A stretch of DNA of 64,000 nucleotides from Halorubrum vacuolatum (lineage in GTDB: Archaea > Halobacteriota > Halobacteria > Halobacteriales > Haloferacaceae). The DNA is taken from positions 186,001-250,000 of the forward strand of contig NZ_FZNQ01000001.1 of assembly GCF_900188065.1 (NCBI RefSeq), given 5' to 3'. This document shows, piece after piece, positions 1-64,000 of the stretch. A program made the translations under genes and the position numbers. Position 1 is the stretch's first letter. Each line of letters opens with the position of its first letter. A model generated the notes under the pieces. The model made no database searches, was not told where the DNA came from, and saw only the letters and a program-made list of their open reading frames with translations.

Positions 1-2
1 TT

Positions 3-2714
3 CGGCTGCACGCCACGGTCACGCTCGCGCGGCATGGGAAGCTTCCGGTCCCATCCGAACGGCCGACGGGCCCGGAGGCCGCACCGCAGTGGACGACCGG
101 CCGCAAGTTCGGGGTCGCCACGCCGGCGGATCACGGCGAGGAGGACCCCGTGCCCATCTGGTTCACGCTCACCGAGGGGGCGCTCACGGAGGCCCGATTC
201 CCCCGGATCGACGTGATGAACCTCCGGACGTTCGACTTCCTGATCGCCGACCCCGAGACCGACTACACCGTCCGGACCTTCGATGAGACCCGCCACGTGA
301 CGATGACGGAGACGATAGAGCGGACGACGGAACCCGCCGACGACCAGGCGCTCGCGTACACTCAGACGATCACGGAGACCGGCGACGGCCACGGTCACGA
401 ATGGACGCTCACCGTCGAGTACGCCATCGATGTGGACGGGCAGGCGCTCCTTGCGGACGTCTCCTTCGAGGGATGCCGCGAGTACGACATCTACGCCGTG
501 GCCGATACGACCCTCGGAAACGTCGGGGTCGACGACTACGGCCGGCGCGTCCCCGCGGTCGATCCGGAGGCGACGCCCGCGTCCGACGACATCGAGGCGA
601 TCACCGCCGCCGGTGACCTCACGGACGGTGGCACCGTCCCCGCCGCGCAGTCGGCGGAGCCGAACACGGACACCGGGGCATACCATCTCATCGCGCGCAA
701 CGCACATCCCGACCGCGAGCCCGGCAAGATCGTCGATGCGGACGGGGATCCCTTCGAGGTCGCGCTCGCGCTCGCGAGCGCCAGCCGGTTCGAGTGGGCG
801 ACCGCCGCGCACGCGGGTGACGAGTCGCTGAGGACGCTTTTCACCACCGGCGAGCGCGACGACGGGGCCGACGAGGCGACCGGCAACCTCGTCCTCGCGG
901 GGCTCGTCGGAAGCGGCGAGCGGGTTTCGGACACGCTCGCGCTCGGCTTCGCGGAGCGGGCGGACACCGCGGCGGCGCTCGGCGAGGCGGAGGGGGCGCT
1001 CGCCCGGCCCTTCCGAGAGGTCGCCGACGATTACGCGGCGACGTGGCACGACTGGTTGGCCGGCCGGGAGTATCCCGACTCCGTCGCCGGCGACCCCGAC
1101 CTCGAAGCGCAGTACCGGTTCGCGCTCATGACGCTCGCGGCCGTCGAGGACAAACGGCACGCCGGTGCGGGGATCGCCAGCCCCTCGGTGCCGTGGGGTG
1201 AGACCGAACACGCCGCCGAGGACCGCGGGTACGGCTACAACTTCGTCTGGTCGCGCGACCTCTATCAGGTCTTCACGGCGCTCGTCGAGGTTGGCGAGAT
1301 CGAGCGTAGCGCGGACGCGCTCGCGTACCTGTATAACACCCAGCAGGACGACGACGGGTTCCTCCCACAGAACACCTACATCAACGGACGGACCCGCTGG
1401 GGCGGTGAGCAGATGGACAACATCGCCTTCCCGTCGGTGATGGCCTGGCAGCTGTACGAACACGGGGTGACGTTGACGGATGCCGACTACACCTACGATC
1501 AGGTGCGGCGGTCGCTCGGCTACGTCTCGCGAAACGGCCCCGAGACGGCACAGGAACGCTGGGAGGAGGAGGCCGGCTTCTCGCCCTCCAGCATCGCCGC
1601 GGAGATCGCGGGACTCGTCTGTGGGGCCGCGCTCGCGCTTGCTGAGGCCGAGCGAGTCGACGCGGACGGCTCGGCCGATCTCGATGCGGCCGGTCTCCCA
1701 GAGGATCCCGACTCGTTGCGTGCGGACGCGTTGGCGTGGCTCGCGCTCGCCGACGACTGGGCCGAGCGCGTCGAGGAGTGGTGTGCAACCGAGACCGGGA
1801 CGGACCGTCACACGGAGACGCCATACTACCTCCGGATCACCGCCGACGGCGACCCGGAATCCGGCCGCCCGCGGACGATCGCCAACGACGGACCGACCTA
1901 CGACGAGCGGGAGATCATCGACGGTGGCTTCCTCGAACTCGTCCGGCTCGGCGTCAAGCCGGCCGACGATCCGATCGTTCGCAACTCGGTTTCGGTCGTC
2001 GACGACTCGATCCGGGTGGATACGCCCTACGGCCCCGGCTGGTACCGATACGTCGGCGACGCCTACGGCGAGATATCCACGGGCGATCCGGGGGCCCCGT
2101 GGGCGGGTACCGGCGGCGGCAAGGGCCGTCTCTGGCCCATCTTCACCGGTGAGCGCGGTGAGTACGAGCTTCGCGCCCGCGCTGACGGCCCGGACGCCTT
2201 CGGCGGTACCGATGAGGAAGCGTTGGAGCCCGAGGCGCTCTTGGAGACGATGGCGGGCTTCGGCAACTCCGGACGGATGCTCCCCGAGCAGGTGTGGGAC
2301 CGCGAGCATCCGACGGAGTACGGCTGGGAGTTCGGCGAAGGCACGGGTGGGGCTACCCCGCTCGCGTGGTCGATGGCCGGGTTCATCCGGCTCGCACACG
2401 GGATCGATGCGGGAGTGCCGGTGGAGACGCCCGCCGTCGCTCGCGAACGATACGTCGAGCGCGATCGGCCGGACGGACCCGAGCTGACGGCGACGGTTGA
2501 GCCGACCGAGGACGGTCACCGGATCGTCGGCGAGACGACGGGCGACCGGGTCGCGGTGCATGGCCGCGCCGGCGGTCTGCTCGTCGAACCCGACGCCGAC
2601 GGAACCTACGAAGTCGCGCTCGGGACCGATTACGACGGCGACGTCGTCACGATCGCGGCCGTCGACGGCGACGTCGCGACCGGCGGCACAACCGTCGAAC
2701 GCGAATACGTCTGA
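3..2714 (+). CDS. Glucoamylase / glucan 1,4-alpha-glucosidase (GH15), 5' truncated by window
   Basis: Probably releases glucose from starch or glycogen-type glucans. The reading frame is open from base 3 and already reads like family sequence before the GTG at 150 (VPIWFTLTEGALTE), so the true start lies outside the window. An N-terminal beta-sandwich-like region is followed by an (alpha/alpha)6 catalytic region. The family-typical stretch GYGYNFVWSRDLYQ lies near base 1230, WEEEAGFSPSS near 1560 and LPEQVWDREHP near 2280. A short beta-rich tail, rich in GD and DG pairs, ends the protein. No signal peptide can be judged because the start is missing. The GH15 call is firm; the exact substrate (glucan, dextran or trehalose) is not. 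Confidence 0.85.
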   Translation, partial: RLHATVTLARHGKLPVPSERPTGPEAAPQWTTGRKFGVATPADHGEEDPVPIWFTLTEGALTEARFPRIDVMNLRTFDFLIADPETDYTVRTFDETRHVTMTETIERTTEPADDQALAYTQTITETGDGHGHEWTLTVEYAIDVDGQALLADVSFEGCREYDIYAVADTTLGNVGVDDYGRRVPAVDPEATPASDDIEAITAAGDLTDGGTVPAAQSAEPNTDTGAYHLIARNAHPDREPGKIVDADGDPFEVALALASASRFEWATAAHAGDESLRTLFTTGERDDGADEATGNLVLAGLVGSGERVSDTLALGFAERADTAAALGEAEGALARPFREVADDYAATWHDWLAGREYPDSVAGDPDLEAQYRFALMTLAAVEDKRHAGAGIASPSVPWGETEHAAEDRGYGYNFVWSRDLYQVFTALVEVGEIERSADALAYLYNTQQDDDGFLPQNTYINGRTRWGGEQMDNIAFPSVMAWQLYEHGVTLTDADYTYDQVRRSLGYVSRNGPETAQERWEEEAGFSPSSIAAEIAGLVCGAALALAEAERVDADGSADLDAAGLPEDPDSLRADALAWLALADDWAERVEEWCATETGTDRHTETPYYLRITADGDPESGRPRTIANDGPTYDEREIIDGGFLELVRLGVKPADDPIVRNSVSVVDDSIRVDTPYGPGWYRYVGDAYGEISTGDPGAPWAGTGGGKGRLWPIFTGERGEYELRARADGPDAFGGTDEEALEPEALLETMAGFGNSGRMLPEQVWDREHPTEYGWEFGEGTGGATPLAWSMAGFIRLAHGIDAGVPVETPAVARERYVERDRPDGPELTATVEPTEDGHRIVGETTGDRVAVHGRAGGLLVEPDADGTYEVALGTDYDGDVVTIAAVDGDVATGGTTVEREYV

Positions 2715-2852
2715 GTTGACGTCGGTCAGCTGTCGGTCGAATCCGGTCCGCTTTTCACCGATCTCGTGCGGACTGGCCGTGCTGTTCCTCCATTCCGCTC
2801 TTCGCTCGTGGGCGATCGCAAGGGATTTCCGATCGGTCATCGGTGTTGGAAT

Positions 2853-3425
2853 ATGAACCGCCGTGGCGTCATGACGGCCGTCGGCGCGCTCGCGATCACC
2901 GCGCTGGCGGGCTGTGCGGACGACGAGGCGGATGACCCCGATGAGGAGGATCCCGAAGATCTCGAGGAGCTCCTCGAGGAATCCGCCGAGTCGGACTCGG
3001 ATCCGGAGAACGACGGGTCGGCCGTCGAGCGGAACCCACCAGAGGAGGCGGTCGCCGAGTTCCTCGACGCCGATGCGGAGGGCGACGGCGAACGGGCGAA
3101 CGAGCTCTTTTACGACGAGGACCCGTTCCCTGCGGAGATGGATCCGATCCCGGAACCGGAGCTTCGGACGGTCGCGGAGTGGAATTCCGTAGAGGCGATC
3201 ATGGAGTCCGGCGGCCTGCCCGAGTCGGAGGCGGAGGATCTCGTTGCGGAACTGGAGACGGAGCGTGAGGAGGTGACCGGAGCGGATCCCGACGTCGACG
3301 ATCTCACCTACGTGTTCGCAGTTATGCAGTCCGCCGAGGCCGATGAGATCTACCAACTGCTGACCGTCGTGGAGGTCGACGGGGAGTGGCTCGTCTCGTC
3401 GTTCGAACAGATCCTTCCGGCGTGA
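2853..3425 (+). CDS. Haloarchaeal lipoprotein, unknown function
   Basis: A 190-residue protein starting at ATG 2853 with MNRRGVMTAVGALAITALAG followed by Cys. This is a short Arg-bearing hydrophobic signal with a lipobox (LAGC), so it is probably exported and lipid-anchored. A Glu/Asp-rich linker follows (residues 25-65), then a compact domain of about 115 residues (EEAVAEFLDADAEGD to the end) that looks like the NTF2-like folds often attached to such lipoproteins. That fold is an inference. The start was chosen because it puts the signal peptide at the N-terminus; the longer frame from 2766 gives no sensible leader. The next gene encodes a second small lipoprotein with a similar leader. Confidence 0.7.
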   Translation: MNRRGVMTAVGALAITALAGCADDEADDPDEEDPEDLEELLEESAESDSDPENDGSAVERNPPEEAVAEFLDADAEGDGERANELFYDEDPFPAEMDPIPEPELRTVAEWNSVEAIMESGGLPESEAEDLVAELETEREEVTGADPDVDDLTYVFAVMQSAEADEIYQLLTVVEVDGEWLVSSFEQILPA

Positions 3426-3489
3426 ACACGTCTCGCATGGCTCGACGGATGTCCGGGGATTTAGATACCGAGAACGACAACGCGGAGCT

Positions 3490-3960
3490 ATGAACCGGAG
3501 GCGACTGCTCGTGGCGGCGGCGACAGGGATGTCGCTCTCGATGGCGGGCTGTGCCGACGACGAGGCGAACGACCCTGACGAGAGTGCTGAACGGGACGGC
3601 GAGGGATCCACGGCGAACGCCGACTCGAACGCCGGCTCGGAGGTCGACGCGTTTCACAACGCGATCACGGTCATCGATGAGGAGTTGGGCGTCGATGCGA
3701 GCGGGATCGAATCGGAGTTCGTCTGGGTCGACTTTTATACCACCGGCGAACTCGTCGACGACCTGCAGGTCGTCGGCGGGGCGTATGCGGCCGCGGTGGA
3801 TCAGGGCGTCGATCGCCCGCTGAGTGCGATCGCCGTACAGGAGGACGCCCCGGTCGAGGAGTACGAAGTGACCATCGAGCCCGAGTGGGGACAGGCGTTC
3901 ATCGACGAGGAGCTCTCCGGTCAGGAGTATTTAGAGCGGATCGAGGAAACGCTGGAGTAG
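3490..3960 (+). CDS. Small haloarchaeal lipoprotein, unknown function
   Basis: A 156-residue protein with the leader MNRRRLLVAAATGMSLSMAG followed by Cys. It has a twin-arginine-like basic start, a hydrophobic core and a lipobox. An acidic, low-complexity linker runs to about residue 50 and a mixed alpha/beta domain of about 100 residues follows. The leader and the Cys-Ala-Asp-Asp-Glu-Ala start of the mature part closely match the upstream lipoprotein, but the C-terminal domains are different. The pair may have arisen by sharing of a leader segment or be unrelated in function. It lies 64 bases after the previous gene on the same strand. No function is recognised. Confidence 0.65.
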   Translation: MNRRRLLVAAATGMSLSMAGCADDEANDPDESAERDGEGSTANADSNAGSEVDAFHNAITVIDEELGVDASGIESEFVWVDFYTTGELVDDLQVVGGAYAAAVDQGVDRPLSAIAVQEDAPVEEYEVTIEPEWGQAFIDEELSGQEYLERIEETLE

Positions 3961-4002
3961 CCGCGGATCGGCCACTGCACAGCCGACCAGTTAGCCGACC
4001 GG

Positions 4003-4611
4003 TCAGTCGTTTTCCAACAGTTCGAGATAGGACGTCCGCAACTGGTCGGCGGCGTCGAGCCCCAAGCGATCGAGGGTTGCGATGGCCCGCTCCCTGGCCT
4101 GTTCGATCCCGGCGGCGTCCACGACGGCCAGTTCGACCTCGACGAACTCGCCGAGGTCGGTCACGGTATCGAGGGTAACGGTCACGTCATCGATCGACCA
4201 GCGTTCCCGTCGTTTCTCGACGGTCGCGGCCGGCTCGAAGCCCAGCCCCTCGAGGATCCCCGCGGCGGCCGCCGGCTCCGACACCGCGGTCTCGTACTCC
4301 TCCCGCGTCTTCGAGGCCGCCTCCACCAGTGGCCCTTTATAAGTGATGGCGGCGCTCGTCTCGTCGGTCTCGCCGTCCCGTGCATCGCTCCCGCCCCGTC
4401 GATCCTCATCGTCGCTGCCCTCACGTTGCACATCGAGGACCGTTTCATGCCGAATTCGGAGCGCCTCGTCGGTTTCGGCGAACGTCCGATGCGGCGCATC
4501 GTAGTAGATATCACGCTGGTGTCTGGTGTCGCGTCGGATCGCGTCGAGGGCGATGAGGCGCTCGCGGACCGCCTCGGTCGACGCCGGAACCTTGAGTTCG
4601 ACCTCGTACAC
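4003..4611 (-). CDS. Class IV adenylate cyclase-like CYTH domain protein (CyaB type)
   Basis: A 202-residue protein in the CYTH superfamily (CyaB and thiamine triphosphatase), whose members act on triphosphate-containing substrates inside a beta tunnel. Visible marks are the N-terminal YEVELKV (ExExK-type signature), ALRIRHE near residue 65, AITYKGP near 105, and the late TLDTVTDLGEFVEVEL. The start was set at GTG 4611, not the longer frame at 4683, because the ExExK motif then sits at the N-terminus and a TATA-like TTTTTATTC lies 26 bases upstream, as in leaderless haloarchaeal genes. An Asp/Glu/Arg-rich insertion sits mid-protein. Whether it makes cAMP or cleaves polyphosphate compounds cannot be decided. 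Confidence 0.75.
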   Translation of the reverse strand: MYEVELKVPASTEAVRERLIALDAIRRDTRHQRDIYYDAPHRTFAETDEALRIRHETVLDVQREGSDDEDRRGGSDARDGETDETSAAITYKGPLVEAASKTREEYETAVSEPAAAAGILEGLGFEPAATVEKRRERWSIDDVTVTLDTVTDLGEFVEVELAVVDAAGIEQARERAIATLDRLGLDAADQLRTSYLELLEND

Positions 4612-4632
4612 GTTCGAGGCTGTGCCGGCGAT

Positions 4633-4641
4633 GAATAAAAA
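4633..4641 (-). promoter_or_regulatory. TATA box of the CYTH gene
   Basis: Read on the minus strand this is TTTTTATTC, centred about 26 bases before the GTG at 4611. The spacing matches leaderless haloarchaeal promoters and is the main reason for choosing that start. Confidence 0.55.
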
Positions 4642-4736
4642 TGAGCGGATCGGTGTGCTCTGCCGCGTGTCACCGTGAACCACGCCCGGCGCGTCGAACC
4701 GTGCGCCTTAAGGGTGCAACAAGTGATGTTTCGTGC

Positions 4737-5720
4737 ATGAGTGACCAGGAGCAGGCCGAGGCGGCCGAAGACGCCGAGGAGACCGAAACTGCGGGTGCCG
4801 AAGACGCCGAAGATGCCGGGGAGCAGGCGGAAGCCGAGGAGCCGACCGACGACGAGGCCGCCGGCCTGCAGGACGGCGATTTCATCCGCATCGCCTACAC
4901 GATCCGGACCGACGACGGCCGCGTCATCGACACGACCGACGAGGAGGTCGCCGAGGAGTCGGAGATCGACGTCGAAGAGTACGAGTTCGAGCCGCGGATC
5001 ATCGCGCTCGGCGCGGGACACGTCTTCCCCACCGTTGAGGAGGCGCTCATCGGCGGCGAGGTCGGCGACGCCGACACCGTCGACGTGCCCGCGGAGGACG
5101 CCTTCGGCGAGTACGACCCCGAGGAGGTCGAGACCGTCAAGACCGACAAGATCCCCGAGGACAGCCGCTATCCCGGCGCACAGGTCCAGATCGACAACCG
5201 ACAGGGCCATCTCGAGACGATCATCGGCGGCCGCGCCCGTGTCGATTTCAACCACCCGCTCGCGGGCGAGGACCTCGAATACGAGTACGAGATCCTCGAC
5301 GTGATCGACGATCGCGAGGAGAAGGCCGCCGGCCTGCTCGGGATGTACCTCCAGCAGGAGCCCGAGGTCCGCATCGAGACGGTCACCGAGGAGGAGGAGA
5401 CGGTCACCGAGGACGACGACGGTGAGGAAGTGATCGAGACCGAGGAGGTCGAAAAGGAGGTCCTCTACATCACGGCCACGCCCGGCATGCAGATGAACCA
5501 GCAGTGGATGTTCCAGAAACAGCAGATCGCCCAGGACCTCATGTCCCGGCTCGACCTCGACCGCGTCATCGTCGAGGAGGTCATCGACGGCGGCGGCATG
5601 GGTGGCCTCGGCGGCATGATGGGCGGGCTCGGCGGTGCGGGCGCCGGCGACATCGAGGACGCCCTGGAGGACGTCGACATTGACGCCGACGAGATCGTCG
5701 ACGAACTCGACGAGGAGTAG
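4737..5720 (+). CDS. FKBP-type peptidyl-prolyl cis-trans isomerase (SlyD-like)
   Basis: A 327-residue cytoplasmic folding helper that isomerises proline bonds. A very acidic leader (residues 1-40) precedes the FKBP core: GDFIRIAYTIRTDDGRVIDT, then ALGAGHVFPTVEEALIGGEVGD, and the insert-in-flap typical of SlyD proteins (AEDAFGEYDPEEVETV). A second alpha/beta part, unique to the archaeal long form, follows and ends in a Gly/Met-rich stretch (GGGMGGLGGMMGGLGG) and an acidic tail. ATG 4737 was preferred to 4641 because the earlier part has no family resemblance. It is divergent from the CYTH gene, with a 125-base shared upstream region. Confidence 0.88.
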   Translation: MSDQEQAEAAEDAEETETAGAEDAEDAGEQAEAEEPTDDEAAGLQDGDFIRIAYTIRTDDGRVIDTTDEEVAEESEIDVEEYEFEPRIIALGAGHVFPTVEEALIGGEVGDADTVDVPAEDAFGEYDPEEVETVKTDKIPEDSRYPGAQVQIDNRQGHLETIIGGRARVDFNHPLAGEDLEYEYEILDVIDDREEKAAGLLGMYLQQEPEVRIETVTEEEETVTEDDDGEEVIETEEVEKEVLYITATPGMQMNQQWMFQKQQIAQDLMSRLDLDRVIVEEVIDGGGMGGLGGMMGGLGGAGAGDIEDALEDVDIDADEIVDELDEE

Positions 5721-5780
5721 CGGGCCACCCGTACAGAACCTCGAACACCCGCTAGCAGACCCTGACACAGCATATCAGAG

Positions 5781-6038
5781 ATGAAGATCGAACGCGCCCG
5801 TGAGGACCTCGTCGTTGCCGGCTCCGGTGCCGGCGCGACCGTTGTTCTGGCGATCCTCTCGTCCGTGGGCCTCGTCGGGGAGATCAGTTCGATCGCGATG
5901 CTCGCGCCGGTGTTCGTTTATTTCGCTTACCTCTTCTCACGGAAGGGCGGTCCGTACGGATCGTGGGATCTCGCCCGAAACTGGGCGATCCTCGCGATCC
6001 TCGTCGCTCTCGGCGTCCTTGTTGGGTCGCTCGTTTAA
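5781..6038 (+). CDS. Small two-to-three-span membrane protein, unknown
   Basis: An 85-residue protein that is almost entirely membrane-embedded. There are hydrophobic spans at about residues 11-30, 35-53 and 66-85, with a short positively charged loop (SRKGGPYGSWDLARNW) between the last two. It follows the FKBP gene by 60 bases on the same strand and may be co-transcribed. Nothing in the sequence points to a function. It converges on the RAD55-like gene, whose end lies 77 bases away. Confidence 0.65.
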   Translation: MKIERAREDLVVAGSGAGATVVLAILSSVGLVGEISSIAMLAPVFVYFAYLFSRKGGPYGSWDLARNWAILAILVALGVLVGSLV

Positions 6039-6114
6039 GCCTCGACTGGGCTTCGGGGATGCACCCACGGGAGGGCACTTCCAGTCGCCGCTCGTTCGCC
6101 GGCTGTCGCCCCTC

Positions 6115-6741
6115 TCAGGCGATGTCACGGCTCGTATCGACCGTTACCGACTCCCCGAGTTTCAACTTCAGCGGCTTCTCGGGGATGACCCCGCCGCGGA
6201 ACTTCGGGACGATGAGGCGGTGTTCGACGTCGGTTCCGGTCACGCGGCTTCGTAGGTCGAAGACGAGGTCCGCCATCTGTTCGGTGAGTACGCGGTTTTC
6301 GGGATCGTGTTCGCTTCGCACCGCGTGGAGGATAGCTATCGCCTCGGCGTCGATGACACGCGTCATCAGGTCATCGATGAATCGTCGGTACGTTTCCGCA
6401 TCGGTTCGCTCCAGCGGTTCGACGGAGTCAACGATCAGCGTCGATTCCGTGTCGAGCTCCGAGACCACCGCCGCCGTTCGTTCGATCGCTTCCTCGTCGT
6501 GTGCGGCATGAACGGTCACCGACTCGGTATCGACCGCGTCGGACCGTTCGATCCCACGCTCGACGGTCGTCGTCGAGCGGACCGTCGTCACGTACTGTGT
6601 CTCGCGGACGCCACAGAACGTGTTGATGAAGAGTTCGGACTGGCTTGCGGCGTCGGCTTTTAACACGACGACGCTTCCCGGCGGAAGCCCCCCGTCGAGG
6701 ACGCGATCCAGGACGGGGATACCGGTCGCGAGCCGATCCAT
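6115..6741 (-). CDS. RAD55/KaiC-like RecA-superfamily protein with degenerate Walker A
   Basis: A 208-residue protein shaped like the single-domain KaiC/RAD55 family: the N-terminal TGIPVLDRVLDGGLPPGSVV is the classic lead-in to a P-loop. At the P-loop position, however, the sequence is VLKADAASQSE, without the Gly-Lys-Ser/Thr core. A Walker B-like strand (STLIVDSVEPL) is present near residue 115. It probably no longer hydrolyses ATP in the usual way, or it acts as a regulatory partner. It lies 48 bases downstream of a MinD-like ATPase gene on the same strand, suggesting an operon. Confidence 0.65.
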   Translation of the reverse strand: MDRLATGIPVLDRVLDGGLPPGSVVVLKADAASQSELFINTFCGVRETQYVTTVRSTTTVERGIERSDAVDTESVTVHAAHDEEAIERTAAVVSELDTESTLIVDSVEPLERTDAETYRRFIDDLMTRVIDAEAIAILHAVRSEHDPENRVLTEQMADLVFDLRSRVTGTDVEHRLIVPKFRGGVIPEKPLKLKLGESVTVDTSRDIA

Positions 6742-6789
6742 ATACGTAGTGATACGTCCTGACCTTTGGGCTTGTCGGTCTCGGTTAGG

Positions 6790-7584
6790 TCACCGTTCCG
6801 TGGCCGCATTGCATCCGGGTAGCGATTCGGCGTGATCGGTTTCCATGAGCCGCTTAGCGATCCGGCGATATGCCGATTTGACCGGCGTCGACGCGAGCGG
6901 ATCCGATGGACGGTCCGGGACGGTTCCGAGGATCGGACACTCCAGAAGATCTGACACCGCGTCCGGGGCCGATGCCGCCCGGGTGATGACCACCCCATGG
7001 ATCCGACAGTCGAGCGCACGCGCCAACGCGGCGGTCTTCGTCGTATCCCGCAACGCAGGCGCCTGCAGCGGCGTCACGAGCACACACCCCTCGGCGACAC
7101 GCAACGGTGCCACGGCGTCCGGCGAGGCACCGGCGGGACAGTCGAGAAGCACCCTCGATCCGTCGAATCGACGGCCGAGTTCAGCAAACACCGTCACGGG
7201 ATCGTATTCATCGGGTCGGGTCGGCGCCCCGAGCACGAGCGGCTCACCGTCCCGGCCCGCGGGATCGGTCGGACGATCGGTTCGTTCGTCCGATCCGTCG
7301 ACGAGTCGGGCTGTCTGACAGCGGCTACCGGCTGAGCGATGGTCGTGACCCCCGTCCCTTCCCGGCGCCGAGGGGACGATGGCGTCGACGGTCCGCGTTT
7401 CAACCCGTACACCCGCGGTCGCTGCGCCGAGGGTGGTGAGGTTCGGGAGGTCCCAGTCCGCGTCGACGGCCACGGTGTCCTGGTGTGTCCCTTGCGTGGC
7501 CGAACAGGTTGCGAGGGCCCGGGCGAGCCCGACCGTCGTGGTCGTCTTTCCGCTTCCACCCTTTCCACCGGCGACGGCTATCAC
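6790..7584 (-). CDS. MinD/ParA-like P-loop ATPase
   Basis: A 264-residue ATPase of the SIMIBI class. The deviant Walker A motif [18 protein letters not shown] (about residues 7-24) has the signature lysine of MinD and Par[13 protein letters not shown] is the A'/switch strand, and [14 protein letters not shown] is the Walker B region. The middle (residues 70-120) holds a low-complexity Arg/Asp-rich insert. Relatives position proteins, DNA or surface machines, but no C-terminal amphipathic membrane helix of the MinD type is evident. It is the first gene of a likely two-gene operon with the RAD55-like gene. Confidence 0.75.
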
Positions 7585-7653
7585 GGGCGATCTGGCCGCG
7601 TCTTCGTATTTAACTGCCCGGACGAAAAGACGCCCTCGGGCGCCGACCGATCA

Positions 7654-7942
7654 GTCGAGCAAGTTGAGCCGAACCACACGTCACAACGCTGTTCACGTAC
7701 CGACTGTGGGTTTACGCATGAGGACAACCGCGACGGGGAAACGTTCTGTTGTCTAAAATGTGGGTATGAAATGAACGCAGATTACAACGCCGCAAAAAAA
7801 CGTCGGGATACGATACGCTCGAAAGCAGAAACACAGCCTCCGTTCGTCGCCCAAGTCGACGGGTGGAGACGCACCGGTAGACGTGCGTTTGAATGGTGGG
7901 ACGTTGAACGGCGAGGGTGACCAGCCTATTGCTGGCGACTGA
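7654..7942 (+). pseudogene. 3' remnant of tnpB (IS200/IS605 family), frameshifted
   Basis: Only the C-terminal part of a TnpB RNA-guided nuclease remains. It includes the zinc-finger and third RuvC segment: [35 protein letters not shown]. At the A7 run 7794-7800 the frame is lost. Removing one A restores [11 protein letters not shown] followed by [20 protein letters not shown] and a stop at 7940-7942, the usual TnpB ending. Upstream of 7654 the sequence is the promoter region of the MinD-like gene, so the catalytic half is gone. It cannot encode an active nuclease, but the transposon's right end survives just downstream. Confidence 0.8.
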
Positions 7943-8078
7943 TCGCCGGGAGTCTACATCAAAGCCCCATCTGCGCACGGGCGCGACGCGCCCGTTCGCA
8001 TGGTCCGTGGGACCTTCGGTCCCACACTACCCTCAAGGACCGAGGCGCGTATGCGCCGAGGGAGTGGGGTGGGGTAGT
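7943..8078 (+). ncRNA. Right end of the tnpB remnant with three stem-loops; possible relict reRNA/omegaRNA
   Basis: Three stable hairpins follow the tnpB stop: 7977-7995 (near-perfect palindrome, ACGGGCGCG arm), 8007-8025 (GTGGGACC arm, TTC loop) and 8044-8057 (GGCGC arm, GTAT loop). TnpB elements are known to make a guide RNA from this end, covering the tnpB 3' region and the right-end hairpins. Here the nuclease is broken, so transcription and function are uncertain. The segment ends where the YlbF-like gene on the other strand stops. Confidence 0.45.
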
Positions 8079-8453
8079 TTACTCCTGACAACAGCCGCCG
8101 GCCTCGCCGCCGAAGTCGACCGCGAGCGGCTCGGAGATGGCTTCATTCACCGACTTGAGCGTCTCGTTGAGTTCGTCCTGCGCGTCGAGGAACGCCCGCA
8201 TCGTCGGCATCGAGTGGAGGTCCGCCTGTGCGTTTTGCACCTCACGGAGCGCCGATTGGGTCGCCTGTCCGGTCTGTCGCGCCTGCATGAACTCCGCCCG
8301 GAGCTGTTCGAACTCGCCGATCCGCTCTTGGACCTCCGCATCCCGCTGGACGGCCTCACGAGCCTCCTCAAATCGCTTGTACTCCGGCGTCTGGGCGATC
8401 AACTCGCCGAGTTCGCGACCGAGGTCCTCGACGGACGCGTGTTCCACGCTCAT
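8079..8453 (-). CDS. YlbF/YmcA family protein
   Basis: A 124-residue all-helical protein. Its body (MSVEHASVEDLGRELGELIA, then YKRFEEAREAVQRDAEVQE and ADLHSMPTMRAFLDAQDELN) matches the YlbF/YmcA fold, whose bacterial members work in complexes that modulate RNA turnover. The C-terminus ends GGEAGGCCQE, with a Cys-Cys pair that might bind a metal or cluster, as YlbF-YmcA complexes do. The ATG at 8453 was chosen over the longer frame because the conserved helix begins there. It is divergent from the membrane protein gene at 8535. The archaeal role is unknown. Confidence 0.7.
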   Translation of the reverse strand: MSVEHASVEDLGRELGELIAQTPEYKRFEEAREAVQRDAEVQERIGEFEQLRAEFMQARQTGQATQSALREVQNAQADLHSMPTMRAFLDAQDELNETLKSVNEAISEPLAVDFGGEAGGCCQE

Positions 8454-8534
8454 ACCCCCGATCAGGGCCGGACCGGTTTCAACCTGCCGGAGGGTCGCCG
8501 AAACGTTTGAAAACGTTCGGGGCCACATCCGCAC

Positions 8535-9992
8535 GTGCCGCTGCTTTCACCCTCCGCGCTCGCCGTTCGGTTCCGGTCGCTGTCGATCACCGAGCGGTAC
8601 GCGTTGCTCGCGGCCATCTGGCGTGAACGAGGCTCTCACACGCGGATCGTGGACGACTGCCTCGTCGCCGAAGGGGAAACTCGCACGGAGCGGATCGCCG
8701 TCGTCGGTCCCTTGACTCGGTCCGTTCCGGCGGACATCGATGTGGTCGTCGCTACCCACGATCGCTCCCGGATTCGGGAACTCGCGGGGACGGCGAACGC
8801 CGACGTTCTCGACCCGGACGCGCTTCGAGACCTCCTCGCGTACGGCATCGAGCGCGATCGAGGGGAGGCGATCGCCCGCGAACACCTCGGCACCTCGTTG
8901 ACCGTTCCCGAACCCGATCCACCGCCGACTCCGCGGCAGGGGGCGGTCGCGGTGCTCGTGCTCATCGTTCTTCTCGCGGTTCCGCTGCTCGCGCTGTCGG
9001 GGGCCGGACTGCCGTCGGCCGTGGTTCCGTTCGCTGCCGATGATCCCGGCTCGGACGGTTTCGATTCGGACGATGCCGGTCCGGATGACTCGCTCGTGGG
9101 TTCCGCAGTCGATGGGGACGACGATCGCGTTGGGTCCGATCCGATCGATGAGAGCGTCGGTGACGATGGAAGCGTCGCTGGCGACGACGCGAGGGCGTCC
9201 GACTCCGCTTCGACTTCCCCGTATCCGCCCGGAACCGATGCCGATGGCGTCGTCGACGCCGCGAGGCTCATCGAGACGCATCGCGACCGGATCGAGGACG
9301 CGGAACGGGCATACTGGGTCGAGTACGACGGCCCGGAAACCGCCGCGTTCGGCGATCGACGGGCATTTCGACTGGACGCATCGATGCACGATCCCGAGCG
9401 GTTCCTCGTGGAAGGGGAGAGCCGCTGGCGAACGGAGCGGGAGACGGCTGCGGTGAACGACTCTGAGGGGGCGAACGCGACAGGGACTGACTCGATGGCA
9501 ACGAACGCGGGCGAGGTGTTCGACGAGATCGATGGACCAACCGGGACGAATGTGGGGAACAGTTCCACGATCACCGAAGCGTACTGGGCGGACGGTGAGC
9601 GAACCCACACCCGACTTGTCGCGAACGACTCCGAACGGCTGTCGAACACGTCGATCGGAACCGACCCGGTCGCGCTCCGTCTCGAACGCCACGCACACCA
9701 TCTCCTCTATACGACGGTTTCGACGGCGGAGACCGAGACGGAACGCGACGACTGGCGTGGGTGGCGGCTGGTGCAGGTCTCCGGCAGCGCGGATCGGGTC
9801 ACGGTCGACGACGAGACGTACAGCGACGTCACGCTCACCTCCACGTTCACGAGCGACGGGGAGCTCGTCGGCTTCCGATTGACGTATCACCACGAACCGA
9901 CCGGTGTGCCCGCGCAGCTGACGTTCCAGTATCACCCGGAGGACGATGTCCCGCCGCCGGATCCGCCCGCGTGGTATGAGGAACGGCGCTGA
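8535..9992 (+). CDS. Membrane protein: restriction-endonuclease-like N-domain, one span, extracellular domain
   Basis: A 485-residue protein starting at GTG 8535. Residues about 15-125 (ITERYALLAAIWRERG, DIDVVVATHDRSRIRELA, VLDPDALRDLLAYGIERD) resemble the Mrr-like restriction-endonuclease fold seen in haloarchaeal proteins, but catalytic Asp/Glu-x-Lys residues are not obvious. A membrane span lies near residues 137-160 (VAVLVLIVLLAVPLLALSG). The rest is acidic linker and a beta-rich outer domain (about residues 255-485: YWVEYDGP, SITEAYWADGE-like stretches, GELVGFRLTYHHEP) of a LolA-like or lipoprotein-like type. Function is not recognised; the domain readings are inference. Confidence 0.6.
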   Translation: MPLLSPSALAVRFRSLSITERYALLAAIWRERGSHTRIVDDCLVAEGETRTERIAVVGPLTRSVPADIDVVVATHDRSRIRELAGTANADVLDPDALRDLLAYGIERDRGEAIAREHLGTSLTVPEPDPPPTPRQGAVAVLVLIVLLAVPLLALSGAGLPSAVVPFAADDPGSDGFDSDDAGPDDSLVGSAVDGDDDRVGSDPIDESVGDDGSVAGDDARASDSASTSPYPPGTDADGVVDAARLIETHRDRIEDAERAYWVEYDGPETAAFGDRRAFRLDASMHDPERFLVEGESRWRTERETAAVNDSEGANATGTDSMATNAGEVFDEIDGPTGTNVGNSSTITEAYWADGERTHTRLVANDSERLSNTSIGTDPVALRLERHAHHLLYTTVSTAETETERDDWRGWRLVQVSGSADRVTVDDETYSDVTLTSTFTSDGELVGFRLTYHHEPTGVPAQLTFQYHPEDDVPPPDPPAWYEERR

Positions 9993-10012
9993 GTCCTGCG
10001 GTGGACGAACCG

Positions 10013-10666
10013 CTATGCCAGCCGTTCCTCGACGAACGCGACGACGGCAGCCAGTTCCTCCGGGTCGACGCCGTGGGCCGCTGCATACGTCTCATAGCGC
10101 ACGTCCGCCCCGAGCGTCTCCAGCCGTTCGGCCGCTTCCCGAGAGCGGAATTCGGGGATCACCTGATCGGCCGACCCAGCGCCGACGAAGACCGGCTTCC
10201 CCTCGATCCCGTCCGGCTCACTATCCGCGTGGGCGGCCGCGAGATAGCCGTGTAACGCGACGACCCACGCGTAGCGATCGGGATCTTCAATCAGCAGCGA
10301 GAGGCTGGTGATCGCCCCTTGACTGAACCCGAGCAGGCCGATCCGGGAGGGATCGAGGTCGTACGCATCGACCGCCGCATCGACGCTCCCTCGGACGAGA
10401 TCCAGGCTTCGCGCGAACTCCTCGGGATGTGGTTGGCTCGCATGCAACCCCCCGCCGGAGAGGTCGAGCTCGTACCACGTGTAGCCACCATGTAGCGGGT
10501 CGGGCGCTCGAAGGCTCACGACGGCCAGCTCGTCGGGCAGCTGGTTCGCGATGGGAAGCAGGTCCTGCTCGTTCGCGCCCCGCCCGTGAAGGACGAAAAC
10601 TGCCGGCGCGTTCGCGGCGTCGGTCTCGGGTTCGACGTAGACGTGCTCCAGCGGGAGATCGGTCAT
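10013..10666 (-). CDS. Phospholipase/carboxylesterase-type alpha/beta hydrolase
   Basis: A 217-residue serine hydrolase of the small carboxylesterase family, cytoplasmic. Motifs in order: the oxyanion region VFVLHGRGANEQDLLPIA near residue 24, the nucleophile elbow LLGFSQGAITS near 107, the acid in VGAGSADQVIPEF near 165, and the catalytic His in YAAAHGVDPEE near 200. All members of the triad are present. ATG 10666 was chosen over 10792 because the family core starts right after it. It lies downstream of, and convergent in sense with, the aminotransferase gene (both minus strand, 107 bases apart). The substrate is unknown. Confidence 0.8.
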   Translation of the reverse strand: MTDLPLEHVYVEPETDAANAPAVFVLHGRGANEQDLLPIANQLPDELAVVSLRAPDPLHGGYTWYELDLSGGGLHASQPHPEEFARSLDLVRGSVDAAVDAYDLDPSRIGLLGFSQGAITSLSLLIEDPDRYAWVVALHGYLAAAHADSEPDGIEGKPVFVGAGSADQVIPEFRSREAAERLETLGADVRYETYAAAHGVDPEELAAVVAFVEERLA

Positions 10667-10773
10667 ATCTCGCCGTTCGACGGCGGCGGGGTTGTATCCG
10701 TCGACCGCGGCAGCGGCTTGGCGATGGTGATCGATGGTGATCGGTCGCGCGGAGCGTTCGACGGCCCTCCCGC

Positions 10774-11928
10774 TCAGCGGTCCGGCTCCCACGCCTCTTC
10801 GACGAAGGCGGCCATCCGATCGGTCGCCTCCTTCAGCTCCCGCATCGAGGTCGCATACGAAACCCGGAGATGGCCCTCGCCGCCGGAACCGAAGACGGAT
10901 CCGGGGACGACCGCGACGCCCGTCGATTCGAGCAGCTCCTCGGCGAACCGGTCGTCGTCGCCGCCGCAGTCCGGAAATGCATAAAACGCGCCCTTCGGTT
11001 CAAAGGTGTCGAGCCCCATCCCGTTGAACCGCGAGACGACGAGCCGACGGCGACGGTTGTACTCGTCCACCATCTCCCGGACCTCCTCGTCGCAGCGGTC
11101 GAGCGCCGCCATCGCCGCGTGCTGGGCGGTCGTCGGCGCCGAAAGCATCGTGTACTGGTGGATCCGGTTCATCCCGTCGATGGCGTCCGCCGGCCCGAGC
11201 GCGTAGCCGAGCCGTAATCCGGTCATCGCGTACGCCTTCGAGAAGCCGTTGATCACGACGCTCCGCTCGCGCATCCCCGGCTGGGTCGCGATCGACGCGT
11301 GTTCGCCGCCGTAGGTGAGCGCCGCGTAGATCTCGTCGGCGACGACCCTGAGGTCGTGCTCGCGACAAAACGCCGCCACCTCCGCGAGCGTCCCTTCGTC
11401 CATGATCGCCCCCGTCGGGTTGTTCGGATAACAGAGGACGAGCAGGTCGGCGGCGTCCGCGCCGGCCGCTTCGAGTCGCTCGCGGGTGAGCCGGAAGTCA
11501 TCGGCCGCGCGGGTGGGGACGGCAAGCGGCTTCCCGCCAGCCAGTTCGATCCCCGGCCGGTAGGAGATGTAGGTGGGCTCGTGGACGGCGACGACGTCAC
11601 CCGGATCGACGAGCGCGCGAAACGCCAGATCGACCGCCTCGCTCGCGCCCGTCGTGACCACGACCTCCGTCTCGGGATCGTATCGCTGGCCGTACCGTTC
11701 GTGATGGGCCGCGATCCGTTCACGGAGCGCCGCGATACCTCGATTCGCGGTATAGGAGGTCCGCCCGCGCTCCAGCGAGTCGATCGCGGCGGTGCGGGCC
11801 GCCCACGGCGCCGAGAAGTCCGGCTCGCCGACCCCGAGCGAGATGACGTCGTCGCGTGCCTCCGTGAGTTCGAAGAACTTCCGAATACCCGACGGCGGAA
11901 GGGTGTGTGCGCGTTCGGCGAGCCTCAT
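10774..11928 (-). CDS. PLP-dependent class I/II aminotransferase (aspartate aminotransferase-like)
   Basis: A 384-residue fold-type I aminotransferase. Marks seen: SLGVGEPDFSAPWAARTA near residue 31, VVTTGASEAVDLAFRALV near 88, CYPNNPTGAIMDEGTLAE near 164, VADEIYAALTYGGEH near 196 (cofactor-binding Asp), and NGFSKAYAMTGLRLGYA near 227 with the PLP lysine. It fits the archaeal aspartate/aromatic aminotransferase group. Its start overlaps the end of the Lrp/AsnC regulator gene by 4 bases, so the two are translationally coupled; the regulator likely controls this gene in response to an amino acid. Substrate preference is not determined. Confidence 0.88.
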   Translation of the reverse strand: MRLAERAHTLPPSGIRKFFELTEARDDVISLGVGEPDFSAPWAARTAAIDSLERGRTSYTANRGIAALRERIAAHHERYGQRYDPETEVVVTTGASEAVDLAFRALVDPGDVVAVHEPTYISYRPGIELAGGKPLAVPTRAADDFRLTRERLEAAGADAADLLVLCYPNNPTGAIMDEGTLAEVAAFCREHDLRVVADEIYAALTYGGEHASIATQPGMRERSVVINGFSKAYAMTGLRLGYALGPADAIDGMNRIHQYTMLSAPTTAQHAAMAALDRCDEEVREMVDEYNRRRRLVVSRFNGMGLDTFEPKGAFYAFPDCGGDDDRFAEELLESTGVAVVPGSVFGSGGEGHLRVSYATSMRELKEATDRMAAFVEEAWEPDR

Positions 11929-12413
11929 GGCGATACGGAGAGCCGATCGTCCTCGTCGCCGTCTACGAACCGGATCCCGCCGTCTTTGTAGGTCTCCATG
12001 ATGTAGTGGGTGACGGTCTGGGTGACCTCCGGCAGCGGTGCGACCTGCTCGGAGATGAACTGTGAGACGTCCTGCATCGATTCGCCGAGCACCTCGACGG
12101 CGAAGTCGTAATCCCCGGAGACCAGGTGGAGGGCGTCGACGGCGGGGAACTTCGCTATCCGGTCCGCGACCTGCTCATATCCGGTCTCGCGGTCGAGCTC
12201 GACGTTGATCTCGACGATGGCGCGGATCTTGCCCTCCTCGGTGGCGTCCCAATCGATGACCGCCTGATAGCCGTGGACGACGCCGTTCCCCTCGAGCGTC
12301 GCGATCGCCTCCTCGACGGTCGCCGCGTCCAGTCCGGTCTGTGCGGCGATGTCGTCGATCCCTTCACGGGCGTTCCGTGCCAACACGTCGAGTACCTCGC
12401 GTTCGGCTTCCAT
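11925..12413 (-). CDS. Lrp/AsnC family transcriptional regulator
   Basis: A 162-residue regulator. A winged helix-turn-helix occupies residues 1-50 (EREVLDVLARNAREGIDDIA, ATVEEAIATLEGNGVVHGYQ) and an RAM/AsnC effector domain follows (RAIVEINVELDRETGYEQVA, DALHLVSGDYDFAVEVLGES). It is probably a dimer-to-octamer DNA-binding protein responsive to amino acids. It comes first in a two-gene unit with the class I/II aminotransferase, overlapping it by 4 bases, which suggests the aminotransferase is its main target and that it may control its own promoter in the 190-base gap before 12605. Confidence 0.88.
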   Translation of the reverse strand: MEAEREVLDVLARNAREGIDDIAAQTGLDAATVEEAIATLEGNGVVHGYQAVIDWDATEEGKIRAIVEINVELDRETGYEQVADRIAKFPAVDALHLVSGDYDFAVEVLGESMQDVSQFISEQVAPLPEVTQTVTHYIMETYKDGGIRFVDGDEDDRLSVSP

Positions 12414-12573
12414 ACGTTATCACGGAGGCGGTGTGGTTTGAAAATGGCGACCCATCCGTGTGAGTCGTTCTCATCCAGATACGCCCTGTTTTTCCGTTCT
12501 GTCTCCCGGGCCGGCCCCGCTCGTGGTGGCGCTCATGCCGTCCAGTTCGCATCGCTGATATCTGCGGGAGAGT

Positions 12574-12582
12574 CTTATATAT
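12574..12582 (+). promoter_or_regulatory. TATA box for the 12605 gene
   Basis: The sequence CTTATATAT is centred 27 bases upstream of ATG 12605. That is the leaderless spacing and places the in-frame ATG at 12581 inside the promoter itself, so 12605 is the better start. Confidence 0.6.
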
Positions 12583-12604
12583 GCCTCTAAATATACCCAT
12601 CCGT

Positions 12605-14410
12605 ATGGAATCCCGTCGTGATGGGCAAACGCTGTTCGGTTCGACGCGCCCGCGTCGGCCCGCCAGTCCCCGCCGTACCTCCCGTGCGGCCCAGCCGTTC
12701 GGTCCATCACGGCGACGTTCGACCGTCGGGCGTGGGCAGTCCGAGTTGGTCGGCGCCGTATTGATCCTTGGGATGTCGCTGCTCGTTATTTCGACGGTCG
12801 TCGCCATCGGTGGGACGCAACTGGTCGATCAGCAGGCTGATGCGGACCTTCGAAGCGCAGAGACCTCGTTCACGAACTTCGCCTCGAAAGCGGTCCTCGT
12901 CGCGGCAGGGGAGTCGGACGGCCGGACCGTCACGCTCCCACGGGACAATCGTGCGGACACCGCCGTCGATCCCGATCAAGGCCGGCTCCTGATCGAACTG
13001 CGCGATGAGACGGGAACGACGGTGGAAAAGAAGCTCGAAGATCGCTCGCTCGGCGGGATCACCTATCAACATGGTGAGGATACCGTCGCCTACGAGGGGG
13101 GTGGTGTCTGGCGGATGGAGGACGGTCGGGCGCGAATGGTTTCGCCGCCACCGATTCACTATCGTGGAACGACGTTCACCATGCCGGTCCCGCTCATCGA
13201 GTCCGGGGACGCGAGCGGCGGGGCGGCACGTGTCTCTCCGGCGGGACCACGCGAGCGTATCTACCCGGACCCTACGGACGAAGACAGACAAAACCCACTC
13301 TCGAACGGGACCGTCCACATCACCGTCGAGAGCGACTACTACGAGGCGTGGGGGCGCTTTTTCGAGTCACGGACCGGCGGCTCGGTCTCATACGATCACG
13401 ACGACGACAGCGTCACCCTTCGGCTTGCGACCGAGGACCCGGATCGACAGCTCCGGGATGCTGTCACCGGCACGTCACCAAGTCGATTCGAAATAAGGGG
13501 TGCCGGTGGATCGTCGTTCACGGACAGCTACAACTCCTCGGTGGGCCCCTACGATGATTCACAGAGCGGGGACGGCGATATCTCGACTACCGGCACCATC
13601 GAACTTGGCGGTGGCGCTGAGGTGTTCGGCGACGTCGAATCCGGCGGGTCCGTCGATATCGGCGGCGGCTCCACGATATTCGGTAACGCGTCCTACACCG
13701 ACTCGCTCGGACTCACCGGCAACGCCGAAGTGACCGGTTGGACTGCCGATAACGCGAGCGTCACGCCGGCACGCCCGATCGACAGCCTCGTGGATGTGGA
13801 GCGCTCCTCGCTCGCGGACGACAACGATAACGACGACGCCGAGATCATCGATGAGAGCCGGTTTGTGGATACGACGGAGGAGTCCGGAACCCTCATCCTC
13901 ACAGAGGGACGCTACTCGCTTGATGAGTTGAACCTCGATGGGCGAACCCTCCGGATCGACGTCTCCGACGGCGATGTGCGGCTGGGCGTGAACGGTGACC
14001 TCGCACTGGCTGGGGAGAACGTCGAGGTTGTCGGTGACGGTGGGGACGCCCGTCTGTATGTTTCCCGAAACGTTGAACTGACCAGTGGGACGGCGGTGGA
14101 GGTCGAAGACGACGTCTCCCCGCGTCTGTGGGTGTATGGGACCCGCGATGCGACCGTCGAGGTGAGGAGCGGTTCGACGTTCACCGGTGTCATTTATGCA
14201 CCAACCGACTCCTCGGGCTCCGGCACGGTCGATATCAACTCCGCCACGGTGAAGGGGTCCGTCGTCGGCGGACGGACGACGCTACAAGCCGGCGGAACCG
14301 TCCACTTTGACACCGCGCTCGCCGGCACCGATCCGCTGCACGGCGCTGACGTTCCACGGGTCACGTTCCTTCACATCTCCGGGTCGCCGATCACGGTTGA
14401 CCGCCGGTGA
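12605..14410 (+). CDS. Envelope protein with pilin-like N-terminus (DUF7289-like) and beta-repeat C-terminal half
   Basis: A 601-residue protein. After a basic leader comes GRGQSELVGAVLILGMSLLV, a type IV pilin-like signal and hydrophobic helix near residues 38-65; cleavage at the Gly-Gln region is plausible. The next part (DLRSAETSFTNFASKAVLVA, YEGGGVWRMEDG) matches the DUF7289 group of halobacterial surface proteins. The second half is Gly-rich and repetitive (GTIELGGGAEVFGDVESGGS, GDGGDARLYVSRNVELTSGT) and probably forms a beta-helix like bactofilin or polymer-forming domains. It is likely a cell-surface protein or adhesin. It lies alone between the Lrp gene and the glycosylation island. 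Confidence 0.65.
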   Translation: MESRRDGQTLFGSTRPRRPASPRRTSRAAQPFGPSRRRSTVGRGQSELVGAVLILGMSLLVISTVVAIGGTQLVDQQADADLRSAETSFTNFASKAVLVAAGESDGRTVTLPRDNRADTAVDPDQGRLLIELRDETGTTVEKKLEDRSLGGITYQHGEDTVAYEGGGVWRMEDGRARMVSPPPIHYRGTTFTMPVPLIESGDASGGAARVSPAGPRERIYPDPTDEDRQNPLSNGTVHITVESDYYEAWGRFFESRTGGSVSYDHDDDSVTLRLATEDPDRQLRDAVTGTSPSRFEIRGAGGSSFTDSYNSSVGPYDDSQSGDGDISTTGTIELGGGAEVFGDVESGGSVDIGGGSTIFGNASYTDSLGLTGNAEVTGWTADNASVTPARPIDSLVDVERSSLADDNDNDDAEIIDESRFVDTTEESGTLILTEGRYSLDELNLDGRTLRIDVSDGDVRLGVNGDLALAGENVEVVGDGGDARLYVSRNVELTSGTAVEVEDDVSPRLWVYGTRDATVEVRSGSTFTGVIYAPTDSSGSGTVDINSATVKGSVVGGRTTLQAGGTVHFDTALAGTDPLHGADVPRVTFLHISGSPITVDRR

Positions 14411-14445
14411 GGGTGGACGCCCCCGCGGTCTCCTTCCTGCCCGTT

Positions 14446-15396
14446 TCAGTACTCGATCGTTGCCGTGTGGCGGTCCAATAACAGGACGATGAGTGCGCCG
14501 CCAAGCGCCGCAGCCAAAAACCGCGGGGCGGCAGCACCCCACGTCTCGCCCCGTTCACCGAGTCGGATCGACACCTCGACGATCGGCGCCCGTAGCGCCC
14601 CGACGATCAGACTCACGAGGAACGCCAGCGTCGCCATCCGATAGGCCGCGAGCGCCCGCCGCACCGCGTGTGCGACGGTGAAGAGCCCGACGACGGCACC
14701 GGAGAGAAAGACAACGACCGGCGTCCCGAACTCCATAAGCGTGGGGACGTCAGCCGCGCCCGACGTGACCGTTCCGAACAGCGCTTCGAGAAACGAGCGC
14801 AACGTCCCCGACATGTAGTCATACTGCCCCAAGACGATGAGCAACAGCGACCCGGAGATGCCCGGAAGGATCATCGCGCTGACCGCGACGGCCCCGGCGA
14901 GAAACACCACGGGGAGCTCGTTGCCGAGGGCGGTAGAGGCGTATCCCGAGGTGAGGAACGCGGCGAGAAAGCCCGCCGCTGCTGCTCCCTTACGACCCGG
15001 TGTCGAGAGGTCGACTTCACCGAAGAGCACGACCGCTGAGGCCGCGATCAGCCCGAAGAAGAAGCCGAACGTCGCGACCGGGACCGTCTGTAACAGCAGG
15101 TCGACCGCGCTCAACACCGCAACGACGGCCGTGGCGATCCCCGCACCGAGCACCAATAAAAACCCTCCATCCATCTCGCGGAAGGCCGCCCGAGCATCCG
15201 GAACTCGAGCGCGTCGAACGCCGGCGAGCACCCGGCCTATTCGCTCAGGATCGATGGCGGTCAGCGCGGCGATCAGCCGCTCGTAGATCCCGGCGATGAG
15301 TGCGATGGTTCCACCGGAGACGCCGGGCACCGCGTCCGCGGATCCCATCGCCAGCCCCTTCAGATAGACGACGAGCCACGCCCGGACGGTCCCCAT
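14446..15396 (-). CDS. DUF368 family membrane transporter (polyprenyl-phosphate translocase type)
   Basis: A 316-residue protein with about eight membrane spans. The opening KGLAMGSADAVPGVSGGTIA (residues 14-33) and the repeated SAMILPGISGSLLLIVLGQY near residue 170 are the two inverted-repeat signatures of DUF368. Bacterial DUF368 proteins (PopT) are reported to carry undecaprenyl phosphate back across the membrane. It ends 3 bases before the stop-proximal end of aglB, on the same strand and downstream, so it is likely in one operon with the oligosaccharyltransferase. The natural inference is recycling of dolichyl phosphate released by AglB. Confidence 0.85.
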   Translation of the reverse strand: MGTVRAWLVVYLKGLAMGSADAVPGVSGGTIALIAGIYERLIAALTAIDPERIGRVLAGVRRARVPDARAAFREMDGGFLLVLGAGIATAVVAVLSAVDLLLQTVPVATFGFFFGLIAASAVVLFGEVDLSTPGRKGAAAAGFLAAFLTSGYASTALGNELPVVFLAGAVAVSAMILPGISGSLLLIVLGQYDYMSGTLRSFLEALFGTVTSGAADVPTLMEFGTPVVVFLSGAVVGLFTVAHAVRRALAAYRMATLAFLVSLIVGALRAPIVEVSIRLGERGETWGAAAPRFLAAALGGALIVLLLDRHTATIEY

Positions 15397-15399
15397 TCC

Positions 15400-18300
15400 T
15401 TACGCGATGGTGGTTGCGATCGGGGCGACGAGACCGAGCGCGTTCCCGGCGGTCACCGATCCCGGGTCGCTTTCTGTCTCATCCTCGCTTGGTCCTCCGT
15501 CGACCGATCCTGCGCCACCGGCCTCCTCTGCGGATTCAAGCTCGACGGTCGGCGTGGTGTCGTCCTCGCCGATGACTTGCGCCTCGCTCACGTCGAGTTC
15601 GGCGAGCTGCGTGCCGTCCTCCGAGACGACCTGATACGGACCGGTCGCCTGAACGTTCGTCTCCGTGTAGCCCTCCTCGGGGCCCCACTCGTCGTAGCCG
15701 GTCGTCGAGTACGGGAGGTGGAGTTCGAACTCGCCGTCCCCGTCGGCCTCCGCGTACTGGGTGTAGATGAACGTCTCACCCGTCGGCTTCTCCATCTCGA
15801 CGGCCGCTTGAACTTCCGCACCCGGCTCCGCACCGGAGCCCTCAACGGTCGTGCCGGGGACGCGCTCGAACGTCTTCACGTAGTCATCGGAGAGCCCCTC
15901 CATCAGGCTCGTTCCGAGCGTCTCTTCCGTGTCGACGCCGAGGCCCTGAAGCTCCTGAAGCTGCTGGGCGCCCGGCGCCTGTCCCGGCGTTTCGTCGGCG
16001 TAAACCAACCGATAATGCTCCAGCGCGTCGACGCGCTCGCTCGGGATCCCGGCGACGCCGCCGATCTGTGCCTCGCCGGGTGCATCCTCGACGGCCTGTT
16101 CAGCTTCCTCCATGCTGTCGTACCGTTGGATGAACTCGTCCGGATCGGCCGGAAGGGTCACGATTTCGAGCTGCTCACCGGCCGGAGTCGGGATCTGTTC
16201 GATGTCGTAGGTCACCACGACCGGTTCGGGCTCCATCGCGCTCCCGTAGCCCTCATAGAGCTGCACCATCTGGCTCTCGTAGTACCGCTGGGTCTGTATC
16301 CGGGTGACCGGCTGGAGCGCACCTTCCTCGGTCACCTGATAGACCTGGCGGTTGAAATCCTCCTGTTCGACGTCCGCGTCGTCATACCACGTCACCGGGG
16401 CCGAGAACTTCGAGGTTGGGGCAACCATCTGCCAGTCGATCATGACGTAGCGGGCCTGCGCTTCGGCCTCGTTCGGCTCGTTGAGCCGTTCGAGGACGGT
16501 CTCGGCCTGCTCCTCATCGGGTGCGAGCAGGTAGTTCGCGGCGTCCCGTGCGTTGTTCTGGAACGGATTCGCATACGGGATCCGCTCGCCGAGGACGGTG
16601 ATCCAGTGGCCGTAATCCCACCACGACATCACGCCGTACGCCCCCTCGGGATACTCGTAGCCGTCGTCGCCGGGATGTTCGACCGTTCCGTAGTAATCCA
16701 GCCGGTTATCATGCCCCTCTAATTCCCCCGGATACGGCGTGTTCTCGGACATCCACTCGAGCGAGTCGTCCCAGCCCTGCACCTCGCCGGGCCCCGCATT
16801 GGCGCCGATCTGCCACGCTGTTCCCGTCGCGCCGGCGGCCTCGACCGGGACGATGAGCCCGGGGACGAGGATCGCGATCAGGATCGCCGACACGGTCATC
16901 ACCTGCCAGCCCTCGATCCCCTTCAGCTTCTCACCCGCCTCCGAGATCGTGTCCGCATCGAGGTTCGTGTACGCGATCACCTTCCCGATGACGATGGCGT
17001 TGAGCACGACGACCGGGATCACGAGGTAGTAGCTGAATCGAAGCTGTGTAAACGTCGCCGACAACAGGAACAGAGCCCAGATGACGAGCAGCTGCTCCTC
17101 GGCGGGATAGCGGACGAGATACATCGCGCCGACGAGCAGCAGGAAGCCGGTTACAAGCGCCCCCAATTCGCCGGGGACGCCGACGAGGCCGAACAGCACG
17201 TCTGGGACGGCAGGAAGCGCGATGAAGAGGGCGACGATCCCCAACGCGACGCCGGCATACAGCGTGTGGTTCGTCTCGCTGGAACGGACCAGCGGCGCGA
17301 GAAGGATCCCGAGTAGGGCGATGATCGCGACGAACAGCGTCAGGCCGTACTCGCGGATGATCGGCTCGACGCCCTGTCCCTGTGCAAGCAGCGGTTGTGC
17401 CTCGGCGATTGTTGCTTGGACATCGGTTGCTCCAAGACCGACGTATTGCACGAAGTTCCCGTACAGGTGACTCCAGATGTCCGGGAGCGCAACGATCATC
17501 ACGGCCGCGACACCCGCGAGGATCCCGCCGACAGCGACTGGATAGCGCTCGGGAGCGATCTCGCGGCCTTCGAACCCTCGGGCGAGCGCGCCGAGGAACA
17601 GACAGCCAGCCGCAACGCCGAGCGGAAGGAAGATCTGGCTAAACGAGTACGCCGTGACGCTGAAGCTGAACTCTTCGAGTGGAATAACGAGCAGGAGCCC
17701 GGTGACGGTCATCGAGACCGCACCGACGAAGATCGCCGGTTCGGGGCTGTCGTCGTGAACGACATCCGAGGTGATCGTGACGAGGAAGAAGATGCCGAAG
17801 ATCCCGATCAGGAGGAGGCCGGGCTGCCAGACGTACAGATAGAGCGCGGTGGCGAATCCCGCGAGCGCGCTGTAGATTGCGGGCGTTCGCATGGCCTCGA
17901 AGTCGCGGTCGACGACGAGCTCCCACACCGGCTTGTGGGTGCCCGCCACGCTCAGCGCAACGAGCATGGCGAGGACGGCCACCGTCATGAAGAACGTCTC
18001 GGCGGCGTGGTGCTGGTAGGAGCCGACGAGGCTTCGGTTGAGGAACTGGCCGGGGATGAGCGCCAAGAGCAGCACCCCGAACAGCGCGGGGACCCGTGGG
18101 ACGAACCGGCGGGCGAGATAGTAGGTCGGGATCGCACAGAGCGTGGCCATGACGGCGGTGGCAACGAGCATCACCGCCCCGGCCTGTGCCTCCGTTGGAC
18201 TGCCGAGCCCGACGATGAGGATGACGGTGGCAACCAGCTGATCCCAGAGCGTACCGAACTGACCGGCAAGCGTCCCCTCCGGATATCGCGTCCAGATGTC

Positions 18301-18564
18301 GTACGGCATCGTGAAGGGGTAGTTCATCACCGTGTAGGTGGTTTCACGATAGTGGTACCACGGATCGTTACCGGTGAAGTAGTACTCGCCGTCGATGACG
18401 AACTCGTCATACGACTGGAGGCGGACCCAGAGCATGAACGCCATCAGCGCGGCGATGACCGGGAGATGGTACAGACGGCCGAACACGTCGGCGATGGATG
18501 CGTCCTCGGGAAGCGAGAAGCGCGAGGACGACTCCTGTCTCGACGACCCTGTCGACTGGCTCAT
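15400..18564 (-). CDS. aglB: Archaeal oligosaccharyltransferase AglB (STT3 family)
   Basis: A 1054-residue catalytic subunit that transfers the dolichol-linked glycan to Asn in N-x-S/T of exported proteins. The N-terminal half has about 12-13 membrane spans and an acidic loop motif near residue 60 (FTGNDPWYHYRETTYTVMNY) as expected for the metal site. The hallmark MSWWDYGHWI lies at about residues 645-654, followed by ANPFQNNARDAANYLL. A soluble outer domain continues with YVMIDWQMVAPTSKF (a DK-like/MI-type motif position) and a beta-rich tail ending in a final hydrophobic stretch. Length fits the halobacterial form. It is upstream of the DUF368 gene and divergent from the AglG-like gene. Confidence 0.95.
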   Translation of the reverse strand: MSQSTGSSRQESSSRFSLPEDASIADVFGRLYHLPVIAALMAFMLWVRLQSYDEFVIDGEYYFTGNDPWYHYRETTYTVMNYPFTMPYDIWTRYPEGTLAGQFGTLWDQLVATVILIVGLGSPTEAQAGAVMLVATAVMATLCAIPTYYLARRFVPRVPALFGVLLLALIPGQFLNRSLVGSYQHHAAETFFMTVAVLAMLVALSVAGTHKPVWELVVDRDFEAMRTPAIYSALAGFATALYLYVWQPGLLLIGIFGIFFLVTITSDVVHDDSPEPAIFVGAVSMTVTGLLLVIPLEEFSFSVTAYSFSQIFLPLGVAAGCLFLGALARGFEGREIAPERYPVAVGGILAGVAAVMIVALPDIWSHLYGNFVQYVGLGATDVQATIAEAQPLLAQGQGVEPIIREYGLTLFVAIIALLGILLAPLVRSSETNHTLYAGVALGIVALFIALPAVPDVLFGLVGVPGELGALVTGFLLLVGAMYLVRYPAEEQLLVIWALFLLSATFTQLRFSYYLVIPVVVLNAIVIGKVIAYTNLDADTISEAGEKLKGIEGWQVMTVSAILIAILVPGLIVPVEAAGATGTAWQIGANAGPGEVQGWDDSLEWMSENTPYPGELEGHDNRLDYYGTVEHPGDDGYEYPEGAYGVMSWWDYGHWITVLGERIPYANPFQNNARDAANYLLAPDEEQAETVLERLNEPNEAEAQARYVMIDWQMVAPTSKFSAPVTWYDDADVEQEDFNRQVYQVTEEGALQPVTRIQTQRYYESQMVQLYEGYGSAMEPEPVVVTYDIEQIPTPAGEQLEIVTLPADPDEFIQRYDSMEEAEQAVEDAPGEAQIGGVAGIPSERVDALEHYRLVYADETPGQAPGAQQLQELQGLGVDTEETLGTSLMEGLSDDYVKTFERVPGTTVEGSGAEPGAEVQAAVEMEKPTGETFIYTQYAEADGDGEFELHLPYSTTGYDEWGPEEGYTETNVQATGPYQVVSEDGTQLAELDVSEAQVIGEDDTTPTVELESAEEAGGAGSVDGGPSEDETESDPGSVTAGNALGLVAPIATTIA

Positions 18565-18696
18565 TGGATAGGAGGTATTGGAAAACGGTCATAAGCCTTG
18601 TTATCGCCCACGCCGGGCGCGGTCGGGTGAAACAGAAGGATGGCCATGCGACCCGGACAGAAACCGTTAATCGGTGGACGTTTCAAGGGGCAGTCG

Positions 18697-19659
18697 ATGA
18701 AGGTCTCCGTCGTCGTTTGCACCTACACGATGGACCGTTATGACGTGTTTCGGGAGGCCGTCGAGAGCGCGCTGGCGCAGACGTACGATCCGATCGAGGT
18801 CGTCCTCGTCATCGACGGCAACCCCGAGGTCTACGATCGGGTGGTCGCAGAATTCGGTCAGCACGAGAACGTCGTGGTCCATAACAACGAGGAGAACCGT
18901 GGCATCTCCTATAGCCGGACGAAGGGCGCGGAGTTATCCTCCGGGGAGATCGTCGCGTTCATCGACGACGACGGGGTGGCCGAGGAGGACTGGATCGAAA
19001 CGCACGTCGAGTCTTACAGGGAAACCGATGCGGTCGCGGTCGCCGGCTACGTCGCGCCGAACTGGGTGGCCGAGAAGCCCGCGTTCTTCCCCGAGGAGTT
19101 CTACTGGCTGGTCGGCTGCACGGAACGAGGCTTTGCGGCGGACGGCGAGGAGATCAGAAACGGGTACGGCTCCAACGTCTCCTACAGGCGCGACGTGTTC
19201 CTCGATGTCGGCGGCTACGACGTGAACACCGGACGGAAGGGCGATCGGCATATTCAGGCGCACGAGGCTCCCGTCGGGATCCGGATTCGGGAGGAGTACG
19301 GGAAAGGCGTGCTCTACGTCGAGGACGCGGTGGTGGATCACACGCTCTTCGAGTATCGCGGCGAGTTCCGGTGGCTGCTCTTCCGATCGTTCTGGCAGGG
19401 CTTTTCGAAGCGCGTGATGGAGGTGCTGTATCCCGGCGCACAGGGCAACGAGACTGCCTTCTTGAAGGATCTGTTCGTTCGAGCGTTGCCCGCGCGTGTG
19501 AAGCGAACGATCGGTGAGCGATCGACGGAACCAGCCAAGGAGGCGGTCGCGATCATCGCGTTCACCGGCGCGGTCGGGCTCGGCTATCTCTACGGACTCA
19601 CGAAGCGGGACGTATTGCGTGAGGAAGTCGATCCCGAGACGGAGGCGACGTCGACGTAG
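18697..19659 (+). CDS. aglG: GT2 glycosyltransferase, AglG-like (probable glucuronosyltransferase)
   Basis: A 320-residue family 2 glycosyltransferase. MKVSVVVCTYTMDRYDVFRE opens the GT-A fold, LVIDGNPEVYDRV and VAFIDDDGVAEEDWIETHVE hold the nucleotide- and metal-binding acidic residues (DDD near residue 89), and the acceptor region contains EEFYWLVGCTERGF. A hydrophobic tail near residues 285-305 (AVAIIAFTGAVGLGYLYGL) may anchor it to the inner membrane face. The pattern matches proteins annotated as glucosyl-dolichyl phosphate glucuronosyltransferase AglG. ATG 18697 was chosen since the Rossmann-type strand begins there. It is divergent from aglB. Confidence 0.65.
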   Translation: MKVSVVVCTYTMDRYDVFREAVESALAQTYDPIEVVLVIDGNPEVYDRVVAEFGQHENVVVHNNEENRGISYSRTKGAELSSGEIVAFIDDDGVAEEDWIETHVESYRETDAVAVAGYVAPNWVAEKPAFFPEEFYWLVGCTERGFAADGEEIRNGYGSNVSYRRDVFLDVGGYDVNTGRKGDRHIQAHEAPVGIRIREEYGKGVLYVEDAVVDHTLFEYRGEFRWLLFRSFWQGFSKRVMEVLYPGAQGNETAFLKDLFVRALPARVKRTIGERSTEPAKEAVAIIAFTGAVGLGYLYGLTKRDVLREEVDPETEATST

Positions 19660-19682
19660 CTGCGATGTGCGTCGTCCGCGAA

Positions 19683-21131
19683 TCAGCGACCGAGCAGCGG
19701 GACCTCGAACGGCAGGTTGTCTGCGACCGTGGTGCGGAACCTTGCGGAGATACCGAGCAGGAGCGTGAAGTACACGGCTGCGCCGAGGCCGACGAGTCCA
19801 ACGACGAAGACCGCGTTGTACGCGTCGATCCAGCCGAAGTTGGCCTCGCCGAGTTCGCGGGCGACGTAGACGATGACGCCCATACAGAGCGCGGCGATCC
19901 ATTGCCGACCCATCTCGCCGTAGGGAACCGCGAACGCCACGTGCGTGCTGGCGTAGCGGTAGCCGACCACGAGCCCGATCCCGGCCGATGTCGCGGTCGC
20001 GATGGCCGCACCGATCCACCCGATGGTGTAGACGAGCGCGATATTCAACACGAGGTTCGCGCCGATGAAGACGGCGTTGGCCCGAAACGCGAGGTCGGGC
20101 CTGTCGATCCCGTTGAGCGTGTTGAGCAGTTGCTTGTTATATGAGTACGCGAGAATGCCGACGAGCAGGATGGTGAGGACCTGTGCGCCGATCGCGAAGC
20201 CGTCCCCATAGATCCGCATGAGTCGGTCGCCGATGACGGCCGATCCGACGATCCCCGGGATCAGGAAGAGCCCGGCGTACGTGATCGCGTCGTTGGTGAG
20301 CGTGCGAACCATCTCGTCGTCGCCGGCGGCCGACCGTTTGCTCAACTCCGGAAACAGCGTCGTTCGGATCGCGCTTCCGAAGATGTCGAGGAACTTCCCG
20401 AGCGTGTAGGCGATCGCATAGACCCCAGTCAGCCCCGCCGGGACGAACAGCCCGAGGACGATGATGTCCATGTCGCTGAACACCTTCTTTCGCATGCTGC
20501 CGAGCCACGAGTACTTCGCGAAGTCGAACAGCCCGCGGACGTGTCGCCATCGTGGGATCGCGAGCGACGGGCGGACGTAGGCGAACCCGATCACGGCGAT
20601 CACGCCCGTCCCGATAGCGTACCCGAGGAGCATCCCGGACAGCTCCCAGCCGATGAAGACGAGCGCGACCATGGCGAGGTTCCTGGCGGCCTGCTTGCCC
20701 GTACCTAACGGAGCGTAGATGTGGACCCGATGGCTCCCCTTCAGCGCCGAGTTGACCAGCCCGCTGAAGATCGAGACCACGAGCAACAGGACGACGAACT
20801 CCGCGACTGGCCGGCCGACGTAGGCGTTTACCTGATCACGAAAGAGAATAACACCGAGGCCCACGAGAGCGGTGAGGACGGCTTTGACGGCCGTTCCGGC
20901 CGCGAGGTAGGCGTCCGACTCCTCGCTCTCGCTCATCCGTTTGACGATGGCCTGCCCGAACCCGATGCTTTTGACGATCCCCAGCCACGAGACGAGCGCG
21001 AGCGTGATCGCGTAGAAGCCGTACACCTCCTCACCCAGCGTGCGGGTGAAGTAGATCGTCGCGAGGAACCCGATCAGGGAGCCGGCGATCTTTGAGAACA
21101 GATAGACGATCGACGTTTGACCGAGACGCAT
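19683..21131 (-). CDS. Polysaccharide/oligosaccharide flippase (MOP superfamily, AglR-like)
   Basis: A 482-residue integral membrane protein with about 12-14 spans and no soluble domain. Marks include IVYLFSKIAGSLIGFLATIY at the N-terminus, FARTLGEEVYGFYAI-type loop, and FDFAKYSWLGSMRKKVFSDM near residue 220, which are typical of Wzx-like flippases. In Haloferax, AglR is a related protein needed for moving dolichol-linked sugar across the membrane. The stop lies 23 bases from the AglG-like gene end (convergent). It is probably the flippase that delivers lipid-linked glycan to AglB. Whether it moves the whole glycan or a single charged dolichyl-phosphate sugar is not decidable. Confidence 0.75.
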   Translation of the reverse strand: MRLGQTSIVYLFSKIAGSLIGFLATIYFTRTLGEEVYGFYAITLALVSWLGIVKSIGFGQAIVKRMSESEESDAYLAAGTAVKAVLTALVGLGVILFRDQVNAYVGRPVAEFVVLLLVVSIFSGLVNSALKGSHRVHIYAPLGTGKQAARNLAMVALVFIGWELSGMLLGYAIGTGVIAVIGFAYVRPSLAIPRWRHVRGLFDFAKYSWLGSMRKKVFSDMDIIVLGLFVPAGLTGVYAIAYTLGKFLDIFGSAIRTTLFPELSKRSAAGDDEMVRTLTNDAITYAGLFLIPGIVGSAVIGDRLMRIYGDGFAIGAQVLTILLVGILAYSYNKQLLNTLNGIDRPDLAFRANAVFIGANLVLNIALVYTIGWIGAAIATATSAGIGLVVGYRYASTHVAFAVPYGEMGRQWIAALCMGVIVYVARELGEANFGWIDAYNAVFVVGLVGLGAAVYFTLLLGISARFRTTVADNLPFEVPLLGR

Positions 21132-21189
21132 GGGGACTTCGTAACCGAAAGTCGAAGCGACGGCTTAAGGGTATTCCCACTTCGGAACG

Positions 21190-21978
21190 TTATCCGTCCC
21201 CGAGGAGGTCGGCCAGATCGGGATGCGCCCGGAACTCCTCGGGGATGTCCTCGCCCCGCCGGACGCGGTCCCGTATTTTCTGCCACTCGGCGTGTCTGCG
21301 GAAGACCTGCACGGGGATCCGATCGAGATCGAGGACCCTCGCGAACGCCAGTCGGTGTTGTCCGCACATGTTCCAGCGCAGTTCGCCGTGTCGGCCGATG
21401 TCGACAGCGACCTCGTTAGCGAGCGGATGCATCGTGTCGTTGAGCCCGCTCCAGGCCGCCTCCGGGTCCGTTTCGAGCAACTGGCGCTGGGATCGATATC
21501 CCTCGGTCCGAATTCGGCTATAGAGGGCCTCCATCTTCACACCACGCTCCGCCACTTCCGCCGGGTCGTACTTGTCCGTGAGCGCAGTCACCTCCCAGGC
21601 CATTCCTTCGTTGACCCGTTGTGCTATGGCTCTCGGACGGGTTCGTTGCATGAATGGATCGCCACCGAGATCCCAGTCCCCGTCGACGACCCATCCACGG
21701 CGTTTCGAGGACCGTTCCCCGCTCGTGTACGCGATCGCGTCGGGATCGACGTGGATGATCTTGTACGGATCGGCGTCGGTGTACTTCTCCGGATAGATGG
21801 TTCTGAACGCCGAGATCGCCATTCGGACTAGCGTGCTGGTCACGAGGTATGCTGCTGCTGCCACCGGCCGCGGTAGCGATCGGATCCGTCGATGCAGCTG
21901 CAGCTTCCAGCTGAGATATCGAGAGGCATAAAGCACCAGCCTGTCCGGGCTCCAATCACGGTGCGTCAGGTTTTTCAT
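21190..21978 (-). CDS. ParB/Srx-like paralogue 1 of the glycosylation island
   Basis: A 262-residue protein of unknown function, the first of five paralogues. A basic, amphipathic N-terminal region (residues 1-62) is followed by DADPYKIIHVDPDAIAY (68-84), G-D-W-D (100-103), GYRSQRQLL (160-168), ANEVAVDIGRHGEL (187-200), the ParB box II-like MCGQHRLAFARVL (204-216), RRHAEWQKIR (227-236) and HPDLADLL (252-259). The G-x-H-R core after a beta strand resembles the ParB/sulfiredoxin fold, whose members bind nucleotides. No helix-turn-helix for DNA binding is visible. It lies 58 bases after the start of the flippase gene, same strand. Fold is inferred; activity is unknown. Confidence 0.65.
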   Translation of the reverse strand: MKNLTHRDWSPDRLVLYASRYLSWKLQLHRRIRSLPRPVAAAAYLVTSTLVRMAISAFRTIYPEKYTDADPYKIIHVDPDAIAYTSGERSSKRRGWVVDGDWDLGGDPFMQRTRPRAIAQRVNEGMAWEVTALTDKYDPAEVAERGVKMEALYSRIRTEGYRSQRQLLETDPEAAWSGLNDTMHPLANEVAVDIGRHGELRWNMCGQHRLAFARVLDLDRIPVQVFRRHAEWQKIRDRVRRGEDIPEEFRAHPDLADLLGDG

Positions 21979-22029
21979 TAGCTTTGAGCCCAGTACCTCT
22001 TTTTCGGATAAAAGTGTGATACCAACATT

Positions 22030-22791
22030 TCAGCCGAGTACGTCTTTGAGGTCGGCGTGGTTCGCTAGTTCCTTCCGATCTTCCGGCAGTCCGTCGTTAC
22101 ATACCTCATCTCGAAGGTTCTGCCACTGCTCGTGTCTCACAAGCACCTGTACCGGGACCGGTATCTGCAATATCTTTGCGATCGCAAGCCGATGGCTTCC
22201 CTTTCCCTGATGGTGAATCTTTCCGTTCCGATCGATGACGACGAGGACCTCAAGCTTCTGTCCGTATCCGCTTCTTTGCCTCGTGTTTTCACCATCTTTC
22301 GCTCGTCTGTAGCCGTTGTTTTTTATATCCTCATACAGTGACTCGACGTACTCACATCGTTCTTTCACCCGCTCCTCGTTACCATTATATTTTGATCTAA
22401 ACTTTTCAAAATATATCGTTTCTTCCCAGTCCTTCTGCTCTTCAAAACGTTGCCGCAACCCCGCGATCGTCTTATCCTCCGAGGTTGGAACGAGGTTGGC
22501 CTCGGCATCCCAATTCCCCCCTTTGACCTTGCCCAAGCCGTTACGTGGTGTTGAAAACTTGTAATGTCTGTGTTCAACGTTTTGTGGATCAACGACTATC
22601 GGGCGAAACGGAGACGGCGGCGAGTCATATCTGACCCTGTTCGACAAACCATTTTTAAACGTATGTATTTTGAACAGCTTTTGATCTATTGAAAATTGTT
22701 GGTTGATGAAATTTCTCGACTGTTTAGAAAATGCTACTATGCCCTCCTCTCGAACTATTTCGGCGGCCCGCTTCGCATAGTAGCTGACCAT
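22030..22791 (-). CDS. ParB/Srx-like paralogue 2 of the glycosylation island
   Basis: A 253-residue paralogue in unusually AT-rich DNA for this window. Start ATG 22791 was preferred to 22875 because a TATA-like TATAAATA (minus strand, about 22823-22830) lies about 36 bases before it and because MVSYYAKRAAEIVREEGIVA then aligns with the starts of paralogues 3 and 4. Counted from 22791, the marks are G-N-W-D at about 92-95, CEYVESLYEDIKNNGYR at 146-162, EVLVVIDRNG at 181-190, KGSHRLAIAKIL at 197-208 and VRHEQWQNLR at 218-227. It groups with paralogue 5 by the CEYV segment. The His-Arg motif is intact. Function unknown. Confidence 0.65.
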   Translation of the reverse strand: MVSYYAKRAAEIVREEGIVAFSKQSRNFINQQFSIDQKLFKIHTFKNGLSNRVRYDSPPSPFRPIVVDPQNVEHRHYKFSTPRNGLGKVKGGNWDAEANLVPTSEDKTIAGLRQRFEEQKDWEETIYFEKFRSKYNGNEERVKERCEYVESLYEDIKNNGYRRAKDGENTRQRSGYGQKLEVLVVIDRNGKIHHQGKGSHRLAIAKILQIPVPVQVLVRHEQWQNLRDEVCNDGLPEDRKELANHADLKDVLG

Positions 22792-22819
22792 GTATTCGTA
22801 CTTGGGATATTTGTTCAGC

Positions 22820-22832
22820 TTATTTATACTCT
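22820..22832 (-). promoter_or_regulatory. TATA-like element for ParB/Srx-like paralogue 2
   Basis: On the minus strand the sequence reads GAGTATAAATAAG, about 36 bases before ATG 22791. It lies inside the longer reading frame from 22875 and argues against that start. Confidence 0.45.
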
Positions 22833-22984
22833 CGCTCTGGGGTAAATCAATACTTGGGATCATTGGATAATCCACCTGATGTTAAACGTTTTGTTGGACC
22901 CAGACGCCGATAATTCGAGTATATTTCGAGGGTGGACGTACCGAACCCGGAGGTTAAAATCCGTTGCTGGAGTACCGGGGAGAT

Positions 22985-24139
22985 ATGTGGGGAACACGGG
23001 ATTTCTCCTACCGAAAGCTTCGGAGGAAAATCACCCAAGACGGTGTGTTAGATGCGGTAAACGCCACCGCCGAATTGCCTTTTCGGAGCCTTGTTGCCCC
23101 GCCAATATTCGATTATCTGATTCGACACGATCATGTTCGTCCGATCCCACGTCACGAGCTTTTAAGCCTCGCGACGGAGGTTGCCCGCGTGGAGGATTCC
23201 GACGAGGAGCCGTTCGCAGCGGCCATCGGTCCCGGGTACGTGTGTCCCTCGACGGGTTTGGTCATCACCGGGGACGGGCGACCAGTCAGCGAGTCCGTCG
23301 GGCCGGCTGGAGACGAACATAACGGCGTGATCAAATCGGTCGTTCGACTCGCGTTCGTTGACGGCATCGATCTCTTTCGGACGGTCATGACCCACGATGT
23401 GGAGACGCTCGCGGATCAGGCAGTCCGGTTGGATACGATCTGTCCACTATCACATCGGTATATAAATTATTATCACTGGCTCGTTGAGACTGTCCCTCGA
23501 ATCCGATATGCACGGGCATACGAGAACCGGACCGACGACGAAGTGACGTATCTCCTCCGGTCGGATGCTCCTCCATACGTCGATGAAACGCTCAACCTTC
23601 TTGGCATCCCGGAGAATAAAGTCGAACGAGCGACGGGGTCGATCTACCGAGGATCACGGGTGGTCGTCCCGGCGTTTCCGGCACGGACTGCGTCCGACTA
23701 TCGCTGGATCCGTAACGCCATCCTTGAGAAGGTAGCAGCATCTGACACCGTTATGACTGGTGGCAAAAACGTGTATATTTCACGTGCTAACGCGATAGAA
23801 CGGCGGATTGTTAACGAAGGGGCCGTTATAGATTCCCTTTCGACATTCGGTTTCGAACCGTATCTCCTTGAGGAGCGGTCCGTCGCGGAAAACGTCCGCC
23901 TGTTCCATGAGGCGGATGCCGTGATCGGCGTACACGGTGCCGGGTTGACCGACCTCATCTACTGTGATGATGCCACGGTGTTCGAGCTGTTCGGTGCGAA
24001 GGTTAAGGGACCGTATAGACGACTGGCGGACACGATTGGTGTGCAGTATCAACCGATTCAGTGCCGGCCCGCTTCGACCGATGTCTTCGTCGACATCGAC
24101 CATCTAGAGCGAACCCTCACCAACGTTCTCGATCGGTGA
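22985..24139 (+). CDS. GT61 (DUF563) glycosyltransferase
   Basis: A 384-residue protein of glycosyltransferase family 61. Family marks: INYYHWLVETVPRIRYARAY near residue 162 (the typical N-Y-Y-H-W segment), PAFPARTASDYRWIR near 235, KNVYISRANAIERRIVNE near 260 and DAVIGVHGAGLTDLIYCDDA near 316 (the conserved GxHGAxLTN-type motif). Relatives transfer xylose, GlcNAc or related sugars. ATG 22985 follows a GGAG-type sequence; TTG 22964 is an alternative. It is divergent from paralogue 2, and its end overlaps the end of paralogue 3 by 23 bases (convergent). It presumably adds a sugar to the island's glycan. Confidence 0.8.
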   Translation: MWGTRDFSYRKLRRKITQDGVLDAVNATAELPFRSLVAPPIFDYLIRHDHVRPIPRHELLSLATEVARVEDSDEEPFAAAIGPGYVCPSTGLVITGDGRPVSESVGPAGDEHNGVIKSVVRLAFVDGIDLFRTVMTHDVETLADQAVRLDTICPLSHRYINYYHWLVETVPRIRYARAYENRTDDEVTYLLRSDAPPYVDETLNLLGIPENKVERATGSIYRGSRVVVPAFPARTASDYRWIRNAILEKVAASDTVMTGGKNVYISRANAIERRIVNEGAVIDSLSTFGFEPYLLEERSVAENVRLFHEADAVIGVHGAGLTDLIYCDDATVFELFGAKVKGPYRRLADTIGVQYQPIQCRPASTDVFVDIDHLERTLTNVLDR

Positions 24140-24989
24140 CTTCTCCACTCGTCTTTCGATGAATGTCCGAGAGATCTGGATGGGTGAGATAGTGGCGGAT
24201 CTCATTTGGAACGGATCCCGGTGTCTCCGCTATGCGTTCCCGAACCTGCTGCCATCGATCGTGGCGGGCCGCGATCCGAACCGGAATCTCCTCAATTTCG
24301 AGTATCTTCGCGATTGCGAGTCGATGCCGTCCGTCAACGAACAGATACCGACCATCCCGACCGATATCGACCGCAACCTCATCGTGTCGATTGAATCCAT
24401 CGCCACTGACATACATATCAGGAGGTATATAATCGCGCTCGACGAGTTCCCGCTTGCTGCGATAGCCTTGCTCACGGATACGTTGATACAGTCGATCGAC
24501 GTCAGCACAGGCGTCCCATACTTCGCTCTCACTTGAACATCCCCGCCATCTGGTCACACCCCGATTAGCATGTGTGATCACCTGCTGAATGAACTCGATG
24601 TCACTCCACTCATCGCCGTGTTTGAATCGCCTGTGGAGCGCCTGCACCACCGGTAACTCCTCCACGGTCTCCTCGTTTCGATCCCATTCACCGGCTTGAA
24701 CCGTTCCGAGATCCTGCCATTGAAACCGTCCTGGATTTGGTCCTCTCCCAGTAACTCGGGTGATCTCAGAGGGGTCAACGTGAACGATCTTAAACGGATC
24801 CGCAACGGCAGTGTGTGGATAGGAGTTCCACCAACAAAGCAATCTTTGATACCGCGGCCGACCGTATAGACCCTTTTTGCCAAGTTCATGTCGAAGATAC
24901 CGGGGTACGAAGCGGGCTGATTTTCTCATCAGAGGGACGAATCCTTCGGAGCGCCACACCCGTCGCGCCCGAAAAACGAGGTTCTTCAT
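24117..24989 (-). CDS. ParB/Srx-like paralogue 3 of the glycosylation island
   Basis: A 290-residue paralogue with the cleanest ParB-like core. Seen in order: a basic N-terminus with RKSARFVPRYLRHELGKK (22-39), DPFKIVHVDPSEI (64-76), G-E-W-D (100-103), GYRSKRELVERD (175-186), HDEVAVDIGRDGRYLFVDG (202-220), GRHRLAIAKILEIEEIPVRI (220-239), ARHDRWQQVRERI (241-253) and HPDLSDI. The DGRHRL motif corresponds to box II of ParB-type domains. The start overlaps the stop of paralogue 4 by 4 bases, so the two are translationally coupled. It lacks a recognisable DNA-binding domain. Its activity is unknown. Confidence 0.68.
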   Translation of the reverse strand: MKNLVFRARRVWRSEGFVPLMRKSARFVPRYLRHELGKKGLYGRPRYQRLLCWWNSYPHTAVADPFKIVHVDPSEITRVTGRGPNPGRFQWQDLGTVQAGEWDRNEETVEELPVVQALHRRFKHGDEWSDIEFIQQVITHANRGVTRWRGCSSESEVWDACADVDRLYQRIREQGYRSKRELVERDYIPPDMYVSGDGFNRHDEVAVDIGRDGRYLFVDGRHRLAIAKILEIEEIPVRIAARHDRWQQVRERIAETPGSVPNEIRHYLTHPDLSDIHRKTSGEVTDRERW

Positions 24990-25765
24990 CTATCCAAGAG
25001 GTCCTGTAGATCGGGATGCGCTTCGCTGATCTCCTCTGGCACGTCACTCGACCGTCGAACGGTACTGCGGATCCGTTGCCACGCGGCGTGCCGGGTCCTG
25101 ACGAGCATCGGTACCTTCTCGATATCCAACACCCTCGCTATCGCCAATCGATGGGTTCCGGAATACTTCTTTCCAAGGCTTCCGTCCCTAAAGATGTTGA
25201 CGGCGATCTCGTTGAGTGATGGATGGATCGCATCGTTGTTGCGCCGAACCGTGTCTTGAGGATTCATACGAAGCAGCTCTGTCTGTGATCTGTACCCGTT
25301 CTTTTTGATCGACTCATATACCGCCTCGATCCGTTCGACGGCGTCATGAAATTCCCCTTCCGGGAGATCGCGTTGCTGGTAGAGTTCCCACAGTTCCGTG
25401 TGTTTCCACTCAATATCCTGTCGGTAGTGCTCTTCGACCGCCACGAAGAATGGATGCTCCTCAAGCGGTGTTCGCTCAAGATCCCACGTCCCTCCGACGA
25501 CCCGCCCCCATCCACGGGGAGGCCCGCTGTAATAATACTCGACGGCATTCGGATCGACATAAATGTACTTAAATGGATCCGCATCAGTATATCTCGCGAA
25601 TCCCAGACCGCGATGAGCGCGTATTCCCGTCCGAAACATCGCTCGTCCGACCCGCTGGTTTCTGAAACAGTATGGACCGAGTGTTCGCCAGAGGAACCAC
25701 CCCACTTCGTTTCTAAGGTGTGTTATTCCCCCCTCACGATACATCTCCCAAGCCCTTCGGATCAT
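24986..25765 (-). CDS. ParB/Srx-like paralogue 4 of the glycosylation island
   Basis: A 259-residue paralogue, first in a coupled pair with paralogue 3. Marks: MIRRAWEMYREGGITHLRNE at the start, DADPFKYIYVDPNAVEYY (61-78), G-T-W-D (92-95), SIKKNGYRSQTELL (152-165), NEIAVNIFRDGSL (185-197), SGTHRLAIARVLDIEKVP (202-219), TRHAAWQRIR (224-233) and HPDLQDLL (250-257). It is closest to paralogue 1 (shared YTDADP and PEE-HPDL ends). About 200 bases separate it from the divergent AglQ-like gene; this gap probably carries both promoters. Function unknown. Confidence 0.66.
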   Translation of the reverse strand: MIRRAWEMYREGGITHLRNEVGWFLWRTLGPYCFRNQRVGRAMFRTGIRAHRGLGFARYTDADPFKYIYVDPNAVEYYYSGPPRGWGRVVGGTWDLERTPLEEHPFFVAVEEHYRQDIEWKHTELWELYQQRDLPEGEFHDAVERIEAVYESIKKNGYRSQTELLRMNPQDTVRRNNDAIHPSLNEIAVNIFRDGSLGKKYSGTHRLAIARVLDIEKVPMLVRTRHAAWQRIRSTVRRSSDVPEEISEAHPDLQDLLDR

Positions 25766-25924
25766 TTCGGTTGCGTCCTGTTATCCATGAAGAGGGCTAT
25801 TCCTTTCTATCGGAGCCCGTGTTTGGTTGTCAATCGCTCTGAGTGGCTCAGAAGGGCTCAGCATTCGTAGCCGATCACGAACGCATCTCTCGAAAGCCCG
25901 TTGGCGGCAGTATGTCCTTTCGGG

Positions 25925-25933
25925 ATATTTATA
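25925..25933 (+). promoter_or_regulatory. TATA-like element before the AglQ-like gene
   Basis: ATATTTATA lies about 36 bases before ATG 25966 in the 200-base gap between divergent genes. The distance is slightly longer than the leaderless norm and implies a short leader. Confidence 0.4.
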
Positions 25934-25965
25934 TCGACGGTGTCTCGTACGTAGCGGCGTGACGG

Positions 25966-27099
25966 ATGTCAGGTCCCCAGCCCGGTTCCCACAAGCGGAC
26001 GATCACCGTCCACGAGCTGCTGGAACGGAGCGCCCGTGCCGCGCTCGATCTCCAGCGGGAGGATGGATCGTTTCCACCGGGTCAAAACGGGGTCTATGAT
26101 GAGCCTGAGACGCCCGTGCGGACGACATCACACTGGTTAACAACGTTGTCGAAGGTTTATGCGCTCACCGGTGAGAGGGTATTCGCTGACGCAGCCAGTG
26201 ACGCCGCCGATTATCTACTCGGTGATGACGCTCGACCTCACGGCAACACTTTTTATTCGCGAACCGTGGCCGATAAGGACGCCTGTGACGGAGTGATCGG
26301 ACAGGCTGCACCGATCAGGGGCCTTTCGTTGGCGGGAAGAATACTCGATCGAGAGGAGTTGTACAAAACGGCGGAAGAAGTGTTTTTTCTACATCCATTC
26401 GACCGACGTCTCGGCCTATGGGAACGAGTTGAAATAGATGGTGAACGGCTGTCGTTTGATCGGACGGTAAATCACCAGTTGACCTTTGCCGCCGCCGGTG
26501 CTGAACTGCTCCGCTCGGTGGAGACGGTTAGGGATCCCCTTGAGACCTTTCTTGATCAACTGGAAAAAAACATGACGCAGCGGAAGAATGGCGTCATCAG
26601 ACATTACATTAATCCCCCGGTGAGCAAGGTAATTCGGACGGTTCTCGGACAACCCCGGCATTGGCCGCTGTTATGGAATATCCTCGCTTTCGGCTATCAC
26701 TCGTTCTCCGAGGAGAGACGTCGAAAGGAGATCGGTTATCTCCCCGTCGTCGTGTCCTCGTTAGCCAGGCTTCATCGGGAGTTTCCGGACCACGAACTGT
26801 GGCAGCGTGGCAGTATCGACACGGCAGTCGAGTATCTCACCTCACGCGATTCCGATGGTGCATATCGAATACGGACCGCTGCCTCTGGAAGCATGTTGCC
26901 GGGCATCGAGGCGGGATACGGACTGTTCGTCTTCGGATATATGGACCCGTGTCGGGATCTGATCGCCGCGGATATCTCGGAGCATTTCGATGCTGAACGT
27001 GGGTTATTGGATCGAAACGCGACCGATCCGATATCACAGTCCTCGAAGATATACAACCTCGCACTCTTTCCCGACCCACAGTTCACGATTAGGCTATAA
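25966..27099 (+). CDS. AglQ-like (alpha/alpha)6-barrel protein of agl clusters
   Basis: A 377-residue soluble protein predicted to form a six-hairpin alpha toroid like GH88/GH105-type hydrolases. It opens with RTITVHELLERSARAALDLQ and then REDGSFPPGQNGVYDEPETP (about residues 28-47), a stretch I recognise from proteins annotated as AglQ in haloarchaeal agl clusters. TTSHWLTTLSKVYALTGERV, CDGVIGQAAPIRGLSLAGRI and DGAYRIRTAASG follow. In Haloferax, AglQ is needed for normal S-layer N-glycan assembly, possibly trimming or isomerising a precursor. Its end overlaps the end of paralogue 5 by 6 bases (convergent). The identity is likely but based on remembered motifs. Confidence 0.6.
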   Translation: MSGPQPGSHKRTITVHELLERSARAALDLQREDGSFPPGQNGVYDEPETPVRTTSHWLTTLSKVYALTGERVFADAASDAADYLLGDDARPHGNTFYSRTVADKDACDGVIGQAAPIRGLSLAGRILDREELYKTAEEVFFLHPFDRRLGLWERVEIDGERLSFDRTVNHQLTFAAAGAELLRSVETVRDPLETFLDQLEKNMTQRKNGVIRHYINPPVSKVIRTVLGQPRHWPLLWNILAFGYHSFSEERRRKEIGYLPVVVSSLARLHREFPDHELWQRGSIDTAVEYLTSRDSDGAYRIRTAASGSMLPGIEAGYGLFVFGYMDPCRDLIAADISEHFDAERGLLDRNATDPISQSSKIYNLALFPDPQFTIRL

Positions 27100-27819
27100 A
27101 ACGTCGTGCAGATCGGGGTGGGGCTCACCGTCCGCGGTTCCGTCCATCGCGACGGCCGCCCGATGCCGTTGCCACTCCTTGTGTCGGATTAACACATGCA
27201 CTGGGATGGAATCGATATTCAATATGCGGGCGATCACCACCCGATGGTGTCCATCATGAAGCAAGAGTTCACCATCCCTTCCGATCAGCACAGATACCCC
27301 CGTCGGATCCCGGGTGCTCCAGGGGCGTCGTGGGTCCGTCACCGGATCCCGCTGATCGCTTTGATACCCGTTCTGTTTCATATCGAGATAGAGCTCGTCG
27401 ACATACTCACACCGCTTTTGTAGAAACTCCTCACTCGTCGTATAGCCAAAGAACTCACCGTCGGACTCGATACGATCTCTTCCATGTCGGTAGTATGCGG
27501 TTTCGGTCCACGACTTGCCCTCATGGAAGCGCTCGACGAGCCCCTTGTATACCTCGGTCTCCGTGAGTTTCACTCGGTGGCTGTCCCAGTCTCCATCGAG
27601 GATCTTTCCGACGTATCTATCCTCCGGGATGAACCGCGATTCGGAACGATAGCTGATCGCGGACGGCGAGACCCGGATCGGATTCAATGGCTCCGGTATC
27701 GGGCCTGGATTCGTCACGCTCAGTAGCCGCTTACGGGCTGCCAGTCGATATTCAAGCGGTACCGTCCGTGCATACAGGGCGCCCGCTATTCGGCGGGTGT
27801 ACCTAGATAGTCGATCCAT
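27094..27819 (-). CDS. ParB/Srx-like paralogue 5 of the glycosylation island
   Basis: A 241-residue paralogue that groups with paralogue 2. Marks: a basic N-terminus (MDRLSRYTRRIAGALYARTV), NPIRVSPSAISY (46-57), G-D-W-D (76-79), KRCEYVDELYLDMKQNGYQS (135-154), GVSVLIGRDGELLLHDG (174-190), GHHRVVIARILNIDSIPVHV (190-209), IRHKEWQRHR (211-220) and HPDLHDVL at the C-terminus. The usual VDP is replaced by VSP. It lies 53 bases downstream of the GT4 gene on the same strand, so it may be co-transcribed with a glycosyltransferase. Function unknown. Confidence 0.65.
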   Translation of the reverse strand: MDRLSRYTRRIAGALYARTVPLEYRLAARKRLLSVTNPGPIPEPLNPIRVSPSAISYRSESRFIPEDRYVGKILDGDWDSHRVKLTETEVYKGLVERFHEGKSWTETAYYRHGRDRIESDGEFFGYTTSEEFLQKRCEYVDELYLDMKQNGYQSDQRDPVTDPRRPWSTRDPTGVSVLIGRDGELLLHDGHHRVVIARILNIDSIPVHVLIRHKEWQRHRAAVAMDGTADGEPHPDLHDVL

Positions 27820-27872
27820 ATTCGCTTGTCTCCTCGATCGCGGTACGCTGTTCCCGACGGTTCATCCTCGTA

Positions 27873-28988
27873 TTAGCGTTCATTGGCTCGTTTTATTTCA
27901 TTTTGAAAGAGTTCGTCATACGACGCGATCGCGACGCTCACATCGAAGTCGGTCGCACGCTCATACAGCGTTTCCGCGTCGTGTGGATCCCTGAGTGTCT
28001 CCTCGATGGCGGTAGTCAATGCGCGATCATCGCCGACCGGTACGAGCCTTCCGTATGTTCCTCCACTGAGAATTTCGGAGGGGCCACTCCGACAGTCCGT
28101 CGACACCACCGGACAGCCGCAAGCCATTGCCTCTATCAACACGAGGCCGAATCCCTCGTGTGTCGATGAGAGAACAAACACGTCCGCGGCGCCCATGTAG
28201 CGGTACGGATCCTCGATGAATCCCGGGAAATAGACACGCTCTTGGATCCCGAGCGCCGCTGCTTGCTCCCGTAATGCCTCCGTCTCCGGCCCACTGCCAA
28301 ACAGGACGAGACGTCTGTGATCCCCGTTCAGTCGTGCAAACGACGCAAGCAGGGTATTGAACCCTTTCTGTGGTTCATGACGCCCGCCCGCCAGTATAAC
28401 CTCCGTCGACTCATCGAGAAACCACTCATGCTGTACCGGTTTGGATGCGTTCTCCCTGATCTGCTCTACCCGCACCGGATTATAAATCATCGAGACGGCT
28501 GTCTCCTTCAGCAACGTCCGGTCAAGGAGTTCACGGCGAACACCCTTCGAGACTGCAACCGCGTGGTCGGCGAGCGGATAGCCGATAGACGCACCGAAGC
28601 GCACGAGTCGATCCTTGTTATCGCTCAGTCGGTGCGACAACACGTTGTGTTCGCTAATTACGAGCCGTGTTCCAGTACGGGACAGTCGATGGGCTGCGAT
28701 GGCGATCAGGTTCGGCTCTGTCATCATCGAGTACAGGACGTCCGGGTCGTGTGCGTTGAGGTACCGACGGAGCGGGAGGAGACTCGTGGCCACACGGTCC
28801 GCTCCGAGGTTGATGACTGTGACCTCGTCAGGTACGTCGGTGAGCAACTCACCCGACGCGTCGACGAGTACCAGATCGACGTCATACCCCCGGTGGGCCA
28901 ATCCGCTGGATAGATCCAATGCGACACGTTCCGCCCCACCGATGGTCATCGACGTGAGAAAGATAGCGATCGAGTTTCGTTCCGCCAT
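27873..28988 (-). CDS. Family 4 glycosyltransferase
   Basis: A 371-residue GT-B enzyme. The N-terminal domain starts IAIFLTSMTIGGAERVALDL with the Gly-Gly-Ala-Glu-Arg loop common in GT4 proteins. The C-terminal nucleotide-sugar domain shows VILAGGRHEPQKGFNTLLAS near residue 188 and the E-x7-E motif in STHEGFGLVLIEAMACGCPV near 275, plus DCRSGPSEIL. It likely adds a hexose to the lipid-linked glycan at the cytoplasmic face. It precedes ParB/Srx-like paralogue 5 by 53 bases on the same strand and is divergent from the GT2 gene at 29125. Donor sugar unknown. Confidence 0.88.
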   Translation of the reverse strand: MAERNSIAIFLTSMTIGGAERVALDLSSGLAHRGYDVDLVLVDASGELLTDVPDEVTVINLGADRVATSLLPLRRYLNAHDPDVLYSMMTEPNLIAIAAHRLSRTGTRLVISEHNVLSHRLSDNKDRLVRFGASIGYPLADHAVAVSKGVRRELLDRTLLKETAVSMIYNPVRVEQIRENASKPVQHEWFLDESTEVILAGGRHEPQKGFNTLLASFARLNGDHRRLVLFGSGPETEALREQAAALGIQERVYFPGFIEDPYRYMGAADVFVLSSTHEGFGLVLIEAMACGCPVVSTDCRSGPSEILSGGTYGRLVPVGDDRALTTAIEETLRDPHDAETLYERATDFDVSVAIASYDELFQNEIKRANER

Positions 28989-29124
28989 TGGGTTATCTCA
29001 CAGGGAGTGTTCGAGCCGTTAAACCCCTTCTGGGTGCCTACTTCGATAGTTGTGGGATCCACATTCCCCAATCAATGTGATTTTTAAGTAACCGCTCGTT
29101 CGTGTCGGCAGGGATAGTTCCACC

Positions 29125-30039
29125 ATGTCGGATCGAGGGCCGCCACGTGTGTCCATCATCGTCCCCGTCTACAACGATCCCGACGGCATCCGAACCACCC
29201 TTAAGTCCCTCCTCAGCCAATCCACCGATCCGGCACAGATCATCGTCGTCGACAACGGCTCAACCGATCGGACCCCCGAAACCGTCCGCTCTTATATGGA
29301 CGATCACGCCAATCTCGCCCTCCTCTTCGAACACGAGATCCAGTCCTCCTATGCCGCACGGAACACGGGTATCCGCCACACCGACGCGGAGATCCTCGCC
29401 TTCGTCGACGCCGACATGACCGTCCCGGAGGACTGGCTCGAATCCGCGATCGAAACGTTCCGGATCACCGATGCCGGCTACATGGGCTGTCCCGTCGAAC
29501 TCACGCTCCCGGAGAACCCGCCACTCCCGGCCCGCTACGACCACCACACCGGTTTTCCGGTTGAGGGGTACCTCGAGTCCCAACACTTCGCCCCGACCTG
29601 TTGTCTGTTCGTCCGTCGCGCGGTCTTCGAGGACGTCGGCCTCTTCGATCACCGCCTCGAATCCGGCGGGGACAAGGAGTTCGGCAACCGGGTCCATGCC
29701 GCCGGCTACGAGCTCCACTTCGCCGCGGACGTCACCATGTACCACCCGACGAGGAACACCCTCAGAGCGCACATGAAAAAGGACCGCCGCGTCGGCCGTG
29801 GCCTCTGTCAACTCCAGCGGTACCACCCGGAGCGCTACGGCACGCCCGGGGTTCCACCGCGACCGTCGGGGATCAAACGTCCCGAGCGCGACCTGTCGCC
29901 GCGGGACCGGGTGGCCTTCGGCGCGCTCGGAACCGGCCTCACCGGCGTGCGTGCGCTCGGCTATTACGAGGAGTTCCTTCGGGGCTCGTCCCCTGATCCC
30001 GCCGACGGGATCCCCGAACTCGGCCGGATGGACGGCTGA
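29125..30039 (+). CDS. Family 2 glycosyltransferase
   Basis: A 304-residue GT-A enzyme without membrane spans. PRVSIIVPVYNDPDGIRTTL opens the fold, IIVVDNGSTDRTPETVRSYM is the donor-binding loop, ILAFVDADMTVPEDWLESAI carries the DxD motif near residue 94, and DVGLFDHRLESGGDKEFGNR provides the acceptor-side acidic residues near 180. It lies 38 bases before the AglF-like gene on the same strand, consistent with an operon that makes and uses a nucleotide sugar. The acceptor and linkage are not determined. Confidence 0.88.
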   Translation: MSDRGPPRVSIIVPVYNDPDGIRTTLKSLLSQSTDPAQIIVVDNGSTDRTPETVRSYMDDHANLALLFEHEIQSSYAARNTGIRHTDAEILAFVDADMTVPEDWLESAIETFRITDAGYMGCPVELTLPENPPLPARYDHHTGFPVEGYLESQHFAPTCCLFVRRAVFEDVGLFDHRLESGGDKEFGNRVHAAGYELHFAADVTMYHPTRNTLRAHMKKDRRVGRGLCQLQRYHPERYGTPGVPPRPSGIKRPERDLSPRDRVAFGALGTGLTGVRALGYYEEFLRGSSPDPADGIPELGRMDG

Positions 30040-30077
30040 CGACAAAGTATTTCAGACCCCGCAAACACCCTCCAGCC

Positions 30078-30863
30078 ATGCAAGCGATCGTCCTCGCCGC
30101 CGGCAAGGGCACCCGACTCCAGCCGCTCACCGACGACCGGCCGAAGGTGCTCGTCGAGGTGAACGACAAGCCGCTCATCGAGGACGTCTTCGACAACCTG
30201 ATCGGGATCGGCGCAAGCGAGCTGATCGTCGTCGTCGGCTACAAGGCCGAACAGATCATCGACCGCTACGGCGACAGCTACGAGGGCGTCCCGATCACCT
30301 ACACCCACCAACGGGAGCAGCTCGGGCTCGCCCACGCCATCCTGCAGGCGGAGCCATACATCGACGGCCCGTTCATGCTCATGCTCGGCGACAACGTCTT
30401 CCGCGGCAACCTCGGCGACGTGGTCAACCGACAGGGAGAGGAGCGGGCGGACGCCGCGTTCCTCGTCGAGGAGGTCCCCTACGAGGAGGCGAGCCGCTAC
30501 GGCGTCCTCGACACCAACGAGTACGGCGAAGTCGTCGAAGTCGTCGAGAAGCCCGACGATCCGCCGAGTAACCTCGTCATGACCGGCTTTTACACCTTCA
30601 CGCCCGCCATCTTCCACGCCTGCCACCTCGTGCAGCCGTCCGACCGCGGCGAGTACGAACTCCCCGACGCGATCGACCTGCTTATCGAGTCGGGGCGAAC
30701 CATCGATGCGATCCGCCTCGACGGTTGGCGCATCGACGTTGGCTATCCCGAGGACCGCGACCGGGCGGAAGAGTGGCTCGACGAACTGGCTGCGAATAGC
30801 GACGAAGCCACTGAGGAGAGCGAGAAACAGCCGACGGATGAAGACGTCGCCGCCGAGAACTGA
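30078..30863 (+). CDS. aglF: Sugar-1-phosphate nucleotidyltransferase (AglF-like)
   Basis: A 261-residue enzyme that makes an NDP-sugar, probably UDP-glucose from UTP and glucose-1-phosphate. MQAIVLAAGKGTRLQPLTDD and RPKVLVEVNDKPLIE form the nucleotide signature, FMLMLGDNVFRGNL the metal-binding Asp, and YGVLDTNEYGEVVEVVEKPD and TGFYTFTPAIF the sugar site. DGWRIDVGYPEDRDRAEEWL is the second metal-site region. The short length and lack of a left-handed helix tail fit AglF of Haloferax. Together with AglM it can supply UDP-glucuronate for glycan assembly. Thymidylyltransferase activity is the main alternative. Confidence 0.75.
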   Translation: MQAIVLAAGKGTRLQPLTDDRPKVLVEVNDKPLIEDVFDNLIGIGASELIVVVGYKAEQIIDRYGDSYEGVPITYTHQREQLGLAHAILQAEPYIDGPFMLMLGDNVFRGNLGDVVNRQGEERADAAFLVEEVPYEEASRYGVLDTNEYGEVVEVVEKPDDPPSNLVMTGFYTFTPAIFHACHLVQPSDRGEYELPDAIDLLIESGRTIDAIRLDGWRIDVGYPEDRDRAEEWLDELAANSDEATEESEKQPTDEDVAAEN

Positions 30864-30928
30864 CCGACGGCTCACCCGACACGACGACACCTTTTCTTGA
30901 TCCGGGAACAACCCTTGAAGAGACTCTC

Positions 30929-31795
30929 ATGCAGGACCTTCCGCCGTATCCCCCGGTCGATGACGCTCCCGACGTGTTCGCGTCCGGCCACCTGTGGGTC
31001 GAGGAGCTGGTCGTCGGCGAGCCGCTTCGATTCCGGCTGACCGACGCCGGATTCCTCGTGTTCGGCGACGCCGAGCGGGTCTTCGAGCATGGATCGATCC
31101 CGCTGCGCTACCGCCACGCCGTCCGTGCGGTTCGTGAATCGTTCGCCCGCGATGCGTTTCGGGAGGCCGTCGATGACCCCGAATCGGTCACGTTCGGCTG
31201 CGTCGCGGTCCACCGTGTCGACCGAACCGATGCGCCGGCACCCGCATACGACTGGGCACGGACGCCCTCCGTGCTCGGCACTGATGTACACGACGCGACA
31301 CAGGATCGATTCCTGCCGCGCGACGCGGTACAGTCGGTGTTCGAGCGGGTCGGCCTGCGTGCGGTCGACCCGATCGCGAAGGAACTGCGCGCCGCCGATG
31401 TCGATCCGGCGTCGTTCCCGATCCCCGACTCCGCGTGGTATGACGGTCCCGCCGCGGGGGTTGTGTTCCACAACAAGCGCGGCGGACGGGCGATCCGGGA
31501 GCGACGTCCCGACGGGGCGAGCGCCGAAGTCGGTATCGGGAACGACAACGGTCCTTCCGGGGATTCCATCGAGCGTCTCCTCGACGAGCGCGTGACCGAT
31601 GCGTGGCTCGACCGCGTATGGACCGCCTGCGAAGCGGCCGAGGACCCGACGACCGTCGAGACGCTCACGGAGCGCGCCCTCGAACGGCTCGCCCGCGAGA
31701 CGTTCGCGCTGTCCGGTCCCGATGCACCGACCGAGTCCGAGGTACGCTCCGCGCTCGCCGCTCGCGTCGATCGCTATTGCCGAACCCGGGCATGA
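30929..31795 (+). CDS. RNA ligase-like nucleotidyltransferase-fold protein, catalytic lysine apparently lost
   Basis: A 288-residue protein. Its layout matches haloarchaeal RNA/DNA ligase-like proteins: PDVFASGHLWVEELVVGEPL near residue 11, FRLTDAGFLVFGDAERVFEH, PLRYRHAVRAVRESF, AWYDGPAAGVVFHNKRGGRA near 170 (motif IV-like). In an active enzyme the GHLW segment should continue with an E-K-x-D-G type motif I whose Lys receives AMP; here it reads E-E-L-V-V-G, so the nucleotidyl lysine and the Asp are missing. It may be a non-catalytic relative. It lies 65 bases after the AglF-like gene, but no link to glycosylation is evident. Confidence 0.5.
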   Translation: MQDLPPYPPVDDAPDVFASGHLWVEELVVGEPLRFRLTDAGFLVFGDAERVFEHGSIPLRYRHAVRAVRESFARDAFREAVDDPESVTFGCVAVHRVDRTDAPAPAYDWARTPSVLGTDVHDATQDRFLPRDAVQSVFERVGLRAVDPIAKELRAADVDPASFPIPDSAWYDGPAAGVVFHNKRGGRAIRERRPDGASAEVGIGNDNGPSGDSIERLLDERVTDAWLDRVWTACEAAEDPTTVETLTERALERLARETFALSGPDAPTESEVRSALAARVDRYCRTRA

Positions 31796-31826
31796 GACGG
31801 CCCGAGAAAGCAGATGACGGCCGGGA

Positions 31827-33170
31827 TCACCAGGTCAATCCCTCGTAGGTGATCCCTTCCCGACGCTCGATCACCCGCCGACCGTCGATCACGACGGGGG
31901 TGGCCATCGTGTCGAACGCATCGTCGAGCGCGGCGAACTCGTCCCAGTCGGTGACGACGAGCGCGCCGACGGCATCCGCCAACGCGTCGGCCGCGGTGTC
32001 CGCATACGCGATCTCGGGGAACCGCCCGCGCATCCTCTCGGTCGCGACCGGGTCGTAGCCCACGACCTCGGCGCCGCGCTCCAGCAGGCCCTCGATGACG
32101 GGGATCGCCCGGGAGTTCCGGATATCATCGGTCCCGGGTTTAAACGCGAGCCCGAGCACGGCGACGCGCTCGCCGGCGACGTCGACGTGCGCGTCGAGGA
32201 GTTCGAGGAGCCGCTCCGGCTGTCGGTCGTTCACCGCGACGGTCGCGTTCAACAGGGCGGGGTCGTAGCCGACCGCCCGCCCGGCCGCTCGCAGCGCGTC
32301 GACGTCCTTCGGAAAACAACTTCCCCCGTAGCCGACCCCCGACCGGAGGAAGCGCTCGCCGATCCGGTCGTCGAGCCCGACGGCGGCCATCACCTCGTAG
32401 GCGTCGACGCCGAACTCCTTACAGAGGTTTCCGAGGTCGTTCGCGAGCGAGATCTTCGTCGCGAGCGCGGCGTTGTTGGCGTATTTGATCATCATCGCGG
32501 TCTCCGGGTCCGTCCGCACGATGGGGATCTCCCGTCCGGCGACGATCGGTTCGTAGAGCCGTTCGAGCCGATCGAGGGCCCACTCGTCGTCGGTGCCGAG
32601 GACGATCTTATCGGGGCTCTGGAAGTCCGCAACCGCCGAGCCCTGCCGCAGGAACTCCGGGTTCGTGGCGAGTGAGAGACGATCCCGTAGACATCCTCCC
32701 GTCCCGTTGCCGTTCGATTCACCTCCCTCATCGCCCGCTCCGTCCGCCACACCGTCAAAGAGTGCCTCACGAACCGTCGCGATCGACGGCGGGGTGACCG
32801 TGCTTTTGATGACGACGAGTCCCCGCTCGTCGGGCTCCAGCCCCGCGAGCGTCGTTCCGACGTCACGAGCGGCCGCCGAGAGTGCGCTCACGTCGATGTC
32901 GCCGTCCTCGGTCGAGGGCGTCCCGATCGCGAGAAACGTCAGATCGGAATCGGCGACGTCGTCGGCGGACGTCGTCGCACGGAGTCGATCCCCCGCGTGT
33001 CGTTCGAGGAGCGCGTCGAGCCCCGGTTCGTGGATCGGTGCGTGTCCCTCGTTCAGCGCCGACACCACCTCGGGATCGATGTCGATGGCGACCACCTCGT
33101 GTCCCGCCTCCGCGAGACACGCCGCGAGCGTGGTTCCGACGTAGCCGCTTCCGACGACGGTGACTTTCAT
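31827..33170 (-). CDS. aglM: UDP-glucose 6-dehydrogenase (AglM-like)
   Basis: A 447-residue enzyme that oxidises UDP-glucose to UDP-glucuronate with NAD. The N-terminal Rossmann motif is [20 protein letters not shown], followed by [12 protein letters not shown] with the NAD-binding Asp. The catalytic cysteine lies in [20 protein letters not shown] near residue 270. The C-terminal UDP-binding part has [21 protein letters not shown] Gly/Asn-rich insertion near residue 135 ([12 protein letters not shown]) is unusual. It fits the need for uronic acids in halobacterial N-glycans and completes a pathway with the AglF-like gene. Confidence 0.9.
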
Positions 33171-33342
33171 ATTTGGGCCTTCCGCGCCGGGGTCAAAGAG
33201 GGTTCCGTGCGCGGCTCGCCGGTCGGTTGCCGGCGGTCAGACTCGGCGGCCACGCTCGGCGCTCACGTCCGATCCAGTCACCTGACCACTTTCACCGCCC
33301 TCGGCGACCCCTTAAATACGTTCACGGCGGATCCTCGATCGA

Positions 33343-35301
33343 ATGCAGGTCTCGGATCTCCCGCTTGCGCCGACGTTCATCGATCACTTCGAGACGGCCG
33401 GTATCACGACGCTTTATCCGCCGCAGGCGGCGACGGTGGAGGCCGGGATCTGTGCGGGTGAAAACGTCGTCGCGGCGATGCCGACGGCCTCCGGCAAGAC
33501 GTTCGTCGCGCAGTTGGCGTTGCTCACCGCCGACGGGCCCGGGCTCTACGTCTGCCCGCTGCGTGCGCTCGCCCGCGAGAAGTACGAGTCGTTCGCGGCG
33601 CTGCCGGGGATCGACGTCGGCGTCTCGACGGGCGATTTCGACGCGACCGGCGAGGAGCTCGCGGACAACGACATCGTGGTGGCGACGAGCGAGAAAGTGG
33701 ATTCGGCGATCCGCAACGGCGCCTCGTGGGTGAGCGATCTGGCCTGCGTCGTCGTCGACGAGGTTCACCTGCTCGACGCCTCCCGTCGTGGCCCCACGCT
33801 TGAGGTGACCGTTGCCACCCTCCGGCGACGCGCCCCGGACGTGCAGGTGGTCGCGCTCTCGGCGACCGTCGACAACCCGGCGGCCATCGCGGAGTGGCTC
33901 GACGCCGCGTTGGTCGAATCGGACTGGCGACCGGTCGACCTCCGAACGGGGGTGTACGCCGACGGCGAGGTGACGTTTCCCTCGGGTCCGCCGCTATCGG
34001 TGCCGGATGCACCGACGCCCGATGGTGAGGAGACGGACGCCGCGATCAAGACGGCGGCGACGGCCGCGCTGGTCGGCGAGGCGATCGACGGGGGCGGACA
34101 GTGTCTCGCGTTCGTCCGGTCCCGGCGCGAGGCGGCCGCGCTCGCGGAGCGACTGGCCGAGGAGGGCCTCGCGGAGCGATTCGGCGTCGCCGAGGAGGCG
34201 GCGGCCGCCGCCGAGGAGGCTGCGGACGTCGATGGAACCGTGACCGGCGCGCGGTTGGCCGACTGCCTCCGCGCCGGCGTGGGCTTTCATCACGCGGGCC
34301 TGCGGGCGGGCCATCGGGCGGTCGTCGAGCGGACGTTCCGTGAGCGCTCGCTCGCATGCATCTGTGCGACGCCAACCCTCGCGGCCGGGGTGAACGTCCC
34401 CGCGCGTCGGGTCGTCGTCCGCGACCAGGAGCGGTACACCGGCACGGGCATGGAGCCCGTTCCCGTCCTCGAGGTCCACCAGATGTGCGGGCGTGCGGGT
34501 CGGCCGGGGTTGGACCCGCGTGGGGAGGCGGTGCTCGTGGGCGATACGGGATCGCGTGCGGCGCTGTTCGAACGCTACGTCGAGGGCGAGCCGGAGGCGG
34601 TCGAATCGAGGTTGGCGGACCCCGGTGCGCTCCGCACGCACGTCCTTTCGGTGGTGGCGACGGGATTCGCGTCGACGGAGGCGGAGATCCTCGACGTCTT
34701 CGAGGGGACCTTTTATGCCCGAGCGACGGGCGCCGGCGGGCTCGCCGACGCGGTCGCCGACGCGGTCGACGACCTCGTCGCGATGGGGATGATCGAACGG
34801 GACACCGCCGGCGGGGTTGAAGCGTATCGGCTCGTCGCGACCCCCGTCGGCGAGACGACCTCGAAACAGTACGTCCGCCCGGAAACCGGAGAACGGATCG
34901 TCGATGGGTTGCGGACCGCCGTGGCCATGGAACGACCGTCGACGCTCACCGTTCTGGAGGTCGTCTGTGACACGCCGGACATGGACGATACGTACCTCGG
35001 GAACCGCGAGCGAGCCGATATCTATCGGTTCGCGAGCACCCACGCGTCCGAGTTCACCACGGGCATGGGCGACGTGGATGACTTCGAGGGGTGGCTTGAG
35101 TCGGTGAAGACCGCACGCATCCTCTCGGAGTGGATCGACGGGGAAACGACGGAGGCGCTCGTCGAGCGCTACCGGATCGGTCCGGGGGACCTCGATTCAC
35201 GGATCGAGCGGGCGGAGTGGCTGTTGAGCGCGGCGGACGCGCTCGCGGAAACGATCGACGTGGCCGTCCCCGAGGTCGGTCGAGCCCGTTCGCGATTGTA
35301 A
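33343..35301 (+). CDS. Hel308-like Ski2-family DEAD/DEAH helicase
   Basis: A 652-residue ATP-dependent helicase. Motifs in order: Q-like TLYPPQAATVEAG, motif I AAMPTASGKTFVAQLALL near residue 45, Ia VCPLRALAREKYESF, motif II VVVDEVHLLDASRRGPTLE near 142 (DEVH), III VVALSATVDNPAAIAEWL, IV LAFVRSRREAAALAERL, V ATPTLAAGVNVPARRVVVRD and VI VHQMCGRAGRPGLDPRGEAV. A winged-helix and ratchet-like region follows. It is shorter than typical Hel308 (above 700 residues) and may be the second haloarchaeal paralogue. Role likely in replication-fork repair. Confidence 0.85.
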   Translation: MQVSDLPLAPTFIDHFETAGITTLYPPQAATVEAGICAGENVVAAMPTASGKTFVAQLALLTADGPGLYVCPLRALAREKYESFAALPGIDVGVSTGDFDATGEELADNDIVVATSEKVDSAIRNGASWVSDLACVVVDEVHLLDASRRGPTLEVTVATLRRRAPDVQVVALSATVDNPAAIAEWLDAALVESDWRPVDLRTGVYADGEVTFPSGPPLSVPDAPTPDGEETDAAIKTAATAALVGEAIDGGGQCLAFVRSRREAAALAERLAEEGLAERFGVAEEAAAAAEEAADVDGTVTGARLADCLRAGVGFHHAGLRAGHRAVVERTFRERSLACICATPTLAAGVNVPARRVVVRDQERYTGTGMEPVPVLEVHQMCGRAGRPGLDPRGEAVLVGDTGSRAALFERYVEGEPEAVESRLADPGALRTHVLSVVATGFASTEAEILDVFEGTFYARATGAGGLADAVADAVDDLVAMGMIERDTAGGVEAYRLVATPVGETTSKQYVRPETGERIVDGLRTAVAMERPSTLTVLEVVCDTPDMDDTYLGNRERADIYRFASTHASEFTTGMGDVDDFEGWLESVKTARILSEWIDGETTEALVERYRIGPGDLDSRIERAEWLLSAADALAETIDVAVPEVGRARSRL

Positions 35302-35398
35302 CACGCATCGAATCGAAACTCGGGCCACTGCGTGTCATTCGCTCCCACTCGCAATTGTTGCCGAAACCGATATCACCCACGGCCTTGACCGGCCGGAC

Positions 35399-36691
35399 AT
35401 GGCCGACGATCCGTTCGCGAACATGCTGGCACAGATGGACCGCGCGGAGGAGTATGCCGACGTCGACCACGGCGTCTTCGAGCGGCTCAAACATCCCGAG
35501 CGGACGCTGAAGGTGACGCTCCCGGTCGAACTCGATGCGGGCGACGTCGAGGTGTTCACGGGGTTCCGATGCCAGTATGACAGCGCGCGCGGTCCGTTCA
35601 AGGGTGGGGTGCGCTACCACCCGACGGTCACCCAGCGCGAGGTCGAGGCGCTCGCGGGCTGGATGACCTGGAAGACGGCGCTCGTCGACCTGCCATACGG
35701 GGGCGCGAAGGGCGGGGTGATCTGTGAGCCGAAGGATCTGACCGAAAACGACCTCGAACAGCTCACTCGACGCTACACGGAGGGAATTCGCCGGATGATC
35801 GGGCCCGAGATGGACGTTCCCGCGCCCGATATGAACACGAACCCCCAGACGATGGCGTGGATGATGGACACCTACTCGATGTACGAGGGCTACACCGTGC
35901 CGAAGGTGGTGACGGGCAAGCCGGTCGAGATCGGCGGGACGCCGGGACGTGTCGAGGCCACCGGCCGCGGGGTCGCCATCGTCACCGAGCGACTCTTCGA
36001 GTACCTCGGCCGTGACCTCTCGGAGGCGACCGTCGCGATCCAGGGGTTCGGCAACGTCGGGTCGAACGCGGCCCGGCTGCTCGACGAGCAGGGCGCACGG
36101 ATCGTCGCCACCTCCGACGTGACCGGCGCGGCCTACGACCCCGAAGGGCTCGACGTTGAGTCGCTCGCCAGACACGTCGGCGCGGGCGGGCTCATCGAGG
36201 AGTACGTCGCGGGCGACCTTCGCGGTGACCATCCGGAGCGTCCCCGCTGGGATGATCCCGACCTTATCGACAACGCCTCGTTGCTGACGCTCGACGTCGA
36301 CGTCCTCATCCCGGCGGCCGTCGAGGGCGTGATCACCGCCGAGAACGTCGACGACCTGCGGGCTGACGCGATCGTCGAGGCGGCGAACGGGCCGACGACG
36401 GTCGCCGCCGACGAGGTGTTAACCGAACGCCACGTGCAGGTCGTTCCCGACATCCTCGCGAACGCCGGCGGGGTGATCGTCTCGTATCTGGAGTGGGTTC
36501 AGAACGCTCAGGAGTTCTCCTGGCCGCTGGCGACGGTGAACGCGGAACTGGAACGGCGTATCGGCTCCGCGTTCGATCAGACGATCACCCGCTTCGACGA
36601 GCGGGACATTCCGGACCTCCGGACGGCCGCGTACTCGCTGGCGCTCGAACGAACGGCGAGCGCCCATGAGTACCGGGGCCTGTTCCCCTGA
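35399..36691 (+). CDS. gdhB: Glutamate dehydrogenase (Glu/Leu/Phe/Val family)
   Basis: A 430-residue hexameric enzyme converting glutamate and 2-oxoglutarate with NAD(P). The substrate lysine is in GGAKGGVICEPKDLTENDLE, after FKGGVRYHPTVTQREVEAL and MTWKTALVDLPYGGA. The cofactor domain starts GRGVAIVTERLFEYLGRDLS and VAIQGFGNVGSNAARLLDEQ near residue 213, and VEAANGPTTVAADEVL and DILANAGGVIVSYLEWVQN lie later. Length is standard. Haloarchaea carry several paralogues, so the subtype letter is uncertain. It stands alone, after the helicase gene by 97 bases. Confidence 0.92.
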   Translation: MADDPFANMLAQMDRAEEYADVDHGVFERLKHPERTLKVTLPVELDAGDVEVFTGFRCQYDSARGPFKGGVRYHPTVTQREVEALAGWMTWKTALVDLPYGGAKGGVICEPKDLTENDLEQLTRRYTEGIRRMIGPEMDVPAPDMNTNPQTMAWMMDTYSMYEGYTVPKVVTGKPVEIGGTPGRVEATGRGVAIVTERLFEYLGRDLSEATVAIQGFGNVGSNAARLLDEQGARIVATSDVTGAAYDPEGLDVESLARHVGAGGLIEEYVAGDLRGDHPERPRWDDPDLIDNASLLTLDVDVLIPAAVEGVITAENVDDLRADAIVEAANGPTTVAADEVLTERHVQVVPDILANAGGVIVSYLEWVQNAQEFSWPLATVNAELERRIGSAFDQTITRFDERDIPDLRTAAYSLALERTASAHEYRGLFP

Positions 36692-36903
36692 CGCGAACCG
36701 CCGTTTTCCCGCTCGGACGGGTTCGATTGCCCCTGTCGCTATCCGCGAGACGGGTCATCTCGGTCGATACCGGCGGGTACGCGTCTCACGGACCCGCGTC
36801 GGAACTGAAGGGTAGGCCATATATGTGTACGGCTCCTAGGTGGGGTAGGTGCAGTTGCCACCGGTTCGACGCCCGGTCGACCCCACCATCCACCCTATCA
36901 ACA

Positions 36904-37470
36904 ATGTCAGGCCGCGTGTTCCGACTTCATTCGACGCTCGAACTGCCACTCGAAGACGTAGAGACGTACTTCGATGAAGACCCCGATCTCCCGCCCGAGA
37001 TCGACGACATCGACATCACGCGTCGAAACAACACCCTGATCATTAAGGCCATCTCCGATGACGAAAGCATCAGCAAGTACACGCCGACGGCCCAGCTGAA
37101 GGCGTCGGTGACCGAGACACGGGTGTATGAGGAGGAGCCGCCGCGCGCCGGCGGCCCGCAGTGGATGGACGACGACGAGGAGCCGATCCCGTCCGAGCTC
37201 GTGGAGTTCGCCTGTTTTAAAGGCGACCGCGAGACGGTGCTTCAGAACACCGCGTTACAGTACCCGATGTTCCTCGTGCTTCGCGAGTTGGCGCTCCTCT
37301 CGGAGAAGGGAACGCTCACCGCGATCACCGAGCAGGGTGGCGAGCTGGAGGCGACCCGGATCGTCGAGGGCGAGCGCCGCCCCGCAAGCGTCGAGGTCGT
37401 CGAAAGCCCACAGGGTGCCGGCGAGGGCGACAGCGGGATCAACTGGCGGGACAACAAGTTCATCAGCTGA
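36904..37470 (+). CDS. Conserved haloarchaeal protein, DUF7110-like
   Basis: A 188-residue acidic cytoplasmic protein of unknown function. It begins MSGRVFRLHSTLELPLEDVE and has IDITRRNNTLIIKAISDDES near residue 38 and FACFKGDRETVLQNTALQYP near 100, resembling the halobacteria-specific DUF7110 family as I remember it. The C-terminal 60 residues are a beta-rich stretch ending in GINWRDNKFIS. ATG 36904 is preferred because the frame upstream (from 36727) has the Cys/Arg-rich look of noncoding DNA. A TATA-like ATATATG lies near 36818, which would give a leader of around 60 bases. Confidence 0.65.
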   Translation: MSGRVFRLHSTLELPLEDVETYFDEDPDLPPEIDDIDITRRNNTLIIKAISDDESISKYTPTAQLKASVTETRVYEEEPPRAGGPQWMDDDEEPIPSELVEFACFKGDRETVLQNTALQYPMFLVLRELALLSEKGTLTAITEQGGELEATRIVEGERRPASVEVVESPQGAGEGDSGINWRDNKFIS

Positions 37471-37560
37471 GGCGGGTCGTGTCCGCGGCGACGCTTCCTC
37501 CGTCGCCAGCGTCGTTCCGTTTTTTCACCTCATCGACCGTCCAGAAGCCGGGGAGGCGGG

Positions 37561-38454
37561 TTAGTGTTCGATCTTCTGTTCGAGCTCCGCCTCGAGTTCA
37601 CGGGCGTCGATCGTGCCCGGCTCGTAGCTGAACAGCCAGCCCCGCGGGTCGAGGGTGATCGAGATTTCGTGGATCTCCGTGCTCGTCTGGTAGTAGTTCA
37701 CGACCGTGACGAGGAGGACGCCACCGATGGTGTTGCCCAAAAGGACCGGAAGCACGAACTGTGTCGCCCCCGTGAGCAGGGCGATCTCCCCGAGGAAGAC
37801 GAGGTACATGACCTCCGTGCTGGCGACGACGACGTGATACAGGTTGCCGAGGGGGATGGCGAGAAAGGCCATATATACGAGGAAAAAGCGGGTGACCGAG
37901 TCGGTGACGCTGAAGTCCATCCAGACGACGCCGGCGACGATGAGCCCGGCGAACATCGCTTTAAAGAACAGCGACCACCACTCGGTCTCGACCCCGGTCA
38001 TCCCGATCTCGACGGCGGTCATGGCCGCCCCGGGCGAGAAGACGCCCCCGAACGCGAGCACGACCGCGCCGAGCGTGCCGCCGGCCAGGTTGCCGACCAG
38101 CACGAGCCCCCACATCCGTAACATCGCAGGGATGCTCGCGATGCGATCCAACACCAACGCGACCGGCGGGAGCGTGTTCTCGGTATAGAGCTGATAGTTC
38201 CCGAGGATGATGTATATAAAACCGATCGGATAGAGGAGCGCACTGGCGAGCACCGCGCCGTCCGTCGAGTGGGTCATCGAGACGTACAACAGGACGGTGA
38301 TCGTAATGGCGAACCCACCTGCGAGGCCGCTCGCGAGAAGCTCGCGCGCCGGCCGATGCATCTCCTCGTCCGCTTCGATGACGATCCGTTCGTATATCTC
38401 GTCGGTGCTGAGTCCGTGACGGAGGATCCGATTCCGGGTGTCGTCTTCCATCAT
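37561..38454 (-). CDS. Formate/nitrite transporter family channel (FNT)
   Basis: A 297-residue membrane protein with about six spans that should form a pentameric channel for small monovalent anions such as formate, nitrite or acetate. The N-terminal amphipathic helix DEIYERIVIEADEEMHRPAR is followed by spans SGLAGGFAITITVLLYVSM, VLASALLYPIGFIYIILGNY, and GLVLVGNLAGGTLGAVVLAF. FLAIPLGNLYHVVVASTEVM carries the typical N-x-x-H pore region, and PVLLGNTIGGVLLVTVVNYY the late FNT signature. A cytoplasmic tail of about 45 residues ends the protein. The transported anion cannot be inferred from context. Confidence 0.88.
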   Translation of the reverse strand: MMEDDTRNRILRHGLSTDEIYERIVIEADEEMHRPARELLASGLAGGFAITITVLLYVSMTHSTDGAVLASALLYPIGFIYIILGNYQLYTENTLPPVALVLDRIASIPAMLRMWGLVLVGNLAGGTLGAVVLAFGGVFSPGAAMTAVEIGMTGVETEWWSLFFKAMFAGLIVAGVVWMDFSVTDSVTRFFLVYMAFLAIPLGNLYHVVVASTEVMYLVFLGEIALLTGATQFVLPVLLGNTIGGVLLVTVVNYYQTSTEIHEISITLDPRGWLFSYEPGTIDARELEAELEQKIEH

Positions 38455-38581
38455 TAAATAAATTGTTTTCGAGTAATAAAGACCCGTCTATTCCAGCAAC
38501 CATATGTGTTGAAAAATAGACCGTCGCGTTCGCAAAATGACCGAGATGATCCGTGGTATTCCCGGATTCACGCCGGCGTTA

Positions 38582-39121
38582 TTAGGCTCCCTGCCCCTCC
38601 CGTTCCGGACCCGAGCCACCGTCGTCCTCGGTTTCGAACAGGCCGTCGGTGATCGCCGTCGCCGCGGGGTCGATCCCGACGTAGAGCCGCACCCCGATGA
38701 TGACCACCGGCGGGACGGCCACGAGCAGGAACGCGAGGTCGTACAGCCACATCGATCCGCCGAGGATCGGTGCTGCAACCCCGGCGAACCCGCCGTGCGC
38801 GACGAGGACCGCGACGAGAACGACGAGCCAATGGACCACCGACGCAAGGTGCTCGACCACCGCCTCGGGTCCGGAGAGGGCGGAGCGAGTTACCGCCGCA
38901 AGCCGCGGAGCGGCGACCCAGAGGGCGGCGACCAGCACGGCGGTCGCGACGGTGCTCACGAGCGCGGCGAAGGAGACCGGTGTCGCCGGCACAAGCCGAT
39001 CCGCTCCGGGCAAGAGCGTGAGCAGGTACGCCACGAACAGGACCGCGGTCGCGCCGAGCAGCAACTTCACGAGCGTGTGAACGGTTCGACGGTCGGCCGG
39101 TCGCGTGAGTCGTCTGGTCAA
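38582..39121 (-). CDS. Four-span haloarchaeal membrane protein, 5' end disturbed by tnpB element
   Basis: A 179-residue protein with hydrophobic spans at about residues 17-38, 47-68, 85-103 and 120-147 and an acidic cytoplasmic tail (LFETEDDGGSGPEREGQG). No family is recognised. The frame opens with a TTG at 39121, directly at the edge of the inserted tnpB element (its hairpin begins at 39125); a GTG at 39070 just before the first span is another candidate start. The insertion has probably removed the original promoter and perhaps the first codons, so expression is doubtful. Confidence 0.6.
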   Translation of the reverse strand: MTRRLTRPADRRTVHTLVKLLLGATAVLFVAYLLTLLPGADRLVPATPVSFAALVSTVATAVLVAALWVAAPRLAAVTRSALSGPEAVVEHLASVVHWLVVLVAVLVAHGGFAGVAAPILGGSMWLYDLAFLLVAVPPVVIIGVRLYVGIDPAATAITDGLFETEDDGGSGPEREGQGA

Positions 39122-39260
39122 TTACCTCGGGGTCAAGCCCCGAGGCTTGTCAGTGGACTCCCGCTCTAACTGCGTAGCGCAGTAGGTCGAAACCGACCAT
39201 TCGCGTTCAGTGTCCCTGACTCAAGAGCCAGTTGACTTGTGGCTCGTTCAGCACCAGACT
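39121..39260 (-). ncRNA. Predicted reRNA/omegaRNA of the intact tnpB element
   Basis: By analogy with characterised TnpB systems, the guide RNA should span the tnpB 3' end and the right end. Here that includes a hairpin CTGCG-TA-GCGCAG at about 39170-39181, overlapping the tnpB stop, and the terminal hairpin 39125-39145. The guide would be the 15-20 bases beyond the element, below about 39122. Borders are estimates. Confidence 0.4.
39125..39145 (-). repeat. Right-end hairpin of the tnpB element
   Basis: An 8-base perfect stem with a TCAAG-type loop (CCTCGGGG / CCCCGAGG). It is identical to the copy at 40495-40515. Confidence 0.75.
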
Positions 39261-40392
39261 TGAGCCAGTGCTGAACGAGACGCCACCCAACGTTTCGGGC
39301 GGCGTTGTAATCGGCATGCAGCTGCTTTCCGCATTTTAGGCACTCAAATTCATCACCGTCGCGGTTCTTTTTGTGTGTGAACCCGCACTCGCCGTGACTG
39401 CATTGCTGAGAGGTGTACGCCGGTGAAACGTCATCCACGTCTATTCCGTATTCTTCGGCCTTGTATTCGACGTGACGTTGCAGCTCACGAAAGGCCCACT
39501 GTTGGAACTTTGAGGCGTTCGAGATCCGCTTGCGGATGTGTTTCAGGTTCTCGAACGCTATTGCCGTACAGTCGTTCTCAATAGCTTCACGTACAAGTGC
39601 TTTTGACACCCTATGGAGGTAATCAACACTCCATCGGGCGAACCGTGACCCAATTGACTTGATCGTGAGATGGGCAGACCGAGTACCTGTCTGTTGCAGG
39701 TTTCCGCGACGACGTTCATACTCGTCGCGCTTGTGATTGAGGTAGTCTGCGTTACCGAGAAACGCCCCCGTTGACGTGACGGCAAGGTAGCCATCCACGT
39801 TCAAATCGACACCAAGAACCACTCCGTTCTCGGATGTTTCGTCACTAGAATCAGGTTGGACTTCTTTCTTCACGGCGACATGGAGGTAGTACGTGCCATC
39901 GCGCTCATGGAGCGTTGCTTCGGCTTTCTCCCATTCATCAGTCCAGTAGTCCTCGAACGGCGTTCCGTCCTCGTTGACCGGTGTGACATATTCTGCGGTC
40001 ACGCGCTTATCGGTTGTAGCGAGAGAAACGTGGTTATCGTTGTATGTAATGGTTCGACCGTTGTAGACAACGACTGTGCCTTTGAACACTGGTTTGCTCG
40101 CCGTTTCACCGTCTTCGATGATCCGGTCTTTACAGTTTCCGAGTGCGGTGGCCGCAAGATTTCGGGCGGACTGAACAAGACTGGATTGCAGGGAGAGTTT
40201 CTCACGGACATCAGAATAAGTTGCTTTGTGAAGCGTATTCTTGGTATCCGTGATATTGTAGGGGTTGTCATCCCATCCGTGGTCAGCAACGTGTTGGGCT
40301 GCCTGTCGGAACTGCTCGAACGTCTCATCGAGGAGTTCGTGATCCTCCTCAGAAACGTCGAGTTTGAGTTGGATGTTCCGAACAACCTCCAT
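39166..40392 (-). CDS. tnpB: TnpB RNA-guided endonuclease, apparently intact
   Basis: A 408-residue TnpB. The three RuvC acidic residues are in place: D196 in VVLGVDLNVDGYLAV, E281 in CTAIAFENLKHIRKRI and D361 in LHADYNAARNVGW. The zinc finger has C331, C336, C351 and C354. The N-terminal REC/wedge part (MEVVRNIQLKLDVSEEDHEL) is complete. TnpB cuts DNA matching the guide of its own right-end RNA next to a transposon-adjacent motif and so helps keep the element. The protein should be active. Its 3' end overlaps the predicted guide RNA. Confidence 0.9.
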   Translation of the reverse strand: MEVVRNIQLKLDVSEEDHELLDETFEQFRQAAQHVADHGWDDNPYNITDTKNTLHKATYSDVREKLSLQSSLVQSARNLAATALGNCKDRIIEDGETASKPVFKGTVVVYNGRTITYNDNHVSLATTDKRVTAEYVTPVNEDGTPFEDYWTDEWEKAEATLHERDGTYYLHVAVKKEVQPDSSDETSENGVVLGVDLNVDGYLAVTSTGAFLGNADYLNHKRDEYERRRGNLQQTGTRSAHLTIKSIGSRFARWSVDYLHRVSKALVREAIENDCTAIAFENLKHIRKRISNASKFQQWAFRELQRHVEYKAEEYGIDVDDVSPAYTSQQCSHGECGFTHKKNRDGDEFECLKCGKQLHADYNAARNVGWRLVQHWLKSGAERATSQLALESGTLNANGRFRPTALRS

Positions 40393-40494
40393 ACTTCATC
40401 AGAATAGTTAGAAATACTTAAACAATTATAATAGATGTAGGGGGAGTTGGCCTTGCTGTCGTGTGTGGTTAGTGGAGTGTATTGTCGGCTTCCT

Positions 40495-40515
40495 CCTCGG
40501 GGTCAAGCCCCGAGG
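40495..40515 (-). repeat. Left-end hairpin of the tnpB element
   Basis: This is a second copy of the 21-base hairpin sequence at 39125-39145, in the same orientation. It lies about 100 bases upstream of the tnpB start. Confidence 0.7.
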
Positions 40516-40627
40516 TATCCGCCTTGTGTCTTGATGAACATCGCTCGTGAGGAGGGCCCGGCCGTCCCTATATGATCGACACCGTTTACGCGGATTAAGC
40601 CCACTTAACGCGAGACGCTCACCGCGC

Positions 40628-41314
40628 TTATCTCCCCGTAGAGAGCCGCTCGGCCGTCTCTTTGGGTAACCCGGTCTCGGCGACCGCCTCGACGACGCGA
40701 TCGACGTCGTAGGCGACCCGCCGGAGGTCGACGGTATCCCGTTCGGGATCGAGGACGGCGTAGGCCGCATCCGGGTCGCCGTCGCGGGGCTGGCCGACGC
40801 TTCCGGGGTTGATCACGAGCGCCTCGCCGCCTCCCTCGGTCCGTATCCGTTCGCTCGCCTGCACGTGGGTGTGGCCAAGGACGACCCCGTCGTATCCGTC
40901 GAGATACCTGTCGAGCGTCGAAAACGACTCGGGATAGACGTACATCCCGTCCCGCTCGGGGGCGGGATGTGAGTGGACGATGAGGTATCGTCCGTCGACG
41001 ACCGTCACGGTTCGCGGGAGGTCGCGGAGCCACGCGAGCGCCTCGCTATCGAGGGTCGCTTTGGCGTACGCCAACCCGGCCTCGGCCATTCGGTTCGCCC
41101 GATATCTCTCCGGCGTCTCGACGGTCGCATCGTGGTTGCCCTGCACGGTGGCGTCGGCGACCTCCCGCACCCGCGAGACGCACTCGGCCGGCCAGGGGTT
41201 GTAGCCGACAACGTCGCCAGCACAGACGATCCGGTCGACCGGCGGCATGTCCGTAAGCACGGCTTCGAGCGCCGGAAGGTTCGCATGGATATCGGAGATG
41301 AGGCCGATCTGCAT
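40628..41314 (-). CDS. Metallophosphoesterase (YfcE/MJ0936-type calcineurin-like)
   Basis: A 228-residue two-metal phosphoesterase. Metal ligands are visible in MQIGLISDIHANLPALEAVL (D8, H10), IVCAGDVVGYNPWP near residue 33, VQGNHDATVETPERY near 58 (GNHD), LIVHSHPAP near 113 and VVLGHTHVQASERI near 145 (GHTH). NPGSVGQPRDGDPDAAYAVL is the family tail. Substrates of this group include cyclic nucleotides and small phosphodiesters, but the true one is unknown. It starts just after, and divergent from, the DUF457-like gene at 41436. Confidence 0.9.
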   Translation of the reverse strand: MQIGLISDIHANLPALEAVLTDMPPVDRIVCAGDVVGYNPWPAECVSRVREVADATVQGNHDATVETPERYRANRMAEAGLAYAKATLDSEALAWLRDLPRTVTVVDGRYLIVHSHPAPERDGMYVYPESFSTLDRYLDGYDGVVLGHTHVQASERIRTEGGGEALVINPGSVGQPRDGDPDAAYAVLDPERDTVDLRRVAYDVDRVVEAVAETGLPKETAERLSTGR

Positions 41315-41435
41315 CGCTTATGAGCGGGTGGGCGCGCGCCACCTGAATAGATGGCGGTGTCGGTGGCGGCCCATTCAGAAACCCAGTCCCACGACCGACG
41401 CTACACTTATCGGCACGTACCGGCAGGGGATCGGT

Positions 41436-42137
41436 ATGGCCCCGACACTCGTCAACGCGGCGCTCGGGGCGCTGCTCGCGGCCGCGCTGCTCGGGGCGGC
41501 CTTCGACCGCCGGTCCGTGGCGATCGTCGTCGGTGCCGCGATAGCTCCCGACCTCGATGCAGTCGTGAGCCTCGCGGTTCCCGGCGCGACGAACGCCCTG
41601 TTTCACAACGTCTGGATCCCGCTCGGCTTCGCCGCGCTGCTCTATTGGGACGTGACCCACAGGAAGCGTTCCTGGCTCCGGAGGCGATACGGTGCCTACG
41701 GGGTGCGTGTCGCGTGGGTCGCGCTCGCCGCCTTCGCCGTCGCCGGCATCGCACCGGAGCTGTTCGGCCTTGCGGGCGCGAATCTGCTCTATCCGGTTCA
41801 CGACGCCTACTATCTCGTACAGGGCCGGCTGCTCTTTTCGACCCAGGAGGGGGTCGTCCAGACGTTCCTCGCGCTCGACTCGGAGGGCCCGGGGATCCTC
41901 CCGCTGTACAGTCCGGGAACGACGGAGACGTACTTCGTGCCGACGTGGGTGAATCCCGAGCCCGGACCCGGAACGACGCCCGATGCGGAACGGGAGCTGT
42001 ATTTCGTTCGCACCGGCTGGCAGGCGGTCGTCGTCGCCGCCGCGACCTGTCTCCTCGCCGTTCGATTCCTTGAGGATGCGCTCCGCGGGGGCCGGCGAAG
42101 AAACGCCGACGATCACACCGCCGGGGGTGAACCGTAG
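41436..42137 (+). CDS. DUF457/YdjM-like membrane-bound hydrolase family protein, copy 1
   Basis: A 233-residue protein with four to five spans. MAPTLVNAALGALLAAALLG and VAIVVGAAIAPDLDAVVSLA (Asp near residue 37) plus the His of NALFHNVWIPLGFAALLYWD match the YdjM/DUF457 layout, in which conserved His/Asp at the membrane are thought to bind a metal. The part from about residue 110 to 200 is outside the membrane, and a final span VVVAAATCLLAVRFLEDAL follows. ATG 41436 was chosen since the family start is there. Its stop directly abuts the start of the second copy. Function unknown. Confidence 0.7.
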   Translation: MAPTLVNAALGALLAAALLGAAFDRRSVAIVVGAAIAPDLDAVVSLAVPGATNALFHNVWIPLGFAALLYWDVTHRKRSWLRRRYGAYGVRVAWVALAAFAVAGIAPELFGLAGANLLYPVHDAYYLVQGRLLFSTQEGVVQTFLALDSEGPGILPLYSPGTTETYFVPTWVNPEPGPGTTPDAERELYFVRTGWQAVVVAAATCLLAVRFLEDALRGGRRRNADDHTAGGEP

Positions 42138-42815
42138 ATGCCCTCGACAGTCGTCCACGCCGGATTCGCGCTCCTCCTCGCGGCCGGTCTGCTCGCGAAC
42201 GCGTATGACCGGAAAGCGCTCGCGGTCGTCCTCGTCATCATCGTCATTCCCGAAATCGACACCCTGCTCGGCCCGATCATGCCCGGCGCGCACCGAACGG
42301 TCGGTCACAACGTCGTCTTCCCCGTCGCCATCGCGCTCCTCCTGTTGTATGATACACGCCTGCGGGACCGCTCGGCGCTTCGCGACCGCTTCGACGACTG
42401 GGGCGTTCGCGTCGCGTGGGTCGGACTCTTCGCGCACGTTTTCGCCCACCTCTTTCTCGACTGGGCGCATCTGGAGGGGATCAACATGTTCTGGCCTATT
42501 CATGACGAGTTCTTCCGGCTGGAGGGTGAGCTGTACCTCTCGACGACGGAGGGCCTCACACAGACGTTCGTTGAGATCGCCGCCGACCCCGAATCGGGTG
42601 AGACCACCGTGGACGCCGGCGGCACGGGAACGACGGAGTCGGTACACGTTTCCAATCCGGTCGAGCCGGATGCTGCGACCGACACGCCGTCGGACGAACC
42701 CGTTGATCGCCGGTTCCCGATCGCCCAACGTGGCTGGCGGCTGTATCTGGTCCTCGTCGGCGTCTTCGTCGTCGTCGCGCGTCGGTTTCAAGCGGATCTG
42801 CCCGCGGAGGAGTGA
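42138..42815 (+). CDS. DUF457/YdjM-like membrane-bound hydrolase family protein, copy 2
   Basis: A 225-residue tandem paralogue of the previous gene, starting at the base after its stop, so certainly co-transcribed. It keeps the same plan: MPSTVVHAGFALLLAAGLLA (His near residue 7), VVLVIIVIPEIDTLLGPIMP (Asp near 41), RTVGHNVVFPVAIALLLLYD, and FAHVFAHLFLDWAHLEGINM with extra His residues near 105 that copy 1 lacks. Copy 2 is therefore the one with the full putative metal set. An outer loop with acidic low-complexity sequence precedes the last span (WRLYLVLVGVFVVVARRF). Confidence 0.72.
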   Translation: MPSTVVHAGFALLLAAGLLANAYDRKALAVVLVIIVIPEIDTLLGPIMPGAHRTVGHNVVFPVAIALLLLYDTRLRDRSALRDRFDDWGVRVAWVGLFAHVFAHLFLDWAHLEGINMFWPIHDEFFRLEGELYLSTTEGLTQTFVEIAADPESGETTVDAGGTGTTESVHVSNPVEPDAATDTPSDEPVDRRFPIAQRGWRLYLVLVGVFVVVARRFQADLPAEE

Positions 42816-42857
42816 GTCGGCCCTCGTCGTCCCGCTCGTGAGTTCCCTTCGACGCCC

Positions 42858-44099
42858 TCAGTCCCGAAGCGCCTCGACCGGTCGCTCGTTCGCCGCCTTC
42901 CACGCCGGATACGCCCCGCTCACGATACCGACCCCGACGCCGAAGCCCAGCGCGAGCAGGAGGTAGTAGCCGTTCGTGGGATCGAGGACGACCGCCGTCT
43001 CCGCCGGGGTCGCGAACAGGAAGGCGACGACGATGAGCGCCGTCAACACGGTTCCGAGAACCGCCCCCGCCGCACCGATGAGTCCGGCCTCCGCGAGGAG
43101 CACCCGGAGGACATCCCGTCGGCGGACGCCGACCGCACGCATCACGCCGATCTCCTGGCGACGTTCGACCGTGCTCATCAGCATGACGTTGAGGATCGAG
43201 ACGCCGGCGACGACGAGCGAGATCCCGCCCAGCCCGAGCAGGAACGTCCCGAGGAGGTCGAAGAACTCGTCGATCTCGTCGACGAGCGCGGCCAACTCGA
43301 AGATGTCGACGCGGTCCTCGCGGGCGTTCACCGACTCCCGGATCGACTCGGCGGCCTCGCGGGCCTCCCCGCCGGATTCCGAGACGACGAGCACCTGATC
43401 GTAGCCGTCCGCGACGAACGCGGACTCGGGGAGGAACACAGCGTCGTCGGGGGCGACCGGGCTGAACGTCTGTGTCTCCGCCAGTACGGCGACGATACGG
43501 ATCTGTGCCCCCTCGATCTCGACGGTGTCGCCCACGTCGACCCCGAGGTCCTCGGCCACCCCGGCACCGACGATCGCGCCCTGTCTGTGTCGCTCGGGGA
43601 GGCGACCCTCCTCGGCCTCGAACGCCAGCGCCGGTTCCTCGACGCCGTAGACCGTCGTGAACGTCTGTTCGGTCGGCCCGGAGACCAGCGCGCCGTCGGT
43701 ATATAACGGAACGACCGCGGGCTCGCCCACCGCACGTCGTATCTCGGCGACGTCGGCATCCGAGATCGACTCGATGCCCGCGTCGGCGTTCGGCGAGAGG
43801 ACGATCTGGGTTCCCACGTCGCCGATGGCGTCGTCGGCCCCGAGCGCGAGGACGTTGCCGAAGATCCCGAGCGTCGCCACCGCGAGCACGCCGATACAGA
43901 CGCCGAGCACCGCGAGCACCGTGCGAACCCGGTTCCGTCGGAGGTTGCGCGCGGCCATCGCGATCGCCGGCCGCCAGGAGGGGGCGGGTCGCCAGGAGCC
44001 GTCGGAGCCGTTGGAGCCGTTAGAGCCGTTGGAGTCGCCGGAGCCACTGAAGCCGTCGGAGCCGCCGAAGCCCCGCCCGTCGGCGTCGCGTCCCGTCAC
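42858..44099 (-). CDS. ABC transporter permease, MacB/FtsX type
   Basis: A 413-residue permease with four spans. After a Gly/Ser/Asp/Asn-rich N-terminal tail (SGSGDSNGSNGSNGSDGSWR) comes AARNLRRNRVRTVLAVLGVC, the first span, then an outer MacB-like core domain (residues about 90-285: VVPLYTDGALVSGP, VEIEGAQIRIVAVLAETQTF). The last three spans form the FtsX region (LLGLGGISLVVAGVSILNVM, ERRQEIGVMRAVGVRRRDVL). It overlaps the ATPase gene by 4 bases and belongs to a three-gene operon. Relatives move substrates such as lipoproteins or peptides outward. Confidence 0.88.
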   Translation of the reverse strand: MTGRDADGRGFGGSDGFSGSGDSNGSNGSNGSDGSWRPAPSWRPAIAMAARNLRRNRVRTVLAVLGVCIGVLAVATLGIFGNVLALGADDAIGDVGTQIVLSPNADAGIESISDADVAEIRRAVGEPAVVPLYTDGALVSGPTEQTFTTVYGVEEPALAFEAEEGRLPERHRQGAIVGAGVAEDLGVDVGDTVEIEGAQIRIVAVLAETQTFSPVAPDDAVFLPESAFVADGYDQVLVVSESGGEAREAAESIRESVNAREDRVDIFELAALVDEIDEFFDLLGTFLLGLGGISLVVAGVSILNVMLMSTVERRQEIGVMRAVGVRRRDVLRVLLAEAGLIGAAGAVLGTVLTALIVVAFLFATPAETAVVLDPTNGYYLLLALGFGVGVGIVSGAYPAWKAANERPVEALRD

Positions 44100-44860
44100 G
44101 GCTCGCCCCCGTCGCCGGCGAGCCAGGGGGAATCGGGCTCGGTTGCTTCGGCGTCGTCCTCGGCGGCCCCATCGGTGTCATCAGTGCCGTCCGTCCGGAC
44201 CCCACCCGAGAGCACGCCGTCGGTAAGCTCGACCACCCGATCCGCGTACTCCTCGACGAGTTCATCGTGAGTCACGGCGACGACGGCGACGCCGTCCGCA
44301 CGCACCCGCTCGAACTCGCCCAGGATCGCCTCGCCCGTCTCGGTGTCGAGGTTGCCGGTCGGCTCGTCCGCGAGCAACACGTCGGGTTCGTTTATCAGCG
44401 ACCGGGCGATCGCGACCCGTTGTTTCTGCCCGCCCGACAGCTCCGTCGGGTCGTGATCGAGCCGGTCGCCGAGGCCGAACCGGTCGAGGAGCGCGGCGGC
44501 CCGGTCGGTCGCGTCCCCGGGGTCGAACGCGGTCGGCAGCGCGACGTTTTCGACCGCCGAGAGCGTCGGAATCAGGTGGAAGTCCTGAAAGACGAAGCCG
44601 ATCGACTCCTTTCGTGCCGCGGTTCGTTCCCGTTCGGAGAGGTCCGTCACGTCGGTTCCGTCGATCAGCCGCCGTCCGTCGGTTGGGTCATCGAGCAGCC
44701 CACAGACGTTCAAAAGCGTCGATTTCCCGGAGCCGCTCGGCCCGATGACCGCGACGAACTCGCCCGGCTCGACCGCGAAGTCGACGCCTGCGAGCGCCAC
44801 CACCGGGTCGACACCCCCCGCGTACTGCTTATATACGTCCCGCAGTTCGAGGCTATACAT
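44096..44860 (-). CDS. ABC transporter ATP-binding protein (MacB/LolD type)
   Basis: A 254-residue ATPase with all motifs: Walker [18 protein letters not shown] near residue 40, Q-loop region [20 protein letters not shown], signature [15 protein letters not shown] near 147, Walker [18 protein letters not shown] near 168 and the switch [10 protein letters not shown]. An acidic tail rich in Asp/Glu/Thr ends it. ATG 44860 gives the usual start ([16 protein letters not shown]); it overlaps the stop of the upstream CARDB-like gene by 8 bases, so the three genes are translationally coupled and likely act as one exporter. Confidence 0.92.
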
Positions 44861-46370
44861 CCCCGCTGTCCGGTCCCTTCGGACCGTCCGCACCATCCGG
44901 ATCCTTCATGCTCTCGTCTCCCTCCGTCCCATTCGGTTCCCCCCGTCGACGAAGGACCGCGCCGGCGGCCGTTGCGCCGAGGACGCCGACGAGCGCGAGC
45001 GCGACCCCGCCGGTCGTTCCCACCGCCCCGAGAACGCCGGACCCGCCTGCGGTACCGAGCGTTCCGGTCATCCCGGCCCCCGTCCCGTCGCCCGTCGCGT
45101 CAGCGAGGTCGACCTCGACGGTTTCGACGTACCGCACGCCGCGGTCCGTATATTCGATCCGGATCGGAACCGTCTCCGTCGCGGTGACGTTCGCGCGCGT
45201 CTCCAACTCGAACGGGACGAACTCGCCGTCGCCCACGGGCCCGACGAAGTACTCCCCGCCGGCGGGCGTGGGCGTCACGATCCCGTCCCCGTCGTCGACG
45301 CTCACGACCACGCTTTCGATCGATCGGTCGCCGACGTTTCCGACGGTGGCGTCGATCCCGATGCTGGCCTCCTCGCCCGCGTCGTCGCCCTCGAGACGCG
45401 TCACCTCGGCGTCAGTCACCACGGGGTCGCCGTCCCGGGGCGGATACGCGAGCGTCGTCTCGACGGTCCGCTCGGTCGCCAGCGCGTCCGCGCGGTCCAC
45501 GAGTGCGCCCTCGTCGATGGCGTCCCCGTCAGCCGGCCCCGCGGTGTCATACGTCGCCGTCAACGTGACGTTCGCCCGGCGATCGACCGGGCCGAGGTCG
45601 ACGATGACTTGGCGCTCCTCGCCGGGGGCGACGTCCTCGACGACGAACGGCGTCGACTCGAGGTCGACGGGTCCGTCGACGAGCGACGCCTCGCCGAGCG
45701 GATCCCCGACGGCCGTCACGTGGACCCGCTCGGCGGGGACGCTTCCGACGTTGACGACGGTGACGGCGACCGGCGAGTCCATCGCCTCGCGCATCTCCTC
45801 GGCGTCGCCGGCGTCGAGGCCGCCGCCCCCGCCGCCGATGATCCCGTCGATGCCGCCGACGTCAACCCCCTCGTCCTCGTCGTCCGGCCGCAACTCGTCG
45901 TCCGCGAGCGCGCGCGCCCTGATGTCCACGTCGATGTCGGCCGGCTGGACGTCGACGACGATCTCGCGTTCGATCCGGACCGTCTCGTCCGCCTCCCCGT
46001 CCTCATCGGGCTCCTCGGCGATCACCTCCAGGGTTAGGCGTCGCTCGCCGGGCTCGCTGAACCGCGTCTGCACGGCGATATCGAGGTCGTCGCCGGGGGA
46101 GAGCGCGCCGGGCGAGGCGGCCGTATCCCGAACCACGCCGTCCTCATCGAGGAGGCGAACCTCGTCCACGTTCGCGGCGGCGGGGCTTCCCGCGGAGTTC
46201 GCCACCGTGGCGTTGACCGTCAGTCGCTCGCCGACGACCGGCTCACCCGGGCTCGCGTCGAGCTCGTCGATCGTGATCCGTGCATCGGGGACGCCCGTAA
46301 CGGCACCGACCGCGACCGCGAGCATCAGACAGCCGATAAGCGCGATGGCCGTTCGCGCGGAGGGTTTCAT
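44853..46370 (-). CDS. Exported CARDB/COG1361-like protein, partner of the ABC exporter
   Basis: A 505-residue surface protein. A signal sequence (ARTAIALIGCLMLAVAVGAV) is followed by three or so Ig-like CARDB modules (for example SPGEPVVGERLTVNATVANS, APGEERQVIVDLGPVDRRAN, EASIGIDATVGNVGDRSIES) and a C-terminal membrane span near residues 455-475 (GTTGGVALALVGVLGATAAG). It is the first gene of the operon with the MacB-type ATPase and permease. It probably works as the outer partner or substrate-binding component of that transporter. The Asp/Glu content of the linkers is typical for halophile surface proteins. Confidence 0.75.
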   Translation of the reverse strand: MKPSARTAIALIGCLMLAVAVGAVTGVPDARITIDELDASPGEPVVGERLTVNATVANSAGSPAAANVDEVRLLDEDGVVRDTAASPGALSPGDDLDIAVQTRFSEPGERRLTLEVIAEEPDEDGEADETVRIEREIVVDVQPADIDVDIRARALADDELRPDDEDEGVDVGGIDGIIGGGGGGLDAGDAEEMREAMDSPVAVTVVNVGSVPAERVHVTAVGDPLGEASLVDGPVDLESTPFVVEDVAPGEERQVIVDLGPVDRRANVTLTATYDTAGPADGDAIDEGALVDRADALATERTVETTLAYPPRDGDPVVTDAEVTRLEGDDAGEEASIGIDATVGNVGDRSIESVVVSVDDGDGIVTPTPAGGEYFVGPVGDGEFVPFELETRANVTATETVPIRIEYTDRGVRYVETVEVDLADATGDGTGAGMTGTLGTAGGSGVLGAVGTTGGVALALVGVLGATAAGAVLRRRGEPNGTEGDESMKDPDGADGPKGPDSGDV

Positions 46371-46479
46371 TACTTGTTTCAGGGGGTCACCGGGGATATA
46401 TCCGTCGCGGGTCGTGACGTTCCTCGACCGGAGCGGCTACGGATATGGTGTCGGCCGACCGGGGCGGGCGACGTTCGGC

Positions 46480-46812
46480 TTAAAAGGGCAGGGCGTCGCG
46501 GATCCCCCGGAAGAACCCGCCGGTCTGTTGTCGCGCCTCATCGAAGACTGGATAGAGCGCGTCGAGTAACTCGGTCTCGTTCTCGAAGCGTGACTTCTCG
46601 ATCCGATCGAACGCGTCCGCGAGCGACATCGACCGACCCTTTGCGTCGTATGGGATCTTTGGGTCGCCGAGCGCCCGGACGATCTCCGCATCGGTCGCGG
46701 GAAACGACACGTCCGCCTCGTCCAATCGCGCATCGAGCGCGGCGATGCCGAACTCGATCGCCTCCGGCTCGGACGTGTCGTCGCCACCACCGGGTGGACG
46801 TGCTGCCATCAC
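46480..46812 (-). CDS. Small conserved haloarchaeal protein (DUF5789-like)
   Basis: A 110-residue cytoplasmic protein. ATDAEIVRALGDPKIPYDAK and SMSLADAFDRIEKSRFENET are the segments I associate with the halobacterial DUF5789 group, and the end is Gly/Phe-rich (GGFFRGIRDALPF). Two Met codons at the start (46812 and 46809) are equally good. Function unknown. Neighbours on the same strand are the uncharacterised JAMM-like gene upstream (109 bases away) and the exporter operon downstream. Confidence 0.65.
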   Translation of the reverse strand: MMAARPPGGGDDTSEPEAIEFGIAALDARLDEADVSFPATDAEIVRALGDPKIPYDAKGRSMSLADAFDRIEKSRFENETELLDALYPVFDEARQQTGGFFRGIRDALPF

Positions 46813-46920
46813 GCAGTCGTACTCCCCCGCCCGTATTTAAGCCCCGTGCTCGTCCTCGGGTCGGTTCTTTCCGATCACCCCAGGTGGAGCCCCCATCCAA
46901 CTCGTTTCGGCCCCGCGAAC

Positions 46921-47337
46921 TCACTCCGGAACGGACTCCTCCGGCGGGACGGCGTCCAGCACGACCAGTTCGATGCCCTCGCCGCTTCGATCGAAGGCCG
47001 CGACGTGGTCGTCGTCGTACGGTGGGACCGTAACCACCATCACCGCCGCGAGGTCGTCGGTCTCTGAGACGCCGAGGAACCCGTCCGGATGCGAGAGAAA
47101 TCGGGCCCGGCCGCGGCCGGCTGGCGTCCCCAGATCGACGCCGAAGACCGCGTTCACCGAGCGGCCGACCTCCGAGAGGGTGAAATGCGTGATCACCGGC
47201 GTCTCCGGCGGGAGGCCCAGGTTCGCGTCGAACTCGCCGGCGGGCGTCGCGGAGAGCTGCAGGTTCACCGATGCCGGCGACCGCTCGGCGGCGTGATCGA
47301 GAAGGACCGTCAGCAGATCGCGAGTGATGTAGATCAC
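46921..47337 (-). CDS. JAMM/MPN-like domain protein with incomplete metal ligands
   Basis: A 138-residue protein starting at GTG 47337, chosen because a TATA sequence (TTTTAT on the minus strand, 47361-47366) lies 26 bases upstream. MIYITRDLLTVLLDHAAERS resembles the first helix of MPN domains, and RFLSHPDGFLGVSETDDLAA near residue 85 resembles the HxHP-x-S-x-x-D motif of JAMM proteases. The first His is Leu and no Glu appears at its usual place near residue 20-25, so protease activity is unlikely. Three 22-base repeats sit directly upstream of the promoter. The JAMM reading is tentative. Confidence 0.5.
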   Translation of the reverse strand: MIYITRDLLTVLLDHAAERSPASVNLQLSATPAGEFDANLGLPPETPVITHFTLSEVGRSVNAVFGVDLGTPAGRGRARFLSHPDGFLGVSETDDLAAVMVVTVPPYDDDHVAAFDRSGEGIELVVLDAVPPEESVPE

Positions 47338-47360
47338 GGACGGCCGTACGTGGCCACGGA

Positions 47361-47366
47361 ATAAAA
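47361..47366 (-). promoter_or_regulatory. TATA box of the JAMM-like gene
   Basis: On the minus strand TTTTAT, 26 bases before the GTG at 47337, fits a leaderless promoter. The tandem repeats begin 7 bases further upstream. Confidence 0.6.
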
Positions 47367-47372
47367 GGACGG

Positions 47373-47438
47373 GTAAGAAGCGCAAGCGGGTCCTGTGAGA
47401 AGCGTAAGCGGGCCGTGTGAGAAGCGTAAGCGGGCCCA
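47373..47438. repeat. Three tandem 22-base repeats upstream of a promoter
   Basis: Units at 47373-47394, 47395-47416 and 47417-47438 share the pattern GTRAGAAGCGYAAGCGGGYC. The spacing of 22 bases is about two helical turns. They lie immediately upstream of the BRE/TATA region of the JAMM-like gene and 99 bases before the zinc-ribbon gene on the other strand, so they could be stacked operators for either. No spacers, so not a CRISPR array. Confidence 0.8.
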
Positions 47439-47536
47439 TCCGCTGGACTGCAGGCTGCGTCCCGACCGGTCAGTCAAGCGAGCGCCGGGCTGGTTCCCAC
47501 GTCGTTTAAGCCGACGCCGGTCCAATGTCTCGATAT

Positions 47537-47692
47537 ATGCCCGCGACCAAGGAGATCAAATGTGAACGCTCCGATTGCGCCCTCGATATGTTCGAGAATC
47601 ATTATACCTACGACGTGCCGGACGACCACTCCGTCGAGGACCTCTCCTGTCCGTACTGTGGCGACGATCAACTGTCACTGATCGAGGTGTGA
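47537..47692 (+). CDS. Small zinc-ribbon protein (DUF7559-like)
   Basis: A 51-residue protein starting at ATG 47537: MPATKEIKCERSDCALDMFE, ending with LSCPYCGDDQLSLIEV. Two Cys pairs (C-x4-C near residue 9 and C-x2-C near 40) form a zinc ribbon. It resembles the halobacterial DUF7559 family. The stop is 4 bases before the Hsp20-like start, so the two genes form a unit. A TATA-like TTTAAG lies near 47504-47510, about 30 bases upstream. Such small zinc proteins often act in protein contacts or regulation, but the role is unknown. Confidence 0.75.
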   Translation: MPATKEIKCERSDCALDMFENHYTYDVPDDHSVEDLSCPYCGDDQLSLIEV

Positions 47693-47696
47693 GGTC

Positions 47697-48122
47697 GTGG
47701 TGAAATTCGTCGAGGCGGGCCGGTCGGCGTTCCGAAGCGCGCTCGAACGGGTCGGCCGCGGCTGGAGTCGGATGCAGGAGCGACGACCCCTGTCCTCGGA
47801 CCTGCTCGAGGGCGAGGAGGCTTATCTCGTCGTCTTCGATGCGCCCGGCGTCCGCGGGGAGGACGTCCAGGTGAAGTTCCTCGATCACACCATCGAGGTG
47901 CGGCTCGACCGCTACCGGGAGTTCTACGACGGCTTCGAGATGATCTTCCCCGGTCGCGGGGTGACCCTCTCGGGGAGCGTGACCCTCCCACGCGACGCCG
48001 ACGTCACCCCCCGTGGCGCGAACGCGACGCTCACCCGGAACGGCACCCTGGAGGTCGAGATCCCCAAAGACGAGACCGCAACCGACGTCAGCGTCGTCGA
48101 ACAGGACGACGAGGACGACTGA
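47697..48122 (+). CDS. Hsp20/alpha-crystallin family small heat-shock protein
   Basis: A 141-residue chaperone of the small heat-shock type. The alpha-crystallin domain runs from about residue 38 to 130: EEAYLVVFDAPGVRGEDVQV, TIEVRLDRYREFYDGFEMIF, SGSVTLPRDADVTPRGANAT and NGTLEVEIPKDE. The final G-x-L-E-V-x-I pattern is the family hallmark; the usual C-terminal I-x-I is absent and the tail is acidic. It starts at GTG 47697, 4 bases after the zinc-ribbon gene. It probably holds unfolded proteins under heat or low salt. Confidence 0.85.
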   Translation: MVKFVEAGRSAFRSALERVGRGWSRMQERRPLSSDLLEGEEAYLVVFDAPGVRGEDVQVKFLDHTIEVRLDRYREFYDGFEMIFPGRGVTLSGSVTLPRDADVTPRGANATLTRNGTLEVEIPKDETATDVSVVEQDDEDD

Positions 48123-48206
48123 TCGTCCGCGATCGAGACGCGACGGGGCGAAGCCGTCATCACTACGGATAAAGCAGATAACGATCCCGTTCCGCCGTTT
48201 CGAATC

Positions 48207-48269
48207 GGCGGATTCGGCTCCGTCCTAGTTTTTATACCCGGCGGATTCGGATCCGTCCCGGTTTATATA
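48207..48269. repeat. Two 30-base direct repeats containing T/A-rich ends
   Basis: Copies at 48207-48236 and 48240-48269 read GGCGGATTCGGMTCCGTCCY followed by a GTTT-TATA stretch. They lie in the 171-base gap between the ends of the Hsp20 gene and the next minus-strand gene. The T-runs could act as a transcription terminator for the Hsp20 unit. Both copies also look like TATA boxes, but no gene starts nearby on the plus strand. Confidence 0.6.
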
Positions 48270-48293
48270 TCGGTCATGGAGTCACCCGGATCG

Positions 48294-48785
48294 CTACACC
48301 CCGAATCCGGCTGCCGCTCCGGAGATGTCGGCGTCGAGCTCGACGACGTAGGTGTGGACCGCCCAGAAGAGCGCGATCTCCACGGCCGTGATGATCACGG
48401 TTACGAGGTCGGCGTACTTGCTGCTCGTCGTCACGCCGAACGGGAGCGAGAACTCCTTATCCGTGAGCGGGTGGAACAGCGCGAGCCCCCGGCGGCTCCC
48501 GAGGAGGTCGAGGAGGTAGTGGGTGAGCACGCCGATCCAGACGAAATGGAGGTTATCGAAGAGGATCGGATAGGCGATGAAGATCGCCAGCACCGGCAGG
48601 CTGTGGAGCGTCTTCCGGTGCCGGCCGAAGGCGGTGTCCACGTCGGGAAAGAGCGCGCCGAGGACGATCGGGACCGTGATCTGGGCGATCTTCGTCGCGG
48701 TGTCGAGGTCGACGCCCGGTTCGAGGACGAACCCGATCCCGATCGCGAGCAGCAGCCCGTTGAGCACGTGTCCGCGTTTGTTCAT
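48294..48785 (-). CDS. YdjM-like membrane-bound metal-dependent hydrolase
   Basis: A 163-residue membrane protein of about four spans. MNKRGHVLNGLLLAIGIGFV (His6), VPIVLGALFPDVDTAFGRHR (Asp near 48-50), HRKTLHSLPVLAIFIAYPIL (His near 60), and GVLTHYLLDLLGSRRGLALF (His-x3-Asp near 87) carry the complete set of conserved His/Asp of the YdjM family. FHPLTDKEFSLPF is the typical late motif. It is a third and more canonical member of this superfamily in the window, after the tandem pair at 41.4 kb. Physiological role unknown. Confidence 0.85.
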   Translation of the reverse strand: MNKRGHVLNGLLLAIGIGFVLEPGVDLDTATKIAQITVPIVLGALFPDVDTAFGRHRKTLHSLPVLAIFIAYPILFDNLHFVWIGVLTHYLLDLLGSRRGLALFHPLTDKEFSLPFGVTTSSKYADLVTVIITAVEIALFWAVHTYVVELDADISGAAAGFGV

Positions 48786-48912
48786 GTGGACCCCTCGAAC
48801 GCGATCGGCTCAAGTGATCCGGTTTCCACCGTCCCATCGCTTCGGAACCGATGCGCCGACATCCGAAATCAAGCCACTCACGCATCCGCGCGTCCGGTCG
48901 AACAGCGCGTAC

Positions 48913-49161
48913 GTGACCGTTGTCCTGTTGTCACGGGTGGTCACTACGCTCGGATCGCTGAGTGAAGTCACACGACAAACGATAGAGGACCTTTTCGCGG
49001 AGGATCTGGCCTATCTTTCTTCGAGGAGAGAACCCCGTCGTTTACGATCACACGGGGTCGACGCTATCGATGCAGTGGCCGCGGCGGATCACGACGAACT
49101 GACGAGGGTCACAGGGATCGGGAAGGTGCGTGCTCAGGAGATACGACGGTCGGCAAGGTGA
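48913..49161 (+). CDS. Small helix-hairpin-helix protein or fragment
   Basis: An 82-residue frame from GTG 48913. The C-terminal part, AIDAVAAADHDELTRVTGIG then KVRAQEIRRSAR, is a helix-hairpin-helix DNA-binding motif like that at the N-terminus of RadA or in nuclease tails, and DLFAEDLAYLSSRREPRRLR precedes it. No ATG is available and no typical promoter was seen, so this may be a real small gene or the leftover of a larger one. It converges on the aIF2-beta gene, ending 87 bases before that gene's stop. Confidence 0.4.
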   Translation: MTVVLLSRVVTTLGSLSEVTRQTIEDLFAEDLAYLSSRREPRRLRSHGVDAIDAVAAADHDELTRVTGIGKVRAQEIRRSAR

Positions 49162-49248
49162 CTCCTCGGAATCGCGTGTTGAGCATGCCCCCTGTATGCA
49201 GCATGGATCCCGTGTCGGAGATGAATCTCGCCACCGGAGCAGAAAGCG

Positions 49249-49860
49249 TTAGCTCTCGCGGCGCGCGAACGCGAGGTTGCCCGAGACGTTCTTGATATAC
49301 GCCCGGACGGTCTCGCCCTCCTGTGCGCCCGGTACGAAGATGGTGTACTCGCCGCGTTCGGCGACGCCGTCACCTTTGCGGCCCGTGCCGACGATCTCGA
49401 GTTCGTAGGTCCGGCCGGACTCGATCGTGTCCGCCTGGCGGTGGCTGCTCGTCTGCTGTTGTTTCGCGACGGGACGGAACGCGCCACACGCCTCACAGCG
49501 CAGCATCGGCGTCCGGTTCTCCGTCTCCAGACGGGTGTCGGGCAGCCCACACTCCGAACAGGTGACGTAGGCGGCGATGTAGGAGTCGACGGCCGCCTGA
49601 AAGTCGCGCTCGCGGAAGTTCCCGTTGTAGCGGGCGCGACCGGACTCGTACTGGCCGGCCGTCCCGAGCTCCTGTTGGATCTTCGAGTGGACGTGTTCAG
49701 GGTCACGGCTCAACGCGTCGGCGATGGCCGCGAGGTTGGTCAGTCGGGTGAACGCCCCGTCCTTCTGTGCTTCGGGGTCCGGGACGGAGAGCCGCTCGTC
49801 GGAGCCAGCCAGGTCGGGCACCTCCTCCATCGCGCGGTCGAGACTCGCTTCGTAATCCAT
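49249..49860 (-). CDS. Translation initiation factor aIF2 subunit beta with TRAM domain
   Basis: A 203-residue factor that takes part in delivery of initiator tRNA to the ribosome. N-terminal helices (MDYEASLDRAMEEVPDLAGS) lead to the core domain: RLTNLAAIADALSRDPEHVH, GRARYNGNFRERDFQAAVDS and the zinc finger YVTCSECGLPDTRLETENRT then LRCEACGAF. A TRAM domain ends it (TYELEIVGTGRKGDGVAERG, KNVSGNLAFA), as in haloarchaeal forms. The four zinc cysteines are present. It is not in a ribosomal cluster here. Confidence 0.93.
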   Translation of the reverse strand: MDYEASLDRAMEEVPDLAGSDERLSVPDPEAQKDGAFTRLTNLAAIADALSRDPEHVHSKIQQELGTAGQYESGRARYNGNFRERDFQAAVDSYIAAYVTCSECGLPDTRLETENRTPMLRCEACGAFRPVAKQQQTSSHRQADTIESGRTYELEIVGTGRKGDGVAERGEYTIFVPGAQEGETVRAYIKNVSGNLAFARRES

Positions 49861-49945
49861 GTGCGTGGAAACGACCGGGCGACGGAAATCGCTTCCGGGT
49901 TCCGCCGTCGCGCGCCGGACGAACGATCACCGGGTTCGGTGGCCG

Positions 49946-52900
49946 CTACGGGAGCGCCGCGGCGAGCTTTTCCACCGGATGAGCGGGTTCGACGGCCGCA
50001 CCGTGGCGGTCTTCGAGTTGGCTCCGGCAGGACGCCCCGGGCGCGACGACCGCGTCGCCGTCGCTCTCATCGACCTGATCGTACAACTCCCGACCGATCG
50101 CCTTGCTCATCGCGTAATGTTCGGCCTCGTAGCCGAAGGAGCCGGCCATCCCACAGCAGGTCGAATCGAGCGGGTCGACCCCGTAGCCGGCCCGTCGGAG
50201 GACGCCGACGGCGTGATGGTCCTTCTTCGTCGCCTTCTGATGACAGTGGCCGTGGTAGGTGAGCCGCTCGCCGGGGGCCCCGAACGCGAGCGATTCGTCC
50301 AGCCGGAAGGCGTCGACGTACTCCATCACGCCGTAGGTGTTGTTCGCGAGCGCCTCGACGTCCGCGTCGGGGACGTCGCTCGCGTCGCCAGCGAGCAGAT
50401 CGAGGTAGTCCGACTGGAGCATGACGGCGTCGGAGGGTTCAACAACGACGACGTCCCAGCCCGTCTCGACATCGGGAACGAGCCGTTCGACCGTCTCCCG
50501 TGCCGTCGCCCGCGACACGTCAAGCAGGCCCTTCGAGTGCGGCGGGCGGCCGGTTCCCCGCACGTCGGGGACACGGACGTGACAGTTCGCCGCCTCCAGC
50601 ACCCGGACGGCCGCCTTGCCGGCCCCGGGGTTCGTGTAGTTCGTGTAGACGTCCGGAAAGAGCATGACCGACCGGTCGGCGTCGATCCGCTCGATCGCGG
50701 GGCCGCCGCGGGCCGTGAACCAATCCTCGAAGCTCTCCGAGCGGAACTGCGGGAGCTTCCGCTCGCTCGCGATCCCGAGGGTTCGCTCCATGAGCGCCCG
50801 CGCGCCGGGGAGCTTCGGCGCGAGGTTCGAAAGCGGCGCGAGCCGCGATCCGATCGGTGCGAGCGACTCGAACCGCCCGAGGATCCTGGTCCGGAGGTCG
50901 ACGCCGTGTTCGGCGTGATGGGCGTGTTCCACCTCGGCTTTGAGCTTCGCCATGTCGACCTCGCTCGGACAGTCCATCGCACAGCCCTTACAGCCGATAC
51001 ACAGGTCCATCACCTCCGTGACGAACTCGGGGTCCGTGGGATCCGCCGGCAGCTCGCCCGACATCGCTCCCCGTAGCAAGTTCGCCCGGCCGCGAGTCGC
51101 CTGAATCTCCTCCTCGGCGGCCCGGAACGTCGGACACATGACGCCGCCGGTCGTCTCCTGGGGACCACGGCAGCCACCACAGCCGTGACAGAGTTCGACC
51201 ATACCCTCCATCCCGTTCTCGTTGTCCCACGAGAGGGCGGGATCGAAGCCGACGTCGAGGGTGTAGTCGGGATCGAATCGGAGGTGCTCGCGCATGTCGA
51301 ACTCGCCACAGACGTTGCCGGGGTTGAGCAGCCAGTCCGGGTCGAAGGCGGATTTGAGCTCGCGGAACGCCCCCCAGAGGTCGTCGCCGTAGAGCTTGCG
51401 GTTCCACTGGGTGCGTGCGCGGCCGTCGCCGTGTTCGCCCGAGACCGACCCGCCGAGCCGGACGACCTCGTCGGTGACGCGGTCGGCGATGTCGACCATC
51501 GCGTCGACGTCGGCGACGTCCTTCGTGTTGATGAGCGGGCGGACGTGAAGCACCCCCGGGCCGGCGTGTGCGTAGAAGGTGGCGAAGGTGTCGTTGTCCG
51601 CGAGGATCTCCTGAAACGCACGGGTGTATTCCGGGAGGTGTTCCGGGGGGATCGCACAGTCCTCGATGAACGAGATGTGTTTCGCGTCCGAGGTGCGAGA
51701 GAGCAGGATCGGGAGGCCGGATTTCCGCATCTTCCAGAACCGGTCGCGTTCGGCCCGATCGTGTGCCTCCATCGCCGCGAACGCCCGACGTGGCTGGGTG
51801 GTCGTCCCCGCGGCACCCTCGCTTGGCTTCGCCGCGGGCGACGATCCGTCCGCGAGCACGTCGCCGACGCGGTCGGCGATGAGGTCCGCGACCTTCCGTT
51901 TGCCATCGGCGTCGCTCTCGGCGTAGAACTCGACGAGCAGCACGGAGTCGGTTCCCTCCGGAAGCGTCCCGACCAGTTCGCCGAACTCGGCGGTGTCGGC
52001 GGCGAGGTCCAACAACACGTCGTCCATCACCTCGACGGCCGCCGGATCGTGTTCGAGCGCTGGCGCGACGTCCTCCATCGCGTCGAGGAGGTCCTCGTAA
52101 GCCAACAGGGCGACCGCTTTGGTCTCCGGGATCTCCACGAGCGAGACGGTCGCTTCCGTCACCGTCGCGAGCGTCCCCTCGCTTCCGGCGATGAGCCGCG
52201 CGAGGTTGACGACGCCGGGCTCGCCGTACTCACCACGGGCCTCCGCGAGCAGCCGGTCGAAGTTGTATCCCGAGACGTTGCGTTTCAACGCCGGGAACCG
52301 TTCGTCGATGGCGTCAGCCTCCTCGTCGAGGACCCTGACGACCTCCGCATGGATACGGGGGAGCAGGTCGTCCGCGTCGGGATCGGCGGAGTCGCGGAGG
52401 TCCTCGACGGCGACCTCCCCGAACGTCGTCACGGTGCCGTCGGCGAGGACGACCTCGGCCTCCTCGATGTAGTGATCCGTCTTGCCGTATTTAAGCGAGT
52501 GAGAGCCAGTGGAGTTGTTGCCGATCGCCCCGCCGAGCGCCGACTTATCACGCCACGCGGGATCCGGCGCGAACTTCAGGCCGTCCGGTTCGACCGCCGC
52601 GTTGAGGTCCCCGATGTACGCGCCGGCCTGCACCCGGGCGGTCCGGGCGTCGGCGTCGAACGACACGATCGAGTCGAGATGGCGCGTGAGATCGAGCACG
52701 ACCGCCTCGTTGACGGTCTGCCCGGCAAGTGAGGTCCCCCCACCGCGGGGCAACACCGGGATCCCTTCCGCGAAGCAGTACGCCTGAACAGCCGCGACAT
52801 CGGCGGTCGACGCCGGGAAGACGACGCCGATGGGCGTGATCTCGTACGCCGAGGCGTCGGTCGCATAGAGCCGTCGTGAGTAGTCGTCAAACCGTACGTC

Positions 52901-53014
52901 GCCGTCGATGCGCGCCTCCAACGCCGAGACGAGATCGGGGTCCGCGATCGACCCGCCCGTATAATCGAAGTCGGCCCCGGTCCGCGGGTCGGACTCGGGG
53001 GTCTGGCTTGCCAT
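49946..53014 (-). CDS. FAD-linked oxidase/Fe-S/CCG protein, D-lactate (or glycolate) dehydrogenase type
   Basis: A 1022-residue flavoprotein of three parts. Residues 1-480 are the FAD-binding oxidase (FPASTADVAAVQAYCFAEGI, PVLPRGGGTSLAGQTVNEAV, ALGGAIGNNSTGSHSLKYGK, and a C-terminal FAD-oxidase domain with HAGPGVLHVRPLINTKD). A ferredoxin-like section follows (VMDLCIGCKGCAMDCPSEVD), and the tail has CCG modules (HGHCHQKATKKDHHAVGV, DSTCCGMAGSFGYEAEHYAM). This is the Dld/GlcDEF layout, oxidising D-lactate or glycolate and passing electrons to quinone. The start at 53014 gives MASQTPESDP; the ORF upstream is unrelated. It is divergent from lutC across 123 bases. Confidence 0.9.
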   Translation of the reverse strand: MASQTPESDPRTGADFDYTGGSIADPDLVSALEARIDGDVRFDDYSRRLYATDASAYEITPIGVVFPASTADVAAVQAYCFAEGIPVLPRGGGTSLAGQTVNEAVVLDLTRHLDSIVSFDADARTARVQAGAYIGDLNAAVEPDGLKFAPDPAWRDKSALGGAIGNNSTGSHSLKYGKTDHYIEEAEVVLADGTVTTFGEVAVEDLRDSADPDADDLLPRIHAEVVRVLDEEADAIDERFPALKRNVSGYNFDRLLAEARGEYGEPGVVNLARLIAGSEGTLATVTEATVSLVEIPETKAVALLAYEDLLDAMEDVAPALEHDPAAVEVMDDVLLDLAADTAEFGELVGTLPEGTDSVLLVEFYAESDADGKRKVADLIADRVGDVLADGSSPAAKPSEGAAGTTTQPRRAFAAMEAHDRAERDRFWKMRKSGLPILLSRTSDAKHISFIEDCAIPPEHLPEYTRAFQEILADNDTFATFYAHAGPGVLHVRPLINTKDVADVDAMVDIADRVTDEVVRLGGSVSGEHGDGRARTQWNRKLYGDDLWGAFRELKSAFDPDWLLNPGNVCGEFDMREHLRFDPDYTLDVGFDPALSWDNENGMEGMVELCHGCGGCRGPQETTGGVMCPTFRAAEEEIQATRGRANLLRGAMSGELPADPTDPEFVTEVMDLCIGCKGCAMDCPSEVDMAKLKAEVEHAHHAEHGVDLRTRILGRFESLAPIGSRLAPLSNLAPKLPGARALMERTLGIASERKLPQFRSESFEDWFTARGGPAIERIDADRSVMLFPDVYTNYTNPGAGKAAVRVLEAANCHVRVPDVRGTGRPPHSKGLLDVSRATARETVERLVPDVETGWDVVVVEPSDAVMLQSDYLDLLAGDASDVPDADVEALANNTYGVMEYVDAFRLDESLAFGAPGERLTYHGHCHQKATKKDHHAVGVLRRAGYGVDPLDSTCCGMAGSFGYEAEHYAMSKAIGRELYDQVDESDGDAVVAPGASCRSQLEDRHGAAVEPAHPVEKLAAALP

Positions 53015-53137
53015 GGGTGGCTCTCGTGACCCCATCATCAAAAGCTCCCGGAACGACCCGTGGGCTGCCGGATGTGTCCCGCTTGAGTCCACGCCGTCCG
53101 GCAAAAGAGTAATGTCGCGGCCGTCGAAGGTCCGACC

Positions 53138-53683
53138 ATGCAAGCGAGCACCACCGCGACGTTTCTCGATCGGCTCGACTCGCTCGATGTGGCCGTGAGC
53201 GAGGGCACGCCCGATGCGTGCGCGTCGCTCATCGACGCGGCCGCCGGCGACCCCGCCGTCGGGACACCGCTCGATATTCCGGGCGCGACGATGCCGGATC
53301 GGGTCGAGATGAACCCCACCGTCGAGGAGTTGCGCGCGGCACACACGGGAGTCACCGCGGGAGCGCTCGGGATCGCGTCCTACGGAAGCGTCGCGATCGA
53401 ATCCGATCGGGCGGGTACCGAGCCGGTGAGCCTCTTCGTCGACCGCAACGTGGTCGTGATGCGGGAGGCCGACATCGTCCCCGGCATGGCCGACGCGTTC
53501 GCGTGGCTCGGCCCGCGGGCCCGCGAGGAGGACATCGACGTGATCCTCGCGACCGGCCCGAGCGCGACCGCCGACATGGGTGGGCTGGTGCGGGGCGCAC
53601 ACGGGCCGAAGGAGGTGCACGTGGTGTTGCTTTCGGAGGAGGACAGCAATGCGGGCGATGTGCCGGAGGCCGACGATGAGTAG
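53138..53683 (+). CDS. lutC: LUD-domain lactate utilization protein C
   Basis: A 181-residue protein of the LUD fold, a subunit of the LutABC complex that oxidises L-lactate. ATTATFLDRLDSLDVAVSEG opens it; GALGIASYGSVAIES and VVVMREADIVPGMADAFAWL lie in the middle and ILATGPSATADMGGLVRGAH near residue 145 carries the family's active-site-like stretch (GPSxTADIE in relatives). It overlaps the start of the lutBA gene by 8 bases, so the two are coupled. The 123-base gap to the divergent Dld-type gene likely holds shared control of lactate oxidation. Confidence 0.88.
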   Translation: MQASTTATFLDRLDSLDVAVSEGTPDACASLIDAAAGDPAVGTPLDIPGATMPDRVEMNPTVEELRAAHTGVTAGALGIASYGSVAIESDRAGTEPVSLFVDRNVVVMREADIVPGMADAFAWLGPRAREEDIDVILATGPSATADMGGLVRGAHGPKEVHVVLLSEEDSNAGDVPEADDE

Positions 53684-55925
53684 TGAAACCGCCGACTCGG
53701 CTGGAACGACCGAGAAGCGCGGGGCGAAGGCCGCACGCATCCGCGAACTGATGGCGACGGAGGGCGACGCGGTCGCGGAGAACACGCGCGGGTTCAACGC
53801 CGGGCGATACGAGTCGACCGGGCGACTTGACGACTACGAGGAGCTGAAAGCGGAGGCACGGGAGATAAAGGAGGACGCCATCGCCCGGCTGCCGGAACTC
53901 ATCGAGGAAGTGAAAACGAGCGTCGAGGCCAACGGCGGAACCGTCTACGTCGCCGACGACGCCGACGATGCGAACCGCTACATTCGCGAGGTCGCCGCCG
54001 AGTGCGAGGTCGAGCGGGCGATCAAATCGAAGTCGATGACCTCCGAGGAGATCGAGGTCAACGAGGCGCTCGCGGCCGACGGGGTCGACGTCGTCGAGAC
54101 CGACCTCGGCGAGTGGGTGTTGCAGATCGCCGACGAGGCCCCCTCACACATCGTCGCGCCCGCGATCCACAAATCCCGAGAGGGGATCGCCGAGCTGTTC
54201 AACGAGCGATTCGAGCCGGACGAGCCGCTCGAAACCGCCGAGGAGCTGACCCACTTCGCCCGCGAGGAGCTCGGGAAGCTGGTGGAGGACGCGGAGCTGG
54301 GGATGACGGGCGCGAACTTCATCGCCGCCGACTCCGGAACGATGTTGCTCGTCACGAGCGAGGGGAACGCGCGGAAAACCGTCGCCGCGACCGACACCCA
54401 CGTCGCCGTCGCCGGGGTAGAGAAGCTCGTCCCGAGCGTCGAGGACTTCGCGCCCTTCGCGGAGCTCATCGGCCGCTCCGGGACCGGACAGGACGTCACC
54501 TCCTACCTCTCGGTGTTGACCCCGCCGGTAAACTCGCCGGTCCCCGATTTCGGGGACGGCGACGCGCCCCTCCGCGATACCGACAGCGACGACCGCGCGT
54601 TCCACCTCGTGTTGATCGACAACGGGCGGCTTGCGATGCGTGAGGACGCCGAATTAACGGAGACGCTCTACTGCATCCGCTGTTCGGCCTGTGCGAACTC
54701 GTGTGGCAACTTCCAGAGCGTCGGCGGCCACGCCTTCGGCGGCGAGACCTACTCCGGCGGCATCGCGACCGGCTGGGAGGCCGGCGTCGAGGGGCTCGAC
54801 GTCGCCGCCGAGTTCAACGACCTCTGTACGGGCTGTTCACGATGTGTGCCCGCCTGTCCGGTCGGCATCGACATCCCGTGGATCAACACGGTCGTCCGCG
54901 ACCGGGTGAACCGCGGCGAGGCGGATCGGAGCCAGCTCGACTGGGTTTTCGAGGAGTTGGTCCCCGACGAGGAGCCCGCCGGCCTCGACGTGGGCGCGCG
55001 GCTCGTCGGCAACTTCGCGACGCTTGCGAAATGGGGGAGCCGCACCGCGCCGGTCGCCAACCGCGTCGCGAGCTTCGGTCCGGCACGGGCCGCCTTGGAG
55101 CGGGTGACGGGGATCGACCGTCGTCGCGAGCTGCCGAGTTTCTCGCGGGAGTCGTTCGTCGACTGGTTCGAGCGACGCGGTGGGGCGCGGGTGCCGCCCG
55201 AGCGGGCGACCCGCGAGGCGATCGTCTACCCCGATACGGCGACGAACTACGCGAACGTCGGCCGCGGGAAGGCGACGGTGCGCGCGCTGGAGGCGCTCGA
55301 CGTCCACGTCCGGGTTCCGGCCCTCCCCGATGCGGGCCGCGCCCCGCTCTCGCAGGGGATGATCACGACCGCCGAGGAGGCCGCCCACGACGTCTACGCC
55401 GCCCTCGCCGAGGAGATCGACGCCGGGCGCGACGTCGTCGTGATCGAGCCGAGCGACCTCGCGCTCTTCCGCCGGGAGTACGAGCGGTTCCTCGCCGACG
55501 CCGCACACGAGCGGCTGTCGGGCGCGAGCTACGACGTGATGGAGTACGTCTACGGCCTGCTGGAGAACGGCGGCGAGCCCGAGGCCCTCCGGGGGCCGTC
55601 CGGCTTCGACGCCGAGCGCGGGGTCGCGTACCACCCGCACTGTCAAGGGCGGACGATCGGCGTCGGCGAGTATTCGACGGCGGTGCTCGAACGGCTCGAC
55701 TACGACGTGCTCGTCTCCGAGACGGAGTGTTGCGGGATGGCCGGCTCGTTCGGCTACAAGGCCGACTATTACGAATTGAGCATGGACGTCGGGGAGCCGC
55801 TCGTCGAGCAGTTCGGCGGGACGGGCCGGACCGTCGTCGCCGCGGGCACCTCCTGCGGCGAGCAGCTGGATGCGTTGCTCGGAAGTTCCGTCCGGCACCC
55901 GGTCGAGCTGATCGCGCCGCGGTAG
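53676..55925 (+). CDS. LutB-LutA-type fusion: LUD, 4Fe-4S and CCG domains
   Basis: A 749-residue fusion. The LutB part (LUD fold, about residues 1-300) shows SKSMTSEEIEVNEALAADGV and GANFIAADSGTMLLVTSEGN, followed by two 4Fe-4S motifs (LYCIRCSACANSCGNFQSVG and CTGCSRCVPACPVGIDIP). The final 340 residues carry CCG features: HPHCQGRTIGVGEYSTAVLE and ETECCGMAGSFGYKADYYEL. In most bacteria LutA and LutB are separate. The tail from about residue 430 resembles the tail of the divergent Dld-type protein more than a classic LutA. It should act with LutC in L-lactate oxidation. Start ATG 53676 overlaps lutC. Confidence 0.85.
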   Translation: MSSETADSAGTTEKRGAKAARIRELMATEGDAVAENTRGFNAGRYESTGRLDDYEELKAEAREIKEDAIARLPELIEEVKTSVEANGGTVYVADDADDANRYIREVAAECEVERAIKSKSMTSEEIEVNEALAADGVDVVETDLGEWVLQIADEAPSHIVAPAIHKSREGIAELFNERFEPDEPLETAEELTHFAREELGKLVEDAELGMTGANFIAADSGTMLLVTSEGNARKTVAATDTHVAVAGVEKLVPSVEDFAPFAELIGRSGTGQDVTSYLSVLTPPVNSPVPDFGDGDAPLRDTDSDDRAFHLVLIDNGRLAMREDAELTETLYCIRCSACANSCGNFQSVGGHAFGGETYSGGIATGWEAGVEGLDVAAEFNDLCTGCSRCVPACPVGIDIPWINTVVRDRVNRGEADRSQLDWVFEELVPDEEPAGLDVGARLVGNFATLAKWGSRTAPVANRVASFGPARAALERVTGIDRRRELPSFSRESFVDWFERRGGARVPPERATREAIVYPDTATNYANVGRGKATVRALEALDVHVRVPALPDAGRAPLSQGMITTAEEAAHDVYAALAEEIDAGRDVVVIEPSDLALFRREYERFLADAAHERLSGASYDVMEYVYGLLENGGEPEALRGPSGFDAERGVAYHPHCQGRTIGVGEYSTAVLERLDYDVLVSETECCGMAGSFGYKADYYELSMDVGEPLVEQFGGTGRTVVAAGTSCGEQLDALLGSSVRHPVELIAPR

Positions 55926-56038
55926 CCGTCCGTTCATCGGCGGTCGGCCGGATACGCCATCGGCGGTCGGTCGGACGCGTCGGACGCACGTCTGCCGACA
56001 ACGAACGCTTAATACGCGCGCTCGTGAGCGTATGGAGT

Positions 56039-56344
56039 ATGAACGGTCCGCCCGAGGAGATCACGTCGCTGGTCGGTCGTGAGGTGTATTCGAACAACGG
56101 GGTGTTCGTCGGCGAGGTGGAGGACGTCCGCCTCGACCTCGACGCACGCGCCGTCACCGGGCTCGCGCTCGCGGAGCTCAACCCCGAACTGTTCGCGGGT
56201 CGTGTCGACCGCAACGTCGGCGTCATCGTCCCGTATCGCTGGGTCAGAGCGGTCGGTGACGTCGTGTTGATAAACGACATCATCGAGCGCCTCGACACCG
56301 GCGACGAGGAGTCCGAGCCGGTCGAACCGGAACAGGGCGTCTGA
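56039..56344 (+). CDS. PRC-barrel domain protein
   Basis: A 101-residue protein with one PRC-barrel: EEITSLVGREVYSNNGVFVG, EVEDVRLDLDARAVTGLALA, and VGVIVPYRWVRAVGDVVLIN. The tail is acidic. Archaeal PRC-barrel proteins of this size (CdpB-type) have been linked to cell division or RNA metabolism; which applies here is not determinable. A TTAATACGCG stretch about 30 bases before ATG 56039 may be its promoter. The longer frame running from 54701 is a shadow of lutBA. Confidence 0.82.
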   Translation: MNGPPEEITSLVGREVYSNNGVFVGEVEDVRLDLDARAVTGLALAELNPELFAGRVDRNVGVIVPYRWVRAVGDVVLINDIIERLDTGDEESEPVEPEQGV

Positions 56345-56415
56345 GGCGGTCGGCCGGCGGCGACGGTCGTCCCTCCGTACCGCGGCCCTCTGGCCCTTCT
56401 CGATATCCGTCCCGA

Positions 56416-57192
56416 TCACTCCTCAAGATGGTCGGCGAGGACGAACCGAACCCGTTCCTCGTCGGCCCCCTTCGTCTCCCGTCCGGTCACCACGACCTCG
56501 CCGATCTCGGCGGTGTCGCCGACGTGTGTGCCCGCACAGGCCGTTTGGTCGTAGGGATCGTCGTCGGGGTCGCGACCGCCGATCTCGACGATCCGAAGCT
56601 CGGTGATCGAGTCGGGAAGGAGGTCCAATCGGGTGCGCTCGGTGTCGAGGGTCGCCTCGGCCGTCTCGCGGTCCATCGTATAGCTCGTCACCGGCCGTGC
56701 CTCCTCGACGAGTTCGTTCAAGCGGCGCGCTATCCGGTCGAGGTCGTCGGCCTCGAACCGATCGTAGGCGGCATCGAGGTGGGCGTGGTCGTCGTAGAGC
56801 TGGTTGCCGGTCGTCGGGGCGTCGAACTCGGAGAGCAGGAGCGCGGAGAGCAGGTGTTGGGCCGTGTGGTAGCGGGAGTGGTTTCGTCGTCGTTCGGCGT
56901 CGACCTCCCCGACGACGCGGGTGCCGGTAGCGGGGATGGGCGCGTCGCCGTCGAGGGTGTGGTAGACGGTGTCCTTCTTTTCGACGTCGACGACGCGCCA
57001 CACGGGGTCCTCGGAGATCGGCTCGCCGTTGTCGCCCTCGGCGACGCGGAGCGTCCCCGTATCGTGCGGCTGTCCGCCGCCGGTCGCGTAGAACGCGGTT
57101 CGGTCGAGGACGACGCGGTCGTCGAGGACGCGCTCGACGGTCGCCTCGAAACGGAGCAGGGAGTCGTCCGCGAGGTGCAGTCGGTCGGTCAT
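56416..57192 (-). CDS. Alanyl-tRNA editing protein AlaX
   Basis: A 258-residue free-standing editing enzyme that removes wrongly attached Ser or Gly from tRNA-Ala. The N-terminal beta domain has VVLDRTAFYATGGGQPHDTG. The zinc site is formed by HSRYHTAQHLLSALL near residue 105 (HxxxH) and CAGTHVGDTAEIGEVVV near 215 (CxxxH). The C-terminal stretch RVRFVLADHLEE completes the fold. Size fits the AlaX-M group. The stop lies 71 bases past the end of the convergent PRC-barrel gene. Confidence 0.92.
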   Translation of the reverse strand: MTDRLHLADDSLLRFEATVERVLDDRVVLDRTAFYATGGGQPHDTGTLRVAEGDNGEPISEDPVWRVVDVEKKDTVYHTLDGDAPIPATGTRVVGEVDAERRRNHSRYHTAQHLLSALLLSEFDAPTTGNQLYDDHAHLDAAYDRFEADDLDRIARRLNELVEEARPVTSYTMDRETAEATLDTERTRLDLLPDSITELRIVEIGGRDPDDDPYDQTACAGTHVGDTAEIGEVVVTGRETKGADEERVRFVLADHLEE

Positions 57193-57322
57193 GATCGGAG
57201 GAGCGGTCGGCAGACGCTTACGTGTTGTCGGTCGCTCGCGGCCCCGTCGTAACGACTAAGAACGAAACGCCCGTCCGTTTCGATAATGAATTACGAGTTT
57301 TGCGCGTCCAGAGGTGGTCCCC

Positions 57323-58024
57323 ATGGGCGTCGAGATTAAGGAAACGGAGGTGAGCGATCGGGATTTCGAGGAGATACAACGGTTCGTCCGCGATTACCTC
57401 GCCGCAAGCGTGGAGAACGAGGACGACGGCGGGCGAATGCGGTGGTACCCGTGGCACTCCGCGGAGTACCGGTTCAACCACATCCTGAACGTCGTCGCGC
57501 TGGCGACGAAGATCGCGGAGGCCGAGGGCGCCGACGTCGACGTGGTTCGGGTCGCCGCCGTGTTCCACGACGTCTCGAAACTGGAGGCCGACCAGGAGGT
57601 GCACGCGGAGGCGGGCGCGCGGGTCGCCCGCGAGTACCTCCGAAGCCGCACGAATTACCCCGAGTCGTTCATCGAGGAGGTGTGTGCGGCCATCGTCGAT
57701 CACTCCTACACAGGCGAGCTGGACGATGTACCGCTCGAAAGCCGCTGTCTGATCGAGGCCGACATCCTCGACAAGGTCGGCGCGAACGGCGCGACGCTCA
57801 TGCTGTTGCGGATGGGGTACGAGTCCCGGACGCACATGGACGCCGCCAAGATGGTCGATCGGGTGCTCCAGCGCGGCCGCGATCACACCGATCGGATCGT
57901 CTCCGATACCGCCGACAGCATCGCCCATCAGCGGATCAAGCGCGTGAAGTGGTTCCGTGAGTGGCTGGAGGAGGAGGTCGCGGAGATGACCACCGACGGG
58001 GTCGTGACGCGCGACGGTCGGTGA
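57323..58024 (+). CDS. HD-domain phosphohydrolase
   Basis: A 233-residue metal-dependent phosphohydrolase. The metal ligands are visible: the first His in YRFNHILNVVALATKIAEAE near residue 53, the HD pair in VAAVFHDVSKLEADQEVHAE near 83-84, and further His and Asp in AAIVDHSYTGEL near 130 and IEADILDKVGANGATL near 148. Relatives hydrolyse nucleotides or cyclic signalling compounds. GTG 57314 is an alternative start. It is divergent from AlaX, with a gap of 130 bases. The substrate is unknown. Confidence 0.85.
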   Translation: MGVEIKETEVSDRDFEEIQRFVRDYLAASVENEDDGGRMRWYPWHSAEYRFNHILNVVALATKIAEAEGADVDVVRVAAVFHDVSKLEADQEVHAEAGARVAREYLRSRTNYPESFIEEVCAAIVDHSYTGELDDVPLESRCLIEADILDKVGANGATLMLLRMGYESRTHMDAAKMVDRVLQRGRDHTDRIVSDTADSIAHQRIKRVKWFREWLEEEVAEMTTDGVVTRDGR

Positions 58025-58163
58025 GCGGGATCGGTCGAAATCGTTGATAAACCAGCGCGAAAGAATATATAACCAACGGCGGCCGTTGGGTACGCGTCGG
58101 GAGCGACACGTCTGTGACGCCGCTCCGGTGACGATCGCGCCCCCCATCCCACGACTGGCGCGC

Positions 58164-58192
58164 CCGCTCGTGCCCGAAACGGGCACGAGCGG
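58164..58192. repeat. Perfect 13-bp hairpin with AAA loop
   Basis: The arm CCGCTCGTGCCCG is exactly complementary to CGGGCACGAGCGG after three A residues. It lies 12 bases upstream of the larger hairpin. Confidence 0.85.
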
Positions 58193-58203
58193 CCCGCGAG
58201 GGA

Positions 58204-58244
58204 GTTCGGGCGGGCCGCCGAGCGGTCCGGCGGCCCGCCCGAAC
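58204..58244. repeat. Perfect 17-bp hairpin with 7-base loop
   Basis: The arm GTTCGGGCGGGCCGCCG pairs without mismatch with CGGCGGCCCGCCCGAAC; the loop is AGCGGTC. No T-run follows, so it is not a classical terminator. Confidence 0.85.
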
Positions 58245-58425
58245 GAGGCTGGGGAGGGCTGAGGCTGCGGCGCTGGATGGGCTAGCGTCAGTATCAGGCC
58301 TCCCCAACCGAGGACACGCCCGAAGTGGGTTTATAAACCATACGCATCGCTCCGGTTCTCGGTTATAAACCAGCGATCCCGACCGCCCCCGACCCTTTTA
58401 ATCCCTGACCGACCGACCACGCGGT

Positions 58426-59589
58426 ATGCAAAACGACACGGGCGGCGAGGAACCGAACCGCCGCGAGGAGGTCGCCGACCTCACCGAACGGCTCGTTTCG
58501 ATCCCGAGCCACGCGGACGAGACTGCCGCCGGCGACGCCATCGAGGACTGGCTGCGCGAGGAGACCGAGCCTGCAGGAGCCACCGTCGAACGCGACGCCG
58601 TCGGCAACGTGATCGCTTATAAGGGAGCGATCGACGATCCCGAGGCGACCTCGCTCGCGCTCGTCGGCCACCACGATGTCGTTCCACCGGACGACGAACA
58701 GGTCGACACGAACGAAGCCGGCGAGGAGGCGTACGTCGTCGAGCGGCGCGACGGCCGGATCTACGGCCGCGGCGCGGCCGACATGAAGGGCGCGGTCGCC
58801 GCCGCGATGGTCGCCTTCCGCGACGCGACCCCGCCCGCGGGCCGCGAACTCGTCTTCGCCTCCTTCGTCGGCGAGGAGGTCGGCGGAACGGGCGCGCGCC
58901 ACGCCATCGAGGCGGGCTTCGCCCCCGATTACGCCCTGATCGCGGAAGGGTCGACGAACTACTCGAAGCCGGACGTGACCGACGTCGTCATCGCCCATAA
59001 GGGCCGGCGCGCCTCGACGCTCGTCGCTGAAGGGGCCGCCGCACACGCCTCCGAACCCGAGGCGGGCGAGAACGCCGTCTATCGCGCCTGCGACGCCGTC
59101 GACGTCGTCCGATCGCTCGACGCGCCGGAGACGACCGTGTTCGGCGAGGACGTGCAGGGCTCCGTCGCCGTCACCGGGATGCACGGCGGCGAGACGTGGA
59201 ACGTGATCCCCGACCGCTGTGAGATAACGATCGACGAGCGGACCGTCCCGGGCGAGCGCGCCGACCTCGCCCGCGCCGAGGAGGTCCCCGGCGTCGAGTG
59301 GACCGTCGAGCAGGACCTCCCGCCGATGGGCTGTACCGACGGGGCGTTTGCGGACGCCACGCTCGCGGCGGCCCGCGAGGCACACGCGACCCTCGGACTC
59401 GACGAGCCCGAACACGTCACGAAACCGCACGCGACCGACGCCGGCTGGCTCGCCGAGGCCGGCACGGCCTGTGTCGTCTGCGGGGCCTCCGAACCCGGCG
59501 AGGCGCATACCCGAACCGAGAGCGTCTCGATCGACGTCCTCGACCGGTGTTATCGGATCTACGCCGGGCTCGCCGAGCGGCGGTGGTGA
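58426..59589 (+). CDS. M20 family metallopeptidase (DapE/ArgE/LysK-like deacylase)
   Basis: A 387-residue two-zinc hydrolase. Metal ligands: LALVGHHDVVPPDDE near residue 85 (H-x-D), GRGAADMKGAVAAAMVAFRD near 112 (bridging Asp), ASFVGEEVGGTGARHA near 150 (catalytic Glu-Glu), DYALIAEGSTNYSKPD near 175 and GASEPGEAHTRTESVSIDVL near 350 (final His). Members include succinyl-diaminopimelate desuccinylase and acetylornithine or lysine deacylases; the archaeal LysW pathway is a possible setting but no partner genes are near. A TTTTAA box lies about 25 bases before ATG 58426. Confidence 0.88.
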   Translation: MQNDTGGEEPNRREEVADLTERLVSIPSHADETAAGDAIEDWLREETEPAGATVERDAVGNVIAYKGAIDDPEATSLALVGHHDVVPPDDEQVDTNEAGEEAYVVERRDGRIYGRGAADMKGAVAAAMVAFRDATPPAGRELVFASFVGEEVGGTGARHAIEAGFAPDYALIAEGSTNYSKPDVTDVVIAHKGRRASTLVAEGAAAHASEPEAGENAVYRACDAVDVVRSLDAPETTVFGEDVQGSVAVTGMHGGETWNVIPDRCEITIDERTVPGERADLARAEEVPGVEWTVEQDLPPMGCTDGAFADATLAAAREAHATLGLDEPEHVTKPHATDAGWLAEAGTACVVCGASEPGEAHTRTESVSIDVLDRCYRIYAGLAERRW

Positions 59590-59624
59590 GGGTCAGTGGG
59601 CGCCGAGGGGGTATATAAGCGACC

Positions 59625-60877
59625 TCACCACGTCGCCTCCGCGAGCACGTCCTCAACGGCCTTCGCCGCGTGTTCGGCGGCGACGTAGTTCGCGTACGCT
59701 TCGACCGTCTGGCGGACCCAAAACGGCGTCTCCGCCTGGTTGATGGTCGACCGCATATTGTCGACGGTTTGATCCCCAACCTCGATCAAGCTCGTCGCCT
59801 GCTGGATGATCTCGGTCGCGAGCGGATCGTCGGCGTGATCCGTCACGGCCGCCGCGACGGCATCGACGGCCGCGCGCTTCGCGTCGGGAAGCTGGTCGGT
59901 CCTCGTTTCGACTCGATCGAGGACGGCATCGCCGTCGCTGTCGAAGGGATACACGACTGTATCGAGCGCCGAGAGCGACGTGACCGTCGCCTGAAGTCGA
60001 CAGACCTCCCGAAGCGCCGTCGCCGGCTCGTCGGTTTGTAAGTCGTCGGACAGTTCTCCCATATCCCAGAGCCGGTGGACGAGATCGACATAGAGTGCAT
60101 ATGCAGCCGTCTGCGACCCGTCCCGTTCGAAAGTCGTCGCTTCGAGGTCGCCTTCAGTATCCTCGATCAGCGTCGCGAGCGAATCGAAGAGCGGCTCCTC
60201 GATCGAGGGCCCGTCGAGTGGGTCCACAAATCGCTCGACATCTCGCAGATGGATATCGGCGGAGACGGCAGCCTGCACGTACTCCGACGGTTCGGTTGGA
60301 CCCTCATCGCTCGCTCGTCGTCGTGCTCGATCGAGATTTCGTTCCGCGGCCGCGAGTTGGACGATCGCCTCGGACGGATCGGTTCCCCGGTGTTCGATCT
60401 CGAACGACTGGGCCCGATCGCGGGCATCGGAGAGCTGTGTGTCTGCCTCCTCGACCGTGAAGTCACCTCGTTCGGCGTCGATCGCGGCGGTCACCGCTCG
60501 AACGCGTTCGATCGAACCGTTGACCGCCGAAAGCGCTTCGTGGCGATCTTCGTCCGTCGGATCCGTCTCCGCGAGCGCACGCTCGCCCCGGGTGCGGTCC
60601 TCGCGCCCGCGCTCGGGCCAGTCGTCATGTATCGACTCGACCGGATCCGACTCACGCGCCTCGAAGGCGTCGAGCGCGTCATCGAGTTCCTCGATCGCCG
60701 CTTCGAGGTGGTCGTCGGTGATCCGCTCCGTTTGGGGGACGGTTGGAACGTCGATCGAGGACGTTCGGCGGAGGGCTGGCCAGTCCGGCGAGCGGGCGAT
60801 CCGCCGTCGCTGAAGGTAGCCACCGCGACGGTCAGCGCGCCGCCGGCGATGAGGAGGTCGCGGCGTGTGGAGGGCAT
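59625..60877 (-). pseudogene. Exported helical protein with frameshift after its signal peptide
   Basis: From ATG 60877 the frame reads MPSTRRDLLIAGGALTVAVA, a twin-arginine-type signal, but then becomes Arg/Pro/Ser-rich nonsense and stops near 60491. In a neighbouring frame a sensible acidic, coiled-coil-like protein runs from about 60815 (RTSSIDVPTVPQTERITDDH, LEAAIEELDDALDAF) through TAAIDAERGDFTVEEADTQL and down to the stop at 59625. The two parts join only with a one-base shift at about 60810-60820. It is either a sequencing error or a recent loss. The soluble part is about 400 residues, helical, and of unknown function; the frame from 60494 alone would lack the leader. Confidence 0.6.
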
Positions 60878-61006
60878 CGGCCGGGCATACTGGGCACGGA
60901 CGTATAACGGTGTGGTCCTTCGGCGGTCAAGTCGGTCGGTCGGCGCGAGCGACGCCGACGCGGTATGGAAGGGGTTTTATGCGGTCCGTGGAAAGTACGG
61001 TCCACT

Positions 61007-61159
61007 ATGGGAAAGAAATCGAAGGCGAAAAAGAAGCGGCTGGCGAAAAAGGAGCGCCAGAACACCCGCGTCCCCGCGTGGGTCATGCTCAAGACGGACA
61101 TGAACGTCACGCGAAACCCCAAGCGGCGTAACTGGCGCCGGAACGACCTGGACGAGTAG
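61007..61159 (+). CDS. Ribosomal protein eL39 (L39e)
   Basis: A 50-residue basic protein of the large ribosomal subunit near the exit tunnel: [20 protein letters not shown], then [20 protein letters not shown] and NWRRNDLDE. It shows the family's highly basic N-terminus and NPKRRNWRR end. A TTTTAT box at about 60974 lies about 30 bases upstream. It is the first gene of a conserved archaeal translation and protein-targeting cluster, and its stop abuts the L31e start. Confidence 0.95.
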
Positions 61160-61438
61160 ATGAGCACGAGCGATTTCGAGGAGCGCGTCGTCACCGTCCC
61201 GCTCCGGAAGGTCAAGGACAAGCCGGTCCAGCAGCGCGCCGACTACGCGGTCAAAGCCGTGCGCGAACACCTCGCGAAACACTTCTCCGTCGACGAGGAG
61301 GACGTCCTGCTCGACGCCTCGATCAACGAGGCGCTCTGGGCGAAGGGTCGTCAGAACCCGCCGAGCAAGCTGCGCATCCGTGCGGCCCGGTTCGTCGAGG
61401 ACGGCGACCCCATCGTCGAAGCCGAGACCGCGGAGTAA
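61160..61438 (+). CDS. Ribosomal protein eL31 (L31e)
   Basis: A 92-residue large-subunit protein near the tunnel exit. [40 protein letters not shown] and [20 protein letters not shown] match the family well, and the acidic tail is halophile-typical. It begins one base after the L39e stop and ends one base before the aIF6 start, so the genes are tightly packed. Confidence 0.95.
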
Positions 61439-61439
61439 C

Positions 61440-62105
61440 GTGTTACGGGCGACTTTCACCGGCTCGTCGTACGTGGGCGTCTTCGCCCGCGTCGCCGACG
61501 ACCTCCTGTTGGTTCGACCGGACGTCGACGACGACCTCGCCGAGAAGCTCGGCGAGGAACTCGACGCCGAGGTCCTCCCGACCACCGTCGGCGGCTCCAA
61601 CACCGTCGGCGCACTCGCGACCGGCAACGAGGCCGGGGTCCTCGTCTCCGATCGGGCGACCGAGCGGGAGAAGGCGCGGATCGCCGAGGCCGCGGACCGC
61701 GAGGTCCGTGAGCTACCCGGCACGATCAACGCCGCCGGCAACGTCGTCCTCGCGAACGATTACGGGGCCTACGTCCATCCCGACCTCCCCCGGAAAGCCG
61801 TGATGGCGGTCCGTGAGGTCCTCGAGGTGCCCGTCGAGCGCGGCGACCTCGCCGACGTCCGAACGGTCGGTGCGGCCGCCGTCGCCACCAACGCGGGCGT
61901 CCTCTGTCACCCGAAAGCGCGCGAGCCGGAGCTCCAAGCCATCGAGGAGGCGCTTGACGTCCGAGCTGACCTCGGAACGATCAACTACGGCGCCCCGCTC
62001 GTCGGGTCCGGGCTCGTCGCCAACGAGGCCGGCTACGTCGTCGGCGAGGACACCACCGGTCCGGAGCTCGGCCGCATCGAGGAAACGCTCGGATACATCG
62101 ACTGA
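61440..62105 (+). CDS. Translation initiation factor aIF6
   Basis: A 221-residue ribosome anti-association factor with the five-fold pentein arrangement. [20 protein letters not shown] is the first unit; [60 protein letters not shown] and [20 protein letters not shown] are the repeated blade segments. It starts at GTG 61440, immediately after the L31e stop. It binds the 50S subunit and blocks early joining to 30S. Confidence 0.94.
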
Positions 62106-62209
62106 CCCCGGATCGGGCCTGCAACGCGACACCCGCCTGGCGGCCGATCGGGCGCCCACGGTACCCACTTTTAGGAAGATACTTCCGTCTCCCTATCCGA
62201 ATCCGGGAC

Positions 62210-62386
62210 ATGAGCACGTACACCGTGAGTGGTCGGTTCCAGAGCCGCGATGGGGATCAGGTATTCACCAAGGAGATCGAAGCCGAGAACGAGTCGCTCG
62301 CTCGTGAGCGGCTCTACACCCTCATCGGGAGCCAGCACAATCGAAAGCGAACGCAGATCGAGATCGACGAGGTCGTATCGGCATGA
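62210..62386 (+). CDS. Ribosomal protein eL20/LX (L18a-type)
   Basis: A 58-residue protein: MSTYTVSGRFQSRDGDQVFT, KEIEAENESLARERLYTLIG and SQHNRKRTQIEIDEVVSA. The order and the S-x-H-x-x-x-R-x-x-I end match LX (eL20) of archaea. ATG 62210 lies in the usual place after the aIF6 gene (104-base gap). Its stop overlaps the ATG of the prefoldin alpha gene by 4 bases. Confidence 0.92.
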   Translation: MSTYTVSGRFQSRDGDQVFTKEIEAENESLARERLYTLIGSQHNRKRTQIEIDEVVSA

Positions 62387-62838
62387 TGGGCGGTGGCCAA
62401 GGGCAGCTCCAGCAGCTCTCCCAGGAGCTTCAGGCGCTCGACCAGGCGATCGGCTCGCTGGAGGAGGAGATCGACGCCCACCGCGAGGAGCAGGTCGAGA
62501 TCGACGAAGCGGTGAAAGCGATCGAGACGCTGGAGTCGGATTCGACGGTACAGGTGCCGCTCGGCGGCGGCGCGTACGTCCGCGCGGAGATCGACGATAT
62601 CGATGAGGTCATCGTCTCGCTCGGTGGAAACTATGCCGCTGAACAGGACCGTGAGGATGCGATCGAGGTCCTCAAACGGAAGCGCGAGGCGCTTGACGAC
62701 CGGATTCAGGAAACCCGCGAGGAGATCGACGAACTCGAATCAGAAAGCGACCAGCTCGAACAGCAGGCACAGCGGATGCAACAGCAGATGCAACAACAGC
62801 AGATGCAGCAGCTCCAACAGCAAGCGGACGACGAGTGA
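62383..62838 (+). CDS. pfdA: Prefoldin subunit alpha
   Basis: A 151-residue coiled-coil chaperone subunit. Two helices (QQLSQELQALDQAIGSLEEE and EDAIEVLKRKREALDDRIQE) flank a beta-hairpin core: QVPLGGGAYVRAEIDDIDEV and IVSLGGNYAAEQDRED. A Gln/Met-rich repeat (QQMQQQQMQQLQQQ) ends the second helix. It hands unfolded proteins to the thermosome as part of an alpha2-beta4 hexamer. It overlaps the L18a gene by 4 bases and precedes ftsY by 11 bases. Confidence 0.94.
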   Translation: MMGGGQGQLQQLSQELQALDQAIGSLEEEIDAHREEQVEIDEAVKAIETLESDSTVQVPLGGGAYVRAEIDDIDEVIVSLGGNYAAEQDREDAIEVLKRKREALDDRIQETREEIDELESESDQLEQQAQRMQQQMQQQQMQQLQQQADDE

Positions 62839-62849
62839 GGTAATCGAAC

Positions 62850-64000
62850 GTGTTTGACGGACTGAAAGACAAGCTCAGTAGCTTCCGGAAGGACGTCGAG
62901 GAGTCGGCGGAGGACGAGGCGACCGCCGAGGCCGAAGCGCCGACCGACACCGAGATCGAGGAAGCCGCGGACGCCGCGACTGGCGACGACGACCTCGCCG
63001 ATGCGGAAGCCACCGGAAGCGAGACTGTGGGGGCTGGCTCGAACGAGACGGTGGAGACCGCCTCGAACGACGTGGAGGCTGCGGACACCGAAGATGCCGG
63101 AGCGGGGGTCACCGAGGACGACGACGCCGGTTCAAACGAACCGAGTACCTTCCAGCGCGCGAAGGCGTTCGCGACCGGTCGGATCATCATCGAGGAGGAG
63201 GACCTCGAACAGCCCCTCTGGGACCTCGAGATGGCGCTTTTGGGCAGCGACGTCGAGATGAGCGTCGCCGAACAGATCCTGGAGACGGTGCGGGAGAACA
63301 TGCTCGGCGAATCACGCAAACAGGTCGAAACGACGGGCGAACTCGTCGAGTCGGCGCTGTATGACGCCCTGCTCGAGGTGATCGCGGTCGGACAGTTCGA
63401 TTTCGAAGAGCGGATCGCCGAAGCCGACAAGCCAGTCACGCTCGTTTTTACCGGCGTCAACGGCGTCGGCAAGACCACCTCAATCGCGAAGCTCTCCGAG
63501 TGGCTCGCCGACCGCGGCTACTCGTCGGTGCTCGCGAACGGCGACACCTATCGAGCCGGCGCGAACGAACAGATCCGCGAGCACGCCGAGCGACTCGACC
63601 GCGAACTCATCGCCCACGATCAGGGCGGCGACCCCGCGGCGGTGATCTACGACGCCATCGAGTACGCCGCGGCCAACGACGTCGACGTCGTCCTCGGCGA
63701 CACCGCCGGCCGGCTCCACACGAGCGACGATCTGATGAGCCAGTTGGAGAAGATCGCCCGCGTCGTCGACCCGGACATGACGATCTTCGTCGACGAGGCG
63801 GTCGCCGGCCAGGACGCCGTCAACCGCGCGAAGGAGTTCAATTCGGCCGCGAAGATCGACGGCGCGATCCTGACGAAAGCCGACGCCGACTCCTCCGGCG
63901 GGGCCGCCATCTCCATCGCGTACGTCACCGGCAAGCCGATCCTGTTTTTGGGAACCGGACAGGGCTACGACGACCTCACCCGGTTCGACCCGGAAGCGCT
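62850..64000 (+). CDS. ftsY: Signal recognition particle receptor FtsY, cut by window end
   Basis: The GTG at 62850 opens MFDGLKDKLSSFRKDVEESA, followed by a long acidic A-region (about residues 20-110) that helps the receptor bind the membrane. The NG domain then shows EEEDLEQPLWDLEMALLGSD, the G1 P-loop VFTGVNGVGKTTSIAKL near residue 198, G3-like VVLGDTAGRLHTSDDLM, and G4 DGAILTKADADSSGG. The gene continues beyond 64000. It pairs with SRP54 to deliver ribosomes making membrane or exported proteins. Its place after prefoldin alpha is conserved in archaea. Confidence 0.96.
   Translation, partial: MFDGLKDKLSSFRKDVEESAEDEATAEAEAPTDTEIEEAADAATGDDDLADAEATGSETVGAGSNETVETASNDVEAADTEDAGAGVTEDDDAGSNEPSTFQRAKAFATGRIIIEEEDLEQPLWDLEMALLGSDVEMSVAEQILETVRENMLGESRKQVETTGELVESALYDALLEVIAVGQFDFEERIAEADKPVTLVFTGVNGVGKTTSIAKLSEWLADRGYSSVLANGDTYRAGANEQIREHAERLDRELIAHDQGGDPAAVIYDAIEYAAANDVDVVLGDTAGRLHTSDDLMSQLEKIARVVDPDMTIFVDEAVAGQDAVNRAKEFNSAAKIDGAILTKADADSSGGAAISIAYVTGKPILFLGTGQGYDDLTRFDPEA

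Follow-up and report, generated by a model that had tools for sequence, protein, structure and literature searches.

Why would an archaeal N-glycosylation island hold five diverged copies of one protein, and what might they do there? For a 64,000-nucleotide stretch of the Halorubrum vacuolatum genome, referred to here as the window, an initial annotation proposed that five paralogues within such an island resemble ParB and sulfiredoxin (Srx) and may be kinases or transferases acting on sugars, lipid carriers, or glycan acceptors.

Five paralogues in an N-glycosylation island

All five minus-strand open reading frames (ORFs) of that proposal were present: paralogue 1 (P0001; positions 21190 to 21978, 262 aa), paralogue 2 (P0002; 22030 to 22791, 253 aa), paralogue 3 (P0003; 24117 to 24989, 290 aa), paralogue 4 (P0004; 24986 to 25765, 259 aa), and paralogue 5 (P0005; 27094 to 27819, 241 aa). 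Each was delineated from its ORF and a five-way alignment, together with a tree and, for P0003, an AlphaFold2 model. For P0002, an alternative upstream GTG start is possible at 22875 instead of 22791, and the ORFs of paralogues 3 and 4 overlap by 4 nt. Spurious ORFs were ruled out as an artefact, since homologues recur in many genomes and the five ORFs contain no internal stops.

The five genes lie 2.6 to 9.3 kb from aglB (15400 to 18564, minus strand), whose product carries STT3 (1.4e-22) and AglB_core-like (1.5e-19) matches to an oligosaccharyltransferase. Domain annotation identified a GT2 glycosyltransferase (18640 to 19659, plus strand) and, directly downstream of paralogue 1, a Polysacc_synt flippase (19683 to 21131, minus strand). 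A GT61 glycosyltransferase (22985 to 24139, plus strand; PF04577, 4.5e-21) is encoded between paralogues 2 and 3, and a 377-aa protein matching no Pfam model (25966 to 27099, plus strand) is a recurrent partner of the paralogue family. Beyond paralogue 5 are genes for a GT4 glycosyltransferase (27873 to 28988, minus strand; PF00534, 7.5e-38), a GT2 glycosyltransferase (29125 to 30039, plus strand; PF00535, 1.7e-28), a sugar nucleotidyltransferase (30078 to 30863, plus strand; PF00483, 5.4e-42), and a UDP-sugar dehydrogenase (31827 to 33170, minus strand; PF03721, 1.2e-44). This gene content bears out the description of the locus as an N-glycosylation island.

A conserved signature and deep paralogy

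The five window proteins are homologous, with pairwise identities of 27 to 42%, and the motifs first read from them (G-x-W-D, V-x-I-x-R-x-G, G-x-H-R, R-H-x-x-W-Q-x-x-R, and H-x-D-L-x-D) were invariant in the five-way alignment; the C-terminal HPDL reads HADL in one copy. Profile searches retrieved several hundred relatives. Across 60 diverse relatives, G100, W102, D103, W128, R211, G213, G220, R223, R242, H243, W246, R250, H270, and D272 (P0003 numbering throughout) were invariant, placing the signature far beyond chance, and all family-invariant residues are intact in all five window proteins. Some positions vary in the wider family: the Q of R-H-x-x-W-Q-x-x-R is not conserved, and the histidine of G-x-H-R can be replaced by Asn or Asp.

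The family was found in 153 of 391 sampled genomes of the class (about 39%), with as many as seven diverse copies in a single genome, and is rare in bacteria. Its genes are annotated as hypothetical proteins and no Pfam or NCBIfam model covers them. Neither a profile search of the PDB with the family sequence nor a single-protein viral scan gave a match, while an alignment-based viral scan returned two records, both with the same match. Orthologues of P0003 in other genera share 52 to 66% identity. In the tree, the window proteins fall into five separate, old clades common to other haloarchaeal families, ruling out a recent tandem duplication; as a pattern of sequence divergence, this fits with different substrates for the different copies. 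A sixth copy, not seen in the initial annotation, is encoded on another contig of the same genome (C42, locus L036).

Predicted fold and relationship to SerK and SbnI

The ParB/Srx-like fold initially proposed was supported by agreement among an AlphaFold2 model, Foldseek, VIA, and profile comparison. In the model of P0003 (pLDDT, 87.2; pTM, 0.81), the fold is interrupted by some 100 inserted residues that are helical. Nearly all of its top Foldseek matches were Srx, PadC, Noc, ParB, KorB, SbnI, and SerK structures, SbnI aligning over 36 residues at 1.3 Å with 42% identity. VIA returned the same set of structures; plant Srx and Noc ranked highest (Z 5.4), and SerK (5x0b) was among the matches at Z 4.0. 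Individually, these matches are weak (best E, 0.029; best Z, 5.4). Comparison of the family profile with archaeal SerK-like proteins gave 92.4%, versus 15.5% for an unrelated control profile, and the top NCBIfam match of P0003 was the serine kinase SbnI, in register (0.0029). The SerK model was matched by 5 of 60 family members, each weakly, and the curated SerK/SbnI models (NF053625 and NF033589) were not reached, the best score being 17 bits where the cut-off is 350. The region of the SerK catalytic residue Glu30 fell outside the aligned part of the SerK-like profile comparison; D103 is a candidate stand-in for this residue. Collectively, the five proteins belong to an undescribed, unnamed family with a predicted ParB/sulfiredoxin fold.

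Likening G-x-H-R to ParB Box II also held up: besides the fold match, G220 and R223 of this GxxR (Box II, or P) motif hardly vary across 76 aligned rows from archaea and bacteria. In a survey of the ParB-CTPase fold, an R-to-A change in a GxxR-type motif abolished nucleoside triphosphate (NTP) binding, and fusions with bacterial SAM methyltransferases bound ATP (PMC12704722).

Glycan genes beside the family in other genomes

The association with glycan genes extends to other genomes. Among 117 neighbour genes of the family, predicted with a trained gene caller, Polysacc_synt occurred 10 times, Epimerase 7, GT61 6, and GT2 3 times, whereas all four were absent from the listed domains of 117 control genes from the same genomes (Fisher, 9e-6, assuming that the control held one of each domain). 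Bacterial neighbours (n = 102) included GT4 (15), flippases (7), GT2 (6), Kdo/WaaP kinases (4), and NeuB (3). The pairing of paralogue 1 with a flippase recurs in at least six other loci, and close relatives of paralogue 1 (56 to 64%) adjoin a homologous flippase in other genomes. At one locus (L037), a 64% homologue of the GT61 protein sits between genes of the paralogue 3 and paralogue 1 types. An unrelated fold, no enrichment of glycan genes, or broken conserved residues had been named at the outset as outcomes against the proposal; none of the three occurred.

Bacterial fusions to a WbdD-like methyltransferase

Five to six bacterial relatives are fused to a methyltransferase. WbdD, the O9a O-antigen kinase-methyltransferase that terminates the chain with a methyl-phosphate cap, was the best PDB match of the methyltransferase profile (7e-7; runner-up, 1e-4) and the top structural match of the fusion model in Foldseek (7.8e-9). 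In VIA, WbdD matched at Z 17.8 (rmsd, 2.6; 185 residues), with other methyltransferases within 1 Z. Mutants of WbdD at Y16, H132, H133, or R203 lose phosphate methylation while the kinase is still active (PMC3482155), and these four residues were invariant in all five fusions aligned with Escherichia coli WbdD; R36 is also kept. The equivalence of R203 was taken from a six-row MAFFT alignment and from the structural alignment, which ends at 412/210; the HMM alignment ends earlier. The methyltransferase of the fusions thus appears to be built to cap a phosphate with a methyl group.

The fusions end with the methyltransferase and have no eukaryote-like kinase domain, leaving the ParB/Srx domain alone. 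Because this domain occupies the place where a kinase would be needed, and the WbdD-like phosphate site is kept, a kinase is the best reading. Counting against it, WbdD relatives of serotype O5 add a methyl group alone (PMC11231755). Furthermore, the five window proteins lack a methyltransferase domain according to Pfam, and a search of their own genome for a WbdD-like partner in trans found none, so the methyl-cap argument is not directly transferable to them.

Proposed function and alternative explanations

Homology, the predicted fold, motif conservation, glycan context, deep paralogy, and the WbdD-like fusions together suggest that the family binds a nucleotide and phosphorylates an acceptor hydroxyl on a glycan, glycolipid, or head group, a reading to which we assign a probability of about 0.55. 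The NTP would be bound through the G-x-H-R motif and its phosphate passed to the acceptor hydroxyl, with D103 of G-x-W-D, H222-R223, and H243 as candidate active-site residues. In the island, each paralogue would presumably have a substrate of its own, adding phosphate to a particular residue or at a particular stage of the lipid-linked N-glycan before flipping and transfer by AglB. The sugar kinase role suggested initially thus gains support from the bacterial fusions, while catalysis and substrate remain predicted.

Alternatively, the domain could be a non-catalytic nucleotide-binding module, a pseudo-kinase or NTP switch whose part in glycan assembly would be to recruit or regulate glycosyltransferases, kinases, or methyltransferases. 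The ParB fold does act as a switch in ParB, non-catalytic binders have been discussed for this fold (PMC12704722), and the catalytic Glu of SerK has no mapped counterpart in the family. In at least five bacterial loci (L105, L118, L120, L123, and L124), the family gene also has kinase-like genes beside it or close by; these may do the phosphorylation, and they would be redundant if the ParB/Srx domain were always a kinase. However, the conserved D103, R211, H222, R223, R242, H243, R250, H270, and D272 resemble an active site and not a docking surface, and the methyltransferase fusions carry no second kinase domain; we consider such a module unlikely, though the likeliest of the alternatives.

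Phosphotransfer to small alcohols or head groups, supplying phosphorylated precursors for lipid head groups or for substituents in phosphodiester linkage instead of acting on glycan chains, is suggested by the closest named models, which are free-serine kinases, and by the sixth copy and its subfamily, whose partner in at least nine genomes is a CDP-alcohol phosphatidyltransferase. Against this, flippases and glycosyltransferases, not lipid synthesis, dominate the contexts, and the WbdD methyltransferase acts on a phosphate borne on a disaccharide and does not accept the monosaccharide phosphates tested (PMC3482155), which leaves this explanation rather improbable. Structural kinship with ParB, Noc, and KorB would also accommodate a DNA-binding partition or regulatory protein of the ParB, Noc, or SbnI kind, but the evidence is strongly to the contrary: in agreement with the initial annotation, Pfam detected no helix-turn-helix (HTH) at E values up to 10, PF02195 (ParB_N) was not matched in the genome or among family members, and the numerous diverse copies, glycan context, and WbdD-type fusions make this role very improbable. 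A single-copy substitute for SerK was ruled out by the six diverse copies and the glycan context.

Comparison with known systems

The kinase proposed here would share with SerK and SbnI the predicted fold, the GxHR motif, weak in-register sequence similarity, and the lack of an HTH. It differs from them in the large helical insertion ahead of the GxHR hairpin, in its own invariants (GxWD, RHxxW, and HPDL) and glycan gene context, in scores far under the model cut-offs, and in the unmapped catalytic Glu. The bacterial fusions carry a methyltransferase homologous to that of WbdD in glycan assembly loci; however, WbdD has a eukaryote-like kinase that follows its methyltransferase, whereas the ParB/Srx domain is N-terminal, and a methyltransferase is absent from the window proteins. 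A precedent is provided by ORF6 of Klebsiella pneumoniae O7, a methyl-phosphate terminator with an unrelated, formerly unrecognised kinase domain, although that kinase resembles AmiN and not ParB/Srx (PMC11231755). The ATP-binding methyltransferase fusions of the ParB-CTPase survey have the same fold, but its domain analysis relied on PF02195, which is blind to the present family, and drew no link to glycans (PMC12704722).

If the family are glycan kinases, the repertoire known for surface glycans of haloarchaea would be extended by phosphate, ParB-fold kinases would gain a role beyond free serine, and methyl-phosphate chain termination would have another independent solution, all in a family that is unannotated yet widespread and multicopy in the class. 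More tentatively, and at somewhat below even odds, the ParB/Srx fold may constitute a new class of glycan kinase for phosphate or methyl-phosphate caps, with haloarchaeal paralogue sets decorating lipid-linked N-glycans and lipid head groups at several positions. The bacterial fusions allow a direct in vitro test of the kinase claim.

Two smaller observations concern the sixth copy and the C-terminal motif. The subfamily of the sixth copy and its CDP-alcohol phosphatidyltransferase partner belong to a conserved run of genes that also encodes DUF7475, a zinc dehydrogenase, a PTPS-like protein, and a GT4 glycosyltransferase. The HPDL motif aligns with the HPEW segment of WbdD near Y16, a tyrosine that the window proteins lack; as a lead only, this sequence resemblance may point to a common origin of the two segments.

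Five paralogues fall into five old clades of one family

All five ORFs were confirmed on the minus strand at the positions that the initial annotation had assigned to them (P0001, 21190-21978; P0002, 22030-22791; P0003, 24117-24989; P0004, 24986-25765; P0005, 27094-27819). The proteins can be aligned end to end with recovery of the motifs described there, and the observation of five related genes stands as a whole. A profile built from the five found six family copies in the host genome, the sixth of which lies on contig C42. Of 391 genomes sampled from the class, 153 contain relatives, with a maximum of seven per genome. Fourteen columns were invariant in an alignment of 60 diverse members, and these are intact in all five window copies. 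Family members gave no family match at cut-off against Pfam and NCBIfam, and relatives in plasmid records are annotated as "hypothetical protein". In the tree, the window copies belong to five old clades that also contain members from other haloarchaeal families; they did not arise by fresh duplication.

The predicted fold is that of ParB/Srx proteins

The AlphaFold2 model of P0003, calculated from 76 sequences (pLDDT, 87.2; pTM, 0.81), contains the canonical core strands and the canonical helix following GxHR. A mostly helical insertion of ~100 residues, which houses W128 and G175-Y176 (P0003 numbering), separates the first strands from the GxHR hairpin. The leading Foldseek matches in the PDB were nearly all sulfiredoxin, PadC, Noc, ParB, KorB, SbnI, and SerK, each individually weak (best E value, 0.029), and VIA-align returned the same set of structures (Z of at most 5.4). 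Furthermore, profile comparison matched the family to archaeal SerK-like proteins with 92% probability across the hairpin, helix, and following strand (unrelated control profile, 15.5%). The family does not represent a new fold, and the kinds concerned, ParB/Srx kinases and WbdD-like terminators, are already known. PF02195 gave no match to the family in a search of the host genome; since a 2025 survey of the ParB/Srx fold built its domain analysis on PF02195 (PMC12704722), it probably overlooked most members.

Family genes neighbor glycan genes

The window island encodes AglB, GT2, a flippase, GT61, GT4, GT2, a nucleotidyltransferase, and a UDP-sugar dehydrogenase. At 39 other haloarchaeal loci, the three genes closest to the family gene included polysaccharide flippases (10), epimerases (7), GT61 (6), and GT2 (3). 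None of these was listed among 117 control genes, which were called with the same gene caller around 35 spots placed at a constant offset within these genomes. The enrichment test granted the control one hidden match per family, and its P value is only indicative because neighbors within an island are not independent. An orthologous flippase (73 to 80% identical) adjoins paralogue-1-type genes in several genera, and paralogues 1 and 3 occur again with GT61 at another locus, L037. GC content is 52 to 56% over the paralogues (22001-28000) versus 62 to 70% in the surroundings, consistent with an exchanged glycan island.

Two further plus-strand ORFs in the island have no Pfam match. The 377-residue protein at 25966-27096 has homologues (34 to 52%) in at least seven other islands holding ParB/Srx-like genes; profile comparison linked it weakly to unsaturated glucuronyl hydrolase (E value, 0.0027), so that it is perhaps a uronate-acting toroid enzyme. 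The 288-residue ORF at 30929-31795, flanked by the nucleotidyltransferase and the UDP-sugar dehydrogenase, has one homologue (44%), in L037.

The subfamily of the sixth copy has a CDP-alcohol phosphatidyltransferase as partner in at least nine genomes. The conserved run of DUF7475, ParB/Srx-like gene, and CDP-alcohol phosphatidyltransferase (L036:9291-11309 on C42; also L050, L052, L091, L093, L097, L100, and L106) is accompanied by a zinc dehydrogenase, a PTPS-like protein, and GT4. This second context fits head-group or glycolipid chemistry, and the run is possibly an uncharacterized archaeal pathway of that type.

Bacterial occurrence is scattered and rare (6 of 299 sampled genomes in the phylum of locus L110, 1 of 301 in that of L114), with glycosyltransferases, flippases, NeuB, and Kdo/WaaP kinases as neighbors. 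In Pontibacter and Halanaerobium, one or two kinase-like genes with an HGDLHxxN-type motif directly follow the family gene (L118:9926-11514, L120:10007-11571, L123:7066-8624, and L124:9560-12225).

Methyltransferase fusions and a proposed kinase role

A C-terminal SAM methyltransferase is fused to the family in Nealsonbacteria, Syntrophorhabdus, Chloroflexi, Azospirillum, and Nevskiales, with ParB/Srx as the sole other domain; a WOR-3 copy (L095) is fusion-like and broken by masked bases. WbdD was the best PDB match of the methyltransferase profile (E value, 7e-7; other methyltransferases, 1e-4 or weaker). It was also the top structural match of the fusion model (pLDDT, 90.5), a ranking that is not decisive alone because the scores of other methyltransferases come to within about 1 Z of it. 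Mutation of WbdD Y16, H132, H133, or R203 stops phosphate methylation without stopping the kinase reaction, and the closest other methyltransferases do not conserve R203 (PMC3482155). In an alignment with E. coli WbdD, all five fusions carry these four residues as well as R36, which belongs to the anion pocket, and the fused enzyme would thus be expected to methylate a glycan phosphate. An unrelated kinase fold in such terminators has a precedent in Klebsiella pneumoniae O7 (PMC11231755).

An NTP-dependent kinase is the best reading of the family. The analysis demonstrates homology, a predicted fold, conserved residues, gene context, and fusions; nucleotide binding, catalysis, and substrate are inferred. 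The kinase idea of the initial annotation is the best-supported one and has gained an independent line of evidence. The roles of SerK Glu30, Srx, and ParB Box II are established family knowledge (see also PMC12704722). A counterpart of Glu30 was not mapped in the family, a methyl-capping partner was not found in the host genome, and separate kinase-like genes adjoin some bacterial members, so that a non-catalytic or accessory role is still conceivable. In the kinase reading, R223 (and H222) would hold the phosphates of the nucleotide, with D103 or H243 assisting the acceptor hydroxyl. That each copy might serve a different sugar, as the initial annotation suggested, is plausible.

On an IMG/VR viral contig, a related ParB/Srx domain is joined to a different methyltransferase (PF13578; L132:7920-9308). 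Finally, when L092:3690-3780 is aligned with WbdD residues 14 to 36, the HPDL tail of the family pairs with HPEW just past Y16, hinting that the WbdD N terminus might derive from a ParB/Srx-methyltransferase fusion.
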